Shown: piece after piece, positions 1 through 64,000 of the stretch | How the letters are laid out: each line of letters starts with the position of its first letter | Numbering within the stretch: position 1 is the stretch's first letter | Source of the DNA: Hahella chejuensis KCTC 2396 | GTDB taxonomy: Bacteria > Pseudomonadota > Gammaproteobacteria > Pseudomonadales > Oleiphilaceae | NCBI RefSeq assembly: GCF_000012985.1 | Contig: NC_007645.1 | Span: 3,564,501 to 3,628,500, forward strand | DNA length: 64,000 nt | Direction: 5' to 3' | Translations under genes and position numbers: made by a program | The notes under the pieces: model-generated | What the model was told of the DNA's origin: nothing | Seen by the model: the letters and a program-made list of their open reading frames with translations, nothing else | Database searches by the model: none

Positions 1-2085
1 ACCCACGCAGAGGCTGCCGAACAGGTCTTCCACGCTGGGATCGAAATTCAGGTCCGTCAGTCCCAGCACCCGGTCCGCCTGGGTGAGCCCGGTTTCGCCA
101 ATGAACCAGTCCAACAGGTTCGCGACGGATTCATTGCGAATGGAGATGCCTTTGGGCGCGCCGGTGGTGCCGGAGGTGAAAATGAAATAAAACTCGTCTT
201 CGGGACGCCGTTGGGACCACAACGCTGGAAGTGGGGATGGGACATCGCTGTCCGTTTGCGTCGCCAGCGGCGCCTCTATCTCAACTCTTTCCACTATTTC
301 CAATAGAAGACGACCACTATCCGCGCCTAATTCGGCGATCAACGCGGCGTCGCACAGCACAATGCCGCAGCCCGCCAGTTCCAGTAACGTCTGCTTGCGC
401 GACGTTGGATCTTTCGGGTTGAGATAAAAGTAGCTGCCGCCGCTGAACAGGATCGCCAGAATCGCCACGGTCGATCCTTCGCCTTTCGGCGCATGCACGC
501 CCACCCGGTCGCCAGCCACAAATCCTGCGCGCGCTAATTGCGCCTGCACGGCGGCGATGCGTTGCGCCAGTTCGCCGTGGCTGATGGGCCGGTCGCCGTC
601 GATCAGGCCGATATTTTGCGGCGCCTCGATCAGGCGCTGACGTATGCCCTGCAATACGGCGTTGATGTCCGCCGTCGCAGTGGTCGCTCCCGCCACCAGA
701 TGGCTCGCCTGCGCCTGATCCGGGACCAGCTGTAACAGGCAGTCCGCAATCGGCGCGTGATCCGCCATTGCGACCAGATCCGCCGCCAGACTGTCAAAGG
801 CGTGAAACGCCGCCGTCACTGCAGCGGGATCGCCGTTAAAGGTCTCGCCCGCGCTTAACTCGACTTTCCAGGCGTCCGCGCCGGAAACCGTAAGGGTCAG
901 GCCGAAATGGGTGGTTTCCTCGGTATGCAGATCGGTCAGGCAGGTTGCGTAGGACGCGTCCTGCAAACTGGGGTCGATAGGATAGTTGTCGAACACGACC
1001 AGCGAGTCATACAGCTCTTCTCTCTGTCCCGCTATTTCCCGAATCAGTAGCGGCGGCGTTTTTTCGTGGGCCTGAGTGCGCTGCAAGGTCTGAAACATCG
1101 CGCGCAGCGCCGCTTCCAGGGTCCAGGCGCCGTCCAGGATCAGCAACAGCGGCGTCGTGTTGGTGAACAGTCCCAACGGTTGCTGCTCGGCGTTTTGCGC
1201 CAGCGCCGCCTCGCGCCCGGAAAAGGCGCAGCCGAACGCCACGGTTTTCTGAAAGGTAAGCTTGCTTAAGGTCAGCGCCCAACACAGATACACAAAACTC
1301 GCCGGCGTCACGCCAGCGCGACGGCACAGCGCTTCGATCTCCGCCTTACGGGCCTGCGGCCACAGACGCCCGGCTTTTGCGGTGTTCTCTGCGAGCGGCG
1401 AGTCGTCACGGTTTGATTTCGATGTCGCGCGACGGAACAGGGGCTCATCCAGTAATTTAGTCGTGACCGCCACATCCCTGTCGTCAACGCCCTGCAACGC
1501 ATCGCGCCAATACTCCCGACTGCGTCGCAGCGCTTCCGGGTCCAGCCCTTTCCAAAGCTGTTGCGAATACAACCGCGACGCCAGCGGCGGGATAGCCTGG
1601 CCGCGCAGGCCCTGCACCCACAGGGAGACCAGTAACGAGCTGCTCCAGCCATCCATCAGTATGTGATGAAAACAGAAAGCAATGCTCAGCGTCCCCGCTG
1701 CAACGTCATGCAGGCAGGCGATGCGGAACACTTCGGCGTCCAGCTCGAAGGGCCGCGCCTTGGACTGGGCCAGCCAGTCGAGACAGCGGGCTTTGTGGGC
1801 TGACGCAACCAAAGGCGCATAGTCCAAAGCAATGCGGGGCGACGCATACACCGCCTGATGCGGCGCGCGCAGGCCACGCCACAGGAAAACGGATCGCAGG
1901 GCCGGCTGCGACGCCTGGATTCGCCGCCACAGATCGCCAATCTCCGCCTCGCTCGCCGGCGTGCGCAGAGTAAAGGACACGCCAATGTGATAGGCGCTGT
2001 TGCCGTCCTTCAACGCATGAAACAGCAAACCGCTGGCTTGCGGAGTCGCCTGCAGCAACTCCTCAATGTAGTTTGACGACTTCAT
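1..2085 (-). CDS. NRPS, condensation-adenylation module (partial, runs off left edge)
   Basis: Non-ribosomal peptide synthetase whose reading frame is open from an ATG at 2085 to base 1, so the 3' part lies outside the window. Residues 1-440 form a condensation domain with the catalytic motif HHILMDG; an adenylation domain follows, with core A3 FTSGTTGAPKG and then FDPSVED at the A4 position just before the edge. Only the first pocket residues (D, P, E) are visible, so the substrate cannot be predicted. The start overlaps the acyltransferase stop as ATGA, meaning translational coupling. Because the preceding NRPS ends in an epimerase, this C domain should be of the D-donor/L-acceptor type, which is inference from gene order. 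It acts in the cytoplasm as part of a multienzyme chain. Family assignment is secure. Confidence 0.93.
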   Translation of the reverse strand, partial: MKSSNYIEELLQATPQASGLLFHALKDGNSAYHIGVSFTLRTPASEAEIGDLWRRIQASQPALRSVFLWRGLRAPHQAVYASPRIALDYAPLVASAHKARCLDWLAQSKARPFELDAEVFRIACLHDVAAGTLSIAFCFHHILMDGWSSSLLVSLWVQGLRGQAIPPLASRLYSQQLWKGLDPEALRRSREYWRDALQGVDDRDVAVTTKLLDEPLFRRATSKSNRDDSPLAENTAKAGRLWPQARKAEIEALCRRAGVTPASFVYLCWALTLSKLTFQKTVAFGCAFSGREAALAQNAEQQPLGLFTNTTPLLLILDGAWTLEAALRAMFQTLQRTQAHEKTPPLLIREIAGQREELYDSLVVFDNYPIDPSLQDASYATCLTDLHTEETTHFGLTLTVSGADAWKVELSAGETFNGDPAAVTAAFHAFDSLAADLVAMADHAPIADCLLQLVPDQAQASHLVAGATTATADINAVLQGIRQRLIEAPQNIGLIDGDRPISHGELAQRIAAVQAQLARAGFVAGDRVGVHAPKGEGSTVAILAILFSGGSYFYLNPKDPTSRKQTLLELAGCGIVLCDAALIAELGADSGRLLLEIVERVEIEAPLATQTDSDVPSPLPALWSQRRPEDEFYFIFTSGTTGAPKGISIRNESVANLLDWFIGETGLTQADRVLGLTDLNFDPSVEDLFGSLCVG

Positions 2086-3326
2086 GCGCAGCGCTCCGCC
2101 GCGTCGTAAAGGTGTTGCAGCCTGCGCTTGTCGATGGCCAGAGAGACGGCGCCGGCGTCTTCAATGATGTTCAGCCACTGCTGGGTGCGGGCGTGAATGA
2201 AGGCAGCCTGTTCGCCCTGTTTATGGTTCGCGTCAGCCAGCGTCTCCTTTACCTCGGTTCTGATGCGGCGAAGCTGTTGCAGGGCGCCGGGATCATCCAG
2301 AACCGGCAGTTTCGCGCTGTACAGGTGATAACAGCAGCGCTGCAGAAACTGCTCGCGGCGATTCTGCGGCGCGCTCATCGTCTGTGCGAAGGCGAACAGG
2401 TCCTGAGGCTCGCAAACCGATTGCATAGGCAGGTTCGCGCGCTGGGTCAGATAACTCAGGACGGATTTGGGGGAAATTTCCAGATAACGGGTGACGCCGT
2501 TTTGCGCCACATACTGCAAACTCCGCAACCACTGCACCGGCGACGTCAGGTGTTGCAGGATGGAGGCTTTTATGTTCGCCGCCGGCGTTTCCGCGCCGCT
2601 CACATTGCAGACCAGACGGGACAGCTGCTCGACCGGTTGTGCGGTGGGCAGGAAGTCAAGCTGGCGCTCCAGTTGCGCGCGCGCCTCCGCCATCAGCGGA
2701 GAGTGGAAAGGTCCGCCGATCTTAAGGGGATACAGCAGACCGCCCATGGCCTCCATCCGGGGCGCAAAACGTCTAATCTCCGCCATTTCTCCAGAGACCG
2801 TCGCCTGATCGAAGGCGTCTATGGCGGAGATGTAGATATTCACCCCATCCTCTGCTCTCGCCTTCTCCACTTCCTGCGCGACGGTCGCGGCCGGGGCGTG
2901 CAGCACCCAGCACATTTCGCCTTGCTCGAACTGACGCGCACAGGCCTCGACGATCTCCGAACGCAGATTGACCACCTGCGTGAGCGTAGCCAGATCCAGA
3001 TAGCCGGCGGCGCACATAGCGGGATATTGCCCCAGGCTGTGTCCCATCACAAAATCGGGAACCAGCCCGCAGTGCTTGCGCAAAATGTCGGCGATGGCGA
3101 CGGTGGTCGCCGTCAGCGCCAACTGGGCGACGCGCACCTGCTTTAGTGCGTCGCGGCGCTCGCCGTGAATCACCTCCTGCAGGTTGACCTGGGACAGCTC
3201 CGACACTTCCTGCAGGCGCTCCCGATACTCGGGATAAACCAGGAATTCGGCGAACATATCCGGCTGCTGGGCGCCCACTCCGGGAAAAAGAAAGACGGTT
3301 TTAGCTGAATCCATAGCGGTTCTCAT
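2082..3326 (-). CDS. discrete acyltransferase (trans-AT, FabD/ClbG-like)
   Basis: A 414-residue acyltransferase that transfers an extender unit to carrier proteins in trans. Visible features are the N-terminal FPGVGAQ, the nucleophile elbow GHSLGQ (Ser97), Arg122 in VVNLRSEIV at the position that binds the carboxylate of malonyl-type units, and the catalytic His208 in GGPFHSP. The usual Glu after GHSLG is Gln here. About 110 residues at the C-terminus extend beyond the FabD core. ATGA overlaps on both sides (with the C-A-PCP-E NRPS at 3323-3326 and the next NRPS at 2082-2085) fix the start. Next to a serine adenylation enzyme, ACP and acyl-CoA dehydrogenase, the best guess is an aminomalonyl transferase like ZmaF or ClbG. 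An ordinary malonyl transferase is the alternative. Confidence 0.85.
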   Translation of the reverse strand: MRTAMDSAKTVFLFPGVGAQQPDMFAEFLVYPEYRERLQEVSELSQVNLQEVIHGERRDALKQVRVAQLALTATTVAIADILRKHCGLVPDFVMGHSLGQYPAMCAAGYLDLATLTQVVNLRSEIVEACARQFEQGEMCWVLHAPAATVAQEVEKARAEDGVNIYISAIDAFDQATVSGEMAEIRRFAPRMEAMGGLLYPLKIGGPFHSPLMAEARAQLERQLDFLPTAQPVEQLSRLVCNVSGAETPAANIKASILQHLTSPVQWLRSLQYVAQNGVTRYLEISPKSVLSYLTQRANLPMQSVCEPQDLFAFAQTMSAPQNRREQFLQRCCYHLYSAKLPVLDDPGALQQLRRIRTEVKETLADANHKQGEQAAFIHARTQQWLNIIEDAGAVSLAIDKRRLQHLYDAAERCA

Positions 3327-6300
3327 ACTGCGGCTCCGTTAATGATGAGATCCAGCTCCGTCTGTGAGAGCTGGCAAAAGGGAAAATCCGAGGGAAGCAG
3401 GACGGACGGCGCGCCAGAAATCGCGTCGCCCTCGCCCAGCAGTGCGTCGCGCCAGGCTGACAGTCCGGCGTTCAGTTGCGTCAGATACTGAATGGCGCGC
3501 GTCTCGCTGGCGCCAGGAACGCCTAGACGTAATTCCACGCTAACCGCGCCGGACTCGCGCTCGTCAAACACCAGCAGGTCGAAGTCGGCCACACTGCGTT
3601 CCTGCGGGTGGCGGAAGCCCCCGGACAACGAAGGCGTCAGCGTGAAGTGACGCCACTGCCCACTCAGCCCACCGCCGATATCGTTGATACAGAGCAAAGG
3701 CCTGACCCGCTGGGTCTGCGCGCCCAGATGACGTAGCCAGTTCTGGCGTCCGTCGCAACAACGGGACTTGATCTCTCGCAACTGCGCCGACGCGCCTTGC
3801 GCAAGCGGATCAAGGCTCACCTGATGGAAGCCGGTGAACCAGCCCACCGCATTGGCCAGCGCGCCGTCCCATTCGCGGGGGACGTTCGCTGCGGAGAAAA
3901 CACGGCCGTGATGTTCAAACAGCGCCACAGGCTGCGCCCGCGTGGCGTCGTCTTCATCCAGCGCCGCAATCAGCGCGGCGGCGAGCAACTGGGTGCGCTC
4001 CGCCTTGAGCCGCCGCTCCATGTCCTGAATGTCCGCGCCCGACAGCGTCAGCGTCAACCTGACCGGCTCCGCCGTCGCCGCCGCATCCCCGCAGGGCGTC
4101 ACCGGCGCTTCGCCGCCGTGATCGCGCAGCCATTTCCCCCACAGGAACGCGCCGGCCTCCACCTCTCCGCCGGCGATAGTCGCATCGCCCAGGGCCTGAT
4201 CCAGTTCATCCAGTAAATAAATCCAGGAATGCACGTCGCAAATCAGGTGATGGCACACCCAGATCAGATAGTTCTGGTTCGACGCAGGATCGCAAACGAT
4301 TTCGTGAACGCTGGGCTGATGTTGCAGGCTGACTGCGCTCTGCAACCGGCGCAGCCGCGCCATGAGCGTCTCCCCTGTCGCCAGTTTATGCACAGGCAAC
4401 GAGGTTGAGGCGGACTCAAAGTGACACGCGCTAAGGTCGGCGTTGGTTCTCAGCGCAAAGATTTTATGGCGCGCCTGCACCGCCAGAACGGCGGCGTGAA
4501 TGCGCTCCGGCGCCAGCGACGACGGCGCCGCCAGGGTCACCCCCTGTTGCAGGTGATCCGGATAGTGAAAGCCTTGCTCCCGCATCCAGCGCACACTGGG
4601 CAGATGGGTGATCCAGTTCGCATCGACGTCCCCAATGGCGATGGCCTCGCCGGCATGCTGCGTCTGACCGTTGGCGCAGGCTTTCTCCAGCACGGCGCCC
4701 AGGGCGGACATGGACAACAGCTCCCCTGCGCCGACGCGGACGCCCTGCTTCGCAAGCAGCGCCGCCAGGCGGATGGCTTTGATGGAGTCGCCCCCCAGCG
4801 CCAGGAACGACGCCTTCAGGTCCACGCCCTGGGGCCAGATCGGCGCGAAAAAGTCGTCATTCAACCACTCAGGCAGGGTATAGGTTTGTGCGGCGTCGGC
4901 GTCCTGAGCGCCAATGCTGCGCGAGGGCGTCAGCGTCGCCGCCAGGGCGTTGTGAGCCGCCGCCGTCAGCGCCTTCATATCCACTTTGCCGTTGGCGTTG
5001 ACCGGCCAGGGCGCCACCGTGCAGTACAGGCCGGGGAGCCAGGCGTCGGGCAGTCTGTCCTGCAGGCGCGCCTGAAAATCCGGGGCGTCGTAAGGGATCG
5101 GCGCACTGCTGCACAGCGCCACCAGCTCGCGGTTCTCACCTGCCCCGTCCGACGCATGCGAGGCGTTGGCGGCCGCCAGCTTCAACGCTTTTATCTTGCC
5201 CTGGCGATCTTCCGCACCCAGCGCCGCCAACGCGCTTTCCACCGCTTTTTCGATTTCCGTGGGATGAATGCGGTAACCACGCACTTTGAATTCTTCGTCG
5301 ATGCGCCCGAGACAGTGCAGCTCCCCCTGGGCGTCCAGCACGCCCAGGTCGCCGGAGCGATACCAGCGATGTCCGTCCCGACGACTGCGCACGAATTTGG
5401 CGTCAGTCTGCATGGAGTTGTTGAGGTAACCCTCCGCCAGCACCGGGCCGCCGATCCATAACTCGCCCTGAAACCCTTGCGGCATGGGTTCGCCTCTGGC
5501 GTCGCGCACCGACATCCGCGCAGCGCCAAGCGGCGCGCCAATGGGCGTGACGCCTGCGCTGTCTTCAGCGGCTACAGTGGAACTGTGGCTGGTATGAATG
5601 CAGCAGCCCACCGTCGCTTCCGTAGGACCGTATTCATTCACCACGCAGCTGCCGGCGGGGAAAACGCGCAACGCCTGTCGCACCAGCCCCTCGGACAGGT
5701 TTTCGCCGCCGACCACAAAGGTCAGCGGTTGGCGCCGCGGAACGCTGTGCTCGGTGAGCAAAGACAAATGGGAAGGCGTGCATTTCACCCCGGACAGGCG
5801 CTCATCCGCCAGCAGCGACCGCAGCAGCTCGGGGTTATCGCGAATATCCTGTTCATGAGGCTGCATAAACCCGCCGGACAGGACAGGAACCAAAATGCTG
5901 GTCTGGGTAAGGTCGAATCCAAAGGAGGTGAACAGCGGCGTATTGAACGGCCGTTCCCCGGCGTACGCCTCAGTGGCCGCCACGGCGTAATGCGCCAGCG
6001 CCACAGGAGAGATCGCCACGCCTTTAGGCTCTCCTGTCGAGCCTGAGGTGTACAGAATATAAGCCGGTTTATCCTGGGCTGCGGCCGTTAAGGCGTCCGG
6101 CGTCGGCGCCATTGTCGTGGACCAAACCGATGACTCTGACGCCTGGTGAGACGACCATTCCAGCGGAACGGACATGTCCAGCAGCGCCAAAGGCAGCTCC
6201 AGGCTTTCCGCCAGACTCTGATCAGGCTCTACGTACAGGCACAGAGACGCCCCGGAATTTCGCGCGATAGTTAACAGCCTGGCCGCGGGCGTCGTGGGAC

Positions 6301-7894
6301 AAACAGGAACCACGGTGATGTTATCGATCAGACAGGCCAGATACGCCAGCACCGTCGCCGGCGTGCGGCGCCCAAGGATCATGACGGGTCGGTCGTCGTC
6401 GGCGCGTTGCTGACGAAGTTGTTCACGTAGCGCGCGCATCCAGTCCCAGCCCTGGCGGTAATAAATGGGATCACTTTCAGGACTGGCGCTGAACAGGATC
6501 TGGTTGGAGTAACGCTGAAAAGCATCTCTGATGCGCACGCTGATAGGCGTCATGGTTTCTTCAACGGACTGAGAAACTTCCGTCTCATAGGTTTTATGGG
6601 TTTTAGGCCGCGTTTCCGCGGCGGTCATCACGTCCGCAGCCGCTTCCATCGCGTAATCGACCACCGTCTGCAAAAAAGCGCGACATTGGGGCTCCGACCA
6701 CTGGCGACGAAAATCCGCTTCCAGCTTGATGCTTCCATCTTCGAAGCGATCATGAATATGCACCGTGGCGAACAGCGCTTCCACCGCCTGCAAATGGTCG
6801 ATTTCCACCTGGGCGCCAGAGACGGAAGGCTGAAACGCACCGGTCTGATAGGACACGCCGAACGCAGGAATGACCCGTTTCCAGTCTTGTGAGGCGAAGT
6901 CGCCCCAGCGCGCGCCGGGGGCGTATCGAGAGTGCGCCAGGGCTTTTTGCAGCCCCTTGCGCAGCACGCGATAGCAGTCCGCCACGGTCTCGCCCGCCGC
7001 GCGGGATACCGGGACCAGCACCGGCGCCACGGCCATGGCGATGGCGCGTTTTTCGTCCTCGCTCCAACGGTTCAGCATCGGCGCCTGCACCAGGACCGCG
7101 TCGCCGTCTTCCACCACCATCTGCGCATAGGCGACGGCGGCGAAAAACAAACGGAACACGGAACCGCCGCTGCTTCTGAACTGAACCAGCAACGCATTCT
7201 GCTCGGCGCGTAAAGACAAGCGCACGCGCCGGCTGCGCGCTTCCCCGCCCCGGTAGTCGCCAATAGGCTGGCGGCCGCTTTGCTGAGCGGCGGATTCGCC
7301 GAACAGGCTACGCCAGTATTGCGCGTCCCTGCTCCAGCGTGGAGACGCTTCGTACTCCTGCTCCCGCTCAGCCATGACGGAAAAAGCAGGGCTCCCGACC
7401 AGCCCACAGGCATCGCCTTCCAGCGCCGCCGCCAGACGCTCCATTAATAACGCCAGCGCGGCGCCGTCTGCAGCGGCGTGGTGGGCCTTCACAAACCAGC
7501 CGGATTGTTGGTCGCGATACTGGACGGCGAAGACGCGGATCGGCGTTCGCGACAGATCCTCTTCCAGCAGCAGCTGACGCTCGGCCCACTGGGAGAACGC
7601 CTGTTCCGGATCAGGATGCTGGCTGAAATCCACCTTTTGCACGTCCGCCCATGGAGCCTCATGACGCACGCCCCGCCACAGCGCGTCGGACGCATTGGCG
7701 ACAAAGCCAATGTGGAAGACATCTTCGGCCTGAGTGACCGCCACAGCCGCCTGCGCCAAGCGCTCCAGCGCCAGATCGCCATGCAGGCGCGCCACGCCGC
7801 CCAGATAAAACCGGCGCCCGGACAAATGAAAGGCTTCCATCTTGAAAACGGTCTGTTGCGACCGGGACAACTCAAATGTCAGCGTATTCATCAT
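3323..7894 (-). CDS. NRPS, C-A-PCP-E module, predicted to load asparagine and release D-Asn
   Basis: A 1523-residue single-module synthetase. Condensation domain about 1-430 (HHAAADG, H138/H139/D143). Adenylation domain about 450-975 with YTSGSTGEPKG, NEYGPTEA, YRSGDLG and the terminal NANGK lysine (K970). Carrier domain with the phosphopantetheine serine S1037 in LGGDSIKA. Epimerization domain about 1090-1510 with HHLICDVHSW, EHHGR and GWFTG. Aligning the pocket to GrsA by eye gives D-L-T-K-V-G-E-V-G, one residue from the classic asparagine code DLTKLGEVG. Asn plus epimerase predicts D-Asn. ClbN, XcnA and ZmaO, which make N-acyl-D-Asn prodrug leaders, share this architecture. Start: ATG directly after the TAA of the adenylation gene. 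Whether the C domain is a starter type that accepts a fatty acyl group cannot be decided by eye. Confidence 0.93.
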   Translation of the reverse strand: MMNTLTFELSRSQQTVFKMEAFHLSGRRFYLGGVARLHGDLALERLAQAAVAVTQAEDVFHIGFVANASDALWRGVRHEAPWADVQKVDFSQHPDPEQAFSQWAERQLLLEEDLSRTPIRVFAVQYRDQQSGWFVKAHHAAADGAALALLMERLAAALEGDACGLVGSPAFSVMAEREQEYEASPRWSRDAQYWRSLFGESAAQQSGRQPIGDYRGGEARSRRVRLSLRAEQNALLVQFRSSGGSVFRLFFAAVAYAQMVVEDGDAVLVQAPMLNRWSEDEKRAIAMAVAPVLVPVSRAAGETVADCYRVLRKGLQKALAHSRYAPGARWGDFASQDWKRVIPAFGVSYQTGAFQPSVSGAQVEIDHLQAVEALFATVHIHDRFEDGSIKLEADFRRQWSEPQCRAFLQTVVDYAMEAAADVMTAAETRPKTHKTYETEVSQSVEETMTPISVRIRDAFQRYSNQILFSASPESDPIYYRQGWDWMRALREQLRQQRADDDRPVMILGRRTPATVLAYLACLIDNITVVPVCPTTPAARLLTIARNSGASLCLYVEPDQSLAESLELPLALLDMSVPLEWSSHQASESSVWSTTMAPTPDALTAAAQDKPAYILYTSGSTGEPKGVAISPVALAHYAVAATEAYAGERPFNTPLFTSFGFDLTQTSILVPVLSGGFMQPHEQDIRDNPELLRSLLADERLSGVKCTPSHLSLLTEHSVPRRQPLTFVVGGENLSEGLVRQALRVFPAGSCVVNEYGPTEATVGCCIHTSHSSTVAAEDSAGVTPIGAPLGAARMSVRDARGEPMPQGFQGELWIGGPVLAEGYLNNSMQTDAKFVRSRRDGHRWYRSGDLGVLDAQGELHCLGRIDEEFKVRGYRIHPTEIEKAVESALAALGAEDRQGKIKALKLAAANASHASDGAGENRELVALCSSAPIPYDAPDFQARLQDRLPDAWLPGLYCTVAPWPVNANGKVDMKALTAAAHNALAATLTPSRSIGAQDADAAQTYTLPEWLNDDFFAPIWPQGVDLKASFLALGGDSIKAIRLAALLAKQGVRVGAGELLSMSALGAVLEKACANGQTQHAGEAIAIGDVDANWITHLPSVRWMREQGFHYPDHLQQGVTLAAPSSLAPERIHAAVLAVQARHKIFALRTNADLSACHFESASTSLPVHKLATGETLMARLRRLQSAVSLQHQPSVHEIVCDPASNQNYLIWVCHHLICDVHSWIYLLDELDQALGDATIAGGEVEAGAFLWGKWLRDHGGEAPVTPCGDAAATAEPVRLTLTLSGADIQDMERRLKAERTQLLAAALIAALDEDDATRAQPVALFEHHGRVFSAANVPREWDGALANAVGWFTGFHQVSLDPLAQGASAQLREIKSRCCDGRQNWLRHLGAQTQRVRPLLCINDIGGGLSGQWRHFTLTPSLSGGFRHPQERSVADFDLLVFDERESGAVSVELRLGVPGASETRAIQYLTQLNAGLSAWRDALLGEGDAISGAPSVLLPSDFPFCQLSQTELDLIINGAAV

Positions 7895-9490
7895 TTACGC
7901 TACCGCCTCCGCGAAGAAGTGCTCACGCAGGGTCTCCGCAATCGCCTTGCGGTTGAGCTTGCCGGAGCTGGAGCGGGGCAATTTACCGGTTTGCCAGAAC
8001 CGCGTCGGCAACATGTAAGCGGGCATCTGCGCAGCGAGAAACTGACGCATTTCCTGTGTCTCTAGCATGTCGCCGCTCGCCGCGATGGCGGCCATCAGCC
8101 ATTGTTCGCCCTCTTCGTCCTCCACCACGCAGACCACGGCTTCGTTAATCGCCGGATGACTGAGCAGGTGATGCTCTATTTCGCCCAGTTCGATACGCAG
8201 CCCGCGCAATTTCACCTGGGTGTCCTTACGGCCCTGACAGAAAAACAGGTCGCCGTCTTCACGCCATCCCAGGTCGCCGGTCAGATAGATACGTTGTTGC
8301 AGCTCTGGGTGAAAAACAAAGGCTTTGTCCGTCAAGTCCTGACGGTTGTAGTAACCTTCAGCCAGACAAATTCCGCCAATGGCGATTTCTCCCTGCTCCA
8401 TATCACCTTTCAGCGCTAATGTTTCAGGGTCGACAATGTATAACTCGCAACCGGTAAGCGCCTGTCCGATGGGCACGTTTTTGGGCGCAGGTGCGACGCA
8501 ATCGTAGTAACTGACGTCGATAGCCGCTTCCGTCGGACCATACAGGTTGGTCAGCAGACAGCTAGAGCTGAACTGCGCCTGGAACTGGGCGACCAGACTG
8601 GCCTGTAACGATTCGCCGCTGACATACACGTTGCGCAGGGCGGTCTCCGCAGGCTGCAACTCTTGCAGCACCGGCTTGAGCAAACTGGGCACAAAGTGCG
8701 CCACGGTGATGTTTTCACTTTGCAGCGCCGCCACGATGCCTCGGGGAAATGACTCCAGACCTGGGCGCAGCAAGTAGTGGCTGGCGCCGTTCAACGCAGG
8801 CAGGAAAAGCTCCCACAGAGATACGTCAAAGGTCAGCGCGGTGCGTTGCAGAATGATGTCCGACGCTGTCATCGCACTGTGTTGTTGATGCCATTGCAGT
8901 CGGTTGATAAAGGCGCCGTGATTGACCAGCACCCCTTTCGGGGTTCCCGTGGTGCCGGAGGTAAAGATCAGATAAGCCGGGTCCGACGCCTGCAATCGCG
9001 GCGCGTTCCGCATCGCGTCTATTTCAGGTTTGGATACATAAATATCCTCCAGCCGCTCCGCCAGAATCAACGCCAGATCCGGTCCCGCCTGGGAAATCTG
9101 GCCAGCCTGGGCGGCGCTGCAAAACGCAACGCGACACTGCGCCGTCTGCAGCATGGAAGCCATGCGCGCAACGGGCGTTTTCGCATCCAGAGGGAAATAC
9201 ACGCCGCCTGCAAGCATCACGGCGTAGGCCGCCACCACAAACGCCGGACTTCGCTCCAGGCCAATGGCGACGCATTCACCCTGGCGCAGGTCACGCTCAT
9301 CAATCAGATATTGAGCCAGTAGCAGCGCGCGCTCATGCAGTTCGCACCAGGATAGAGTCTCCCCCTTGCCCCAGCGTATCGCCGGGTTGGGGTTGTCTCG
9401 CGCCGTGTCCTCGAAAAAATCAGTAATAAGTCGACCAGTGTCCATAGAGCCGGAGTCCTTTGATTGCTGGCTGAGTCGCTCCTGAGCCAT
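7895..9490 (-). CDS. stand-alone adenylation enzyme, predicted serine-specific
   Basis: A 531-residue acyl-AMP-forming enzyme with no carrier domain. Motifs: FTSGTTGTPKG (about 176-186), FDVSLWE (221-227), NLYGPTEAA, YLTGDLG and the C-terminal SSSGKLNRK lysine. Pocket residues read against GrsA are D-V-W-H-Y-S-L-I-D, essentially the serine code (DVWHLSLID), so it should load L-Ser onto the small ACP encoded at 10744-10995. Ser-S-ACP is the precursor of aminomalonyl-ACP in zwittermicin (ZmaJ) and colibactin (ClbH) synthesis. A proline enzyme of the PltF/RedM type, as used for pyrrole units, is made unlikely by this code. The start at 9490 is uncertain: an ATG at 9445 is also in frame. The 110-bp gap upstream carries a hairpin. 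Confidence 0.88.
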   Translation of the reverse strand: MAQERLSQQSKDSGSMDTGRLITDFFEDTARDNPNPAIRWGKGETLSWCELHERALLLAQYLIDERDLRQGECVAIGLERSPAFVVAAYAVMLAGGVYFPLDAKTPVARMASMLQTAQCRVAFCSAAQAGQISQAGPDLALILAERLEDIYVSKPEIDAMRNAPRLQASDPAYLIFTSGTTGTPKGVLVNHGAFINRLQWHQQHSAMTASDIILQRTALTFDVSLWELFLPALNGASHYLLRPGLESFPRGIVAALQSENITVAHFVPSLLKPVLQELQPAETALRNVYVSGESLQASLVAQFQAQFSSSCLLTNLYGPTEAAIDVSYYDCVAPAPKNVPIGQALTGCELYIVDPETLALKGDMEQGEIAIGGICLAEGYYNRQDLTDKAFVFHPELQQRIYLTGDLGWREDGDLFFCQGRKDTQVKLRGLRIELGEIEHHLLSHPAINEAVVCVVEDEEGEQWLMAAIAASGDMLETQEMRQFLAAQMPAYMLPTRFWQTGKLPRSSSGKLNRKAIAETLREHFFAEAVA

Positions 9491-9540
9491 AGCGCGCCCA
9501 GGGTTACAGACGAACCCGGGGCGACAGGCATCCGTCAGCC

Positions 9541-9555
9541 GAGACCTTGGGTCTC
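9541..9555. promoter_or_regulatory. small perfect hairpin between the acyl-CoA dehydrogenase and adenylation genes
   Basis: Inverted repeat GAGACC-TTG-GGTCTC in the only sizeable gap (9491-9599) of this otherwise tightly packed operon. No T-run follows it on the transcribed strand, so it is more likely a processing or attenuation element than a terminator. Confidence 0.3.
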
Positions 9556-9599
9556 AAGCCTGGAGGATAGAAATGGTGAGAAGCGGATTATGAAATAGT

Positions 9600-10751
9600 C
9601 TATACAGCGCTATAGCTGTATCGATTACATACTTCCTTGCCGATCAGCATTTTTTGCAGTTCATTGCTGCCTTCGACGACCTGCAAAATTTTCGCATCCC
9701 GATAGAGACGGCTGACGCCGTTACTCTCATCGCAGCCATGGCCGCCGTGAATCTGGACGGCTTTGGCCGCCGCTGTACCGGCTTCATGTGATGCAAAAAG
9801 CTTGGCCTGAAGAATCTGCTCCAGGGCGTCTTCGTCCCGGGATTCCTTCGCTTTTGTCGCTGACAGGCAAATGAGTTGGGAGGCAAGCAGACTACTGGAC
9901 ATTTCCGCCAGATAGCCGCGAATGATGCCTTGGTCCGCTAGCAGCGCACCAAAGGTAGAGCGGGTGTTGGCTCTGCGCGCGGAGGCCGCCAGCGCCGCTT
10001 GTTGAACGCCTAGCGCCGCCCAGGCCACGCTGATGCGACCGTAGTCCAGAGCGCTATTGGAGATGAGGTTCTGGCCGAAGCCCGGTTTCCCGATGATGTG
10101 AGATTTGGGAATCCGCACGTCGACGAAGTCGAGCACCGCCAGATAGGCGCTCTTGAAGCCAAGCATATTTTTCTTGGCGGTGATGGTGAATCCTGGCGTC
10201 TCTTTGGGAATCAGAACGGCGGTGTCCAGCCCCTGATATTTACCGAACACCAGAAACAGATCCGCGATCTGGGCGAACGTGATCCAGGTCTTTTGTCCGT
10301 TGACCAGCAAGGCGTCGCCGTCGTCAACAAACTGCGTCGACAGGTTCTTGGAATCGCCTCCGGCGCCGACCTCGGTTTGCGCAAACGCGCCGATGATCTC
10401 GCCTTTCACCAATGGCGTCAGATACTGTTGCTTTTGCTCCGGCGTTCCCCAGTCCTCAATGGTTTTCAACACCATTGAGTGCACGTTCAGCAAGCCCGTC
10501 AGTGAGCCGCTTCCCGCACCGATCGCCATGTTAAGAAGCCCGAAAGTGGTGGCGTCGAAGCCCAGGCCGCCGCTTTCCTCTTTCGCCAGGCCGCCAAGCC
10601 AGCCGTTATGGGCGAGTTTTTTCACTACCGAGGCGGGGGTCGCCTCGTGTAGATCCCACTCATCGGCATAAGGCGCGACTTCATCGGCGGAGAACTGTTC
10701 GAAGGCGTGCAGCCACTGGTTTTGAGAAGGCGATAGAAAACGGTTAAGCAT
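9600..10751 (-). CDS. acyl-CoA dehydrogenase acting on a carrier-bound substrate
   Basis: A 383-residue flavoprotein of the acyl-CoA dehydrogenase family, normal in length. Signature stretches are the FAD-binding FAQTEVGAGGDS, WITFAQIADL, the helical domain, HGGHGCDES and VVEGSNELQ near the C-terminus, which holds the likely catalytic glutamate. It overlaps the ACP gene by 8 bp. Homologues in this context (ClbF, ZmaI) oxidise the aminoacyl group on the small ACP on the way to aminomalonyl-ACP; the assignment here rests on the neighbours. The partner 3-hydroxyacyl-CoA dehydrogenase (ClbD/ZmaG type) that the pathway also needs is not in the window. A PltE-like prolyl oxidase is the main alternative and conflicts with the serine code of the adjacent enzyme. 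Confidence 0.88.
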   Translation of the reverse strand: MLNRFLSPSQNQWLHAFEQFSADEVAPYADEWDLHEATPASVVKKLAHNGWLGGLAKEESGGLGFDATTFGLLNMAIGAGSGSLTGLLNVHSMVLKTIEDWGTPEQKQQYLTPLVKGEIIGAFAQTEVGAGGDSKNLSTQFVDDGDALLVNGQKTWITFAQIADLFLVFGKYQGLDTAVLIPKETPGFTITAKKNMLGFKSAYLAVLDFVDVRIPKSHIIGKPGFGQNLISNSALDYGRISVAWAALGVQQAALAASARRANTRSTFGALLADQGIIRGYLAEMSSSLLASQLICLSATKAKESRDEDALEQILQAKLFASHEAGTAAAKAVQIHGGHGCDESNGVSRLYRDAKILQVVEGSNELQKMLIGKEVCNRYSYSAV

Positions 10752-10995
10752 TTATCACCGCCTTTCTCTCCAAGAAATTACAGACAGCCTGAATACTACA
10801 AAAGTTGGCGTTATCAAGGTCGTCAATCTCTACCTTGATTCTGAAGTTTTTTTCGAGAAAGGAGATTAATTGGATAGCGGCCAGGGAGTTAACCAGGCCT
10901 GTTTCGAAGATGTCGACTGAGTCGTCCAAATCCTGTTTTCCAGCAAGTTTGCTCAGGTATTCAGACACTAATTTTTTACGCGCAGATACGTCCAT
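10744..10995 (-). CDS. free-standing acyl/aminoacyl carrier protein
   Basis: An 83-residue carrier protein and the first gene of the minus-strand operon. The phosphopantetheine attachment serine is S37 in TGLVNSLAAIQLI; the LVNS form is typical of the small ACPs that carry serine or proline in aminomalonyl and pyrrole pathways (ClbE, ZmaH, PltL). AAAGGA lies just upstream of the ATG. It overlaps the dehydrogenase gene by 8 bp. Expected role: it receives Ser from the adenylation enzyme and presents it to the dehydrogenase and then to the acyltransferase. The role is inference; the carrier-protein call is secure. Confidence 0.9.
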   Translation of the reverse strand: MDVSARKKLVSEYLSKLAGKQDLDDSVDIFETGLVNSLAAIQLISFLEKNFRIKVEIDDLDNANFCSIQAVCNFLERKAVINA

Positions 10996-11385
10996 TACTA
11001 CTTTCCTTTGCGAGCTTAAATTCCATTAGTCTTTCCATTGAAAGTCAGCTGGCGCTGCTAGTGAAAAGGTTTTCTTTCCAGGCCCCATCTTGGGGCGCCA
11101 AACTGACTTGCAGCATCATATATCATCATCACGAACAGGCGCAATCTTCCAGCCGACTGATTTTATTGACAAAAATTAACCCTGTTTGTCACACCCAGAA
11201 AGCTGACCAAATAACGCGAAGCAAGCGTCATTTCTGATTTCAGAGCAAAACCAGAAGCGACCTTTTTGTTCTTTTTCGCCACCCGGGGGCCCTGTGGCGC
11301 AAATTGTCGCAATCGAAAATGGGAAAAGTTTGGGAACGCATGCAGGCTTCAACGACGATTTCCTGCGGTAACGGCCACAGCCTCC

Positions 11386-11413
11386 GTTACAGGCAAGTTG
11401 TTACAGGCAAGTC
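11386..11413. repeat. 14-bp tandem direct repeat in the divergent promoter region
   Basis: GTTACAGGCAAGT(T/C) occurs twice back to back, 37 bp before the Fur-box candidate. The gap 10996-11532 between the NRPS operon and the iron-uptake operon contains no credible gene and must hold both promoters. A second regulator could bind here. Confidence 0.4.
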
Positions 11414-11449
11414 GTTGCCGACAAATAATGGGCGATCAGTATATTTGTT

Positions 11450-11468
11450 AATGCGAATGCTTCTTATT
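11450..11468. promoter_or_regulatory. candidate Fur box upstream of the siderophore-uptake operon
   Basis: A 19-bp interrupted palindrome of the form AATnnGAAnnnTTCnnATT (AATGCGAATGCTTCTTATT), 65 bp before the preferred start of the binding-protein gene. It fits the AT-rich inverted-repeat style of Fur sites, and iron repression is expected for such genes. Binding is inferred. Confidence 0.5.
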
Positions 11469-11532
11469 GATATTATTAATTCCCCCGGATAGACTGCCGG
11501 TTTCCTTCTCCACGATCCCACAATTGAACCTC

Positions 11533-12570
11533 ATGTCGATGTTACGCAACTTCTGGTTATACCTCCGCTCTTTCCTGGCCTCCCACTCGTCTTTCCGGGC
11601 TTTGCTCTCTTCTTTTCAGGCTTCGCTCTTTCGGTGCGCCGCTTATGTTCTCAGCTTCAGCAGCCTGTTATTTGTCGGGCCTGGCTCCGCTTACGCCGAC
11701 GAGGAGTCCGTACGGCGCATCGAGCATTCCATGGGCGTGACGCAGGTGTCCGGTACGCCAGTCAGAGTGGTGACTTTGTTTCAGGGAGCGACGGATACCG
11801 CCATCGCTTTGGGCGTTATTCCCGTGGGCGTGGTGGACTCCTGGGCGGAGAAGCCTACATACAAATATCTGCGTCCTCATCTTCAGGGCGTTCCTCATGT
11901 GGGGCTGGAGACCCAGCCCAATCTGGAGGTGGTCGCCGGACTCAAGCCAGACTTGATTATCGCCTCCAAACGGCGTCATGAAAAAATCTACGGTCACCTG
12001 ACCCAGATCGCCCCTACTATTGCGCTGGAAACCGTGTTTGATTTCAAAGACACCGTAACCATGATGGGATTGGCGATGAACCGACAGGCGCAGGCGGAGA
12101 CGCTGCTGCGAAACTGGAACGACCGCGTGGCGGATTTTCAGCAGCAAATTCAGCTCAAGCTCGGCGACCAATGGCCGCAGGAAGTATCCGCCATTAACTT
12201 CCGCGCTGATCATGCCCGCCTGTACCTGCAAGGCAGCTATACCGGCTCCATTCTGCATGAGCTGGGTTTCGTCAGCCCTCCCAACCATCCGCAGGATCAC
12301 TGGATGCAGAAGCTGGCCACCAAGGAAAGCATTCCCGCAATGAACGCGGATGTCTTTTTTGTGTTTATGAACACGGAAGACCCCGCTGTGCTGCAGGGAT
12401 ATGCGGACTGGACCCGGCACCCGCTGTGGAAGAACCTGGACGCGGTGCGTAAGCATCAGGTTTTTCAGGTCGACCAGATAGCCTGGCATTTATCCGGCAG
12501 CATCCTTGGGGCCAACCTGATGCTGGATCAGATCTACGACCATTTCGGTCTCGCCGGTCCGACGCAGTAA
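11533..12570 (+). CDS. periplasmic iron-siderophore binding protein (FecB/FepB family)
   Basis: Substrate-binding component of a type II ABC importer for an Fe3+-siderophore. From the ATG at 11533 the product has about 345 residues. A long signal sequence ends near FVGPGSAYA-DEE, implying export to the periplasm. The mature part shows family features: an RVVTLFQGATDTAIALG segment near the start, PNLEVVAGLKPDLII, and HPLWKNLDAVRKHQVFQVD near the end. An in-frame TTG at 11467 lies inside the Fur-box candidate and is a poor start; ATG 11539 is also possible. The stop codon directly abuts the ATG of the first permease gene, so the genes are coupled. The actual siderophore is unknown; the dicitrate-type FecB group is my closest match. 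Confidence 0.9.
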   Translation: MSMLRNFWLYLRSFLASHSSFRALLSSFQASLFRCAAYVLSFSSLLFVGPGSAYADEESVRRIEHSMGVTQVSGTPVRVVTLFQGATDTAIALGVIPVGVVDSWAEKPTYKYLRPHLQGVPHVGLETQPNLEVVAGLKPDLIIASKRRHEKIYGHLTQIAPTIALETVFDFKDTVTMMGLAMNRQAQAETLLRNWNDRVADFQQQIQLKLGDQWPQEVSAINFRADHARLYLQGSYTGSILHELGFVSPPNHPQDHWMQKLATKESIPAMNADVFFVFMNTEDPAVLQGYADWTRHPLWKNLDAVRKHQVFQVDQIAWHLSGSILGANLMLDQIYDHFGLAGPTQ

Positions 12571-13593
12571 ATGTCGTTCAGGCATTTACGGGCCAGGCGG
12601 GGCGCCGGCCGCGTCCTGCAACTTCTCCTCGCGCTGCTGGTGTTGGCGGCGGCCTTCAGCGCCAGCATCGCCCTGGGTCAGATATCCATGCCGTTGAGCG
12701 TCGTGATGGACGCCTTCATCGCTTTCGACCCGGGCTCCACGGAGCACATCATCGTCACCACCACCCGCCTGTCCCGGGCGTTGACGGCGCTGTGCGTCGG
12801 CTCCGCACTGGCGGTGGCGGGCGCTTTGATGCAGGCGCTGACCCGCAATCCCCTGGCCTCGCCGGGAATCTTCGGCGTCAACGCCGGCGCCTTGTTCGCC
12901 ATTGCGCTGTCGACCACGCTTTTCTCCGTCCCGTCGCTGCAACACTATATCTGGATCGCTTTCGCCGGCGCCGCCGTCGCGGGAACCCTGGTTTACTGCC
13001 TGAGCGCCCTCGGACGCGACGGCCTGACGCCGGTCAGAACCGTGCTGGCGGGCGCCGCCATCACCGCCTTGTTCGTCTCCTTCACCCAGGGTCTGCTGGT
13101 GATCAATCAGGAAGGGCTGGACAGCATCCTGTTCTGGCTGGCGGGATCGGTGGCGGGGCGCAGTCTGGATCTGGTGGCGCCGGTAGCGCCCTTCATTCTG
13201 TTCGCCATCGTCGCCAGCATGGCCCTGGGCCGTCATATCAATGTCCTGATGTCCGGCGATGAAGTTGCAAAAGGCCTGGGGCAACGCACCGTCATACTGC
13301 GACTGCTGATGGGTGCTTTGATCATCGGTCTGGCCGGGGCCGCAGTGGCGATCGCTGGCAATATCGTGTTTGTCGGGTTGATTGTTCCCCATATGGTCCG
13401 CGCCTGGCTGGGCGCGGATTACCGTTGGGTGCTGCCGGGCTGCGCGGTGCTGGGGGCGGTTCTATTGTTGAGCGCCGACGTGGCCGCGCGGTTCCTGATT
13501 CCGCCCCAGGAAGTCCCCATCGGCGTAATGACCGCATTATTGGGAACGCCTTTTTTCATCTATCTGGCGCGGCGGGGCATGCAGCATGCATAG
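12571..13593 (+). CDS. siderophore ABC transporter permease 1 (FecCD family)
   Basis: A 340-residue inner-membrane permease with about ten hydrophobic helices. Family motifs are visible: RNPLASPGIFGVNAG after the second helix pair, and GLIVPHMVR, part of the loop that contacts the ATPase. The start abuts the stop of the binding-protein gene and the end overlaps the second permease by 8 bp. It pairs with the next gene to form the heterodimeric channel that moves the iron-siderophore into the cytoplasm. FecC or FepD would be the closest names; they cannot be told apart by eye. Confidence 0.92.
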   Translation: MSFRHLRARRGAGRVLQLLLALLVLAAAFSASIALGQISMPLSVVMDAFIAFDPGSTEHIIVTTTRLSRALTALCVGSALAVAGALMQALTRNPLASPGIFGVNAGALFAIALSTTLFSVPSLQHYIWIAFAGAAVAGTLVYCLSALGRDGLTPVRTVLAGAAITALFVSFTQGLLVINQEGLDSILFWLAGSVAGRSLDLVAPVAPFILFAIVASMALGRHINVLMSGDEVAKGLGQRTVILRLLMGALIIGLAGAAVAIAGNIVFVGLIVPHMVRAWLGADYRWVLPGCAVLGAVLLLSADVAARFLIPPQEVPIGVMTALLGTPFFIYLARRGMQHA

Positions 13594-14620
13594 GCTTATC
13601 ACTCTGCGGATGAACCGGTGGTCGGTGCAGATTAATCCCCGCTCAGCGACCCTCATTCTGCTCATAGTGGCGGCGTCTTTGACGCTGGCGCTCATTGCTA
13701 TAGCCACGGGCAGCCTCTGGATTTCCCCGCTGGAGGTAATCAAGGAACTGAGCGCCAGCGAGCCGGGCGATCACGCATTTATTATCGAAACCCTGCGGCT
13801 GCCCAGAGTGCTGATGGCGTTTCTCGCGGGCGCCGCCCTGGCGCTGTCCGGCCTGATTCTGCAGAGCATTATCAGAAATCCCCTGGCCTCTCCCGACATT
13901 ATCGGCGTCACCAGCGGCGCGTCTGCGGCGGCGGTGTTCTTTCTGTCGTTTCTGGCGGGCGCCGTCAGCATTCGCTGGCTGCCGGTAGCGGCCATTTTGG
14001 GCGCGGCCTGCACGTCCTTGCTGATCTATGCGCTGGCGTGGCGGCAGGGCGTTTCCCCCATTCGTCTGGTGTTGATCGGCATTGGTCTGTCCGCCGGACT
14101 CAGCGCGCTCACCACGCTGATGATCGTCATCAGCCCCATCGCCACCAGCATGACCGCCTATGTGTGGCTGACCGGCAGCGTTTACGGCTCGGAATGGAGC
14201 GACGTGCAGGCTTTGGCGCCCTGGCTGCTGATCCTGGGCCCGCTGTCGCTGCTGCTGGCGCGGACCATTGATATTCAGGAGATGGGCGACGCTATCGCCA
14301 TCAACCTCGGCGTTCCGGTGCAGCGCAACCGTTTTATCCTGTTATGGATCAGCGTCGCCCTGGCCGGCTCCGCCGTCGCCTATACCGGAGCCATTGGCTT
14401 TGTCGGCCTCATTGCGCCGCATATGGCGCGCCGTCTGGTGGATCGCTCCTTCGCCAGCCTGGCGCCGGTGGCGGCCATGATCGGCGGCGGCATGGTGGCG
14501 CTGGCCGACACCATCGGCCGCACCGCCTTTCTGCCGCTGGACATTCCCGCCGGGGTGTTCGTCTCCGGCGTGGGCGCCCCGTTTTTTATCTATCTGCTGT
14601 ATCGGCAGCGTCATCACTGA
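13586..14620 (+). CDS. siderophore ABC transporter permease 2 (FecCD family)
   Basis: A 344-residue second permease of the same importer. It has RNPLASPDIIGVTSG and GLIAPHMARRLV at the positions matching the first permease, with about ten membrane helices. The ATG at 13586 overlaps the previous gene; an internal ATG at 13610 is possible. A 75-bp gap follows before the ATPase gene. Together the two permeases and the ATPase make a complete BtuCD-like transporter. Confidence 0.92.
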   Translation: MHRLITLRMNRWSVQINPRSATLILLIVAASLTLALIAIATGSLWISPLEVIKELSASEPGDHAFIIETLRLPRVLMAFLAGAALALSGLILQSIIRNPLASPDIIGVTSGASAAAVFFLSFLAGAVSIRWLPVAAILGAACTSLLIYALAWRQGVSPIRLVLIGIGLSAGLSALTTLMIVISPIATSMTAYVWLTGSVYGSEWSDVQALAPWLLILGPLSLLLARTIDIQEMGDAIAINLGVPVQRNRFILLWISVALAGSAVAYTGAIGFVGLIAPHMARRLVDRSFASLAPVAAMIGGGMVALADTIGRTAFLPLDIPAGVFVSGVGAPFFIYLLYRQRHH

Positions 14621-14695
14621 CATACACAAGCCCTGTCTTTGCAGACAAATAGAAGGACGCTGTTTGTCCGCCTGATTAATAAAAGAGAGATCGTC

Positions 14696-15553
14696 ATGAG
14701 CATTACGACAACGACCGAACATCCGCTGGAAAGCCGCTCACTGACTCTGGGTTATGAGCAGAAGGTCATTATTGAAGCGCTGAACCTGAAGATTCCCCGC
14801 GCCAAGGTGACCGTGTTCGTCGGCAGCAACGGCTGCGGCAAGTCCACGCTGTTGAAATCCTTCGCCAGAGTGCTCAAACCCCAGCAAGGGTGCGTATTGC
14901 TGGACGGTCAGGAAATACAGCGAAGCCCTACCCGGCAGGTGGCGCAGAAGCTGTCCATGCTGCCCCAGGGGCCATTAGCGCCAGAGGGGCTGACCGTCCA
15001 TCAGCTGGTCCAACAGGGCCGCTATCCCCATCAGGGCCTGCTGCGGCAATGGTCGACGGAAGATGAGCGTCTGGTGGAGAAGGCGTTGCATGACACGGGC
15101 CTCACCGCGCTGCAACATCAACCCGTGGATTCACTGTCCGGAGGCCAGCGCCAGCGCGCCTGGATCGCCATGACCCTGGCGCAGAACACGGATATTCTGC
15201 TGCTGGACGAACCCACCACCTATCTGGACCTCACCCATCAGATTGAAATCCTCGACTTGTTGCGCGAGCTGAATGACCGTGAGCAAAAAACCATTGTCAT
15301 GGTTCTGCATGACCTCAATCTGGCCTGTCGCTATGCGGACCACATCGTGGCGATCCAGCATCGCAACGTTTACGCCCAGGGCGGGCCGGAGGAGATTATC
15401 ACCGAGGAAACCGTCAGCGCGGTGTTCGACCTGGGCTGCCGCATTATCCGCGATCCCCTGTTCGGTTCGCCGTTATGCATCCCCTTCGGCAAAACGACGC
15501 GCATACCGACGCAAACTCAGGAACATGACAAACGGAGCGAAGCATGCGTCTAG
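14696..15553 (+). CDS. siderophore ABC transporter ATPase (FecE/FepC family)
   Basis: A 285-residue ATPase that powers the importer. Walker [11 protein letters not shown]-loop region [12 protein letters not shown], signature LSGGQRQRA, Walker [13 protein letters not shown] and the switch histidine in MVLHDLNLA are all intact. The ATG at 14696 follows AAGAGAGA, a reasonable ribosome-binding site, and is preferred over an in-frame start at 14639. The 3' end overlaps the Suc_Fer-like gene by 10 bp, tying that protein to siderophore handling. Confidence 0.93.
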
Positions 15554-16470
15554 GGGCCGTCACGCCAAAATTCTGCGCCCAGGCCAGTCGGGACGCCGAT
15601 GAGCCTCTGGCGGGAACAGGCTTTCACCCGCAAAGCAATCTATTGCTGAGCTGGCCCATCGCCGGTTGGACGCGCACTTATCATCAGGCCAAGGACATGA
15701 GTGAAACTGAGTCCGGGCTTGTCGCGGCACTGGTTGCACAAGGCCGCCGGGTGAACCTGATGCACCGGGCGGATCAGTCGAAAACGCTGCGCCGCGCCTA
15801 TCTGATGCCGGAGCGCGAAGCGTACGACATTCCCCGCGAGCAGTTGGAGGCGTTTCTGCTGGCGTTGCGGCAGGGCCGCTCGTTGGCCGCCTGGTATTGC
15901 GGCCCGGCGCCCGCCAAGGTCGTGCTTTGCTGCACCCATGGCGTCAAGGACAAGTGTTGCGCCAAGTTCGGCGTTGCGGGCTTCAAGGCGCTGGAGCAGG
16001 CCGCGCAGAATTTCCCAGGCGTTGAAGTCTGGCAAAGCTCTCACCTGGGAGGCTGTCGTTTCGCGGCCACCGCCCTGGTGTTTCCCGACATGCGCAAATA
16101 CGGGCGTATCGAGCCTGAGCGCGCCCGGCCCCTGCTGGAAAGCGAGATGGACAACCTTCCTTATCTGCCCTGCTTCCGCGGCGACAGCACTCTGACGCCG
16201 ATCCAGCAGATTGCCGAGATCGAAGCGCGCAAACGTATTGGCGCGGAGGGACATCAGCCGACCCAGCTGGAAATTGTCGCTGAACAGAGCCACGGCGAGG
16301 AGCAGGCGGAGATCGCGTTTTCCTGGCGAACCGATACGGCGCAAGGGCGTCTGCTCATCCGTCTGGAGGCCGCGTCGTTCCGGCGCTACGACATGTGTTC
16401 GGATATTGACGCGGACACAGGCCCAACGGATCGCCGCACATGGCGGGCAAGCGCAGCGTCTGAGTCTTAA
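15544..16470 (+). CDS. Suc_Fer/Apd1-like [2Fe-2S] protein, possible siderophore-iron reductase
   Basis: A 308-residue thioredoxin-fold ferredoxin-like protein of the 'sucrase/ferredoxin-like' family. The signature [11 protein letters not shown] (C129, C130, C138, C139) and SHLGGCRFA (H167, C171) are visible. In the yeast relative Apd1 the cluster is held by two Cys and an HxxxH pair; here the second His position is Cys, giving HxxxC. The gene overlaps the importer ATPase by 10 bp and precedes the receptor gene, so a role in reducing Fe3+-siderophore in the cytoplasm, in place of FhuF, is a reasonable inference. No FhuF-like protein is seen nearby. Family call good, function unproven. Confidence 0.75.
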
Positions 16471-16613
16471 CTGAAGCAAACGTTAATTCGTCCCTCGCCG
16501 CTTAATGCAATTGATACTTCTTCTACTTTTTATTACATTGCACACTTGGCTATTACTCCTGGCTATTTTTTCTCCTTCATTCATGTCCCAAGACAATCAT
16601 TAAGGAATTGTCC

Positions 16614-18737
16614 ATGCTGTCAAAACCTTCCCTGCACGCCCTGGCGCTCACGCCGCTGGCGGCGTTTTTCCTCTCCGCACAGGCTCAGGCCGAGTCCGCC
16701 GCGCAGCCGACTACGGTGCTGGAAGAGATCGTGATTACGTCCACTCGGTCCGCTACAGGGGAGAAGGACTCCCCTCAAGTCATCACTATAATCACCAGGG
16801 AAGAGATTGAAGAGCAGTTGGCGCTGACGTCCGATTCGTCGCAAATTCTGAGCAACCTGCTGCCCGCCTACTCGCCTAACCGGCAAAAGCTGACCAGCAG
16901 CGGCGAAACTTTCCGCGGTCGCGCGGTGCTGTTCATGATCGATGGCGTGCCGCAGTCCAACCCGCTTAGAAACGCATCTCGGTCGGGCCACACTATTGAC
17001 CTGTCCATGGTGGAGCGCATTGAGGTGATTCATGGCGCCAACGCCATTCACGGCCTGGGCGCCACCGGCGGCATCATTAACTTCATCACGCGCCGTCCAA
17101 GCGGGGTGGAGCTCAAGCAGCACGCCGGGGTTCAGGTCACCACTCCCGCCCGCAAACTGGATTCCGACACCCTGAGCTATAAGCTCGACTACCTGGTGGA
17201 AGGCGCGCAGCAGGACTTCGAGTATCTGGCCGGCCTCAGCTATGAAACCCAGGGGCTGTATCTGGACGGGAACGGCGCGCCGGTAGGCGTCGACAACACC
17301 CAGGGCGACCTGATGGATTCCCACGCCTACGACCTGTTCATCAAGCTGGGTTATTGGATAGACGACGACCAGAACATCGAGCTGGAAGTGAATCACTATC
17401 TGGCGGCGGGCGACATGAACTATGTCAGCGTGACCGGCGATCGCAGCGAAGGGATTCCAACCACCTCCGAGAAAGGCAGGCCGGAAGGCGAAGCGCCCCG
17501 CAACCGGGTCATTACCGCCAGCATGAAATACCAGCACCACGACCTTGCAGGGATGAACTTCACCGCGCAAGCGTACAGTCAGCAATTTGAAGGCCGCTTT
17601 GGCGCCACCCTCACCTCCACGTTCCAGGATGAAGATATTGCGCCGGCAGGCACGCTGTATGACCAGTCGCAGAACGAATCCGACAAACTCGGCGCCAAGT
17701 TTACCCTGAGCAAACAGGACCTGTTCGACAACAAGCTGAAGCTGACCGGCGGCCTGGACTTGCTGCGTGACACCACCCAGCAAAGGCTGGTGCTGACCAA
17801 CCGTAGCTGGGTGCCGGAAACCTCTTACAACAACTACGCGCCGTTCCTGCAGGCGCAGGCGCAACCCATGGACAACCTGGTATTGCACGCCGGGGTGCGT
17901 TACGAGTACGCGGAACTCGACGTGGACTCCTTCGAGACCCTGGCCTCCGCCAATGGCGTCACGGTGGAGGGCGGCAATCCCGACTTCAGCGAAACCCTGT
18001 ATAACGCCGGTGTGGTGGTGACGCCATTGACCTGGCTCAGCGTGTTCGCCAACTATTCGGAAGGCTTCGGCATGCCGGATGTGGGCCGCGTGCTGCGGGG
18101 CATCAACCAGCCGAATCAGGACGTGGACGACTTCCTCAATCTGCAACCGATCCTGACCGACAACCGTGAAATCGGGGTGCGGATTGATTTCAAACCCGTG
18201 GATTTCGAGTTGAGCTATTACCAGTCCGACTCCGACCTGGGCTCACGCCTGGAGAATATCGACGGGGTTTATTTCGTGAAACGGGAACGAACCGAAATTG
18301 ACGGCCTGGAAGCGACGCTGGGCGTCCAGGTGCATGAACGGCACCGGGTGAAACTGGCCTACTCGCGCATCAACGGCGAATACGACAGCGACGCGGATGG
18401 CGAGCTGGACAGCAAACTGGACGGCCTCAACCTGCCGCCCAATCGCTTAACAGCGGGCTGGAACGCACGCTGGACGCCAACCCTCAGCACCTCCCTGCAG
18501 GCCAGCCATTCCTTCGACCGCAGTTTCGATGACCCGGAAAAAGAGTTTGATGGCTACACGCTGGTGGACGCCACCCTCGACTACCAACTCTCCGTCGGCA
18601 AGCTGTCCTTCGCCGTGGCCAACCTGTTTGATGAAGATTACTTCACCTACTACTCCCAAAGCGCCCTCGTCAACGACGACCGCAACTTCAAAGGCCGCGG
18701 CCGCACCTTCACCCTGGGCTATGGGGTGGATTTTTAA
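16614..18737 (+). CDS. TonB-dependent outer-membrane siderophore receptor
   Basis: About 707 residues. A signal peptide ends near FFLSAQAQA, followed by a TonB-box-like EEIVITSTR. The plug domain contains RGRAVLFMIDGVP, VERIEVIHGANAIHGLGATGG and NFITRRP; the long beta-barrel ends in GYGVDF, the aromatic C-terminus needed for outer-membrane assembly. No N-terminal FecA-type signalling domain is present, so it is a transporter and not a transducer. AAGGA at 16602-16606 fits the ATG at 16614; the in-frame TTG at 16608 is too close to it. The gap 16471-16613 separates it from the operon, but same-strand placement supports joint function. The plug resembles the IutA/FhuE group loosely; the ligand is unknown. 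Confidence 0.93.
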   Translation: MLSKPSLHALALTPLAAFFLSAQAQAESAAQPTTVLEEIVITSTRSATGEKDSPQVITIITREEIEEQLALTSDSSQILSNLLPAYSPNRQKLTSSGETFRGRAVLFMIDGVPQSNPLRNASRSGHTIDLSMVERIEVIHGANAIHGLGATGGIINFITRRPSGVELKQHAGVQVTTPARKLDSDTLSYKLDYLVEGAQQDFEYLAGLSYETQGLYLDGNGAPVGVDNTQGDLMDSHAYDLFIKLGYWIDDDQNIELEVNHYLAAGDMNYVSVTGDRSEGIPTTSEKGRPEGEAPRNRVITASMKYQHHDLAGMNFTAQAYSQQFEGRFGATLTSTFQDEDIAPAGTLYDQSQNESDKLGAKFTLSKQDLFDNKLKLTGGLDLLRDTTQQRLVLTNRSWVPETSYNNYAPFLQAQAQPMDNLVLHAGVRYEYAELDVDSFETLASANGVTVEGGNPDFSETLYNAGVVVTPLTWLSVFANYSEGFGMPDVGRVLRGINQPNQDVDDFLNLQPILTDNREIGVRIDFKPVDFELSYYQSDSDLGSRLENIDGVYFVKRERTEIDGLEATLGVQVHERHRVKLAYSRINGEYDSDADGELDSKLDGLNLPPNRLTAGWNARWTPTLSTSLQASHSFDRSFDDPEKEFDGYTLVDATLDYQLSVGKLSFAVANLFDEDYFTYYSQSALVNDDRNFKGRGRTFTLGYGVDF

Positions 18738-18755
18738 TACGTCTCGCTAACAAGT

Positions 18756-18796
18756 CCACTCAAGGAGACCAGCGCTGAATGGGTCTTCTTGAGTGG
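18756..18796. terminator. strong hairpin between convergent receptor and ATP-grasp genes
   Basis: A stem of about 15 bp (CCACTCAAGGAGACC against GGTCTTCTTGAGTGG, one G-U pair) with a 10-11 nt loop, in the 80-bp gap between two convergent genes. There is no clear T-run on either side, but the position suits a bidirectional transcription stop. Confidence 0.6.
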
Positions 18797-18819
18797 CTGC
18801 ACCGCCAGCGCACCCTGTT

Positions 18820-20058
18820 TTACCCGTTCGCTGTCGCTTCAACTTCCAAGACGACTTTTGCTGCGGCAAGCGCTGACGCACGCTCCGTTTCTTCAGCGGT
18901 TTCTCCAACCGTCATCAGGTAGCCGGCGCGGTCATTACTGTCGTTCAGAGAGGTCACTGTGTCACCGATGCGGGGATAGACCTTTATCTCCCTGACGCCT
19001 TCCAGCAACCGAGCCTCATCCAGGCCGGAGATGCTTTTTAATACGCCATTTCCGGTGGTGATGAACTTGAGTAAAACCGCTTTGCTCCCTTCGGCATCAA
19101 TAAGATCAGCAACGTCAAACTCCCTGCCCAAAGCCGCCAGCAGGGTCGCTTTGGCGAGGTTAAATCCCGTTGCCGCGCGGACGAACCGGGCTTCTTCGCC
19201 GCCGCCGATTCTGGGCATGACTTCGATGATGCGGTACTGGTTTGCGTGGGAGGACGTAACGATCACCTGGGCGAAAAACGGCGCGGTATCGACGCCCATT
19301 TTTTGCAGCGCGGTTTCCATATCGGCTCTGAGTTGACCGAGAAATTCAACCGGAAGATCCGTCGGATATTGTTTGGTTAAAGCGACGCCGAATCCCGCTT
19401 CCGTCCGCGACGGACTGCCTCGATATGAGGCGATGAATGGAGCAATCTGACCGCGGTAGATAAAGCCACTCAGGCTGTATTCAACGCCTTCCACAAACTC
19501 CTGAATAATCGCCCGCGATTTCACGGAGGCGTTCAGGGCGGATTTAACCACCGATTTTAACTGCTCTGGATCAGCGGCGGCTCCCACGCCTTCCTGTCCC
19601 GTACCGTCAACCGGCTTGACCACCACGGGGTAACCCAAGGCTTCCGCCAGAGAGATGGCCTGTGCGTAGGACTCGACAAAATCATAGCGGGGAGCGGGTA
19701 AATCAGCGGCTCTCAACAGCGCAGCCATACGCAGTTTATCCAGAGGCAACGCGGCGGACGCCTCCGAAACATAAGTGCTGATTCCGCATTGGGCGGCGCA
19801 CTCCGCCATCAACTTGATCGAACGGTCGCTGCCGGCGGACACGATTCCGTCGAATGCATGTGTAGACGCGTACTCAATAATGCTTTTCTTATCATGGCGA
19901 TTAAAAGGAACACTCTGAATGCGCTCAGCAAGCTCCGGCTCAATTATCCCTTCCCTGTCATCCACCACAAACACCTCAAACCCCAACTTCACGCCTTCCT
20001 CGATCAATGGGAGCTGTATATGCCCTCCCCCAATCACCAGCACCCTGGCTTTCTTCAC
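18820..20058 (-). CDS. ATP-grasp ligase of unknown substrate
   Basis: A 412-residue ATP-grasp protein. The N-terminal Rossmann-like part starts VLVIGGGHIQLPLIEEG; the ATP-grasp core includes YPVVVKPVDGTGQEGV (ATP-binding Lys and glycine loop), IIQEFVEGVEYS and the metal-binding RIIEVMPRIGGGE. Family members join a carboxylate to an amine through an acyl phosphate. The start is GTG at 20058, preceded by AAGGAG at good spacing. It lies alone, convergent with the receptor gene. Its reaction cannot be predicted; an amino-acid or peptide ligase of secondary metabolism is one option. Fold call is firm. Confidence 0.85.
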   Translation of the reverse strand: MKKARVLVIGGGHIQLPLIEEGVKLGFEVFVVDDREGIIEPELAERIQSVPFNRHDKKSIIEYASTHAFDGIVSAGSDRSIKLMAECAAQCGISTYVSEASAALPLDKLRMAALLRAADLPAPRYDFVESYAQAISLAEALGYPVVVKPVDGTGQEGVGAAADPEQLKSVVKSALNASVKSRAIIQEFVEGVEYSLSGFIYRGQIAPFIASYRGSPSRTEAGFGVALTKQYPTDLPVEFLGQLRADMETALQKMGVDTAPFFAQVIVTSSHANQYRIIEVMPRIGGGEEARFVRAATGFNLAKATLLAALGREFDVADLIDAEGSKAVLLKFITTGNGVLKSISGLDEARLLEGVREIKVYPRIGDTVTSLNDSNDRAGYLMTVGETAEETERASALAAAKVVLEVEATANG

Positions 20059-20234
20059 GCAAAACTCCTTCTCTCACCACTCAGTCGGCGTTTCCCAGTG
20101 AAACAACCTCGAAAGTTCAGTATTAATGTGGCCTTCCATGGTGATTCCCAAGTGTTTGCAATACAAAGAATGCGCTTCGGTGAAAGTTGGCAAGAGTGTT
20201 GAGTAAAAGTATTAAATAAGAATATTAAATAAGA

Positions 20235-20347
20235 GTGTTGGATGGCGCTGCGCTTATCCAACCTACCGGGTTATAGAGTGTTCGTTATTTGTAGGTTGTT
20301 CGTTATTTGTAGGTTGGAAAAGCGCAGCGCCTTCCAACAACTGAGGT
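20235..20347. repeat. REP-like inverted repeat pair, copy 1
   Basis: Two arms in opposite orientation: TGTTGGATGGCGCTGCGCTT at the left and AAAAGCGCAGCGCCTTCCAA at the right are near reverse complements, and each arm is itself a small palindrome (TTGGAT..ATCCAA and TTGGAA..TTCCAA). The spacer holds a 20-bp tandem duplication containing GTTCGTTATTTGTAGG. The rest of the gap 20059-20466 shows nothing else I can name. A second copy lies at 22371-22463. Confidence 0.7.
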
Positions 20348-20466
20348 TAGTTCAGGCTACAGATGAAAGTCTCCGTGATGCAGCTTGATCGACAATGGCC
20401 TGGAAGCGGCGCCCTCACACTAGACTGCCTTGAGGCAGCTAGCGAAGGCGCACGTTTCCAGGACTC

Positions 20467-22161
20467 TCACGCCCCAAACCGGGCGGTGAGCGCGCTCAAC
20501 TCGTCCGCCAGGGCGGAGAGGTTTTCCGCTCTTTGCGCGACTTGCACGGCTCGTTCTGACGACTGTCCCGTCACTTCGTTAATGGATACGATATTTCTGT
20601 TGATTTCTTCCGCCACGGAGTGCTGTTCGCGGGCGGCGGCGGCGATTTGCGCGCTCATTTCACTAGCGACTTTGATCGCTTCCGACACTTGATTGATGGT
20701 TTCGGAGGTGCGTTGCGCATACTCCACCGACTGCGCGGTTTTACCGGACGCCTGCTCAATCACCGACACCATGGCCTGAGCGCCGGAATGCAGCCGCTCT
20801 ATCATGTGATGGATCTCTTCTGTGGACGCCTGGGTTTTCTGCGCGAGACTCCGTACTTCATCGGCGACCACGGCGAAACCACGCCCCTGTTCGCCGGCTC
20901 TGGCGGCCTCAATGGCGGCGTTCAGCGCCAGTAGATTGGTCTGCTCGGCGATGCCGCGAATCACGTCCAGCACAGCGCCAATGCTTTTGCTATCCTCGTT
21001 CAGTTTGTTCACGACTTCTTTGGCGTCCTGCATGCTCTCGGACACTTGCGCGATCGCCGCAGACGCCGCCTGAGTCACCTGCATACCCTGCTTGGCCGCT
21101 TCATCGGCGCTGGCGGACGCCGATGACGACTGCGATGCGTTTTCCGCCACATGATTCACCGTACTGGCCATTTGATTGACCGCCGCCGCCGCGGTTTCGG
21201 TCTGCCGTTGCTGTTGGTGAATGTCGTCGTTGCTGCGGTCGGTGATGTCCGACAACTCTTTGGCGGACGCCGCCACGTCGCGGGTTAAGGCGACTATCTT
21301 GGTGAAGGTCTGCGACAGCTCGTTAACGAAGCTGTTGAACGCGGTGGCGATACGGCTGATTTCATCATTGCCTTCCGCATCCAGCCTGCGCGTGAGATCG
21401 CTGCCGCCGCCGGATATTTCCTCCATCGCCACAGCGATACTATTGATGCGACGGTGGGCCAGCATTCGGTACAGGAAGGCGGTGAGCCCCAACACCGCAA
21501 GCAGGGCCAACGCCAATATAGCGGCTATTTTGGCCCCCAGCGCCTGTCCATTGGCCAGCGGTCCGTCAATGTTGATATCCACCTCCAAGACGCCTCTGAC
21601 ATCCCCCAGTTTCCAGTCGTTTTTGGGCGTATCCGCCCGGGTGTTGTGACAGGAGACACAGGCTTGCGCGACCATCTTATCCGCCACCGCGACGCGCACG
21701 ATAGACCCCAGTTTGGCGTCCTTATCCACCTGCGAAAACGTGGTGTCCGAATTTTTCGTCAGACTGGCCCAGGCGGCCTGCCCAAAGCTGTCCAGGCGCC
21801 TATCGGAGCGGTTGGGAAACGGAAAGGCGCTGTACAGTTTCAGCGTCATGCCCTTTTGCGAAAACTCTTTGCTCAAGTCGTGAATCATCGTCGCCGGCAA
21901 CGGGATAGCATCCTTCTCCTTATCATGGTCAAAAGACGCCTTCATGCTGGTATTCCCCAGCACCTTCTGCACGACATTCTTGGTGTAATAACCACGCAAC
22001 GTCTTGAACTGCTGCACAACCTGCTCCGCCGACGCGGTGGCCTCGCTGATCGCGTTGGCTTCAACCGCTTTGGGGATATAAATGTAGATTGCGATGACGG
22101 ACAAAGTGAAAACAACAATAACAGGAAGAGTGATTTTCCAGATGAGAGAGAGTCTGTTCAT
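20467..22161 (-). CDS. methyl-accepting chemotaxis protein with DUF3365/haem-type sensor
   Basis: A 564-residue transmembrane chemoreceptor. TM1 is at about 10-29 and TM2 about 203-225. The periplasmic domain between them matches the Tll0287/DUF3365 type and contains a c-type haem motif CVSCH (C168, C171, H172), suggesting sensing of redox state or a small gas. A HAMP domain (about 226-280) and a full cytoplasmic signalling domain with the hairpin tip [20 protein letters not shown] follow. The C-terminus ends LTARFGA, with no CheR-binding pentapeptide. The ATG at 22161, with GAGGAG upstream, is preferred over GTG at 22179. The gene stands alone between two REP-like elements. Confidence 0.92.
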
Positions 22162-22370
22162 ATCGCTGCTCCTCACCACAGGCAGGCCGGAAAACCCGAG
22201 AGTTTCCGGTAATGATTAAGGGATGAAAGCGGGCCTATATAACAAGTGTAGACCCATAACCGGTTAGGTTTGGCGTTTTATGGGTAAAAGTTGGTGACAG
22301 GTCTCTCTTGTGTTGTTTCCCAAGCGCTTCCTTGTCATATCCGGTCTTGGAGAAAGTGTGGAAGTAAAAA

Positions 22371-22463
22371 TGTTGGATGGCGCTACGCTTATCCAACCTA
22401 CGGTTTATAGATTGCTCGGTACTTGTAGGTTGGAAAAGCGCAGCGCCTTCCAACAACTGAGGT
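22371..22463. repeat. REP-like inverted repeat pair, copy 2
   Basis: Same two-armed element as at 20235-20347: the left arm differs by one base (GCTACGCTT for GCTGCGCTT), the right arm with the trailing CAACAACTGAGGT is identical, and the spacer is shorter and lacks the duplication. It ends 13 bp before a broken LysR-type fragment. Confidence 0.7.
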
Positions 22464-22476
22464 GGACATCAAATGA

Positions 22477-22581
22477 GACCAGAACATCAACTGGGGCCCA
22501 AGATGGCTCTACGAACAAGACCTGCAAGAAGGCAAACTAATCGAACTCTTCCCGTCATGGACTAGCCGCAGGAAGGACTAA
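22477..22581 (+). pseudogene. C-terminal remnant of a LysR-type transcriptional regulator
   Basis: Thirty-four codons and a TAA, with no start. The translation includes GPRWLYEQDLQEGKLIELFP, which matches the last strand and helix of the LysR effector-binding domain, where 'PxWL..x..L..G.L..L.P.W' is common. The frame is closed by a stop just upstream, so only the tail remains beside the REP-like element. Nothing recognisable lies in 22582-22756. Confidence 0.5.
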
Positions 22582-22756
22582 AACTTTGACAACAAACACA
22601 TCAGACATTCCTTGCGCGAGCCCTCTTCGCTGGTGTCATTGCCGCGCGCTCATAAGTAAAGACATTTTTAAAAGGCTACTGTAGGTTCAATCGTACTCGC
22701 TAATAGAGCACTTGAGTGAGCAATTGAAAATTTACATAGCTGGAATGCATGCTCAA

Positions 22757-24856
22757 CTATCCAATCTGAATAATACCTAGGTCCATATTCCTTATCGCTT
22801 CAAATACTTTTTTAACATCGAATCGACAACTCAATTCTTTATCCGCAAACTCTTGGGATAAGCATTCGGAAAACTTAAGCTCTTCAACAAATCGTTCATC
22901 CAAAATGGCCGGCAACTGCTCGAATGACTCTGCTAAAAAGCTGCGAATGCGTTGTATAAGATTGTCTCGGTCAATGACTCCGATAAACTCCACAGCCAAA
23001 TTATCACTTTTTACCTGATCGGATTCCGAAGAAAACAAATGAGAGGCCGTTGAATTAAAAAGTCTCCCGCCAAATGTCCACCAAGTTGCGTTATCTTTCG
23101 TGTAGGTAATAAGCGTCTTGCCATTTTCTACCCAATCAAACTCTTGCTTTAGGCTTTCAAGTAATGCCGCTGCGCGATTAGAGAGCCACGGGTCGATGTC
23201 ATCAGATGCCAACACGCGTTGAATCGATTGGCACATTTCAAATTGGAGCGGTTGCCCCATGCTCAACCACTGAGATCGCCCTTTGATGTCTGTCGGTTCA
23301 ACAAACGCCTTCTTCCTGGCCCAATCAATATATTTAGTTACCCAACTTTTCCCTCCAAGAGTTAAGCAGGCTGGACCATCCTCTTTTGTAGCAAACGTCA
23401 GCTGGTGAACTTCACCTAGTTCTTGTTTACCGTTGAATACTTTCACCATCGGCGGACTGGTGAAAACGGAAAATAGCTCGAGAAAATTCTTTTGCCCGAA
23501 TATTCGTTCACCGGAATCACCAATACCAATAATGCCGCTATCGGAGTGAAGTATTGAACGCTCTAACATATAGCTGACTAAGCTGGAACGGTCTGACACA
23601 GAAAACTGTGTAAAACCGGGCATACGACCAATCCATTTAGAAAGGTCTGCTTCGGCGATACCTTTCTCTTGCAGCACCAACGCCATAACCTGCTGACAAT
23701 AAATATGTAAAGGCAATGGTGGCGGCTCTATTGGTTCGACGTAACCTGCTTCCCAAAGCCGAAGCAACGCAATCGCTCTGAGAAATGCATCTTGTTTGGT
23801 TGCCAGGAACAAACAGTTTCTTGAGCTACCAGCTCGTCTTCCTGTACGCCCAATTCTCTGAAGAAATGAAGATACCGTAAATGGCGCATCAATCTGGATA
23901 ACCCGGTCGAGGTTACCAACGTCAATACCCAGTTCCAGTGTCGATGTTGCCACAATCACACAATCGCTGCCTTGAGCGAATGCTTCCTCTGCCATCCTGC
24001 GTTCATCCAAGCTTAAACAACTATGGGAAACATAAGTTGTTACACTTAAATTTCTCAATTCCACTGCCAATTCTTCGACACGTGAGCGACTGTCTACAAA
24101 CACCAGTCGCTTCTCACCTCGATGAAGTCGCGAGATGACGACCGCAGCATTCCGAACGGAGCCAACCCAATCTACCTGGATTTCGGGAACAACAGTATTT
24201 GGAGCTGGAGGGTTAATGACACTGCGTGGAGATGGACAGCTTCCAGCCAACCAGTCGCAGAGCGTCTCAGGGTTGCCCACAGTGGCGGAAAGACCAAGCC
24301 GCTGCAACTCGCGGCCAGTTAAATAACTCAAACGTTCCAGCACAGCTAGCAAATGCCAGCCTCGGTCGTCTCCAGCAAATGCATGTGCTTCATCGATAAT
24401 AACTGCACGCAATCCCTCAAAAAGATGTCGGTGATCCATCCGGTTGGAAACCAACATCACCTCGATAGATTCGGGAGTGGTTAATAGCAGATCAGGAGGG
24501 TCAGCCAGTATCTTATTTTTCACTGAGGTAGAAATGTCGCCATGCCAAACACCCACGCGGCGTCCAAGCAAGTGACCGTAATAACTAAGTCGTTCCTCAA
24601 GATTGTTTAAAAGCGCTTTAATTGGACAAATGTACAGAACACTGAGGCCCTGCCAATTTTCTGTAAGCATCCGCGAAAAAATAGGGAAGCTTGCCGCCTC
24701 TGTTTTTCCCCCTGCGGTGGGGGCCAACAAAATTGCGTGCTCTCCATTGAGGACAGGCTCAATGGTTGCTTCTTGTAAGGGGCGCAAGCCCGGCCATCCC
24801 AGGCTGTTGACTATGTGGTGCTGAATGGCAGGGTGAAGCCGGTCGAATCCAGTCAT
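22757..24856 (-). CDS. brxHI: BREX type 2 Lhr-like helicase BrxHI
   Basis: A 699-residue superfamily 2 helicase, last gene of the BREX operon. Motifs: Walker A APTAGGKTEA (motif I), TTPES, DEAH box VIIDEAHAF (motif II), LSATVGN (motif III), TSTLELGIDVG and QRIGRTGRRAG (motif VI), in two RecA-like domains, followed by an Lhr-like C-terminal region. The start overlaps the brxD stop by 4 bp. In type 2 BREX, BrxHI accompanies PglWXYZ and BrxD; its exact task is not settled in the family. Position and motifs make the call secure. Confidence 0.93.
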   Translation of the reverse strand: MTGFDRLHPAIQHHIVNSLGWPGLRPLQEATIEPVLNGEHAILLAPTAGGKTEAASFPIFSRMLTENWQGLSVLYICPIKALLNNLEERLSYYGHLLGRRVGVWHGDISTSVKNKILADPPDLLLTTPESIEVMLVSNRMDHRHLFEGLRAVIIDEAHAFAGDDRGWHLLAVLERLSYLTGRELQRLGLSATVGNPETLCDWLAGSCPSPRSVINPPAPNTVVPEIQVDWVGSVRNAAVVISRLHRGEKRLVFVDSRSRVEELAVELRNLSVTTYVSHSCLSLDERRMAEEAFAQGSDCVIVATSTLELGIDVGNLDRVIQIDAPFTVSSFLQRIGRTGRRAGSSRNCLFLATKQDAFLRAIALLRLWEAGYVEPIEPPPLPLHIYCQQVMALVLQEKGIAEADLSKWIGRMPGFTQFSVSDRSSLVSYMLERSILHSDSGIIGIGDSGERIFGQKNFLELFSVFTSPPMVKVFNGKQELGEVHQLTFATKEDGPACLTLGGKSWVTKYIDWARKKAFVEPTDIKGRSQWLSMGQPLQFEMCQSIQRVLASDDIDPWLSNRAAALLESLKQEFDWVENGKTLITYTKDNATWWTFGGRLFNSTASHLFSSESDQVKSDNLAVEFIGVIDRDNLIQRIRSFLAESFEQLPAILDERFVEELKFSECLSQEFADKELSCRFDVKKVFEAIRNMDLGIIQIG

Positions 24857-26172
24857 AGATCCAGCTCGATATCGTCCACACTTGAAGCAGACTTGGCTGC
24901 ACGCTCTACCGCGTTCAACTCCGTATCCGAAATCGTTAAAGCGTAGTGCTCTCTAGGGTTGAACTCATCATGTTGGTCAATTCTATCCAGCACGTCGCCG
25001 ACCAATTTCTTTAAGAAGATTCGAGGCGCAACGCCGATCTTTCCGCCCAGGTTTCCTGTCACCGCTTTGGCAAGATCTGCGATGTATGTGTCATCGGCCT
25101 TAGTATTGACTCGCTCGGGAGTATCACTGATATTCGCGTACAGATCCCTCACTTTCTGTCCCACTTCTTCAAGCGACGACAAATCAAAACCTTTTAATCG
25201 AATTTGCACCGCTCTTGGATTATCAAATCGACTGTCTGTGGAGAAATCTACGGCTAAACGTTGTGCCAGCGGCGCCAGTCTCTGTACACCCATCGGCCCA
25301 TCGAAAAAAGCAGGAGTACCGGTAATCAATAAGTACAACCCGGGGAATCGCCCACTATCAATTTCGTCCATCAACTGTCGCAAGGCGTTAAGGCTTTTAT
25401 CCCGTACATCGCCACGCATGCGTTGAAGCGTTTCAACTTCATCCAATACCAGTAATAAACCAGAATGACCGGAATCCTTTAATATCGTTAAAACGCCTTG
25501 TAGAAAGCTCAGTGCGCCAAAATGGTCAATATCGCCTTTAATTTCTGCATAACGCTTAATGGAGGCCGCAATGTTCGGTTGTCCCGCCATCCAAGCAAGT
25601 AAACCGTCCGCTATTTCTTCCCGTCCTTCCACGAGAGCCTTTCGATATGCTCTTAACGTTAATGCAAAAGCAGGCGCAGTTCTCACCACTTCGCCTAATC
25701 GCTTTTCCATAAGAGCATCCGTCGCACTCACCAAAGACTCGACATCATTCTCATCGACCTTTTCTTGCGATAGCACATCTTCTTCTAACGTGTAGAACCA
25801 GGATTCGACAATATTCCGAAAGGCGCCTGTTGAACTGTCCGGTGTTGTAAGTCGTTCCATCAAACGTCGATATACTGTTTCCAGCCGGTGGAGCGGTGTC
25901 TCTGTTTCTGATACTTGCACTTCTGCACAAGCAAACCCTAACCGATGAGCTTTTTCCCGCAGCCAGCGAGACGCGAAGGTTTTACCACTACCATACTCAC
26001 CACGCACAGCTTTAAAAACCGAACCGCCACCAGCGACTTTGTTTAATTCTTCTGATAGTGCCTTTTCAAGCGGATCTAGCCCGACTGCGAGCGCATCCAA
26101 ACCATATTGCGGCACCGTGCCGCGCCTTAAAGCGTCAATAATGTCTCGGCTTCTTTGCTTGCTAATCGTCAT
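24853..26172 (-). CDS. brxD: BREX type 2 ATPase BrxD
   Basis: A 439-residue AAA-type ATPase. Walker A is GEYGSGKT (about 58-65) and Walker B LLLVLDEVETLQRM; SGRFPGLYLLITGTPAFF follows as the sensor region. The protein matches the DUF2791-type BrxD family, paired with a BrxHI helicase in type 2 BREX. It overlaps both neighbours by 4 bp (with pglZ at 26169-26172 and brxHI at 24853-24856), so the three should be made together. Confidence 0.92.
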   Translation of the reverse strand: MTISKQRSRDIIDALRRGTVPQYGLDALAVGLDPLEKALSEELNKVAGGGSVFKAVRGEYGSGKTFASRWLREKAHRLGFACAEVQVSETETPLHRLETVYRRLMERLTTPDSSTGAFRNIVESWFYTLEEDVLSQEKVDENDVESLVSATDALMEKRLGEVVRTAPAFALTLRAYRKALVEGREEIADGLLAWMAGQPNIAASIKRYAEIKGDIDHFGALSFLQGVLTILKDSGHSGLLLVLDEVETLQRMRGDVRDKSLNALRQLMDEIDSGRFPGLYLLITGTPAFFDGPMGVQRLAPLAQRLAVDFSTDSRFDNPRAVQIRLKGFDLSSLEEVGQKVRDLYANISDTPERVNTKADDTYIADLAKAVTGNLGGKIGVAPRIFLKKLVGDVLDRIDQHDEFNPREHYALTISDTELNAVERAAKSASSVDDIELDL

Positions 26173-28967
26173 AATTCAAACTGTGTTTTTAGGGCTCGAA
26201 CATCAAGCATGATAGTTTGAGAATCTCGTTCGACTTTTAAAATGGGGTAGCCATCCACGTTCAAAATTCTTTGTGCGGCGGATAAAAATCCTCTCATGCG
26301 GAGCTCGGGCTTTTTGAGTTCTCTTACAACCACAGCTTGCATTATCTGCCCGCCATTGGCACTCAGCAGTGTCAAAAACTCTTTCAACTCCGATTTCGAT
26401 ATTGCCATCCGTCCTAAACGACTCTGTGCATCTTTATAAACTGCGGAATCGAATAACTGCTCGACCCAATCCTCACTAGTAATTTTTTTGGTTGCTTCTG
26501 GCTCGGCAAATAAATCGTCAATCCGTTCTTCTGTCGCTTTGCGTTTTGACGCTGTTTTTGTTTCCGCCTTCTTCTCTTCTTGTTTTATTTCTGGTGTAGG
26601 TGTTTCAGATACAACAGAAATTGTGTTAAGAGTCCACCAATCTGGCCGGTAGAGGGGGACTTCTTTCCAACCCGACAATTTGTTCTCTGCGCCAGAGTTT
26701 GAAAACACACCCAGTGGTATGGAGGCTTCTTGCAAACTGGCCCCACCGTGATACCCCATATTTTTGCTTTTGCTATAACGGACTTTCTCAGACCAAGGTA
26801 CAACTGCGGTATTGTCTTTACCGACCACGCGAATGCCTTTCGTAATCACTTCCTTCTCTCGTATCGCCTTGGTATCCGAGTGGTACCTTTCACCCGATTC
26901 TGTGCTCGATGAGTAATAAGTGGTCTCGTGCTCAAGAGTATGTCCGTGGTCACTGGTTACTATCACAACGCGCCCGGACTCACGAGCCGCCTCCAGAACT
27001 TGCTTTAATGGACGAATAGAATCCAACTGCCATTTAAACGCAACCTGAGAACTACTACTGAGCTGGTCGTCGACAGCATTGATAACCGCCGCCAATATCT
27101 TATGCTCCGTACCGGCAATGAGGGCTCTCACTTCTGAATTAAGTGATCCACTACCAGATTGCTGCAGATCCTGCTTATGAAACAGTTTTGGGGGGAATTT
27201 GGTGGAAGCTATACGCTTTAATAACGGGTGATTTGTAAAATTCTTTTTCTCTTCTTGCGCAAGTCCGCTCCCAAGTTCTCCCGATAAGAGCGCATACCGA
27301 CTCACCTGAGTAATGGAAGGCAGTGCAGATACCAGGCTTTGTGATTCACCTATGTCTTCACGCTGCAGCTCCACCCAATTGTGATTAGCGAAATCTTCAA
27401 TCAACTCGCGGTAAACGGCTTGGCTCATGCCATCTAGTACCAACAGCAAAACTGGCGACTGCTCGGCTATGGGAGCGACGATTTTTTCAAGGGCTTGTTC
27501 TACATACAACAGGCGACTGGGTAGTTGATCACCTTTGGCAATAGACTCTAACGAGGTTCCAAACTCAAAATTTTCAGCTTCGCGTCCATCGCCGATTTTC
27601 TCTGCTAAACGCTGGTACACCTGACTTAGCGCGTCTTCGGCATCGCCAAACCAAATTTGGGTTCTTGCCCAATCCACAAAACCACCATGATCCATATATC
27701 GCTTTAGCAGCTGAGAGCAATTCGTGTTCTTTTCTAAAGCCTTTTGCGTGGTTTCTTGAGAGTCAAGTAGCCAATGGACAAGGCGCAACGCCATTTTTGC
27801 CCGTTCTATTTGATCTCTTTGGCCTGGTAACGCACCTAGTACGTGCAATTCCAGTTCTCTAAAAGCTAACTGTGCGGGTTGTGTATCGCCTTTCTTTATG
27901 GCTTGTTCAAGCGCTTTGCCAAAGGTGATCAAACGTAAGCGAAAGCCGGCTGGCAATACGTTTGAGCAAATGGCTCCATCACTCGCATCAACGCTTGCTA
28001 ATAATTGCTCTGCTTTGGTGATTGAGTTTTTAACCTTTTGATACCCGTCGGGCTCGCTAACGATCAGATCCTTCACAAACAGCGCAGCCTTTTCTCCAAA
28101 CTTCGCCAGAGAATCAGTATTGCAAGCTATCCCGTTCAGTTGTCGCTCTTTCAGTTTAATGTTCGCAGCGAACTGTTGCTCGTAACTCAGCGCACCTTCC
28201 TTGACGGCATCCGGGTGATAAATTACCGAGCAAACCAAACCTATCGCGAGCAGATCCTCAACGGGTTGACGGACTATCAACTGCCCAACCACTGGCGCTA
28301 AGCCATTCAATGTAATGCTCAGCCAATCAGCTATGGATTCCTGCATCTCAGCAGGTAGCGCGTTGCTGGGTTGGTGTTTTGATGCGTTAGAAATGGACCA
28401 GCGAAATAGACTGGAGAGATCACTGTGCTGTTGATTAAAGCCGAGATAGCCCACCGCTAAAGCTTGCCAGGCGGTCTCCTGATCCAACACTTCACCAAAA
28501 TGAACGCTTTTTTCGTAACGGTCGTAGCGGCTCAATAAGGCCTCGGCCATCCATTTACCGTAGCGCTTGGGTAGACGTGGATCAATGGACTGAACGCGGG
28601 TTAGTTGCTCCAGGGTTCTCCAAGGGCTTATACGCTGAGGCTCGTTACGCCACAGCCTAGCCAATACATCTTGCGCGAGGTCAGTTACTCCAAAAGGAGC
28701 CACCAGGACTAAACAGTTATTACCGTCGTGCTCCACTAATGCCTCACGCATGGCCAACTCGGAGACGCAATAAACCAGTTTTATCGACGTGTCCTCCAGG
28801 CGGCCTGTATATTCAGTCGGTACTAATGTATCTGTCCAGAAAATTGCAATTCTGTCCGCATTGGGGGCCCTGCGTAAAACCGCCTGAATTTGCGTCAACA
28901 GCGGAGAAGGCAGTTTCGATAAGTCTGCCTCATTCTTACTTAACTCAACTTTCGTTGAATAATTCAT
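26169..28967 (-). CDS. pglZ: BREX phosphatase-fold protein PglZ
   Basis: A 932-residue protein with the alkaline-phosphatase-superfamily core of PglZ. Metal-site motifs are visible: LLLVLDGMS (D512) and IVTSDHGHTLEH (D673, H674, H676). The N-terminal half is helical and typical of the type 2 form; a Lys/Glu-rich linker lies near 800-840 (KQEEKKAETKTASKRK). PglZ is the signature protein of BREX and is needed for protection. The ATG overlaps the pglY stop (ATGA). Confidence 0.94.
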   Translation of the reverse strand: MNYSTKVELSKNEADLSKLPSPLLTQIQAVLRRAPNADRIAIFWTDTLVPTEYTGRLEDTSIKLVYCVSELAMREALVEHDGNNCLVLVAPFGVTDLAQDVLARLWRNEPQRISPWRTLEQLTRVQSIDPRLPKRYGKWMAEALLSRYDRYEKSVHFGEVLDQETAWQALAVGYLGFNQQHSDLSSLFRWSISNASKHQPSNALPAEMQESIADWLSITLNGLAPVVGQLIVRQPVEDLLAIGLVCSVIYHPDAVKEGALSYEQQFAANIKLKERQLNGIACNTDSLAKFGEKAALFVKDLIVSEPDGYQKVKNSITKAEQLLASVDASDGAICSNVLPAGFRLRLITFGKALEQAIKKGDTQPAQLAFRELELHVLGALPGQRDQIERAKMALRLVHWLLDSQETTQKALEKNTNCSQLLKRYMDHGGFVDWARTQIWFGDAEDALSQVYQRLAEKIGDGREAENFEFGTSLESIAKGDQLPSRLLYVEQALEKIVAPIAEQSPVLLLVLDGMSQAVYRELIEDFANHNWVELQREDIGESQSLVSALPSITQVSRYALLSGELGSGLAQEEKKNFTNHPLLKRIASTKFPPKLFHKQDLQQSGSGSLNSEVRALIAGTEHKILAAVINAVDDQLSSSSQVAFKWQLDSIRPLKQVLEAARESGRVVIVTSDHGHTLEHETTYYSSSTESGERYHSDTKAIREKEVITKGIRVVGKDNTAVVPWSEKVRYSKSKNMGYHGGASLQEASIPLGVFSNSGAENKLSGWKEVPLYRPDWWTLNTISVVSETPTPEIKQEEKKAETKTASKRKATEERIDDLFAEPEATKKITSEDWVEQLFDSAVYKDAQSRLGRMAISKSELKEFLTLLSANGGQIMQAVVVRELKKPELRMRGFLSAAQRILNVDGYPILKVERDSQTIMLDVRALKTQFEL

Positions 28968-31900
28968 CAGCTGTTACCACCTGCCGAATCATCGGTATGG
29001 AGAATGCGATAACTCAACTCTAAAGTCTCGCCGGTACTCATAGCACCTTCAATTTCTGCAAATAATGCCTTGGCGGCATCTCGATTCAGGCCTGTTTTAT
29101 TGTCCTGTTTAATCACTCGCACCTTGGGATTCTTCGGCTCCGGTGTAGGTTCTGGCAGAGCGGGCGGAGTATTCTGGGCGATTAACCGCGTCGCATCTTG
29201 CTGAGCTTGCCGGAAGGCCGGCGACAGCGCCGTCACCAATTCATCCGCCGCCAGTGCATCACACACTCGTTGTCTAATGGCCTTGCCAGCAGGGTCATTG
29301 CCATTCCATACCGTTTCCAGCAACTCCCAATTGTTGTCTTGAATGGTTTGCACAACGCTACCCGCCGTCGTCATGCTTTTGCCCAAGGCCAGTAAATTGG
29401 TTATAGGCTTAATACCGGCTAGTACCTTTACCAGGGTGGCGCCCTCAGCGGCTTGCAATTCACGCAGCACTTCCAACGCATACTGAGCGTTACGAATTCT
29501 ATTTCCAGTTAAGGGTTGTTTAAGCCAGTCGAGTCGCTTACTGATGTGTTGAGCCAAAGATTCGCAGTTCGGTAAGCAACTGCGAATTTCCTCGCGAATA
29601 TGCTTTTGCAGCTCGTTTTGATTGTTGGCCGTTCTCAAGGGGCTGACGGTAATGCCGAAGATTTCAGCAGCATTATGGGAACCCTTTTGCCATTGGTCAG
29701 GTTCAGCCAAATCCTGTTTGATTAACTCAAGGTTGTCGGGCATATCTTTCAGGGTGACATCATAGCTACCGCCATGGAAGCTATAAGCGTACTGACCAAA
29801 TTCTGCGAATATTTGAATCAGTAAATTCTGAACAATCTCGGGCAGCCCTTTCGGACTAGGTTGATCAATAGCTTCTCTAATGCGCTTAACCGTAATGGCC
29901 TCTCCTGTCTGCTGCTGTTTTGCTAGCCCTCTCGTCAGCTGATTCGGCCAATCGGGTTTAAAAATAAAATGGCGCTCATGCATTTCACCGAGTTTTAATG
30001 GCTGTGCGATAGAGCGCATTAAAGGCCGCATGGGCGTTTCAACATCAATGCGATGATTTTGCGCAAAAATGGCTCGGCGTATTTGTTCAAATACTTTACC
30101 CAAATCCGTGAGTTTGATTTCCGAATCAAATTCCGGGTGCTCTGGGTATTGGTGCTCTAGCGCTTGCCCTAGTAGGTTTTCAAAGGCTTTGCCTAAGGTG
30201 CTGCCAAATGGAAGTCGCGGCTTAAAACCTTCTTCAAGAGAGATTATTTGAGAATCTAAACTTCCTGCACCATCATCCAATGAGCCAGAGATTCGTTCAC
30301 TGGCGCCATACGCGCCCAGCAAATAGTCCTTAATGCGTTGCCGCAACTGACTGCGCTGGTTTTCGAGTAAAGTTCGCGCTTGACCTCGATCCACAGGGCT
30401 CAGATGTTTGCTAAAGGAACTAAATCGGTCATCGGTTTTTAATACATACTCCAACCGCACCAAGGTGCCCAAATCCTTTTGCGCCGTTTGGCTGAAAAAG
30501 TATGGCAACCAACACAAAGTACGTGTGGGGCTACTGTGTGATTCGTATTCTTGAATGCGCGCCCGATCATCTGAAACCGTGTGGTTATCGCGATCAAACG
30601 GAAAGTCCACAATCACTTTCCAGTCATCACCGCGCGCTTCGAATAGAGTGAAGTCCGTAATTTCGCGGATGTTGTAAAACAGCACTTCAACCGTCCGCGT
30701 AGTGCCACGCCAGGTGAACTTGTGCGTAGTCTCCTGGAACATATCATCGGTTTCTTGCACACCCAACGCGGCGAACACCATATCTTTAACCAGCTTGCGG
30801 CGGGCGCCGTCATTATCGTAAGAGTTGGCTTGCTCCAAGATGCTGGCGGTATCCACGCCGGATAACTGCAAGGCGATGGTGGGGTTGGTGTCATCACTGA
30901 TTTTGATCTCGCCCACCTGGCCGGCCCATTTACGACAACGGGAGAGCACCATGCTGGCCTCTTTGCCTGGGATGGGTGATTTAATGGTGCCATGGTTTAG
31001 CGCCGCGAGTTTATTGGCTGTGAGCTGTTTGAAGCATTCCACTTCAGGCACCAAAGCAGAGAGCAAGAGAGTTTTAATCAGACGAAGGTCATTATTGAAT
31101 GCCCGCTTTGCAGAATCTGTGTCGGGTATAGAATCGAAATCAGCGTACTTGAGGTTATGATCGGACTCGAGCAGCGGTATAAGCTTACGCTCAAACAAGG
31201 TTTTTGCGTTTTCGAATTGTTGTCGCATAGCATCAGAGAAAGGTTTCGTTTCCGATGCGATGACATCGTACAAATCTCCAACGGGAATAACATTGCCTAA
31301 CTCCAACGTATCTCGTTGCTGTACGAGTAACATCAACATCACTTTTAACGCGGTACGCTCACGTTGAAGCGCAGTGGAAAGCGCAACCAAGGCTTGCACA
31401 AGCGCGGGGCTGAAAGGATACAGCGAGCGAAATTGTTCTCTGTCGCCTTGGTTGGTCAGCAAAATATTGAAGATTTCCTCCTTCATTTTGCTGTCCATGG
31501 TTTCAAAGGCGCTGTCTACCTGAATTTTTGCAGATTCACTCACAGGGCGAAGCAAACGGCGCTGTGCAATGACCGGTAAGTTTCTGTCTTCCAGCTTAAT
31601 GGTATGAAAGCGCCCATCCCAATATTTTAAGGCGTCACTTAAGCTGTCTTGCTGTGCACCCGTATACTGGTCGCCCACAAACTCACGCAAGTCGCGCTGG
31701 CGGGCAATAAAACTAGCGATCGGCAACGCCCTGGGTTCGCTGGCTTCCACCAACTTGACCACTTTTTGAATATTTTTGGCGATAAATTTTTCGTCTGAAA
31801 TTCGGCTGGCGAGCCAAAGAATCAGCTCGTCTAAAAACAGAATAACCGCATCGTAACCCAGCGCTTTGGCATGTTCCGTCATAATCAGCAAGCCTTCATC

Positions 31901-32650
31901 AAAATCGACAAAGCCCTGGTCATCGGTTTTGGCGGCCTCGGTTACGGACTGGAAAAAGGCCTGCACCAGATCGCCCACCAAACGCGAACGATCTGCGCGG
32001 TTACCGTTAGCAGAAATTGCCAAGGTGTAGCTATCTAACTCCCAACTGCCACTGTCGATATCGCCCCAGCCGGAATCCTCCCCGCCACCTTGCCCATTTT
32101 TATTCAGTGCTTGAAAGAAAGCGACATCACCCATTGTTGCGCGTAGGTTTTCGGCATCTTTAACAATGCCATCGGCGAGATAAAACCCGGGTATGGGCGC
32201 CTCGGGGTGGTGTTTGTGAATGTATTTGGCATAACCACCCAACACACCGGCTTCAATACTGGCGGCGCCAATCATTTGGTAAGGCACCAGTAAAATATTT
32301 TTACTTTGTAACCAATCGTCGTGTTTGTTAACCGCTGGCGCCAGTTCGTTAATCGCTCTCGCTTCCGCGTTGCCTTGCAAAAGTAAGTGCAGCACGGCCA
32401 TAAAGTGGGATTTACCGCTACCAAAGCTGCCGTGCAAATACGCGCCTTTTTGACGGTTTTGGTTGCCCTCGATGGTGGATTTAATAAAACCTAAGGCATC
32501 CTCAAAGGCGCGCGCCAATTGTGGTGTTACCACATACTGATCCAAAGTCTGCTTAACAGCAGCGGGTTCCAAACCGGTAGATAAATTCAGTACAAAGTCC
32601 CCGCTTTGCACTTTCTCCGGTATGGTGATCAGGTCTTTTAATAAGATCAT
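28967..32650 (-). CDS. pglY: BREX type 2 large ATPase PglY
   Basis: A 1227-residue ATPase, the type 2 counterpart of BrxC. Walker A GSFGSGKSHF lies about 75 residues from the start, and AVILFLDELILWLA is a good Walker B. The remainder is large and helical, as expected (DUF6079-like). The ATG at 32650 with GGAA upstream is preferred over an in-frame TTG at 32656. A 77-bp gap separates it from pglX; its stop overlaps pglZ. Works with PglX and PglZ in phage discrimination. Confidence 0.93.
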   Translation of the reverse strand: MILLKDLITIPEKVQSGDFVLNLSTGLEPAAVKQTLDQYVVTPQLARAFEDALGFIKSTIEGNQNRQKGAYLHGSFGSGKSHFMAVLHLLLQGNAEARAINELAPAVNKHDDWLQSKNILLVPYQMIGAASIEAGVLGGYAKYIHKHHPEAPIPGFYLADGIVKDAENLRATMGDVAFFQALNKNGQGGGEDSGWGDIDSGSWELDSYTLAISANGNRADRSRLVGDLVQAFFQSVTEAAKTDDQGFVDFDEGLLIMTEHAKALGYDAVILFLDELILWLASRISDEKFIAKNIQKVVKLVEASEPRALPIASFIARQRDLREFVGDQYTGAQQDSLSDALKYWDGRFHTIKLEDRNLPVIAQRRLLRPVSESAKIQVDSAFETMDSKMKEEIFNILLTNQGDREQFRSLYPFSPALVQALVALSTALQRERTALKVMLMLLVQQRDTLELGNVIPVGDLYDVIASETKPFSDAMRQQFENAKTLFERKLIPLLESDHNLKYADFDSIPDTDSAKRAFNNDLRLIKTLLLSALVPEVECFKQLTANKLAALNHGTIKSPIPGKEASMVLSRCRKWAGQVGEIKISDDTNPTIALQLSGVDTASILEQANSYDNDGARRKLVKDMVFAALGVQETDDMFQETTHKFTWRGTTRTVEVLFYNIREITDFTLFEARGDDWKVIVDFPFDRDNHTVSDDRARIQEYESHSSPTRTLCWLPYFFSQTAQKDLGTLVRLEYVLKTDDRFSSFSKHLSPVDRGQARTLLENQRSQLRQRIKDYLLGAYGASERISGSLDDGAGSLDSQIISLEEGFKPRLPFGSTLGKAFENLLGQALEHQYPEHPEFDSEIKLTDLGKVFEQIRRAIFAQNHRIDVETPMRPLMRSIAQPLKLGEMHERHFIFKPDWPNQLTRGLAKQQQTGEAITVKRIREAIDQPSPKGLPEIVQNLLIQIFAEFGQYAYSFHGGSYDVTLKDMPDNLELIKQDLAEPDQWQKGSHNAAEIFGITVSPLRTANNQNELQKHIREEIRSCLPNCESLAQHISKRLDWLKQPLTGNRIRNAQYALEVLRELQAAEGATLVKVLAGIKPITNLLALGKSMTTAGSVVQTIQDNNWELLETVWNGNDPAGKAIRQRVCDALAADELVTALSPAFRQAQQDATRLIAQNTPPALPEPTPEPKNPKVRVIKQDNKTGLNRDAAKALFAEIEGAMSTGETLELSYRILHTDDSAGGNS

Positions 32651-32727
32651 AGCCAATTTTCCAGTTTGAAAAGCGCTATTCTTCTAAGCGCATCCGTCAA
32701 TATCGTTATCTGGTTTTAATCAAAGAT

Positions 32728-35700
32728 TTATCTTCGTCTTCTTGTGGTTGTCGGCGGTCGCCAATCCAACAATTCTTCACGCGTTAACTCCCAACGGCGC
32801 AGCTCTTCCAACAAATAACTTTCATAAAAGTCACCCATACGTTCACCGTATTCGGGGTCTATGTCGTTGTGCCATTGTTTTAGCCAGGGAATTAATTCGT
32901 CTATCGCTACCAACATCGGCATTAAACGTTCCGCTTCCCACCCATCGTTTTCTTTGCGGTCTTCGTACCAAGCGGCAATGGCTTGAGCGCGCTGCAAATG
33001 GTTTAAACCTGCCCAGCCAATCACTAACGTGTTATCGCCGTCTTTTTCACAGCCTGGCAGAGAGAAGAATCGTTCTTTGGGTACGTCGAGCTTACCGCGT
33101 AATGGCCAGTAGCTGGCTTTTCGGAAGTCGCTTTGTTTGTATTGGGGCGGAAGAGGAATATCGCCAATAATCTCGGCTTTTTTAGCTTCAGCTTTGCGTT
33201 TAGCTTCTTCGTATTTGGCACGGTTGCTTTCGTCGGCGGAATCCACTTCAGACAAAGGCCTGTCCACTCCGAATTCAGCATCAATCGCGTCTTCTAGCCG
33301 CTGCTTTTCCCAGGTTTCCTGCCAAGCACGATATTTTTCCATAGCTGCAGGCTTGATTCGGTCGGCCGCAGTTTGAGGAACATTATCTGAAGCTACCAAA
33401 TCACTGACTAGAGTTTGAAAATCAAAGTCTTCCCCTCTGGTATATATTGCGGCCACCTGCCTTGCTTTTTTATGTTCTCGAACTTTGTCAGCTAATTGAG
33501 CGCAGGTTGAAAGCTTATGGAATTCCATCAATTTCTGAATGCAATCCAATAACCAATCTTTTGCAGCTAGCTTTAATCTGTCGTCCCAAGAGTCCCTTGC
33601 CCATCGCCGCTTATGATCTTTGTTATCAATTAATTTAATTGACTCATTTTCTTTTATCTCATTGATGCGCGCGTTCACTATATCGCGATATTTTTCCGGC
33701 CATTCGCTAGGAATTTCGGTATTAGGTTTACTACAATGGTGCTCGAACCAAACAGTCTTTAACTCGCCTGCATTTATTTTTCTTGCCAAAACTATTTCGA
33801 ATGCTCGCTGACCCAAATCAATTTCTGGAAGTTCTCCCTCACAACACAAGGGTGCTTTTGTTAATCCGTATAGATAGTAAACAAACCAATCCAACTCTTC
33901 TTGCAGAGCAATCATTTCTCTCAATATTTTATATTCTGTTTCTTTTGCCTTTGATAGTGCTTCATAGAGTTGATCTTCTGCTTGGTTGAGTATTGATGAT
34001 GGACTACAACTCTCTAGACGTTTTGTTAAACTATCGATTTGCTTTGCAAATAGGGTTGCTTGCTTGCTCGTATCTTCAACAACAGGAAAGGCCTTTAACT
34101 TTGTACCGTCCCACTCCATTCGCTCTTGCCACTTACCATCAGAAAACCCGCCACGCCCAAAAAACGTCTGACGCCCCCAAAAGCACGCAGTTGAGCTATT
34201 TAGCAATGCTAGCAGCCCGAAATGATCAGTTTCTGTAGCCAAAGTCGGTAGCTTTATAACTGGAGCAGTTCGATTGAATACATTGCCACCCCGGTCTAAC
34301 ACAAAATGGTTGTGGGTCGCCACGAATGCAAAAGTTATAGAGAGCGATGTTTGGTAAGCGGATGCGGTATGTTGCATATAGTCATACCATCTAAGACCTG
34401 CGTCAGCCATTACTCCCTGAAAAGTTTTTCGATTTGCCAGAGTAGTTTTCCATGCCCACAAAATACTTAAAGCTTTCGACCGAGAAGATTCTTTAAAATA
34501 GGGATACCATACCGAAGATGCATGTATTTTGGTCCAATCACGAATATGCTCACCAATTAAAAGTCCACGAAATTCACTTAAGCTTATTTTAGAGTTTCTC
34601 AATCTTACTGGCGAAAAGATAAAAATATCTTCTTCTGCAATTCGGACGCCACGGCCAATGGGAGGCTCCACAACTTCCTCCATTTGGCAAGTACTGTTTT
34701 CTTCCAATAATATCTTTAGTTCTGTGGCCCCACCGCCTCCGACACTCCAAGGGTGCGACAAAAAAAACTCTCGTGGCTGATCTACTATAGAAATGAATTC
34801 GTTTTCTGAATTTACTTTCGGTAGCAAGTCCACAATTGAACGCCAGACCTTTCCCTGCGACGCAGTTTTAGGAGCACTCGGCTCTCCGCGAATACCCAAT
34901 GCAGCTCTAACCGTTTCTAAGCGTGGTTTTTGATTGCGAGCAAGAAGAATCACTGTAGGGGTACCATGACCAGGAATATATGCCCCTGAGGTATCGATCA
35001 CGTGGGTCAAATCTTTATTTTGGAAAAGCTCTTCAATCAACTTTTTTCCAAACTCACGCTTCATAAAACTATTCGCGGTAATCATGCCAACAAAGCCTGC
35101 TGATTGATTTTCCTTTTCAAGAAACGCTAGGTCAAAAAAGCGCTCAGTAAAGGGAACACCTAACGAGAACTGACGATGACAGGTCGGGTATTTATCCCTA
35201 TAAGCTGCACCAAGAGCTTTATCCTTTACCGTTATATAAGGCGGATTACCAACCACTACATGAAATGGTTTTTCGCCTAAAATTTTGTTGAGTTTCTCGA
35301 GATCTTCTGCTTCAAATACATGCTTTATTTCGTCATCCAATAAACCTTGCTGAATACCTTGTCCCTGCCATTCAAACCTTCTTCCATGCAGCAAAGAATC
35401 CCCACAAGCCAGGTTAAAATGAAACGCTGGCGCATCCTTTATTAGGTCTATATCGCAAGCCTTCATCGCCGCCATCAATAGACGAAAACGACAAATGGCA
35501 ATCGCATAGGGGTTAATATCCACCCCATGCACTACATCCAATGCGCGCTGAGCCAAGACCCGACTATTAGTGCCTGGCTCGCGTTTTTGCCAACGTTCAA
35601 AAATGCGCTCGAAGGTAGTTAATAAAAAATGGCCGGAACCGCAGGTGGGATCAATTAAGCGCAGGCCCTCCAGGCCAAAGGTTTTAATTGCTGGCTCTAA

Positions 35701-36381
35701 GGTATAATCCAGAATAAAACTTTCGACAAACTCCGGTGTTTGCAGCAGGGCGTAACGTTTGCGAACGGCCTCAGATAGATCCTGATACAAATCCCCCAGG
35801 AAGCGCGTGTCCCAATTGGGATCGGTGAAATCGTGAATGATCTGCCCAGTTTCTGGATCGATCTTTTGGAAAAAATCGATCAGGCTTTTTGCTCCATCTG
35901 CTGAGACAGGAATTTGCCAGAGTGGGTTATGGCGGTGATCCAAGAGTTCTGCGATAACGGGAATTTTTTCCAACTGCTCAAATAGCTGCAGCAAATACTC
36001 CCGCTCTGCATGAGTGGGGTGCGCGTTAAAATAAGCTTCAATGCGATCTTTGGCGTTCTTTAACGGATGACTTTTTGCTGAATCGGGGCCACTCTCACGC
36101 TCCACTGGGCCAGCCAATACCGGCTGAGCTAGCAGGCCATTGTCTTCCAGAAAACGCACAAACACACAGGTTAATACCCAAGCAACCGCCGCTTGAGTAA
36201 TTTGCGCCTCCCGCCAGGAAACGAAATGCTCTGCCGTTCGACCCGCTTCTTTCGCTTTAGCGTATTCCTGCTTTAGATGTGAAGTGCGCTCCATACTCTG
36301 CTCGTTGTAAGCCAGAATATCTTTTTCCAGCTTTGGTAATTCGCGCTGGAGATCTTTTAATAACTGTTGACGGTCTATCAT
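32728..36381 (-). CDS. pglX: BREX type 2 adenine-specific DNA methyltransferase PglX
   Basis: A 1217-residue N6-adenine methyltransferase of the large PglX/Eco57I type. SAM-binding motif I DPTCGSGHF (244-252) and catalytic motif IV NPPY (379-382) are intact; the N-terminal helical region and long C-terminal target-recognition part fit the family. PglX marks host DNA at a non-palindromic site. No homopolymer or tandem repeat that would suggest phase variation is seen in the gene. The ATG overlaps the stop of the TOPRIM-like gene (ATGA), so the inserted pair is translationally joined to pglX. The gene is clearly less GC-rich than the NRPS and PKS regions, as is the whole operon. Confidence 0.94.
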   Translation of the reverse strand: MIDRQQLLKDLQRELPKLEKDILAYNEQSMERTSHLKQEYAKAKEAGRTAEHFVSWREAQITQAAVAWVLTCVFVRFLEDNGLLAQPVLAGPVERESGPDSAKSHPLKNAKDRIEAYFNAHPTHAEREYLLQLFEQLEKIPVIAELLDHRHNPLWQIPVSADGAKSLIDFFQKIDPETGQIIHDFTDPNWDTRFLGDLYQDLSEAVRKRYALLQTPEFVESFILDYTLEPAIKTFGLEGLRLIDPTCGSGHFLLTTFERIFERWQKREPGTNSRVLAQRALDVVHGVDINPYAIAICRFRLLMAAMKACDIDLIKDAPAFHFNLACGDSLLHGRRFEWQGQGIQQGLLDDEIKHVFEAEDLEKLNKILGEKPFHVVVGNPPYITVKDKALGAAYRDKYPTCHRQFSLGVPFTERFFDLAFLEKENQSAGFVGMITANSFMKREFGKKLIEELFQNKDLTHVIDTSGAYIPGHGTPTVILLARNQKPRLETVRAALGIRGEPSAPKTASQGKVWRSIVDLLPKVNSENEFISIVDQPREFFLSHPWSVGGGGATELKILLEENSTCQMEEVVEPPIGRGVRIAEEDIFIFSPVRLRNSKISLSEFRGLLIGEHIRDWTKIHASSVWYPYFKESSRSKALSILWAWKTTLANRKTFQGVMADAGLRWYDYMQHTASAYQTSLSITFAFVATHNHFVLDRGGNVFNRTAPVIKLPTLATETDHFGLLALLNSSTACFWGRQTFFGRGGFSDGKWQERMEWDGTKLKAFPVVEDTSKQATLFAKQIDSLTKRLESCSPSSILNQAEDQLYEALSKAKETEYKILREMIALQEELDWFVYYLYGLTKAPLCCEGELPEIDLGQRAFEIVLARKINAGELKTVWFEHHCSKPNTEIPSEWPEKYRDIVNARINEIKENESIKLIDNKDHKRRWARDSWDDRLKLAAKDWLLDCIQKLMEFHKLSTCAQLADKVREHKKARQVAAIYTRGEDFDFQTLVSDLVASDNVPQTAADRIKPAAMEKYRAWQETWEKQRLEDAIDAEFGVDRPLSEVDSADESNRAKYEEAKRKAEAKKAEIIGDIPLPPQYKQSDFRKASYWPLRGKLDVPKERFFSLPGCEKDGDNTLVIGWAGLNHLQRAQAIAAWYEDRKENDGWEAERLMPMLVAIDELIPWLKQWHNDIDPEYGERMGDFYESYLLEELRRWELTREELLDWRPPTTTRRRR

Positions 36382-36998
36382 GCGTCCATCTTATTTTTTA
36401 GTTCATTAATAAAGCGAGCGGCCCAGCCGGATGCTTGCTGTACTAATGCTGGTGATATTTCTTTTAGTATTTTGAAGGAATGACTTCCCTTTCCGTATTT
36501 ACCTTTCTTGCAATCTTTAGTCGCATTTTCCAATGCTTGATACACTTGTTGCTTACTGACTTCCTCTATGGGGCGTTGCTCAGAAGGCAAAACGTTGGCA
36601 TTAAAGTTTTGCCCAAAGAAATTCTCTAGTGTTTTCCGATCTGCAATAAACCACGACTCCATAACTTGAACCATTAAATGGCAATCTGTATCTATGGCGC
36701 CTTCTGGTTTTCGCCAACCATCTCGACTCTGCAAATGGCTCCAGGGAAGCCAGGCATTTTGCGCTCCAGTTTGGTTTTGTGAATTTACCGCTTGTTCACT
36801 ATCGACAAGCAGCATTGCGGATTCACCATTTGCTAAGGCTGTACAATAAGATTCATAAGCATCGCGTCGGCTTCCGCATGCTACAACTCTTGGTCTCTTA
36901 TTTATTCCCGCCGCAGTAATAAATTGAGTAAACCCCTGGCGGCAAGCTGTTTTCAGCTCGTTTGAATCACCACCACCTTCAACATAGAGTTTTACCAT
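36378..36998 (-). CDS. TOPRIM-like (DUF4276-type) protein paired with the ATPase
   Basis: A 206-residue protein. The N-terminal MVKLYVEGGGDSNE and the later AMLLVDSEQ place an acidic residue after each of two strands, the pattern of TOPRIM nucleases and of DUF4276 partners of SMC-like ATPases; the second motif reads D-x-E where TOPRIM usually has D-x-D. GGAGGG five bases before the ATG at 36998 makes this start better than 37028. It overlaps the ATPase gene by 7 bp and pglX by 4 bp. PARIS (AriA-AriB) and OLD systems pair an ATPase sensor with a TOPRIM-type effector, so an abortive or nuclease effector is likely. The exact family is uncertain. Confidence 0.65.
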   Translation of the reverse strand: MVKLYVEGGGDSNELKTACRQGFTQFITAAGINKRPRVVACGSRRDAYESYCTALANGESAMLLVDSEQAVNSQNQTGAQNAWLPWSHLQSRDGWRKPEGAIDTDCHLMVQVMESWFIADRKTLENFFGQNFNANVLPSEQRPIEEVSKQQVYQALENATKDCKKGKYGKGSHSFKILKEISPALVQQASGWAARFINELKNKMDA

Positions 36999-38152
36999 CG
37001 AGTCCCTCCAATTTCTCCGCGCGTCCATAATTGACCTAATCGGTATTTCTCTAACCAGGGTTTAAGTTTTTTCCCATCCAATCGAGTGAGTGTAGAGCCG
37101 TCTTCTCCGCGCTCTGCGACAAGTACACTTTCTGGTTGATCAGACATTGCATCCACAAGTACATCTGAGTGAGTTGTCACAATTAGCTGACAGCGCTCGG
37201 ATGCTTCTTTCAATATTTCTGCTAAGGCAGGCAATACATCCGGATGTAAGCCTAATTCCGGCTCTTCGATACAAATCAATGGCGGAGGATTAGGGTGAAA
37301 TAGAATCGCCAAAAGACAAAGGTAACGCAGAGTGCCGTCAGATAAGCGCGAGGCGGGGATTGTTATATTATCTTCAAAGAAAAATACTTGTACTGTTCCA
37401 CCTTCTATTTGAACGCCGTAGTCTGTAATACCCTCATAGAGGCCTTGAAGTGCTCTTAATATTTTCTTTTTGACTGTTGGTTCTTTTGAAAAGCGGTTTA
37501 GCAGAAGACCTAGATTTTTACTATCAGGCTCCAGGTAATCATTTGGCAAATCTGCTTTTTGCGGAAGTCTTGAAGGCATTGAACGCCCAAAACTCCATTC
37601 TCGGTAGAGTCGAATTTTAGAAAATACTTCGCCTAAATAGGTAACTTCTGGATATTGTTCTGGATCTTTTCTCTGAGACAAAATGGATAAGTTCACATCA
37701 ATATTTTCGCTTGATGACTTTTTCTTACCCTTTACCGAGAGAAATCCTTTTCCATTAGAAAACTCGTAGAAAGATGAAAAATTACTATTTGAGCTCTTTT
37801 TCTCTACGGATTCAATCCGCTCTTCAATTAGTTCAAACCTTTGGGATATAGCAGTAAAACTTAAGGAATATCTCAAATCTTGTTTTTTTTGAGAATCAGT
37901 GAGTATAGCTTCTAGAACTGCAACAGGATTAGCTGAGCTTCTTTTCCACAGAAGCTCGTGAACACCTCCACCATTCCTGATGGCCGCTAAAAGATCTTTA
38001 GGTGCAGCATGAAGTAGCTCAATAGCCTCGATAAGATTGGTCTTTCCCGATCCATTCGGGCCGATAATAATATTTAGAGGTTGCAAAGAAATATATTGTT
38101 CTTTTTCCCCATAACTTAAAAAGTTTTTGATCGATATGGATTTAAGCAACAT
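36992..38152 (-). CDS. SMC/ABC-like AAA ATPase (AAA15/21 type) inserted in the BREX operon
   Basis: A 386-residue ATPase of the RecF/OLD/AriA kind. Walker A GPNGSGKTNLI is near the N-terminus after the typical SIKNFLSYGE strand; RLSDGTLRYLCLLAIL is the signature region; ICIEEPELGLHP is Walker B with the D-loop; TTHSDVLVDAM carries the switch His. No fused nuclease domain follows, consistent with the separate TOPRIM-like gene it overlaps. AGGAG precedes the ATG at good spacing. It sits between pglW and pglX, where type 2 BREX does not normally have a gene. A role as phage sensor for its partner is inference from PARIS and OLD. Confidence 0.8.
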   Translation of the reverse strand: MLLKSISIKNFLSYGEKEQYISLQPLNIIIGPNGSGKTNLIEAIELLHAAPKDLLAAIRNGGGVHELLWKRSSANPVAVLEAILTDSQKKQDLRYSLSFTAISQRFELIEERIESVEKKSSNSNFSSFYEFSNGKGFLSVKGKKKSSSENIDVNLSILSQRKDPEQYPEVTYLGEVFSKIRLYREWSFGRSMPSRLPQKADLPNDYLEPDSKNLGLLLNRFSKEPTVKKKILRALQGLYEGITDYGVQIEGGTVQVFFFEDNITIPASRLSDGTLRYLCLLAILFHPNPPPLICIEEPELGLHPDVLPALAEILKEASERCQLIVTTHSDVLVDAMSDQPESVLVAERGEDGSTLTRLDGKKLKPWLEKYRLGQLWTRGEIGGTRW

Positions 38153-38219
38153 GTGCTTCTCCTAAATGTTCTTTCGCTATATTCATCAGCAGAAACTTAA
38201 ATTCGCAACGCATTGATTA

Positions 38220-41200
38220 TTAATTTGAAAACTGTGGTTGATCTGGTTTAACCCAGCTGCCGGAAAGTCGTGCATAGATGCTGTTTCCCGCCTCCAATGG
38301 AATTACTTTGCCATCAATAACAGGCGCATGTTGCTGTGCGTCCCCGACAATTAATAACACCAAGGCATGAACATGACCCGTATTCGCCAAATGCTGGCGC
38401 AGCTCGTTAAGCCAGGTGTGAATAAGATCGTAACGGGCGATAAGGCCGGGCTCTGTTAATAGCACGGGTTTATCGGATTGTTTTATTTCGTCGGCAATCG
38501 AGGGCAAAACCTGATGAACCAGCCTTTGCAGGTTCACCCAATCACGACTGGTTTGGTCGGCGGCATCGGCTTTAAGCACCACCTGCCAATTGGGTGGGTT
38601 CTTCATTGCTGCGCAGTGTTGGTGTAGGCGCCTAAGAAGTAACTCATCGAAACTGAAGCTAACAAGCCCGTAGGTAGAACAAAGCTTGATTTTGGCCTTT
38701 TCCATATCCCGCGGGCGCACACCAAGCGCCAGGAAACGGCCGTCGCGCAAACTGTTGCTGATGGATTGGCGAATGCTTTTTTCATCCTGCCAGGCTTCAC
38801 CATCCCAATCAGTTTGTTGCGTTAATGAGGTCTTGGTTTGAGTGGCCTGATACTCAGTAAAGCTGGTGATGGGCAAGCAGTAGGCGCCCAGTTGTTTTTT
38901 GCCGTCTTTATCGAAGGTTTCGTAATTTGGGTCCCACAAAAAGCCCATATCCAGCTTAAGTACTAAGTCGTCCAAGTGGGGCCTGCCTGGTAAAGGTTTG
39001 GCAGCAGGGTAACGCCCCTTTACCCGGACTTGAACCTCCGCCACAGTGAGCGCCTTGCTTCCTAAGAGGGCGCCTTGCGCCAGCTCTAAAGCCTGCGCGG
39101 CCTCCATATCCCGTGGGTAGAACTCCGCCCGGCTGGATAGTGCAGCCTGTTCCGATGCTGCGGCCGCCAGGCGCAGTAGCCGATGGGTGCTCAGGCCTGT
39201 GAAGGTTTCCGGAGCAGGCACTGCACGGACTTTATCCAATGTGGCCTGGGGTGAGAGTAAAGGTTGCTTTAATGCACATTCGCTGGCCAATTGACCAAGG
39301 TCCTGAGCGTAGGTGGCGAGGTCTTCACCTTGCTCTTGTTGGTTGTCCGCAATGACATAGCGGTTACCAAAACGGCGCAATATCCAGCGAGGTTGCTGTT
39401 TGCTGATTTCGGTCTCCACCGCTGCCCGCACCACGGCCTGAGCGTGACGGGAGCGTATGGGGTTGTCTTCCACCGAGCCCCTGCGCAGCAGCACAGCATC
39501 GGCCAGTTCAATTGCGGTCATCACACCACCGTTTTCGGTGAGAATCTCAACGATTTCATTGCGCAGCAAGTTGACTTCCGACAACTTGCCCCACTGGGTG
39601 GTGAGTTTGCTGAGGATTTGCCGGGCCTCGGCTGCCTCCATATTGATTTCGCTGCACAGCATGGTGATGCTGGGCCAGTGGACATTGTGATGGCCTTTCG
39701 GCGCTTCGGAATCCAACCTGCCTAAGAATTCATTTAAAAAGCTGCGTCGGGAGATATCAGGTGTTTTAGGGTAGATAAGGCCGAATAGGCGGTCAACGCT
39801 GGCTTGTTGCGCACCATCATGCTGGGATACTGGCTGAGCAACTTCGTTTGGCCACTTTTCCTGGAGTTTGCGAATCAGCTCTGACACTTCGTTACGGGTT
39901 TTGATACCGACACCCGGCCAGGCGCGCACCTTACTACGGTTTTGTTTGAGTAGATCCGCCACTGTATTGAGATTACGTCGACTAAGCGCATCCAGGGCTT
40001 GCGGGCTAAGTTCCAGAAGCCCGATTTGGGTGTCTTGCTGAGCCTCTTCCACCGGGCACGTCGGTACCTCGCCGTGAACAGTGGGATGCCGGGATTCTTT
40101 AGAGGCCTGCAGAAAGACCTGGCGCCAGGCGCGCAGCATATCGGCCGCTGTGGCGAAACGGCTGCCGAGATCCCGAGCTAATGCTCTTTGAAAGAACTTG
40201 GCCATACTGCTGCGAATGGATGGATCGAATACTGAAGCGTCCAATTGAAGCTCATGTTCCAAATCTATGGGTAAACCTTGATTGGCCGCCCAACCGGGCA
40301 AAGTGCCTGCGGCCATTTCGTAAAGAGTGAGCGCGGCGGCAAATCGTTCGGCATAGTCATCCCAACGCCTGCGGCCAGCGTCGCGGATGTAAGGGTCCAT
40401 ATAGGCCATGGTGCCGACTTTGATATTGTCGGTACCAGCGTTAGACAAGGAAAAGTCGAACAAAACCAGATGCAACTGGCTACCGAGCTCAGTAACGCCA
40501 ATGTTGTCTGGTTTGATGTCACGGTGCATTAGGGCTTTGTCTTCCAGATGGACCATGGCGCTGAGGAGGTCGTCACCAAAGCGCTCCAATAACTCCAACT
40601 GAATGGCTCCGGTGCGTCGGATGCGTTGCGCCAAAGTGCCGCCTGTGGCGTAATCAATAAGCAGGCAGGTATGGCCAAGGATATCCAGCGTTTTGTGGTG
40701 CGCGATAATGGCTTGATGGCGAAGTTGGCCGAGGGTTTCACCCTCCTGATGCAGCCGCCGATTGTGTTCTGGGTCCAGGGCCATTTTTAACACGCGTTGC
40801 TGGCCTTGGTATTCAACTAAAAATGCGACAGAACAGGCGCCGCGACCTAGACGCTTGATGACGGTGTAACCGCCTTCGAAGGTATCGCCTTTCTTAGCTT
40901 CTGTGGGCTTTTGCGTGACTTCCCCCTCTGGTCGGGTAATGTCATTTTCGACTTCGGTCAGGTAGTCCAAAAAGTCCTGCACGGAATCCAATCTGGCGCC
41001 TGGGTCTGGGTGTGTAGCGTACTGAACCAAATAGGAAACCCAGGATGACGCACCATTGATTACATCTGTTACCTGAAGGCCATCTTTTCCTAGTTTGTCT
41101 TGCAGCTCAAGTTCATTTGCTGCGGGCTTTTTACCAGTAAACAAGTGGTAAGCGATGGCGCCCAATGAGAAGACATCAAGTTGAGTGCCGTCAGCTTCTT

Positions 41201-42377
41201 CCAAAGTATGAGATTCCAGCGCCATATAGGAACCGGATTCTTCCTGAACCATGCGTGTAAGCTTGCTAAATGCACTGATGTGTTTGGATTCGGTCTCAAA
41301 GATCCGCTGCGCTGTGGCCCAATTGGCAATTTTGATCTTGAACTCGCCGTTCTCTTCTTTAATAAAAATGGATTGTGGGCTGAGCGCCCTGTGATAAAGC
41401 TTTTGGCTGTGCGCGTATTTAACCGTTTCCGCTATGGAGCGAAGTAAGCTTACCGCCACAGATTGATCCAGGCGTTTACCTTCGTCTTGCTTGAGCAACC
41501 AGTGGTCCAGACGCTGGGAGCCATCGAAGTTTTCATAGATCAACGCTGGGCCGTGGTCGTGCCGTTGAAACTCCAAGGTTTTGAGAATGCCTGGGTAATC
41601 AACCCCTTCCAAGAGCTGCGCCTCCAAATGGGCGGCTTTGTCCAGCCGTGCGGCTTCGTCTGCTGCTTTGCCTTGGGTGAGGTAGATTCTTACTCGCCTT
41701 CTTACCTGAGTATCCACATGTCGCCCAAGCCACTCTTGGTACAAATCCGTTTCATCCAGTAACTCAGCGAGGTCAAACTGACCGACACGCCGGGTGCGCA
41801 GAGACTCTTTGATACCCGCCTGTAACATGGCTTGAGAAACCGTTTTCGCCGACACTTTGTCCAGCTTTTTATGCTTCCAGCTGTCATCAATACGAGTGAT
41901 TTCTTCTATGAAATTCTTACGGGTATACACCTGCTTACGGCCGTTGCCTTCCAACTTGTTAACAATATTGGGCGCAGAAAGAAAAATGACGGGCGTAATG
42001 AAAGGGATTCTTTCTTTGGATGACTTACGTGCGGCATCCTGAGCTTGTAGCAAAGATGCAAGCTTTTTGGCTTTGCGATCCGTGAGCAGTAGTGGGTTGT
42101 CAAAAGCTTTGCGCTTACCCTCAGGCGCTTCCCAAATCCAGATTCCTGCGTCGCCTTTCATGACACCCGGGTGCGATTTGATCTCGACCAGAAACAGCCC
42201 TTTTGGGGTGTGGACGAGTAGATCCACCTCGTTGACGAAGCCTTCCTTAGTAATGAACTCAAAGTTCGCCCAAGCTCGATAGGGCTCGTGATCCGGAAGC
42301 GCTGCTTTCACGAAGTCCAGCGCCTCTTGCTCCCAAGTATGATCGGAGGTGGTTATTTGTTTCCAGAATTTATCCAT
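38220..42377 (-). CDS. pglW: BREX type 2 protein kinase PglW (NERD + kinase domains)
   Basis: A 1385-residue signalling protein. An N-terminal NERD nuclease-like domain (about 20-140) has NEVDLLVHTPKGLFLVEIKS with D53, E65 and K67. A first kinase-like domain (about 245-475) is degenerate: HRALSPQS (329-336) in place of HRDxxxxN and no DFG. A second kinase domain (about 503-750) keeps the glycine loop GRGACS, K531 and HRDIKPDN (D620), with DFS (641-643) for DFG. A helix-hairpin-helix-like region (LSRRNLNTVADLLKQ..., about 800-860) and a long C-terminal part follow. PglW is diagnostic of type 2 BREX. The start overlaps the HTH gene by 8 bp. Confidence 0.92.
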   Translation of the reverse strand: MDKFWKQITTSDHTWEQEALDFVKAALPDHEPYRAWANFEFITKEGFVNEVDLLVHTPKGLFLVEIKSHPGVMKGDAGIWIWEAPEGKRKAFDNPLLLTDRKAKKLASLLQAQDAARKSSKERIPFITPVIFLSAPNIVNKLEGNGRKQVYTRKNFIEEITRIDDSWKHKKLDKVSAKTVSQAMLQAGIKESLRTRRVGQFDLAELLDETDLYQEWLGRHVDTQVRRRVRIYLTQGKAADEAARLDKAAHLEAQLLEGVDYPGILKTLEFQRHDHGPALIYENFDGSQRLDHWLLKQDEGKRLDQSVAVSLLRSIAETVKYAHSQKLYHRALSPQSIFIKEENGEFKIKIANWATAQRIFETESKHISAFSKLTRMVQEESGSYMALESHTLEEADGTQLDVFSLGAIAYHLFTGKKPAANELELQDKLGKDGLQVTDVINGASSWVSYLVQYATHPDPGARLDSVQDFLDYLTEVENDITRPEGEVTQKPTEAKKGDTFEGGYTVIKRLGRGACSVAFLVEYQGQQRVLKMALDPEHNRRLHQEGETLGQLRHQAIIAHHKTLDILGHTCLLIDYATGGTLAQRIRRTGAIQLELLERFGDDLLSAMVHLEDKALMHRDIKPDNIGVTELGSQLHLVLFDFSLSNAGTDNIKVGTMAYMDPYIRDAGRRRWDDYAERFAAALTLYEMAAGTLPGWAANQGLPIDLEHELQLDASVFDPSIRSSMAKFFQRALARDLGSRFATAADMLRAWRQVFLQASKESRHPTVHGEVPTCPVEEAQQDTQIGLLELSPQALDALSRRNLNTVADLLKQNRSKVRAWPGVGIKTRNEVSELIRKLQEKWPNEVAQPVSQHDGAQQASVDRLFGLIYPKTPDISRRSFLNEFLGRLDSEAPKGHHNVHWPSITMLCSEINMEAAEARQILSKLTTQWGKLSEVNLLRNEIVEILTENGGVMTAIELADAVLLRRGSVEDNPIRSRHAQAVVRAAVETEISKQQPRWILRRFGNRYVIADNQQEQGEDLATYAQDLGQLASECALKQPLLSPQATLDKVRAVPAPETFTGLSTHRLLRLAAAASEQAALSSRAEFYPRDMEAAQALELAQGALLGSKALTVAEVQVRVKGRYPAAKPLPGRPHLDDLVLKLDMGFLWDPNYETFDKDGKKQLGAYCLPITSFTEYQATQTKTSLTQQTDWDGEAWQDEKSIRQSISNSLRDGRFLALGVRPRDMEKAKIKLCSTYGLVSFSFDELLLRRLHQHCAAMKNPPNWQVVLKADAADQTSRDWVNLQRLVHQVLPSIADEIKQSDKPVLLTEPGLIARYDLIHTWLNELRQHLANTGHVHALVLLIVGDAQQHAPVIDGKVIPLEAGNSIYARLSGSWVKPDQPQFSN

Positions 42378-42579
42378 GATCTGGCTTGCTCTCCAACGGT
42401 TGCTTTGGGGATTGGGTTTGTTCGCCTATCCAGCCATCAACGTCCGACTTCCGGAATCGCCAAGCATTGGCAACCTTAAATGCAGGTATATCCCCCTTGT
42501 TTGCCAATCTGTAGATAGTTCGCTCATTGACCTTGAGGTATTCGGCTACCTCCTTGATAGTCAGGATGTCGTCTGCCAC
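42370..42579 (-). CDS. excisionase/MerR-like HTH protein, probable BREX operon regulator
   Basis: A 69-residue DNA-binding protein with the HTH_17 pattern: LTIKEVAEYLKVNERTIYRL, then GDIPAFKVANAWRFRKSDVDGWI. The start is GTG at 42579 with GAGGTG eight bases upstream. It is the first gene of the BREX operon and overlaps pglW by 8 bp. Small HTH genes at the head of BREX operons usually control expression; a role as an excisionase of a mobile island is the alternative, but no integrase is in the window. Confidence 0.82.
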   Translation of the reverse strand: MADDILTIKEVAEYLKVNERTIYRLANKGDIPAFKVANAWRFRKSDVDGWIGEQTQSPKQPLESKPDHG

Positions 42580-42590
42580 TGGTTAGCACC

Positions 42591-42833
42591 TCAAGGCCTT
42601 TGGCCGGTGTCAAAGGAGTACAAATAGATACAAAGTATACGCTCAAAGTATGAGTATTCAAGAAAAGAATCCATTAGCCTGTACTGAAGCACAGCTCTAC
42701 GTAATTCCGCTGGATTACGATCCACAAGAAGGCCCACCTCCTTGTCAGTGGCCGCCAGCTCCAATGCGCCAATCAAAGGGGGAATCTCCAGACCTTTGCT
42801 GTAGCGCTCGGCTTGCCGGATTTTCCCCGCCAC
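42591..42833 (-). CDS. short hypothetical ORF or gene remnant upstream of BREX
   Basis: Eighty codons from a GTG with no good ribosome-binding site. The first 55 residues (ERYSKGLEIPPLIGALELAA and so on) look like real coding sequence; the last 20 run through the BREX promoter region and read like non-coding DNA. I do not recognise it. It may be a decayed gene at the border of the BREX island. The rest of 42580-43002 shows only the repeats described separately. Confidence 0.22.
   Translation of the reverse strand: MAGKIRQAERYSKGLEIPPLIGALELAATDKEVGLLVDRNPAELRRAVLQYRLMDSFLEYSYFERILCIYLYSFDTGQRP
42631..42651. promoter_or_regulatory. direct repeat CAAAGTAT x2, candidate operator/promoter of the BREX operon
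   Basis: CAAAGTAT occurs at 42631-42638 and 42644-42651, about 60 bp before the HTH gene start. On the minus strand this reads ATACTTTG..ATACTTTG with TATACT as a possible -10 box. The spacing of 13 bp is just over one helical turn, suitable for a small HTH dimer. Confidence 0.4.
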
Positions 42834-43002
42834 GTTGGTGTTTTCTTTTTTTGGCTTCCACTACTGCAATAGGCAACAGGCTGGCGAACAAAGCTTGAGC
42901 AGGTTTTTAGCTGGCGTGGGCGTTGCCCGACTTGGGCATACGGCGGGAAAAATCATAACACTATCCGTCAGCATCTTTCCTAATGCTCTAACACTCCTTC
43001 CA

Positions 43003-43767
43003 TTACCGATATTTATCCCAAATCCCCTCAATCTCCCCACTATCAATCAACTCCTTAATCGCCGCATTCAACCGACCCAGGGCGGCGGCTTTGTTGGGGT
43101 GGATGCGCAGCATGACGTCTACGCCGCCGACTTCGAAGCCGGGTTCGAGGTCTCGGTAGGCGGGGTTTTCGCGCATGCGGTAGAGGGCGAGGTCTTTGTT
43201 GATGATGACTTGGTCCAGGCGGCCGGCGAGGAGCATGGTGAGGAGTTGGGATTCGCCGTTGGCGTCGTAGCGCTCGATGGCGCCGCTTTGGAAGAGTTTG
43301 GTGAAGGTTGGGTATTGGTAGCCGCGCACGACGCCGATGCGTTTGCCGATTAGGTCCGAGGGGGCGTCAACGGGCAGGCTTTTACCGCGGGCGAATAGCA
43401 GGATGTCGACGGATTGCGCGTAGGGAATCGTATACAGTCCCAGGGTTTTCTCCCCTGCCCGCCATGCGGGGTTCACTCCCGACTCGATATCCACCAGGTT
43501 TTCATCGAACATCATCAGGCCGCGGGCCATGGGGTGAGCTTGAGTGATAAAGGTGTCGCCGGTAATGCGGCTGAGGGCGTCGAAAAAGTCTTGGTAGAAG
43601 CCGGTAGCGACTCCGTCCTGATAGAAAAAATAGGGAGGAAACTCCGTATTATGGGCAAGCACTCTGAACTCTTCCGCGTGCGCCCCGCCCTTTGGCGGCC
43701 ATATACCAATAAGGAGAACGACGAGTCCTCTCAAAAAGATACCCGACAACAGCTTCGGTAGGGTCAT
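43003..43767 (-). CDS. periplasmic solute-binding protein, family 3
   Basis: A 254-residue SBP_bac_3 protein. A signal peptide (GLVVLLIGIWPPKGGAHA-EEF) is followed by the bilobed fold: VLAHNTEFPPYFFYQDG, then DLIGKRIGVVRGYQYP, the hinge region, and IKELIDSGEIEGIWDKYR at the C-terminus. Such proteins bind amino acids or other small polar ligands. No permease or ATPase gene is adjacent, so it may serve a distant transporter or a signalling role. A second family-3 gene lies 257 bp upstream; the two are divergent in sequence, and the gap 43768-44024 has no gene. Confidence 0.88.
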   Translation of the reverse strand: MTLPKLLSGIFLRGLVVLLIGIWPPKGGAHAEEFRVLAHNTEFPPYFFYQDGVATGFYQDFFDALSRITGDTFITQAHPMARGLMMFDENLVDIESGVNPAWRAGEKTLGLYTIPYAQSVDILLFARGKSLPVDAPSDLIGKRIGVVRGYQYPTFTKLFQSGAIERYDANGESQLLTMLLAGRLDQVIINKDLALYRMRENPAYRDLEPGFEVGGVDVMLRIHPNKAAALGRLNAAIKELIDSGEIEGIWDKYR

Positions 43768-44024
43768 TCTTGCTCTAACTTCTATTACAAAGGCTTGTGA
43801 AAAGCGTTGGCTTTCCCTGCGTCCGTTTGGCGCCGCCTCAGCGTAACGCGCTTGCCGCCGGTAAACACCTTGAGCGCTACAGTGGCTACCGGTTTAAGCA
43901 GTTGCTCTGATCATCTCCTTTTTTGCATTACACGTTTGTAAATCAATGCAAATTCAACCGCCAGACAGTTCCGCCCGTTCGCACGAGACCGGCTTGTCTG
44001 GCAGCCGATATGAAAGTGGGCGGA

Positions 44025-44750
44025 TTATTTGACCCCATACTCCGCCAGGATCTTGTCGTAGGTTCCATCCGCTTTGATGGCGGCCAGGCCCCTGTTGTAG
44101 GCTTCGATGATTTTCTGGCCCTGGGCGTTGGCTTTGCCGGCGGCGACATGCAAGTCGTTCACCGACAGGGCGTTGTTGGTGAACTCCACCGAGTTGAGGT
44201 CAATGCCGGCGTCCTTCATAACGGATTTGGCGACGATCTCATCTTCCAACGTCAAATCCACCCGCTCGCTCAGCAGCTTTTTGACGTTGGCCTCAATCGT
44301 CCCCGCCTCCGGTCTGGAGAAATTGGTGGCGTGGGTGAACTCATCGCCATAGCCATAACCGCTGACAATGCCCACTTTCTTCCCGGAGAGACTTTCCAGG
44401 CCGTTGAATTCAAAAGGATCGCCCTTGCGTTTGATGAATTTGATGCTGTTTTGCGCGTAATAGTTGCTGTAATGAAGCAACTTGGCGCGCTCCTCCGTGA
44501 ACCAGGCGCCGGGCAGCAAATCGATATTGCCGTTGATCACATCGTTCAACGCCCGCTTCCAGGGCAAAATTTTGAAATCCACCGTATAGCCCTCTTTCGC
44601 CATCGCCGCTTTCAACAGCGCAATGGATATCCCCGGATCATCGCCCTCCTGAATGAACGGCGGCCAGGGGTCCTGCGCGGCGGTGACCGTTTCCGCCTGT
44701 GCGGAGAACGCAACGAACAGTGTCAGAATCAAGGTAGAAAGAGCCTTCAT
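44025..44750 (-). CDS. periplasmic solute-binding protein, family 3 (second)
   Basis: A 241-residue SBP_bac_3 protein with signal peptide MKALSTLILTLFVAFSAQA. The mature part has AAQDPWPPFIQEGDDPG, LPWKRALNDVINGNIDLLPG, SLSGKKVGIVSGYGYGDEF and ends LAAIKADGTYDKILAEYGVK, all typical. GAGAGGT seven bases upstream supports the ATG at 44750; an in-frame start at 44780 is less likely. Like the preceding entry it has no transporter partners here. Ligand unknown. Confidence 0.9.
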   Translation of the reverse strand: MKALSTLILTLFVAFSAQAETVTAAQDPWPPFIQEGDDPGISIALLKAAMAKEGYTVDFKILPWKRALNDVINGNIDLLPGAWFTEERAKLLHYSNYYAQNSIKFIKRKGDPFEFNGLESLSGKKVGIVSGYGYGDEFTHATNFSRPEAGTIEANVKKLLSERVDLTLEDEIVAKSVMKDAGIDLNSVEFTNNALSVNDLHVAAGKANAQGQKIIEAYNRGLAAIKADGTYDKILAEYGVK

Positions 44751-44963
44751 GCTTATACCTCTCAGTTTGAGATAGATCATTGGCGTATACCCGATAAGCT
44801 TCAGAGCGAAAGTTCATCTGGCTGAGGTCGAACGGCGTTCTTTACAAATCCCCGTTGGTGGCGTGGCGTAGCGGCCAGTAACCGTATTAAGGTTAGTTTA
44901 TAAACAGGTCTCCAACAAACTGGAGGTCCGCTGTGTGTGGGCTTTTCGGGGATCGGGAAGTGA

Positions 44964-44991
44964 GCGCCGGAGTCCGATTCGACTCCGGCGC
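44964..44991. terminator. 11-bp perfect hairpin after the G8/beta-helix gene
   Basis: GCGCCGGAGTC-CGATTC-GACTCCGGCGC begins 11 bp past the stop codon at 45002. There is no T-run, but the placement right behind a gene end suits a transcription stop. Confidence 0.55.
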
Positions 44992-45001
44992 ATAAGAAAG
45001 A

Positions 45002-47689
45002 CTAGCGATCGCTAATCAGATAGACGTTGTCAGCGGAGCCTTTGGGCAGTTCGGTGGCGCTTTGGAACAGGAAGTTCTGGAAGTTATTCGCGCCGTTAAG
45101 CACATGAATTTCCGTACTGTTCACCCCATTGCGTTTGAACCCGATCAGATCCGGCGCGCCGTCGCCATTGAAATCCGCCACGCGGAAGCTCCAGTTGTCG
45201 TTGGTGGCATGCAGCGCCGTCGCCGAATGCACGACAAAATTGTCGTAGCCGCTTTGGGCGCTCAGTATATGCACTTCCGTTCTGTTGGAGGCGCCTTGTT
45301 TGGCGATGTACCAGAGGTCGGGCCTGCCGTCGCGATCATAGTCGCTGATCAGGAACTCATCCGAAGAGTTTGGCCTCAATCCGAGCCCGGTGGCGTCATG
45401 CAGCAGGAAGTTCTGCGGATTGCGTCCATCCAGCACATGCACTTCCGTGCGTCCGCTGCCCGTCGTGTTATGCAGGATGGCCCAGATATCCGGCTGGCCG
45501 TCGCCGTTGTAGTCCCGTATCGCCATGTGATCGTTGACGTTCATGTAGCCCAGCGCCGTGCCGGACTGGAAGATAAAACGCTGCAATCCGCTCTTGCCGT
45601 CCATGATATGCACTTCCGTGGTTCCCGTGCCGGTGTTGCGCTTTTTGAAGCCGGCGATATCCATGTAGCCGTCGCGGTCCCAGTCCGTCATATCAAACTG
45701 CCAGGCTTCGTCGGTAGGCTCCAGCGCACTGTTCTGGGCGGCGGTGGAGATAAAGCTCTTGCTGCGCAACAACTTCTGGAACGAGGTTCTGGGGCCGCCC
45801 TGTTTGTTCAGCACATAGACATTGGGAGCCAGCGGGCGGTTGGCGCCGGGGGCGCATCCTGGATTCAAACACACGAAGATAGAACCCAGTTCGCCGGGAT
45901 TTCTGAAATCCGCGCCAGCGGGCGCTTTGAAGCGGACAAACAAGCTGCCGTTTTCATAAGCCCAGGCGTTGCCGTCAAACGCCCGCAGCGCGGCCGAGGG
46001 TCCCACGGAGCCCAACTGAATCAGCGGACCGGCGAAACCATATTGCCCCGCCGGCGTTCCCAGATAGACATACACGTTGGGCGCCACGCCCGGCAGCTCC
46101 AGAGTCACGTACTCGCCGCTGCTCATGCTGTGATAATCAAACCGGGTGATGCTGGGAATCTGATCATGGTAGATGTAGCTGTAGTTATAGGCGCCGTCGA
46201 CCATGGGCAGCAGGCTGACGCCTTCGATCTCCTTGCGGGATTCTGTGTAGCGCGCGCCGTCGCTGCGCAGGAAAGTGCTGTCCTGACGTCTGCGGCTGAC
46301 CAGCGGCGCCGGCGGCAACCAGATTTCATCAGACGGACGCACTTCCACGTAGGCGAAACGGCGACGGCTCTCCATGCCGCTGAGCCCGTCTTTGATGCGG
46401 CTGCTATTGCCGTCGATCAGCATGGGATGGTCCTGGGTGATGGCGGTCATGGGCTGGCCGGTGAAAGTCCCGTCCACATCGTAAATCGCGCCGTTGAACC
46501 AGACCGGACCAATGTACTCATTGCGATAACGCACTTGATAGCTGCCGGGAGCGACCGTGGTGTTATGCAGGGAATGCCCGGAGTACTTGATGTTGGCGCC
46601 CCACTGGTCGAACAGAGTGAAATTATCCCGCTCGAAACCGGTGAAATGGGAGTCGCGAATACGCACCGGACCGTCATACAGAATATGCCCGATCGCCAGA
46701 CCGATCACGCCGCTGGACGCGGACAGCCCCAGCGGCGCCACCGGCTCGTAGTTTTCCGAAGCGCCCACCCACAGCACGCGGTTGTAATCCGTCACCCAGG
46801 TGCTGGCCTCGCCTTCATAGTTATCCGCCACGATCAGGTCGTTGTAGGTGCTTTTGCCACGATTGCCGCCCACGCGGGAGTACATGCCCAAGTAGTTCTT
46901 GTACACCGTCAAGCCATTGATGACCGGCTCCTGCTGGGGCATGTAGTCATTGTTCAGGTTAGGCGTCTGCGTGGCGTCATTGGGCATGGGCGCCATGCCC
47001 AGCAGCCAGCCGTGGAAACTGGAGTGCGCGGTATTGTTGTCAATCGCGCCGGCGGGCAGGTTCTGCACATTGGGGTTCAGTCCCGGCACGAACACCGGAC
47101 TGTTGGGATTCTGATGAAACGCGAACCAGAAACCCGACCCATCGGAACCGGCGGCGTGGTTATTCTGCACGATATTGTTGGGATTGGTGATCCAGAAAGT
47201 GGAAGGACCGCTGGCGTTTCTGGATCTGCCATCGGTGAAGTCGCTGGGCAGCAGCGCGTTTTCCGGCGTCGGTTTGCGGGTCACCAGACCGAGATTGCCA
47301 ACAATACGGTTACCGGTTTCGTTGCCGTCCTCCATGAACACCGCGTGTCCCAGGTTGTCGTAACAGACATTGTTTTCCACTGAGGCGTTGTTCGTGCCAT
47401 GAACGGTAATCGCGCGATTGTAGGTGTGGTGGATACTGGAATTGCGAATGTATTGCCCGGCGGCGTCGCCGGCCAAATGCCAGTGGAAAGGATAGCGGCC
47501 CAGCTTGCGGCGCTGCCCCATGCGGGTCAGCTCCACATTGGACAGACGACTGAAAGCGCCGCGCATCACCATGATATTGCCGCCATAGGCGATGCGGCCG
47601 CTGTCTTCGTCTCCCTGAATCTTCAGGTTGCGCGTCAACAGGCCCACTTCCGCGCGCTCGTCCAACGTCCAGCTTTGGCCGTTGTCGCT
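45002..47689 (-). pseudogene. C-terminal part of split secreted G8/beta-helix protein (beta-helix + FG-GAP-like repeats)
   Basis: Continues in the same frame as the gene part at 47690-48871 after a single TAA. The first codons after the stop read SDNGQSWTLDERAEVGLLTR, the expected continuation of CEMIP/TMEM2-like G8 proteins. A right-handed beta-helix region follows (about 500 residues: FHWHLAGDAAGQYIRNSSIH, NNVCYDNLGHAVFMEDGNET). The last 230 residues hold four FG-GAP/VCBS-like repeats of about 58 residues with calcium-type loops (DWDRDGYMD, DYNGDGQPD, DYDRDGRPD, DFNGDGAPD). A TTG at 47665 could start it separately, but without a signal peptide the product would not be exported. A polysaccharide-acting or adhesive surface protein is likely. 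Confidence 0.75.
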
Positions 47690-48871
47690 TTATTCCTGCA
47701 GCTTGCCGAAGTGGTTGTAGGCAAGGCGGTCATTAAGCGTGAGCGTCTTTCGGTCGCCGCTCACGCTGGCGATGGTGAATTCTTCGGCGTGATTCATGTC
47801 GAAATCGCTGGAGGCGATGACGATGCGATCTCCCGCCCGCCAGTTAACCGCCTCTTTCAGCGTGATACTGGTGTCGCCAACCCCAGCGGAGGCGCCCAGT
47901 TGCGTCCAGGACAGCCTGGGTTGGCCATGCATTTCGATGCGACCGCCGTTCATGGCGTGAATCAACTTGGATTCCGCCGCCGGGTTATCTCCCAGCAAGG
48001 TAATGACGCCCTGTCCATTGAACGTCGCCTCTTCCCGGCCCAGCTCCAATAAGCCGCCCGCCATGACGTGGATTTCCGCCACATCCAGGGTAAAGTCGCG
48101 GTTAACCGGCGCGGTGAGAATCCCCTCGTTGATGATCACATTCGCCGCGTTCAGGTTATCCAGCGCGATGGCGGCGCCGGCGGGAATGTAGACTTCGTCG
48201 CCAGGACCGGGAACCGAGTTCTCCAGCCAGGACGACGCCTCCGACCAAAGCGGCAGCCTTTCCAACTGCACGTCGTCGACGAAAGCCGTGTTATCGCCGC
48301 TGGCGCTCACGCCGCTGATCAATAACTGGTAGTTGCCGGGCTCCAGCCACATCGCCGTGGAATGGTACAGCCGATAGGCGCCGTCCTGCGGCCGAATGTT
48401 TCCAATCCGACTGCCGGCGAGCGATATGCGCAACGTTTGGCCCAGGGGCGAGTTGATGCAGCCTCGCTGCGCGCCTTGCAGATTGACGCGATAGGCGCCT
48501 GCGCTGGAGATGGTGATGGTTTTCTGAGCCTGCCCCGTCTGCTGGATAAACAGCGCCTGCTGACCCTGAGGCGTGACGGGATTGCATGAAGTAAACGCAG
48601 AGCCGTTTTCGGTAATGCCCGCGCTATCGGCGAAGGCCCATTCTCCGCCTGCAGGAAGATATTGAAAACCGCCTGCGGGAACATCCGGCGTCTCAAAGCC
48701 GGACTCGCCAATGGGCGTCATGACGCCCTCGTCAACGGCCGTTACCGCCATGGCGCTCTGGCAAAAGGCCAATGCGGCGACGGTCGTCAGGATGGAAAGC
48801 GCCCTCTTGCGTCTTAAGACTGAGCCGCGCGCCGGCTCGTCAGTATGATTATTCGTGTCACCCAAGTTCAT
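47690..48871 (-). CDS. N-terminal part of split secreted G8-domain protein
   Basis: The ATG at 48871, with GGAAG upstream, opens a product of 393 residues: signal peptide RKRALSILTTVAALAFCQSAMA, a carbohydrate-module-like beta-sandwich (about 50-200), then the G8 domain (WSEASSWLENSVPGPGDEVYIPAG, IHAMNGGRIEMHG). It ends LAYNHFGKLQE at TAA 47690-47692, exactly where related proteins continue, and the downstream frame is open for 895 more codons. One base change from TAT or TAC (Tyr) to TAA would explain it. The short product could be exported but lacks the beta-helix. A sequencing error is possible. An upstream in-frame start at 48952 is less likely. Confidence 0.75.
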   Translation of the reverse strand: MNLGDTNNHTDEPARGSVLRRKRALSILTTVAALAFCQSAMAVTAVDEGVMTPIGESGFETPDVPAGGFQYLPAGGEWAFADSAGITENGSAFTSCNPVTPQGQQALFIQQTGQAQKTITISSAGAYRVNLQGAQRGCINSPLGQTLRISLAGSRIGNIRPQDGAYRLYHSTAMWLEPGNYQLLISGVSASGDNTAFVDDVQLERLPLWSEASSWLENSVPGPGDEVYIPAGAAIALDNLNAANVIINEGILTAPVNRDFTLDVAEIHVMAGGLLELGREEATFNGQGVITLLGDNPAAESKLIHAMNGGRIEMHGQPRLSWTQLGASAGVGDTSITLKEAVNWRAGDRIVIASSDFDMNHAEEFTIASVSGDRKTLTLNDRLAYNHFGKLQE

Positions 48872-49369
48872 TTTATAGTCTTCCACAGTGCATTGATTCT
48901 TAGCTCTGGTTCGCATGAACCCGTTTAAAGGCGTTGGGAATCTATGCTTCAAACAGACATAGAAATCCCCTATCCAAAATCACCCTTAAACGTTTCAGAT
49001 CCGACATAGATAAATTAAGTAAAAAGTTCGGCATTGCTATCTTGTCGCCGAAACCAGAACCTCATCCTTTAAGGCGAATAACCGAAATGCATCAAGCTAA
49101 TAACTGCCGGCGCAGCCATCAATTTAATGCAGTGTTTCCGTTATCCATATCCCAGGCGAACATTAACATAAGTTCACAGTTAATCCATTAGGGCAATGTT
49201 TATAACCCATACGGCATAACGATGAATAAAGAATTATCAGAATTGATATGCAACTTAATCTGCATCACCAATGATAGATTTTCATATTTTAATTATGCGC
49301 CGTTGCAACCTGTTTCGTATGATCCCACAGTCCTGCTGACAGGCCCTGCAAGCCTCATTTAGACTATTC

Positions 49370-49450
49370 AGCGACATAGCGACATAGCGACATAGCGACA
49401 TAGCGACATAGCGACATAGCGACATAGCGACATAGCGACATAGCGACATA
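49370..49450. repeat. 8-bp tandem repeat, nine full copies
   Basis: GACATAGC is repeated nine times without error at 49373-49444 with partial copies at each end. It lies in the non-coding stretch 48872-49469, where nothing else is recognised, and ends 20 bp before a small ORF. An 8-bp unit would shift a frame when copy number changes, or alter promoter spacing. Confidence 0.9.
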
Positions 49451-49469
49451 TAGACAGGGAGATCTTTTC

Positions 49470-49568
49470 GTGTCAGAACTCATTAATGAAAAGAAGAAAT
49501 TCGACGAAACCTGGGAAAAGGAAGCGCTCAAGGCAAATCGCACTATATGGTTGAATAGTAGACAGTAA
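49470..49568 (+). CDS. very short ORF behind the tandem repeat, possibly a gene-start remnant
   Basis: Thirty-two codons from GTG, preceded by AGGGAGA at workable spacing. The charged translation (VSELINEKKKFDETWEKEAL...) looks like a protein N-terminus that is cut short. Its 3' part contains the 17-bp sequence repeated at 51224. No function can be assigned. Confidence 0.2.
   Translation: MSELINEKKKFDETWEKEALKANRTIWLNSRQ
49531..49547 (+). repeat. 17-bp direct repeat, copy 1
   Basis: AGGCAAATCGCACTATA is present here and at 51224-51240; similarity continues for about 12 bases (GGT(T)GAATA). The pair brackets the two Imm11-type genes and the MITE-like element, so it may mark the edges of a duplicated or inserted segment. 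Confidence 0.6.
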
Positions 49569-49686
49569 ATTTATAGAGTACGCCCCTTTTTCTCCCCCTA
49601 ATAAGGACTGTTATGGGATCTTCTTTAATAGAATGCAGAGATCCTGATCGTCCGAATCTCCTATGAGTCTAACTCAAAATAATCCT

Positions 49687-50277
49687 TCAAGTGTCGTCAG
49701 AGTACTTTAGCTTTGTCATAATCAAGTTGGTAAAGCCAGCTTGAATAAAATCATTTACAAGCTCTTCACTTATAATATACGAAGACACATGCTCTTTGAC
49801 CCTGAATATTGCGGGTGCGTTTTCAACCTTTTGGGTATCGAGAATATACTCCCCAATATCAATAACCTTATCGGTATCTCTCCAATACTTTACCTGACTG
49901 GCCTTAGTATCCAGGCAATCCATAATAGTCAGGGGGTTGATAAAGAAGTAATCGCCAGTGTGTGGTTTATTCTTATGGTTCAGTAGCGTGAAGGGAAAGT
50001 ACTCGATATTGTCGTTGCCGATCCTGGATTCAATAATCGCTTTTACGTCTTTGTGAAGAATTAAATAACTTTCCGTGCTACCGATTAAAGAAGCAAGCTT
50101 CAAACCCTCTCTGTCTTCGGACATATGAACAACGGCATTTTCGGGGTAATAATCCTTAACGGACTTCCCTCCTCGAAGCCTACTGTAGTGAGCGCCTATG
50201 CCTACTGGCGAGTGGTCTAACACCACTAAACCCTCATCATCCATATTGCCAATTGTGCTCAGCCTATAGAAATTCAT
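49687..50277 (-). CDS. Imm11/DUF1629-type immunity protein, copy B
   Basis: A 196-residue cytosolic protein, the downstream copy of a tandem pair. It has the DUF1629 layout: an N-terminal beta region (VVLDHSPVGIGAHYSRLRGG), a central part, and the conserved tail APAIFRVKEHVSSYIISEEL..AGFTNLIM. It is the same length as copy A and by eye well over half identical without gaps, so a recent duplication is likely. Its ATG overlaps the stop of copy A by one base (TAATG). Imm11 proteins usually neutralise a polymorphic toxin; no toxin gene is adjacent. Confidence 0.75.
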   Translation of the reverse strand: MNFYRLSTIGNMDDEGLVVLDHSPVGIGAHYSRLRGGKSVKDYYPENAVVHMSEDREGLKLASLIGSTESYLILHKDVKAIIESRIGNDNIEYFPFTLLNHKNKPHTGDYFFINPLTIMDCLDTKASQVKYWRDTDKVIDIGEYILDTQKVENAPAIFRVKEHVSSYIISEELVNDFIQAGFTNLIMTKLKYSDDT

Positions 50278-50867
50278 TAATCTTCGTTGGCATACTGTAG
50301 CTTAGTTAAGATCATATTGGTGAAACCCTTTTGCCTAAATGCGTTAGCCAGGTCTTCGTTAACAACGTAAGTAAATATCTCTTCTTTCACTCTGAAAATT
50401 GCAGGAGCATTCTCAACTTTCTTCCGGTCTAGAATAAACTGCCCTACATCCAAAACCTTATCGGTATCTTTCCAATATTGCACCTCACTGGCTTCGATAT
50501 CAAGGCAATCCAGCTTTATCAAAGGGTTAATAAAACAATAATCTGCTGAGTGTGGCTTGTTATTCTGATTATGAATGGTAAAAGGAAAGTATTCTATATT
50601 CTTGTTACCCGCTTTTTCTTCAATGATGCTTTTAACATCTTTGTGTACTATCAAAAAGCTCTTAGTGTTCCCTACAAGGGATGCCAGCTTCGAACCTTCT
50701 CTATCTTCAGACATATGAACTACGGCATCTTCGGGAAAGTATTCAACTGCACTATTACCACGACACAACCTACTATAATGAGCCCCCATACCTTCTGGCG
50801 CTTGATCTAGAATACAAAAATCGCCGTCATCCAGGTCTCCAAGCGAGTTTAGCTCAAAATACTCCAT
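50277..50867 (-). CDS. Imm11/DUF1629-type immunity protein, copy A
   Basis: A 196-residue paralogue and first gene of the pair. Shared stretches include MGAHYSRLCRG, AVVHMSEDREGSKLASLVG, NIEYFPFT and ENAPAIFRVKEE. GAGAGA precedes the ATG at good spacing. The two genes are more AT-rich than the surrounding chromosome, which suggests transfer. Upstream lie only a MITE-like element and a small ORF on the other strand, so these are orphan immunity genes, possibly left after loss of a toxin or gained to resist neighbours' toxins. Confidence 0.75.
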   Translation of the reverse strand: MEYFELNSLGDLDDGDFCILDQAPEGMGAHYSRLCRGNSAVEYFPEDAVVHMSEDREGSKLASLVGNTKSFLIVHKDVKSIIEEKAGNKNIEYFPFTIHNQNNKPHSADYCFINPLIKLDCLDIEASEVQYWKDTDKVLDVGQFILDRKKVENAPAIFRVKEEIFTYVVNEDLANAFRQKGFTNMILTKLQYANED

Positions 50868-50994
50868 ATAAATCTCTCAATTTTTTCTTTAACTGTTCGT
50901 TAAAAATGGCTATCAGGCATAGAACTTAATGCTATTCCCTCTGCCTATTACCCCAGATTTTTAATTCTCCATATATTTTTTGGGGAGTATTTCA

Positions 50995-51142
50995 CTAGGG
51001 AACCTCTGAAAAACTACCTGCGTTGCCATTGCTGCGTCAAAAGTCGGCTCAAAATGCTCATTTATTCACGATAAACTGCGCTTTTTCGCCGATTTTTTCC
51101 CTGCACAGGCGGCCTCGCCAACGTTTTTCAGGGGGGCCCTAG
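50995..51142. mobile_element. MITE-like element with imperfect terminal inverted repeats
   Basis: A 148-bp segment. The left end CTAGGGAACCTCTGAAAAAC and the right end GTTTTTCAGGGGGGCCCTAG are imperfect inverted repeats; inside, GTCGGCTCAAAATGCTCATT and the later AAACTGCGCTTTTTCGCCGA belong to a type of small dispersed element I recall from gammaproteobacterial genomes. No transposase is encoded. GAGTATTTCACTA just to its left recurs at 51354. Nothing else is recognised in 50868-51424. Confidence 0.55.
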
Positions 51143-51223
51143 CTTTGCCTTGGTAAAGGCAAAGGCTGGCAATGTGACATCAGACTTTCCATCGAAATCG
51201 GGTTCGCGTACTCAGAGATAACC

Positions 51224-51240
51224 AGGCAAATCGCACTATA
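51224..51240 (+). repeat. 17-bp direct repeat, copy 2
   Basis: Second copy of AGGCAAATCGCACTATA; see 49531-49547. In frame it encodes ANRTI, as does copy 1, so both may come from the same old coding sequence. Confidence 0.6.
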
Positions 51241-51424
51241 CGGTGAATAATTGACCATATTTTTTCTGCCATGAGAAGTGAAAGTGGCGCTCAATATCTC
51301 AAATTCGCTGCTTTAACCCACTATGCTATGGTTTCCGGGGATTCGCTGCTACAGAGTATTTCACTAAAATCGCTTTTTTAGCAATTTTCTGCCGTTTTAA
51401 TGAAATTTCAAGCAAAAAAACAAA

Positions 51425-51661
51425 GTGCGATTCCCCTGGGAAGCGCTTAAGGCTTTTTCCCGTTTGTTTTCATCGCAGCAAATAACGGAATTTGATCAGA
51501 CTTTGTTCGGTGATCAATTTGATAACTTTCGTCAGGGAATGAGCGTCATGTTTCCTGATTCGGATGATATTAATTTTAAAAGAATAAGGTCCAACAGATT
51601 AAAGCTTCTCGGTTATAGCTGGCAGGCGGATATAAAGACATGGATCAAAGTGTCGGGTTGA
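51425..51661 (+). CDS. small hypothetical ORF
   Basis: Seventy-eight codons from GTG, no clear ribosome-binding site. The translation (LFGDQFDNFRQGMSVMFPDS and so on) is soluble and of normal composition, with no domain I recognise. A stop closes the frame 22 bp upstream. It may be a remnant of a toxin or other gene linked to the immunity genes. A hairpin-like GCCGCCTG..CAGGCGGC follows at 51680-51720. Confidence 0.3.
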   Translation: MRFPWEALKAFSRLFSSQQITEFDQTLFGDQFDNFRQGMSVMFPDSDDINFKRIRSNRLKLLGYSWQADIKTWIKVSG

Positions 51662-51679
51662 TTACATCATGATGCATAA

Positions 51680-51720
51680 GCCGCCTGCTTTTCGTTTAAA
51701 CAACCCGACAATCAGGCGGC
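51680..51720. terminator. weak candidate hairpin between convergent genes
   Basis: GCCGCCTG at 51680-51687 pairs with CAGGCGGC at 51713-51720 over a 25-nt loop, between a plus-strand ORF and the MFS gene end. The long loop makes it a weak terminator candidate. Confidence 0.35.
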
Positions 51721-51764
51721 GACATTCAAACGCCGGCCGTTGACGGGACAGCGTTGTTTATTGA

Positions 51765-53009
51765 CTAATCCGCGTATTTCACCTGCCGCGCCAGACTCAA
51801 TTGTTCTTTGCAGCAAACCAGAATCGCCAGGCAGACGCAGAGCAGCGCGGAGACGATGGGGGCGTTGACGCTGATGTTGGCCACAAAGCCGAAGGCGAAG
51901 CCGGAGAAGCCTGCGCTGAAGGCGGCGATGGCGGCGGCCATGCCCATCATGGAGCCTTGTCTGCTCGCATCGACGCTGATAGAAAGCTGCGCCATCAAGC
52001 CGCTATATGACAGGCCAAAGCCCACTGCGCCCAATACCGCCAGCAGATACAGCGCGTAGGGATGAGTGCTAAGCAGGGTTCCGCCGATACAGAGCGCCAT
52101 CAGCGTCAACGCCAGTCCAACCATGCCCAGAGGCTTCAGCATTTTCATGGCGGCGCCCACCAGAAACAGGAAAGCCGCCGCCAGACCAAAGCCGACCCAG
52201 GAGACGAAGCTGCTCACTTCCTGCTGACCGAAACCGAGCCCGCCAGTCAGATACAGACCGATAAACTGGAAGAAGGTATTCCACCCCACCAGCATCAACA
52301 GCAGGAGTAAGGCGTAGGTGCGGATATCCTTGATCCTGACTGCGTCGAGCAGGTTCGCTATAGGATTGGGAAGCGTCATCGCGCGGCTCTCGGCGTCCCG
52401 TTTCTGGTCTTGGAATACAAGCAGCAGGATCAGCAAATTCACCACGGACAGCGCCGCCACAAAGATAAAAGGCGTTTGCAGATTGAACCAGGGGACTAGC
52501 GCAGGATCGCTCAGATAACCGCCGATCAATGGGCCGACGACATAGCCCAGGGAGACAAAGAACATTATGTAGCCAATATACTTGGCCCGCTGTTTCTCCT
52601 CGGTGACATCGATAATGGAAGCCTGCGCGACGGGCAGACTGCCGGAAAAGAAACCGCCGATAAGGCGCCCGGCCATGAACAGCCACAGGCTCTTGAACGC
52701 CAACGCGAGCGCCAGAAACACATAGCTCATCGCCAGACCGCTCAGGCACAGCAGCAGCGTCTTCTTCCGCCCCAGACCATCAGACAATGCGCCCAACAGC
52801 GGCGCGCCAAAAAACATGGCGATGGAGAACGCGCCCAGCGCCACGCCGTAAACGCCATTACGGAAACCTTCAGAGCCTTCGCTGATCAGCCCGGCCACGG
52901 GATCGTGGGCGATGGGCGTCAACATGGGAATAATCAGGCTGGCGCCCAGATTATCAATGAAGATAACCAGATAAATGCCGATTAAACTCAACATCCTTAT
53001 GTTTGTCAT
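51765..53009 (-). CDS. MFS drug/metabolite exporter
   Basis: A 414-residue inner-membrane protein with 12 predicted helices. It has the MFS loop motif GALSDGLGRKKTLLLCL between helices 2 and 3 and IGYIMFFVSLGYVVGPLIGGYL (split helix 5 motif C, PLIGG), the mark of proton-driven antiporters of the tetracycline-resistance type. GAGAGG precedes the ATG. The gene follows the terminal PKS gene by 119 bp on the same strand, so export of, or self-resistance to, the polyketide is the likely role. A general efflux pump is the alternative. Confidence 0.9.
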   Translation of the reverse strand: MTNIRMLSLIGIYLVIFIDNLGASLIIPMLTPIAHDPVAGLISEGSEGFRNGVYGVALGAFSIAMFFGAPLLGALSDGLGRKKTLLLCLSGLAMSYVFLALALAFKSLWLFMAGRLIGGFFSGSLPVAQASIIDVTEEKQRAKYIGYIMFFVSLGYVVGPLIGGYLSDPALVPWFNLQTPFIFVAALSVVNLLILLLVFQDQKRDAESRAMTLPNPIANLLDAVRIKDIRTYALLLLLMLVGWNTFFQFIGLYLTGGLGFGQQEVSSFVSWVGFGLAAAFLFLVGAAMKMLKPLGMVGLALTLMALCIGGTLLSTHPYALYLLAVLGAVGFGLSYSGLMAQLSISVDASRQGSMMGMAAAIAAFSAGFSGFAFGFVANISVNAPIVSALLCVCLAILVCCKEQLSLARQVKYAD

Positions 53010-53027
53010 AAAACCTCTCGTACTGGA

Positions 53028-53044
53028 GCGCCCTAGGAGGGCGC
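53028..53044. promoter_or_regulatory. perfect 7-bp hairpin ahead of the MFS gene
   Basis: GCGCCCT-AGG-AGGGCGC, 19 bp before the MFS start, between the last PKS gene and the exporter. On the plus strand it is followed by TATATTTTT, but no plus-strand gene ends here. It may be an attenuator or an mRNA stability element. Confidence 0.35.
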
Positions 53045-53128
53045 CCTATATTTTTCCCATTATTTGCTATTTGATTTGGCGCTTTATTCGCCTCTTAACC
53101 CTGGCCACTGCGCCGAAACTTCTTCGTC

Positions 53129-56100
53129 TTAACCGATAACCTCCCCATTGAGAAAGCGGAGTAATTGCGTATTAAAAAACCGGCTCGCAGTCAGAGGAAT
53201 GAAATGTCCGTGTTTCTCCACAACCAGTTCGGCGGCCTGAGGAATGCGGCGTAACTGATCGAAAGTGGCCTCATCGATGACGCAGTCGTTTTGCCCATGG
53301 ATCAGCAACACGGGTATCGCGATCCCGCCAAGGCGCGCATTGACGTCAAAGCGCATCAGCGCGTCGTAGTAATAACGCAGCACGTTCATCGGCGCGCCGG
53401 CGCCCAGGCTGGCGACAATATCCTCCGCGCCGTCAAATACAACCTCAAGAATGTCGCGATGCGCCCTCAGTTCATCATGCAAATCCAGCGTATTGCCGAA
53501 CACATCGTCGCCGAAGCTCGGCGCCGTGCTGATCAACGTCAACGAACGCACTAAATCCGGGTGGTGAATGGCGATCAGACAGGACAGGCATCCACCCAGA
53601 GACCAGCCCACCAGATCGACGGCGCCGCTGTTTAACTCCTTTTTAATAAAAACCGCCATGTTTTCCGCCAGTCTCTCCAACGAGAAAACGGCGGCGTCGA
53701 ACGGACAATTCTTATGGCCGGGATAAATTGGAATTAACACCCGCCGCCCGGACTGAGTCAGCGCATTGATCTGCTGTGTCCAGGCCTCTGCGCTGGTATT
53801 CAGAGGCGGCGCCAGGATAACGGGCCGCCCTTCCCCATAGCTCAGCCATTGCGCCATGGGGCCGGATGCGATTGGCGTCGTGTTTTCTCTCGGCGCTTTC
53901 GCTATCGCGTTATCTTCCACAACCGTTGCGCTCTCAACGCCCGACGCGGCAATAGCGGTGGCCAGATCCGCCAGCGTCCGGTACTTGAACAAATCATGCG
54001 CCTGCAGCCCGGGACCGCGCTGTTGATAAGGCGCCAGCAGTTTCAGGGCGGACAGGGAATCCAGCCCGAGATCTTCGATTAACGCGTCCTTGGGCAGCTC
54101 ATCCGGCGCAAACCCCAGAAGGTCTGACACCGTTGCACGCAGCTCTTCCATTATGGCGTCTGTAGAAAACGCAGAATCAAGCGGAGCGGACACAGCAGCA
54201 TCAATAGCTTGCTCGTCTTCACGATCATCAATCCAGTATCGTTTGCCGTCAAACGGATACACCGGCGCGTCCACGTCCGGGTTCAGTGAGGCGACCGCCT
54301 CTAATCGGCGGCGCATGTCCTGCTGTTCACCAGATCGCCACAGCGTCACCAACGCCAGGTTCTCTGTGGACAAAGCAAGCTCTCGCACGGCCAAAGGCGC
54401 ATCTCGCACTGCTTCTCCGGCGTCCAACTCATGCGCCAACTGCGCCAGTGCGGATAACAAATCTGACTTATTCGCGGCGATGACGACACAGTGCTGTCCG
54501 TAGCGGGGACGGCGCAGCAACAATTGGCTAAGGTCATAAAGCGCGTCCTCGGCCAATGTCCCGACTAACTGACGAAGCTGGGCGACGCTGGCGATCAGGC
54601 TGTGGCGACTCTGCGCCGAGAGACAGAACGGCAGCACGTCTCCTGTCCAGCAGTCCGTCGTTTTCCGCCTTGTAGAGGGCATTTTTTGCAGTAACACATG
54701 GCCATTGGAGCCAGTAAAGCCAAAGGCGCTGACTGCGCATAAGGTTTTGTCCTGCGGCCATGGCTGGGGGGCGAAATTCATGCTAAAACCGGCGAAATCG
54801 ATCAGCGCGTTGGTTTTACGCAAAGGCGGAAACGGCGGAATCGTCTCATGCCTGAAACTCAGCATTACCTTGATGATGCCGGCCAGCCCGGAGCACACCA
54901 GAGTGTGGCCGATAATCGGCTTCACCGCGCCTAACAGGCAATCGTAGTCCTTGCCGCTGTGTTTGAAGGCTTCGGTCAATCCGCGCATTTCAATGGGATC
55001 GCCCAGATGCGTGCCGGTGCCATGAGTCTCCACGTAGGCCAGCCGCTCGACATCCACCTCGTGACGACGATACAGGTCGCGGATCAGTTTGCTTTGCGAC
55101 TGGGCGTTGGGCGCCATTAGCCCATTGCTCTTGCCGTCATGATTCAGGCCCGTCGCGATAATAGCGCCGTAGACGCGCAGCCCCCGCACTTTGGCTTCTC
55201 CGTAGCGCATCAGGATAACTGAGGCGCATCCCTCCGCAGGGGTGAAACCATCCGCATCATCGCTGAACGCCGCGCAGCGCCCGCTTGGCGACGACATGTT
55301 GGAGCGCTGTGCAAACTCAAACAGCTCCGGCGTACTGAACACGGACGCCGCCGCCACGATCGCTGCGCCGCAATGGCCCGCCTGAATATTGAGGCAGGCT
55401 TCATGCAAGGCGCTCAGCGAAGAAGAACAGGCGGTGTCCAGGGTCAGCGATGGCCCGTTGAAATCATAGAAATAGGAGATTCTGCCGGACAAGGTCGAGG
55501 TCGCATTGCCCAGAAAACTGTGGGTGCTGAACGCCTGGTCAGGACGTCCCGCCACCACGAATTTGTAGTCGCCGGGCAGACTGACGGCGAACACCCCGCA
55601 CTGCAGCTCCCGCAGTTCCTCCAGCCCCAGATAACTGTCGTCAATGGCGTGCTGCGCCGACTGCATCAGCAGGCGTTGCTGTGGGTCCATGCATTTGGCT
55701 TCATTGGGAGAGATTTTGAAAAATCCGGCGTCAAAGTGGTCGTAGTCGGGCAGAAAGCCTCCCACAAACTCCCCTGCTCCCTGGCGACGCCAGCGCTCTG
55801 TCGCCGTCAGTTGGGAAGTCCCTTGCATGATCGCCCGCCAATAGGCCTCCAGGCCGTCGCAACCGGCGAACCGGGCCGCCATGCCCACGACAACGATGGC
55901 GTCATCCTGTATGTCGCCATCGGTTTCGTGATCGGTTGCGTCGCCGGTTGCGTCGACGTGCGGCGCCGGCTTCGCCAATTCCTTGCTGACGCGGACGGCG
56001 AGCCCGTCAATGCTGATGCATTCGTAGATGTCCGTGGGCGTGATCGCAATGTGGAAATGGCGATTGATCAGCTTGCTCAACTGCGCCGCCAGAATAGAAT

Positions 56101-56200
56101 CCACGCCGAGAGAAGCGACTTCCGCCGCCGTCTCAATATCGCCAGGTTCCGCCAACAGAGCCTCTGCAAACAGCGCGACAAGACGCTCTTTAACTTCCAT
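53129..56200 (-). CDS. trans-AT polyketide synthase, ACP-KS-ACP-thioesterase (terminal protein)
   Basis: 1023 residues. ACP (S35 in LGVDSILAA), ketosynthase about 100-510 (DTACSSS C258, ETHGTGT H393, KPIIGH H432), the post-KS linker YPFDGKRYW, a second ACP (S715 in LGLDSLSAL) and an alpha/beta-hydrolase thioesterase (GWSLGG S867, D972, H997 or H999). There is no AT, KR or DH. The KS His region reads KPIIGHTLVCSG where KSNIGHLE is usual. As it ends in a thioesterase it should release the product as acid or lactone. The first ACP completes the module begun by the KS at the end of the preceding protein. Start ATG overlaps that gene by 11 bp. Confidence 0.92.
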   Translation of the reverse strand: MEVKERLVALFAEALLAEPGDIETAAEVASLGVDSILAAQLSKLINRHFHIAITPTDIYECISIDGLAVRVSKELAKPAPHVDATGDATDHETDGDIQDDAIVVVGMAARFAGCDGLEAYWRAIMQGTSQLTATERWRRQGAGEFVGGFLPDYDHFDAGFFKISPNEAKCMDPQQRLLMQSAQHAIDDSYLGLEELRELQCGVFAVSLPGDYKFVVAGRPDQAFSTHSFLGNATSTLSGRISYFYDFNGPSLTLDTACSSSLSALHEACLNIQAGHCGAAIVAAASVFSTPELFEFAQRSNMSSPSGRCAAFSDDADGFTPAEGCASVILMRYGEAKVRGLRVYGAIIATGLNHDGKSNGLMAPNAQSQSKLIRDLYRRHEVDVERLAYVETHGTGTHLGDPIEMRGLTEAFKHSGKDYDCLLGAVKPIIGHTLVCSGLAGIIKVMLSFRHETIPPFPPLRKTNALIDFAGFSMNFAPQPWPQDKTLCAVSAFGFTGSNGHVLLQKMPSTRRKTTDCWTGDVLPFCLSAQSRHSLIASVAQLRQLVGTLAEDALYDLSQLLLRRPRYGQHCVVIAANKSDLLSALAQLAHELDAGEAVRDAPLAVRELALSTENLALVTLWRSGEQQDMRRRLEAVASLNPDVDAPVYPFDGKRYWIDDREDEQAIDAAVSAPLDSAFSTDAIMEELRATVSDLLGFAPDELPKDALIEDLGLDSLSALKLLAPYQQRGPGLQAHDLFKYRTLADLATAIAASGVESATVVEDNAIAKAPRENTTPIASGPMAQWLSYGEGRPVILAPPLNTSAEAWTQQINALTQSGRRVLIPIYPGHKNCPFDAAVFSLERLAENMAVFIKKELNSGAVDLVGWSLGGCLSCLIAIHHPDLVRSLTLISTAPSFGDDVFGNTLDLHDELRAHRDILEVVFDGAEDIVASLGAGAPMNVLRYYYDALMRFDVNARLGGIAIPVLLIHGQNDCVIDEATFDQLRRIPQAAELVVEKHGHFIPLTASRFFNTQLLRFLNGEVIG

Positions 56201-59200
56201 GATTCACCTCTTTCATCGCGGCGCTGTCCGCCGCCTGTTCAAACCAATAAGGCTTCGTATCGAAGACATAACCCGGTAAATGCAGACGACGATAAGCGCC
56301 GTCCGTAAACAAGGGCGTCCAATCAATCAGCGCGCCCTGTTGATATTGCGCCTGGGCTTCCAGCATCACCGCCGTCCAGTCGTTTTGCGACCGCTCAGGC
56401 GTCCAGTGCGAAGTTTTGCCAGCACACTTTTCCTGATGAGCGGCGTCGGTCTCGCGAATCTGCTCCACCAGATCTACGGTGGAGCGCGCGATCCAACTCA
56501 GGCGATAAGGAAAGGCCTCGCGACCGGTATTCAACGTAAAGGCAATGTCCGCCAACTCGTGATCGGAGGCGTGCAGGCGGTCCAGTAATTGCGCCTTCAT
56601 GCACGCCAGCGAGTACGGCGTTTTGGCGCTGAGGGTGACTAACCAGCATGGCCTCTCCGCCCGTTTGACGACCGGCGACGGCAACCCCTCTGACACAATG
56701 ACATGCGCGTTGGAGCCGCCAAATCCGAATGAACTGATCCCCGCCACTCTCGGGACCGCCGCTTCCCAGGCGCAATTCTCGGTCAGCAGACGGAACGGGC
56801 CCTCGTTGAGACGAATCATGGGATTCAGGCGATGGAAATGGATATTCGCCGGCAGTCGCCGATGTTGCAGACACAGCAGCACCTTCAGCAGCGACGCCAT
56901 TCCCGCCGCAGGCTCCAGGTGACCGATATTGGATTTCACCGCGCCCAGCGCGATACTTCCCTCGCGTCGGTTCGGCGCCAGCGCGCGGAACGCCTGATGC
57001 AGGGCGTCGATTTCAATGGGGTCGCCCAGTTGCGTGCCGGTGCCATGGGTCTCGATATAGCTGACCCGCTGCGCCAGTTCCGGCGTGTAGGCCTTTTGCA
57101 GCAACGCTGACTGCGCCTGTGGATTCGGCGCGGTCAACGAGTTCGCGCGCCCGCCATGGTTTTCCGCAGAGGCTTCAATCACGCCATAAATGCTGTCGCC
57201 GTCCCGTTGCGCATCCGCCAGGCGTTTGATCACCACGCACCCTACGCCCTCCGCCCGCACATAGCCGTTGGCGCCGTCATCAAAGGTCGCACAGCGGTAA
57301 TCGGGTGAAAGCACGCCCATGCTTTGCGCCGCATCGCTGATAGCGGGGTCGATCAGCAGACTTACCGCGCCCACCAGCGCCACATCACACTCGTTGCGCT
57401 GCAAAGACATCACCCCGCGATTCACCGCCACCAGCGCGCTGGAACAGGCGGTGTCGATGGTCTGACTGGGGCCGTTGAAGTTGAGCAGGTACGACACCCG
57501 GTTAGCCAGCATGGCATGGGCGTTACCAGTGGCGGCGTAGGGGTGCGAGCTTTGCCCCCAGGTCTGCAGCAGCGTCTGATAATCGTTGAACTGCACCCCG
57601 GCGAACACGCCTACATTACTCAGTAATGCCGGCGCATATCCGGCGTCGGTCAGGGCGTTGTAGCTGGTCTGCAAAAACAGACGGTGCTGCGGGTCCATCA
57701 GCATCGCCTCGCGGGCGGACAGGCCAAAGAAGCGGGCGTCAAAACGCTCAATATCGTCAATGGTTCCCGCGTAGTAGTTTTTATCTCCCCAGCGCTCCAC
57801 ACGGCGAATGGCGCTGCGGTTCGCCGTCAGCAGCTCCCAGAATGCGTCCAGATCCGCCGCTCCCGGCATGACGCCGCTCATGCCAATGATGGCGAAGCCT
57901 TGCTCTGATACTGTCTCCTCGGAGCGTCCCTCCGCAGACGTCTGCGGCGCCGACGCAACAACGGCGGCTTGAGAAGACTCGCCGGATAACGCCGCCTCGG
58001 TCTGCGCATCAGCGTCGTCCGATTCGGCGGCGTCCGCCAGAGTGGCGCCCTGTTGCAGCAGATATTCCGCCAGTCGCTGGATGTTGTTGTAGCTGAACAA
58101 GGCGTTAGGCGGAACCTGAGCGCCGAAGGTCTTGCCGATATCCTGCGCCAGGGTTTGCATCATGACGGAGTTGAGGCCCAGGTCGCCCCAGCTTTTGTCT
58201 GCACTGATATCCTCTTCCGAAAGCCGGGTTAAGGCTTGCACCAGACGGGTCAGCCCCGCCTGGATCTGCGCTTCGGAGGCGACGGCCTGAGACGGGTTTT
58301 GACTGGCGCTTTTAGCCTGTTGTTTGGGCTCTTGGACGGTCGTCGACGTAAAGCGCTCGCGGATCTTCTCCTGATCGCCCACCAGTCCCATAACCTGGTC
58401 ATACTGATCGGCGACGCCGTTAATCCAAGTGATGAAGAACGCCGCGCCCTGCGCCAGCGTCAGCGGCGAAAACCCATAATGACGCCGCAGATAGTCCGCC
58501 AGAGAGCGATACTGATCCATCAGGTTTTCGCTGTCCTGATCGTCGATCCACAACGGCCAGTTAATAGACAGCGTATGGCCTTTGCGCGCCCCTTGTTTAA
58601 TTAGTCGATTGCGCTCCGCCGCAAACTCGTCAAGAAAGCGGTTGGCGGCGACGTAGTCGCACTGCCCCACATTGCCCATGATGCTGGACATGGAAGAAAA
58701 CAGGCAGAAGAAGTCCAGTTCCAGATGGGCCGTGCAACGGTCCAGTTGCCGGGTCCCCTCCACCTTCGCCGCCATCACCGCGGAAAAGTCCGCCAGCGAC
58801 TTGTTCTGCACCTGGGCGTCTTTCAACACGCCGGCGGACTGAATGACGCCATGCAAACAGCTATGCTTTTGCAGTACATCCGCAATCAGGCGCTGCGCCT
58901 GAACCGGGTCGGCGATATCGGCTTGCTGGTAACTGATTTCACCTTGCGGCCATTGCTGCAGCCAGGCTTCCCGCTCTGGCGACAGGGCGGAGCGTCCGAC
59001 CAGAATCACGTTGGCGTTGTAGTCCGCTTGCAGACGTTGGGCGATTTCTTTGCCGATCATGCCCATGCCGCCGCTGATCAGATATACGCCCTCCTGGCGC
59101 AGACGTGCTCCCTGAGCGGGTTCAATGCAGGTCAGGCTGCGCTCCCGTTGTTCACCTTCCCGGCGTTCCACTTCCTTGAATTCGTCCCCGGTTTCAGCCT

Positions 59201-62200
59201 GTTCCGCCAACAGCCAGCGCCAATCCTCCAACTCCCAAGATCCAGCGGGTTTGGCGATCTGCGCCTGCCGGTAGCTAACATGAGTATTCTCCAGCGCCAG
59301 CACTCGGAAAACCCCGCCCATGGCGATGCTCTCCGGGGTTTGCCTGCTGTCGTTGACGTTCAGTATGACGCAAGGGCGCGAACAGGCCTGCATCGCCTTC
59401 GCCAGGTTCAACGCCGACGCGTCGCTCCAGGAGACGTTGCCGTTAATCCAATAAATCTCTTCCTGATTCAGTTCATGAGCGATGTAATCCAGCGCCTGGG
59501 TGAAATCCTCCAGGCGATCGGGCCGCAGGGTCAGCACATCATGTTGGAAACTCAACGCTGCGCCCGGACGGATGCGCAGCACCCGCGCGCCGTCGATCAA
59601 TGTCGGCAATGCCTGCTCTGACGGAGCCATCACCGCCACCAGGGGGATTGGCTTTGACAATGTTGGGGGTTCCGTGTGGCGCCATACAGGGGTCAACAAT
59701 ACAGCGGGCGTCGAGTCCGGTCTCGGCGCTGAAGAGGGCCCGGCAGGTTTAGCAGAATCAGTCGCCGCCGAAACGGCTTCCGCCTGCAGCGTCGGCGCCC
59801 AGTAAAGATCGCGGGCGAAAGGATATTTAGGCGCGCCTCGCAGCAGTGACTTCACCGGAAAGACGGGGGCGAAATCCACGCGATCCCCTTGCAGGTAAGC
59901 GCGCATTAACGACGCCAATGACTCGTTCGCCGGGCTATTCGTTTGCGGACTATTTGTTTGCGGACTGTCCGTTTGCAGACTGTCTGCGCTTTCCAGGCTG
60001 TCGATCAATACGCTTGCGGATTCTACGACATAACACTCCCGCTCGGCGTGATGTTGGCGGGCGCAGCACAGGGTGTAGCTCAGGCTGTATAAATTGATTT
60101 GCGGTTGCGCGCGCAAATACGCCGCCAGCTGCTGTTTCACCCGTCGCAGACCGCTGCGATTGGGCGCCGACAGGGCAATAAGATAGTGCGATTGCGCCGG
60201 GGCTGTTCCGGCGGGTTCCCTCGCCAGGTACTGCTGCAGAACAACGTGGCCATTGGCGCCGCCGGCGCCGAAAGAGCTGAGCCCGGCGAAGCGGGTGGCC
60301 GCTCCCGCCAGGGGCCAGTGCTGCTTTTCCCGCACCAGTTGAAAGCGGGTTTGTTCGATATTCAGATAGGGGTTCTCAATGGCGCAATGCAGCGTGGGAG
60401 CAAGCTGTTCATGGGCGAACTGCTGCACCACCTTGAAGAGGCCCGCCATCGCGGCGGCGGACTCCAGATGCCCGATGTTGCTTTTCACCGAGCCGAGGTA
60501 ACAAGGCGCGTCCGCACCCTCCAGATCAGCGCCGTATGCGTTTTGCAACGCCTGCAGTTCAATGGGGTCGCCCAGACTGGTGCCGGCGCCATGGGCCTCG
60601 ATGTAGTTAACCTGAGCGGGATTCACGCCGGACTTACGTATGGCGTCCTGAATCACCCGTTGTTGCGCCCGCGCGGACGGGACCGTAAAGCTGCTGGTCT
60701 TGCCGCCGGAATTAATCGCCGTGGCGCGCACGATAGCGTAAATCACATCCTGATCGCGCACCGCGTCGGCGACGGTCTTTAACACCACCACCGCCGCGCC
60801 TTCGCCGGGAACATAGCCGTCCGCCTCCACGCCGAACGCGTGACAATGGCCGCTGGCGCTGAGGAACTTGCCCTGCGACAGCAGCCGGTATTTGCCCGGG
60901 TGCGCCATGATATTCACGCCGCCGGCCAGCGCCATGCGGCAATCCCCCAGACGCAGGCTGTTGCACGCCATGTGCAGCGCGGTCAAAGAGCCTGAGCACA
61001 TGGTGTCCACGGTGAGACTGGGGCCTTGCAGATCGAACGCATAGGACACGCGATTGGCGATGGCAGCGAACGAACTGCTTACGACTCTGCCGGGGGCGTC
61101 CAAGTCCTGATAATGGCCGAACATGGCGGCGGCGAACACGCCCACCTCCTGGGTTGGCGAAGCGAAATAACCGGCGTCTTCCAAGGCATGGTAACTGACT
61201 TGCAGAAAACGTCTTTCCTGAGGATCAAGCAGCGCTGCGTCCACCGGCGCGATGTTGAAAAAAGCCGGATCGAACTCAGCGACGCCCGCCATAAAACCGC
61301 CATGACGGCCATAGGCGGCGTCCGCCTGCGCAGCGGAGGCGGAGTAATCACGCCGCCAGTCCCAGCGATCCTGCGGGATAACGCGCACAGCGTCTTCGCC
61401 GTCCGCCAGAGAACGCCAGAACGCGTCCGGCGTCGCGCCATTAGGGAACTCTCCCGCCATGCCGACGATAGCGATGTCGTCGTCCCGATAAGCGTCCGGC
61501 GAGAGTTTGGGTTCGTTGGTCACCGCTGGATTCGTGTCGCCTTCATGCGTTTTGACAAGTTCAGAGCCGGTTTTTGTGGCGTCAGATGCATTGTCTACGG
61601 CAGCGGTTTGCGCTTGTCCGGCAGGTATTTTGTCCACTTCCTGGGCCGTGGCGGCGCCATCCGTGTCCGCCAGACAGGCGCATAACAGCGGCTGCGCCCG
61701 CTCCATCAAATGCTCCGCCAATTGCCTGATAGTGGAACACTCAAACAAGATAGCGCGACTGAGTTTGAAGTCGCCCTCGGGCGATAACTGCGCCGCAATG
61801 TCCGTGCTGATCTGAATGCTGGCGACGCTGTCGAGGCCTTTGTCCAGCAGGTTGTCATCGTCCTTCAGGGTTTTCAGTCCGCTATGGCGGCGAACGATGT
61901 CTTTCAGCCAGCGTCGTGTTTTCTCTTCTAATGCGTCCTTGTCTATTAACGATACAGACATTGACGATACTGACATTGGCGCTACTGGCGCTGAGGAGTC
62001 AGGAGCGGCCTGAGATTGCGTCTCTCTCGCTGGAGCCTCCCTGTCCCCGCGCAATGCCGCCATTCCCTCTGCTGCGCCGTCGTAGATCACCAGATGGCGC
62101 TCTCCCGTGACCAAGGCGGATAGCATGCGCTCACAGGCGGGGCCAGGCTCCATGGGACGCAGTGCTGATCCGTCGGTCATCTGCATGCCCTGAGAGCGCC

Positions 62201-63299
62201 ACAGGCCCCAGGCGAAGCTATACCAGTTGGGCAATTGCTCCGACGCCAGTTCGACGAACTCATTGGCCGCCCCATAGGCGCATTGCCCAATGTTGCCGAG
62301 CGTCGCCGTCAGGGAACTGAAGTTGACCACGTACTGGGGTCGGTAATCCTGCTGCAACGCCGCCAGATTCAACACCACGCCGACTTTGGCGAGCAAGGTC
62401 CGGTGCAGGCGCTCCGCGCTCAGGTTATGAAAAAGACAATCGTCCAGCGTTCCCGCCAGATTGAACACCGCCTTGATCGGACCGAATCCTTGCTCGATAT
62501 GAGTGAAAGCCGCTTTCAGCACGCCATAGTCCGTGGCGTCGACGCGCAGGTAACTTTTCACGCCATACGCCTTCAAAGTCTGCGTCAAGGCGGCGTCAGG
62601 CGCTTTGCGGCCCAGTACGAATAAATTCAGGCGACGGGAAGACTGCAGCACGCGAATCAGTTCCTGACCCACGCCGCCGGCGCCGCCGATCAGCACAATA
62701 TTGTCGCCGTCGTTGAACGGGGTTTGACTCGCATCGCCCTGCCCCGCGGCGATCCAGGACTCCGTGCGCAGGCCCGACTCGTCAAAGCGCAGGCGGCGTC
62801 CCGGCCAGGCGAGCGCGGCGGCGATGCGGCCTGATAACGATGCGCCAACAGGACCGGAGGGAATGCGTGCGGAAGTGAAGACGCAACGGGGCATTTCCAG
62901 ACAGGCGGAACGGGCCAGCCCGTCGAATAATGCACTGAGCGCATCGGATTGCGAATGGAACGACAGCAGGCGCATCTGGCGATTCTGAGCGAATACCCAG
63001 CGCAGCAACTCAAGGCTGCGACGGCTATGGGACATCCAGCTCCCCTGAGTCAGCGAGGCCACAGCCTGATTGCGTCCGGCAATCACTGCAACAATATCCC
63101 GACCGCCGTCGATCCGGGCCAATTCAGCCTGCATGGCCGCCTCATCCGCGACCTGATCCAGGCGCAAAACCGCCGCGCCCATATGGCGTGCGGCCTCCGC
63201 CGCCTCGGCGCTGTCCGTCGCCAGCAGCACTCGCTCCGCTTGAATTTCGCCGAAGGGAGGCGCGGCGACCTCCGTCAATTGCCGTCTTAATATTTCCAT
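56190..63299 (-). CDS. trans-AT polyketide synthase, KR-ACP-KS-KR-ACP-KS
   Basis: 2369 residues. KR1 about 1-380 with structural subdomain first (GGAGGVG 205-211; LAGTLDD). ACP1 S491. KS1 about 607-1030 (C768 in DTMCSGS, H903, H944) and linker YPFARDLYW. KR2 about 1200-1600 (GGMGMIG 1410-1416; Y1549; LKD). ACP2 S1711 in LGLNSVM. KS2 about 1801-2210 (C1952, H2085, H2127) ending in FDTKPYWFE. No AT or DH domain is present, so extender units must come from a separate AT. The LDD/LKD motifs suggest B-type ketoreduction. The protein starts inside a module: its KR and ACP need a KS from an upstream protein. The ribosome-binding site is weak. Confidence 0.93.
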   Translation of the reverse strand: MEILRRQLTEVAAPPFGEIQAERVLLATDSAEAAEAARHMGAAVLRLDQVADEAAMQAELARIDGGRDIVAVIAGRNQAVASLTQGSWMSHSRRSLELLRWVFAQNRQMRLLSFHSQSDALSALFDGLARSACLEMPRCVFTSARIPSGPVGASLSGRIAAALAWPGRRLRFDESGLRTESWIAAGQGDASQTPFNDGDNIVLIGGAGGVGQELIRVLQSSRRLNLFVLGRKAPDAALTQTLKAYGVKSYLRVDATDYGVLKAAFTHIEQGFGPIKAVFNLAGTLDDCLFHNLSAERLHRTLLAKVGVVLNLAALQQDYRPQYVVNFSSLTATLGNIGQCAYGAANEFVELASEQLPNWYSFAWGLWRSQGMQMTDGSALRPMEPGPACERMLSALVTGERHLVIYDGAAEGMAALRGDREAPARETQSQAAPDSSAPVAPMSVSSMSVSLIDKDALEEKTRRWLKDIVRRHSGLKTLKDDDNLLDKGLDSVASIQISTDIAAQLSPEGDFKLSRAILFECSTIRQLAEHLMERAQPLLCACLADTDGAATAQEVDKIPAGQAQTAAVDNASDATKTGSELVKTHEGDTNPAVTNEPKLSPDAYRDDDIAIVGMAGEFPNGATPDAFWRSLADGEDAVRVIPQDRWDWRRDYSASAAQADAAYGRHGGFMAGVAEFDPAFFNIAPVDAALLDPQERRFLQVSYHALEDAGYFASPTQEVGVFAAAMFGHYQDLDAPGRVVSSSFAAIANRVSYAFDLQGPSLTVDTMCSGSLTALHMACNSLRLGDCRMALAGGVNIMAHPGKYRLLSQGKFLSASGHCHAFGVEADGYVPGEGAAVVVLKTVADAVRDQDVIYAIVRATAINSGGKTSSFTVPSARAQQRVIQDAIRKSGVNPAQVNYIEAHGAGTSLGDPIELQALQNAYGADLEGADAPCYLGSVKSNIGHLESAAAMAGLFKVVQQFAHEQLAPTLHCAIENPYLNIEQTRFQLVREKQHWPLAGAATRFAGLSSFGAGGANGHVVLQQYLAREPAGTAPAQSHYLIALSAPNRSGLRRVKQQLAAYLRAQPQINLYSLSYTLCCARQHHAERECYVVESASVLIDSLESADSLQTDSPQTNSPQTNSPANESLASLMRAYLQGDRVDFAPVFPVKSLLRGAPKYPFARDLYWAPTLQAEAVSAATDSAKPAGPSSAPRPDSTPAVLLTPVWRHTEPPTLSKPIPLVAVMAPSEQALPTLIDGARVLRIRPGAALSFQHDVLTLRPDRLEDFTQALDYIAHELNQEEIYWINGNVSWSDASALNLAKAMQACSRPCVILNVNDSRQTPESIAMGGVFRVLALENTHVSYRQAQIAKPAGSWELEDWRWLLAEQAETGDEFKEVERREGEQRERSLTCIEPAQGARLRQEGVYLISGGMGMIGKEIAQRLQADYNANVILVGRSALSPEREAWLQQWPQGEISYQQADIADPVQAQRLIADVLQKHSCLHGVIQSAGVLKDAQVQNKSLADFSAVMAAKVEGTRQLDRCTAHLELDFFCLFSSMSSIMGNVGQCDYVAANRFLDEFAAERNRLIKQGARKGHTLSINWPLWIDDQDSENLMDQYRSLADYLRRHYGFSPLTLAQGAAFFITWINGVADQYDQVMGLVGDQEKIRERFTSTTVQEPKQQAKSASQNPSQAVASEAQIQAGLTRLVQALTRLSEEDISADKSWGDLGLNSVMMQTLAQDIGKTFGAQVPPNALFSYNNIQRLAEYLLQQGATLADAAESDDADAQTEAALSGESSQAAVVASAPQTSAEGRSEETVSEQGFAIIGMSGVMPGAADLDAFWELLTANRSAIRRVERWGDKNYYAGTIDDIERFDARFFGLSAREAMLMDPQHRLFLQTSYNALTDAGYAPALLSNVGVFAGVQFNDYQTLLQTWGQSSHPYAATGNAHAMLANRVSYLLNFNGPSQTIDTACSSALVAVNRGVMSLQRNECDVALVGAVSLLIDPAISDAAQSMGVLSPDYRCATFDDGANGYVRAEGVGCVVIKRLADAQRDGDSIYGVIEASAENHGGRANSLTAPNPQAQSALLQKAYTPELAQRVSYIETHGTGTQLGDPIEIDALHQAFRALAPNRREGSIALGAVKSNIGHLEPAAGMASLLKVLLCLQHRRLPANIHFHRLNPMIRLNEGPFRLLTENCAWEAAVPRVAGISSFGFGGSNAHVIVSEGLPSPVVKRAERPCWLVTLSAKTPYSLACMKAQLLDRLHASDHELADIAFTLNTGREAFPYRLSWIARSTVDLVEQIRETDAAHQEKCAGKTSHWTPERSQNDWTAVMLEAQAQYQQGALIDWTPLFTDGAYRRLHLPGYVFDTKPYWFEQAADSAAMKEVNHGS

Positions 63300-63418
63300 T
63301 CAAACACCACTGTAAATATGCGTTGAGTCTTCCGTGTTGCTGCGCCGAAGCCTTCTACAGCCAAACCATCCCCATAGCGCCGCCAGCGACGCTATGTTTT
63401 CGCCCACAGCCGGCGCGA

Positions 63419-63973
63419 TTAACGAATGTAGCGCCCGTCCAGATATTTCATCGCCAGATCCAGATAATTGGGGTATTCGGAATGCCGGATCAGCTCGAAA
63501 AAGAACATTTCCCGAGTGATCAGCTGCACGCTGTTTTGTTCAAGGCGCCGCAACGCCGCCTCGTGATCGGTGCGCGAACGCGCGGAGCAGGTGTCCGCCA
63601 GCACAAACACCTCTTTGCCCTGGGCTTTTAAGCGCAGCGCAGATTGCAACAGGCAGACGTGGGTTTCCGCTCCCGCCAGCACGTAATGATCGCGTCTGGC
63701 GGCCTCCACAGAATGGGCGACGGCCTGTTCCTGCATGAAATCGAAGTGGGTTTTCTCCAGATATTCCGCGCCTTTCGCCACCTCGGTCAGAGATTGCGAC
63801 AGCTTGCCGAGCTTTTTGTGCTCGATGATCTGGGTGGGAACCTGCAGATCGCAACACATGTCCGCCAGCCAGCGGCAGTCGTTCAATAACTGGGTGCCGT
63901 TTTGCAGCAGCGGTATCAATTCCAGCTGCATGTTGAAAATAACCACGGAAGCTTTGTCTTTTTGTAACAACAT
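63419..63973 (-). CDS. isochorismatase-like hydrolase with altered catalytic Asp
   Basis: A 184-residue cysteine-hydrolase fold protein. The nucleophile region AETHVCLLQSALRL (Cys) and EKTHFDF (Lys) match the family, but the catalytic Asp expected in the first strand (usually 'hhxDhQ') is Asn: SVVIFNMQ, read as AAC. So the Asp-Lys-Cys triad is incomplete unless another residue takes over. It lies 119 bp upstream of the KR-first PKS gene and on the same strand, and may tailor or guard the polyketide; YcaC-like amidases are the nearest simple relatives. The last 27 bases of the window hold only its leader. Confidence 0.82.
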   Translation of the reverse strand: MLLQKDKASVVIFNMQLELIPLLQNGTQLLNDCRWLADMCCDLQVPTQIIEHKKLGKLSQSLTEVAKGAEYLEKTHFDFMQEQAVAHSVEAARRDHYVLAGAETHVCLLQSALRLKAQGKEVFVLADTCSARSRTDHEAALRRLEQNSVQLITREMFFFELIRHSEYPNYLDLAMKYLDGRYIR

Positions 63974-64000
63974 CGTCTGATTCCTTTTAAACCCGTTTGA

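Follow-up and report, generated by a model that had tools for sequence, protein, structure and literature searches.

A HEC-01-type ATPase-DUF4276 gene pair embedded beside pglX in a type 2 BREX operon of Hahella chejuensis

Results

A two-gene cassette within a complete type 2 BREX operon

The window, a 64,000-nucleotide stretch of the Hahella chejuensis KCTC 2396 genome (contig NC_007645.1), contains, on its minus strand at 22757-42377, a complete type 2 BREX operon in which two additional genes, encoding an ATPase and a DUF4276 protein, occupy the interval between pglW and pglX on the same strand. The pair has intact motifs, is coupled to the BREX genes, exists apart from them elsewhere and occurs repeatedly at this site. 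We read it as an autonomous HEC-01-type antiphage cassette beside pglX, in which a sensor ATPase and a Toprim-like nuclease would form a second layer of defence, and give this reading as a whole a probability of roughly two in three.

The operon was delineated from the ORF map and from NCBIfam and PADLOC profiles, and the gene content of BREX type 2 is present as a single operon, all on the minus strand: pglW, the BREX-2 kinase gene (38220..42377; NF033442, 1664.9 bits, cut-off 990), pglX, the BREX-2 adenine methyltransferase gene (32728..36381; NF033451, 1444.9 bits, cut-off 400), pglY, the BREX-2 ATPase gene (28967..32656; PADLOC BrxC-PglY, 1636 bits; NCBIfam, 1052.7 bits, below its cut-off of 1700), pglZ (26169..28967; NF033446, 976.8 bits, cut-off 200), brxD (24853..26172; NF033438, 690.1 bits, cut-off 350) and the helicase gene brxHI (22757..24856; PADLOC BrxHI/BrxHII, 1026.5 bits). 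A 67-base spacer with no terminator found (38153..38219, minus strand) separates pglW from the ATPase gene (36992..38152, minus strand). The sequence-only reading had the two added genes and pglX overlapping by a few bases and translated with the BREX genes, and both points hold: the ATPase and DUF4276 genes overlap by 7 bases (36992-36998, using the likely DUF4276 start), the DUF4276 stop and the pglX start share a 4-base ATGA (36378..36381, minus strand, from the ORF map and start analysis), and these overlaps support translational coupling of the pair with the BREX genes. Between 36200 and 38500 there were no terminator-like sites, and the two promoter-like sites were not above shuffled sequences (mean 4.2); Rfam gave no match at gathering scores in 22000-45000.

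The ATPase and its DUF4276 partner

The first gene encodes a 386 aa OLD/ABC ATPase that matches Pfam AAA_21 at 141 bits (cut-off 27) and the PADLOC HEC-01A model PDLC04177 at 592 bits across residues 1-386, and its P-loop, SDGT signature, two Walker B glutamates and THS switch are invariant across 19 sequences. The full DUF4276 ORF spans 36378-37028 (216 aa), and translation probably begins at an internal ATG, 36998, instead of 37028, because a GGAGGG ribosome site lies just upstream and the homologue in locus L123 starts at the matching point, which gives a 206 aa protein (36378..36998, minus strand). This protein matches Pfam DUF4276 at 76.4 bits (cut-off 30.2) and PADLOC HEC-01B (PDLC04201) at 277 bits, and carries the YVEGGGD and VDSE (as LLVDSE) motifs that had been picked out beforehand. 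The family has a conserved motif series, E...DSE...MExWFxxD...YxKG, with E7, L64, D66, E114, W116 and K170 invariant among 23 DUF4276 sequences and E68 nearly so. A HEC-01A-matching ATPase adjoining a HEC-01B-matching partner corresponds to HEC-01, a candidate pair in PADLOC (the acronym presumably stands for Hma-embedded candidate), and the matches of both proteins span almost the full length of its models; HEC-01 is a candidate model, and the copy here is embedded in BREX type 2. A second ATPase in the same genome (L002) is without a DUF4276 partner, and the one genome-wide DUF4276 match is the gene in the window.

A cleaned DUF4276 profile (39 rows, the 47-row broad set minus 8 wrong-frame or repeated rows) gave 86.5% probability with RloB, in an alignment spanning most of the DUF4276 length, 65% with DUF4435 and 45% with the OLD Toprim domain; none of 30 unrelated profile segments exceeded 1.6%, and PtuB reached 0.7%. 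These probabilities vary with the alignment: dropping the eight rows moved RloB from 85.8 to 86.5%, DUF4435 from 25 to 65% and OLD from 34 to 45%, and over four versions the three ranged over 36-87%, 25-65% and 11-45%, respectively. Since DUF4276 aligns, albeit remotely, with RloB (86% probability) along most of the protein, the partner is likely a Toprim-like nuclease, by remote assignment. The HEC-01B sequence had no match among solved structures at E up to 10.

Relationship to known defence systems

The sequence-only reading likened the pair to PARIS (AriA-AriB), whose effector AriB we take to be a member of the DUF4435 family, and the likeness stands for the architecture and fails for the family. 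An OLD-type ATPase sensor with a separate Toprim effector is common to both (the Toprim predicted and probable here), while the effector is DUF4435 there and DUF4276 here, and the ATPase is 386 aa long where solved AriA has 464 aa. PARIS is marked as well by a hexameric AriA, triggering by Ocr and cleavage of tRNA. When the proteins were compared with AriA, AriB and OLD, the ATPase scored 592 bits with HEC-01A against 141 and 88 bits with the PADLOC AriA models, comparable to general Pfam AAA domains, and solved AriA matched it at 44 bits in the C-terminal part only; the partner had no direct AriB match (DUF4276 alone matched in Pfam, with no DUF4435 match at E up to 1), its links to DUF4435 and OLD being remote. 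Because the effector family differs, with HEC-01A/HEC-01B as the best PADLOC match, we reject membership of PARIS. PARIS too is reported embedded in BREX (PMC11341690, PMC12839542).

AbiL (AbiLi-AbiLii) and RloA-RloB likewise combine an ATPase with an RloB-type partner, to which DUF4276 is linked by the profile comparison above, but HEC-01B has no direct match to RloB (Pfam) or AbiLii (PADLOC), only the remote profile link. In OLD class 1/2 proteins and GajA a single polypeptide carries both the ATPase and the Toprim domain, and Gabija adds the GajB helicase; both systems were rejected since ATPase and effector are two separate genes here, with BREX genes as neighbours. In Campylobacter jejuni M1, slightly overlapping rloA and rloB genes lie inside a restriction-modification region (PMC2928727). 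Rakesh and Krishnan (2026) describe OLD-ABC ATPases across BREX with TOPRIM, HNH, PIN and other nucleases, and suggest that such embedded effectors serve as back-up (PMC12839542), an arrangement shared by the present OLD-ABC ATPase and its predicted nuclease; DUF4276 and HEC-01 are absent from the main text of that paper, and the parts of it available to us state no preference for either pglX edge in type 2 BREX. BREX add-ons are known; the new detail is the ATPase-DUF4276 pair and the preference for a place beside the DNA-marking gene.

The pair away from type 2 BREX

The pair is autonomous and separable from BREX, because none of its 16 other fetched loci has BREX-2 genes nearby; gene order and adjacency are kept in relatives. 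Ten neighbour genes scanned at 8 of these 16 stand-alone loci comprised eight with housekeeping, signalling, secretion or repeat domains, one Fic gene and one without a match. Among viral sequences the ATPase profile found at least 64 loci, and one viral contig carries a type 3 BREX operon with the pair immediately upstream of its methyltransferase gene; this was also the sole contig recovered with PglXI. In plasmids tblastn found no match for either protein (E up to 1e-20 for the ATPase, up to 1e-5 for DUF4276). In phages the ATPase query had three distant matches, of which two come from records of one phage, RCS47, and the single match inspected had no annotated DUF4276 partner.

This distribution bears on a PrrC-like arrangement, in which BREX proteins would keep the nuclease silent and BREX inactivation would free it. 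Co-translation with BREX proteins and the precedent of PrrC in type Ic restriction loci speak for it, but PrrC is reported never to occur apart from its restriction system (PMC2610378), and a pair standing alone at 16 of 16 loci must be silenced there without BREX, so that we consider this very unlikely.

Insertions beside pglX

We surveyed 80 of 279 confirmed BREX-2 relatives, with 72 and 67 usable junctions beside pglX (some loci lacked one or both). The same pair sits in the same pglW-pglX slot in 2 of these 80 other loci (L117 and L123). Large gaps occurred at 46/139 junctions beside pglX and 5/107 other junctions, in loci that are related and not independent, and with nine neighbour pairs omitted that have an unrecognised core gene between them (seven large-gapped). 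Using a profile from 14 stand-alone pairs only, so that the tested ATPases lay outside it, we found ATPase ORFs at 11/76 in pglX slots against 1/212 in flanks; the loci are again related, and some of these ORFs, picked greedily by length, may be spurious. A circular profile including the tested ATPases gave 12/76 and 1/212. The 11 slot cassettes belong to several families: Septu-type ATPase and PtuB pairs, like the present one an ATPase with a nuclease but with an HNH-type partner, occupy the slots of L087, L091 and L125, and the partner of the L131 ATPase aligns with DUF4435, the presumed AriB family, at 93%.

That the pair belongs to the working machinery of BREX, required for methylation or restriction, is suggested only by its position in the operon, but the gap is below 600 bp at 55 of 72 pglW-pglX junctions, and since most are thus too small for the pair an essential role is unlikely. 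In the Salmonella type I BREX island, moreover, deletion of the embedded ariA/ariB left methylation near wild type, although it raised defence against phage TB34 ~10-fold (PMC11341690), and we regard a core function as exceedingly improbable.

A different possibility is that the pglX edges are merely tolerant sites, where insertion has no polar effect, and that the pair is a passenger defending alone and functionally untied to BREX. Consistent with this are the 16 of 16 loci without BREX-2 genes, the presence of Fic and Schlafen genes in pglX slots, the distribution of the pair (3 of 11 related operons, requiring at least three changes on the pglW tree) and its AT-richness here (GC 40-43%, against 52% in pglW and 49% in pglY, though pglX itself has 45%). 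Against it, all 11 slot ATPases point in the operon direction, other internal junctions rarely take insertions, the pair is integrated into the translational coupling of the operon, and of the other embedded copies that of L117 is not AT-rich and that of L123 is AT-rich jointly with its pglX. We hold the passenger explanation to be a serious possibility, albeit one we lean against.

The slot preference could also be a by-product of pglX swapping between operons, as PglX identity is only 62-82% in the 26 operon pairs with PglW identity of 90% or more. The variable PglX stretch is internal, however (about residues 480-1000), and both ends are conserved in 10 of 11 operon pairs profiled (the eleventh is incomplete), which places the junctions outside it; this weakens the explanation, and we think it improbable.

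Discussion

The material favours a HEC-01-type two-gene cassette that would have inserted seamlessly into type 2 BREX, next to pglX, where such cassettes are often found. The ABC-type ATPase would most likely be sensor and brake, and once triggered may activate the DUF4276 partner, a predicted Toprim-like metal-dependent nuclease, which would then cut nucleic acid and disable the infected cell. Being made together with BREX inside its operon, the pair would supply a second layer; such a back-up role is plausible, and the general idea for BREX is already published (PMC12839542).

What the ATPase would sense is a separate matter. A PARIS-like guard would respond to BREX-blocking phage proteins (DNA mimics such as Ocr) by releasing the nuclease, and the shared ATPase class, the probably related effector fold, the DUF4435-aligning partner in one slot and the adjacency to pglX, the gene for the protein that Ocr binds in type I BREX (PMC11341690), all point that way. 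The family is not PARIS, however, the pair occurs mostly without BREX-2, and Ocr failed to activate the BREX-embedded PARIS of Salmonella (PMC11341690), so we find this version somewhat unlikely. More doubtful still is the broader proposal that both edges of the methyltransferase gene form a general BREX guard port, into which unrelated ATPase-effector cassettes have repeatedly been fitted; co-translation with the specificity subunit, the target of DNA-mimic inhibitors, would then coordinate production of the guard with that of its protected target.

Layered defence within BREX is a current topic, and the parts of PMC11341690 available to us report that the trigger of the Salmonella embedded PARIS was not found. 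The Hahella locus offers a compact, swappable pair with natural controls, in the form of near-relative operons without the pair, with Septu or with AbiL; the DUF4276-RloB link supplies residues for mutation, and the slot rule points to places where further guards may be found.

A HEC-01 pair spliced into a type 2 BREX operon

The window (3564501-3628500 of a single-contig genome of 7,215,267 bases) holds a full type 2 BREX (BREX-2) operon on the minus strand, in which two extra genes lie between pglW (38220-42377) and pglX (32728-36381), followed by pglY (28967-32656), pglZ (26169-28967), brxD (24853-26172) and brxHI (22757-24856). The extra genes, likewise on the minus strand, encode a 386 aa HEC-01A-type ATPase (36992-38152) and a HEC-01B-type DUF4276 partner (36378-36998), HEC-01 being a candidate pair in PADLOC. 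A spacer of 67 bases separates pglW from the ATPase gene, the ATPase and partner genes overlap by 7 bases (ATGGTAA) and the partner gene overlaps pglX by 4 (ATGA), as the sequence-only reading had it when it placed a two-gene module here with few-base overlaps. In L117, a Marinobacter sp. ELB17 locus carrying the pair, the ATPase start is overlapped by the pglW stop, and in L089, an empty operon, pglW and pglX overlap directly; the cassette is therefore spliced into the translation chain. Elsewhere in the window we observed two adjacent Imm11-family immunity genes (49687-50867) and a G8-domain protein adjoining a CEMIP beta-helix/FG-GAP protein (45002-48952).

The ATPase and its probably Toprim-like partner

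The ATPase matches AAA_21 at 141 bits and the PADLOC HEC-01A model end to end at 592 bits, against 141 and 88 bits for the PADLOC models of AriA, the PARIS ATPase. Among proteins of solved structure its sequence is closest to the OLD nuclease 6p74 (57 bits), the ATPase of retron Ec83 (53 bits) and SMC heads; AriA comes after these, with a match of 44 bits restricted to the C-terminal region. The proposed OLD likeness is supported. The ATPase should be active, because the P-loop residues, the SDGT signature, both Walker B glutamates and the THS switch are invariant in 19 aligned relatives. A second, distant HEC-01A-like ATPase occurs in the window's genome (locus L002, 1417-2580; 33% over part) and has no DUF4276 partner.

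The partner scores 76.4 bits against DUF4276 (cut-off 30.2) and 277 bits against HEC-01B. Its translation most likely begins with the ATG at 36998, which is preceded by GGAGGG and matches the start of the homologue in L123, a gammaproteobacterial MAG. Residues E7, L64, D66, E114, W116 and K170 are invariant in the 23-row partner alignment. With a broad, cleaned DUF4276 profile (39 rows), match probabilities were 86.5% for RloB (16 rows), 65% for DUF4435 (7 rows; the family of the PARIS effector AriB) and 45% for OLD Toprim (15 rows), while 30 unrelated profile segments reached at most 1.6% and PtuB 0.7%. The match to RloB spans most of the DUF4276 profile, and the VEG, DxD/E, ExW and YxK motifs are in register in the RloB alignment. 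The corresponding values for RloB, DUF4435 and OLD were 86, 25 and 34% with the uncleaned profile (47 rows), 73, 49 and 11% with 21 close rows, and 36, 63 and 13% when two distant rows were added to these, negative profiles staying at or below 2.8% in all versions. These remote links make a Toprim-like nuclease the likeliest identity of the partner, but the figures shift with the alignment (RloB 36-86.5%, DUF4435 25-65%, OLD 11-45%).

Inserts collect beside pglX

Genome contigs were scanned once with a five-sequence PglX alignment, and the best 80 of 279 loci were retained for the survey below. Two of these, L117 and L123, carry the window's pair in the identical slot; identity to the window's proteins is 65-66% for the ATPases and 58-61% for the partners. 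Gaps of at least 600 bp were found at 17 of 72 pglW-pglX and 29 of 67 pglX-pglY junctions, compared with 3/53 for pglY-pglZ, 1/36 for pglZ-brxD and 1/18 for brxD-brxHI, that is 46/139 beside pglX vs. 5/107 elsewhere (Fisher p 1e-8, relatedness ignored); these counts omit nine pairs of neighbours where a core gene went unrecognised, and not every large gap is a cassette. When non-core open-reading frames of at least 150 aa were searched with a profile derived from HEC-01A sequences of 14 stand-alone pairs, OLD-type ATPases made up 11 of 76 frames in the pglX slots, compared with 1 of 212 in the flanks and none of the 7 located at the remaining internal junctions (p 2e-6). Each of the 11 is oriented along the operon, and together they are spread over 10 of the 80 loci.

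The 11 ATPases in the slots are of several kinds. HEC-01 occupies the pglW-pglX slot in L117, L123 and L149 (where the PADLOC A and B labels are reversed) and the pglX-pglY slot in L127; Septu is found in the former slot in L087 and L125 and in the latter in L091 and L125. AbiL lies between pglX and pglY in L082, and PDC-M31 between pglW and pglX in L088, as does an ATPase in L131 whose partner aligns with DUF4435 at 93% and has no match in Pfam or PADLOC. Other inserts include Schlafen-like genes (L145, L147, L149, L150) and Fic genes (L107, L110). L125, a Gimesia sp. operon, has a different Septu pair on each side of pglX (6655-8771 and 12761-14985), Solirubrobacter taibaiensis (L160, 8998-16000) has two tandem PglX genes in its BREX-2 operon, and the pglX of L117 (8998-16023) is split in two by ~3.3 kb of other sequence.

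The pair is probably a mobile cassette

Among 398 genomes from the phylum, HEC-01B was detected in 26 and the BREX-2 methyltransferase exceeded its cut-off in 6, both counts including the window's genome. Long context (11-20 kb) was examined for 16 of the 26 matches outside the window: an ATPase gene, whole or in part, was adjacent in 16/16 (in L069 the partner was seen in a separate search), and BREX-2 protein queries found no BREX-2 genes nearby in any. One pair (L067) is decayed by in-frame stops. Among 10 neighbouring genes taken from 8 of these loci, one encodes a Fic protein, two encode tetratricopeptide-repeat proteins and one gave no match; the others carry polyprenyl synthetase, SPOUT methyltransferase, molybdopterin oxidoreductase, cytochrome, secretion and kinase domains. 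The same phylum sample supplied four BREX-2 loci: pglW adjoins pglX without the pair in L076, L077 and L079, and pglW was not recognised in L078.

Pair-bearing operons form no group of their own on trees of PglX (81 rows), PglW (22 rows) or PglY (20 rows, leaving out L123, whose contig lacks PglY), and the pair distribution in an 11-row PglW clade, its shape entered by hand, needs at least three changes. The window's pair does group with those of L117 and L123 and with the stand-alone pair L064 (98/99 support, 19 rows). A mobile cassette, through repeated gain or gain and loss, fits these data. In the window, the GC content of the pair (40-43%, vs. 45% for pglX and 52% for pglW) supports its recent arrival; that in L117 (54%, like its surroundings) does not, and in L123 a low GC content is shared by the pair (46%) and pglX (44%).

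PglX itself also varies: in near-identical operons (PglW at least 90%; L081/L084, L106/L143, L108/L128 and others) it diverges sharply in its interior at about residues 480-1000, where 60 aa windows are often 20-60% identical, whereas its two termini are conserved in 10 of the 11 pairs that were profiled. This stretch is probably a specificity region being swapped.

Similar cassettes in type 3 BREX

Searching viral contigs with the HEC-01B alignment confirmed one locus, L266, with the order brxF, brxC, HEC-01A, HEC-01B, pglXI, HEC-02A, HEC-02B, brxHII, pglZ. Its HEC-01A and HEC-01B are 64% and 56% identical, and the pair overlaps the methyltransferase gene by 4 bases as in the window. Two ATPase cassettes flank that gene (L266/L362, 1193-16443), HEC-01 before and HEC-02 after. 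The seven strongest pglXI matches among 398 genomes (at least 386 bits; some cut by contig ends) include four, L364, L365, L366 and L368, with OLD-type ATPases between pglXI and the neighbouring core gene, accompanied in L366 by two other genes; the L368 partner matches DUF4276 at 91%. A weak ATPase match lies inside a large protein in L366 and L369, and L363 and L367 gave no OLD-type match near pglXI.

Several further inserts are putatively PIN- or Schlafen-like, judged by eye from sequence. By the same judgement, L365 and L366 share a row 3' of pglXI of an ATPase, a putative PIN-like and a putative RNA-ligase-like protein, and in L366 (10086-14157) and L369 (9253-13264) a PHP-like large protein, with a weak phosphoesterase match in L366, precedes a putative Schlafen-like protein beside pglXI. 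L364 has two PglXI genes.

Relation to known systems

Rakesh and Krishnan 2026 (PMC12839542) describe OLD-ABC ATPases that accompany TOPRIM, HNH, PIN and further nucleases in BREX systems, and suggest that these serve as a back-up. The pglX-pglZ survey of Went et al. 2024 (PMC11341690) reports inserts including BrxU and PARIS; there, methylation stayed close to the wild-type level when PARIS genes were deleted, defence against phage TB34 rose about 10-fold, and PARIS was not triggered by Ocr. AriB is described as a Toprim tRNase (PMC12409363), and RloC/PrrC (PMC2610378) and rloA/rloB (PMC2928727) are reported in the same layout in restriction loci. HEC is not mentioned in the abstract of the PADLOC server paper (PMC9252829) or found there by term search, and no mention of DUF4276 was found in the literature searched. 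The observation made from the sequence is borne out as a whole, and its interpretation is partly supported. Both the candidate pair and this type of arrangement were known before; the present analysis adds the slot rule, the coupling, the turnover and the remote link to RloB.
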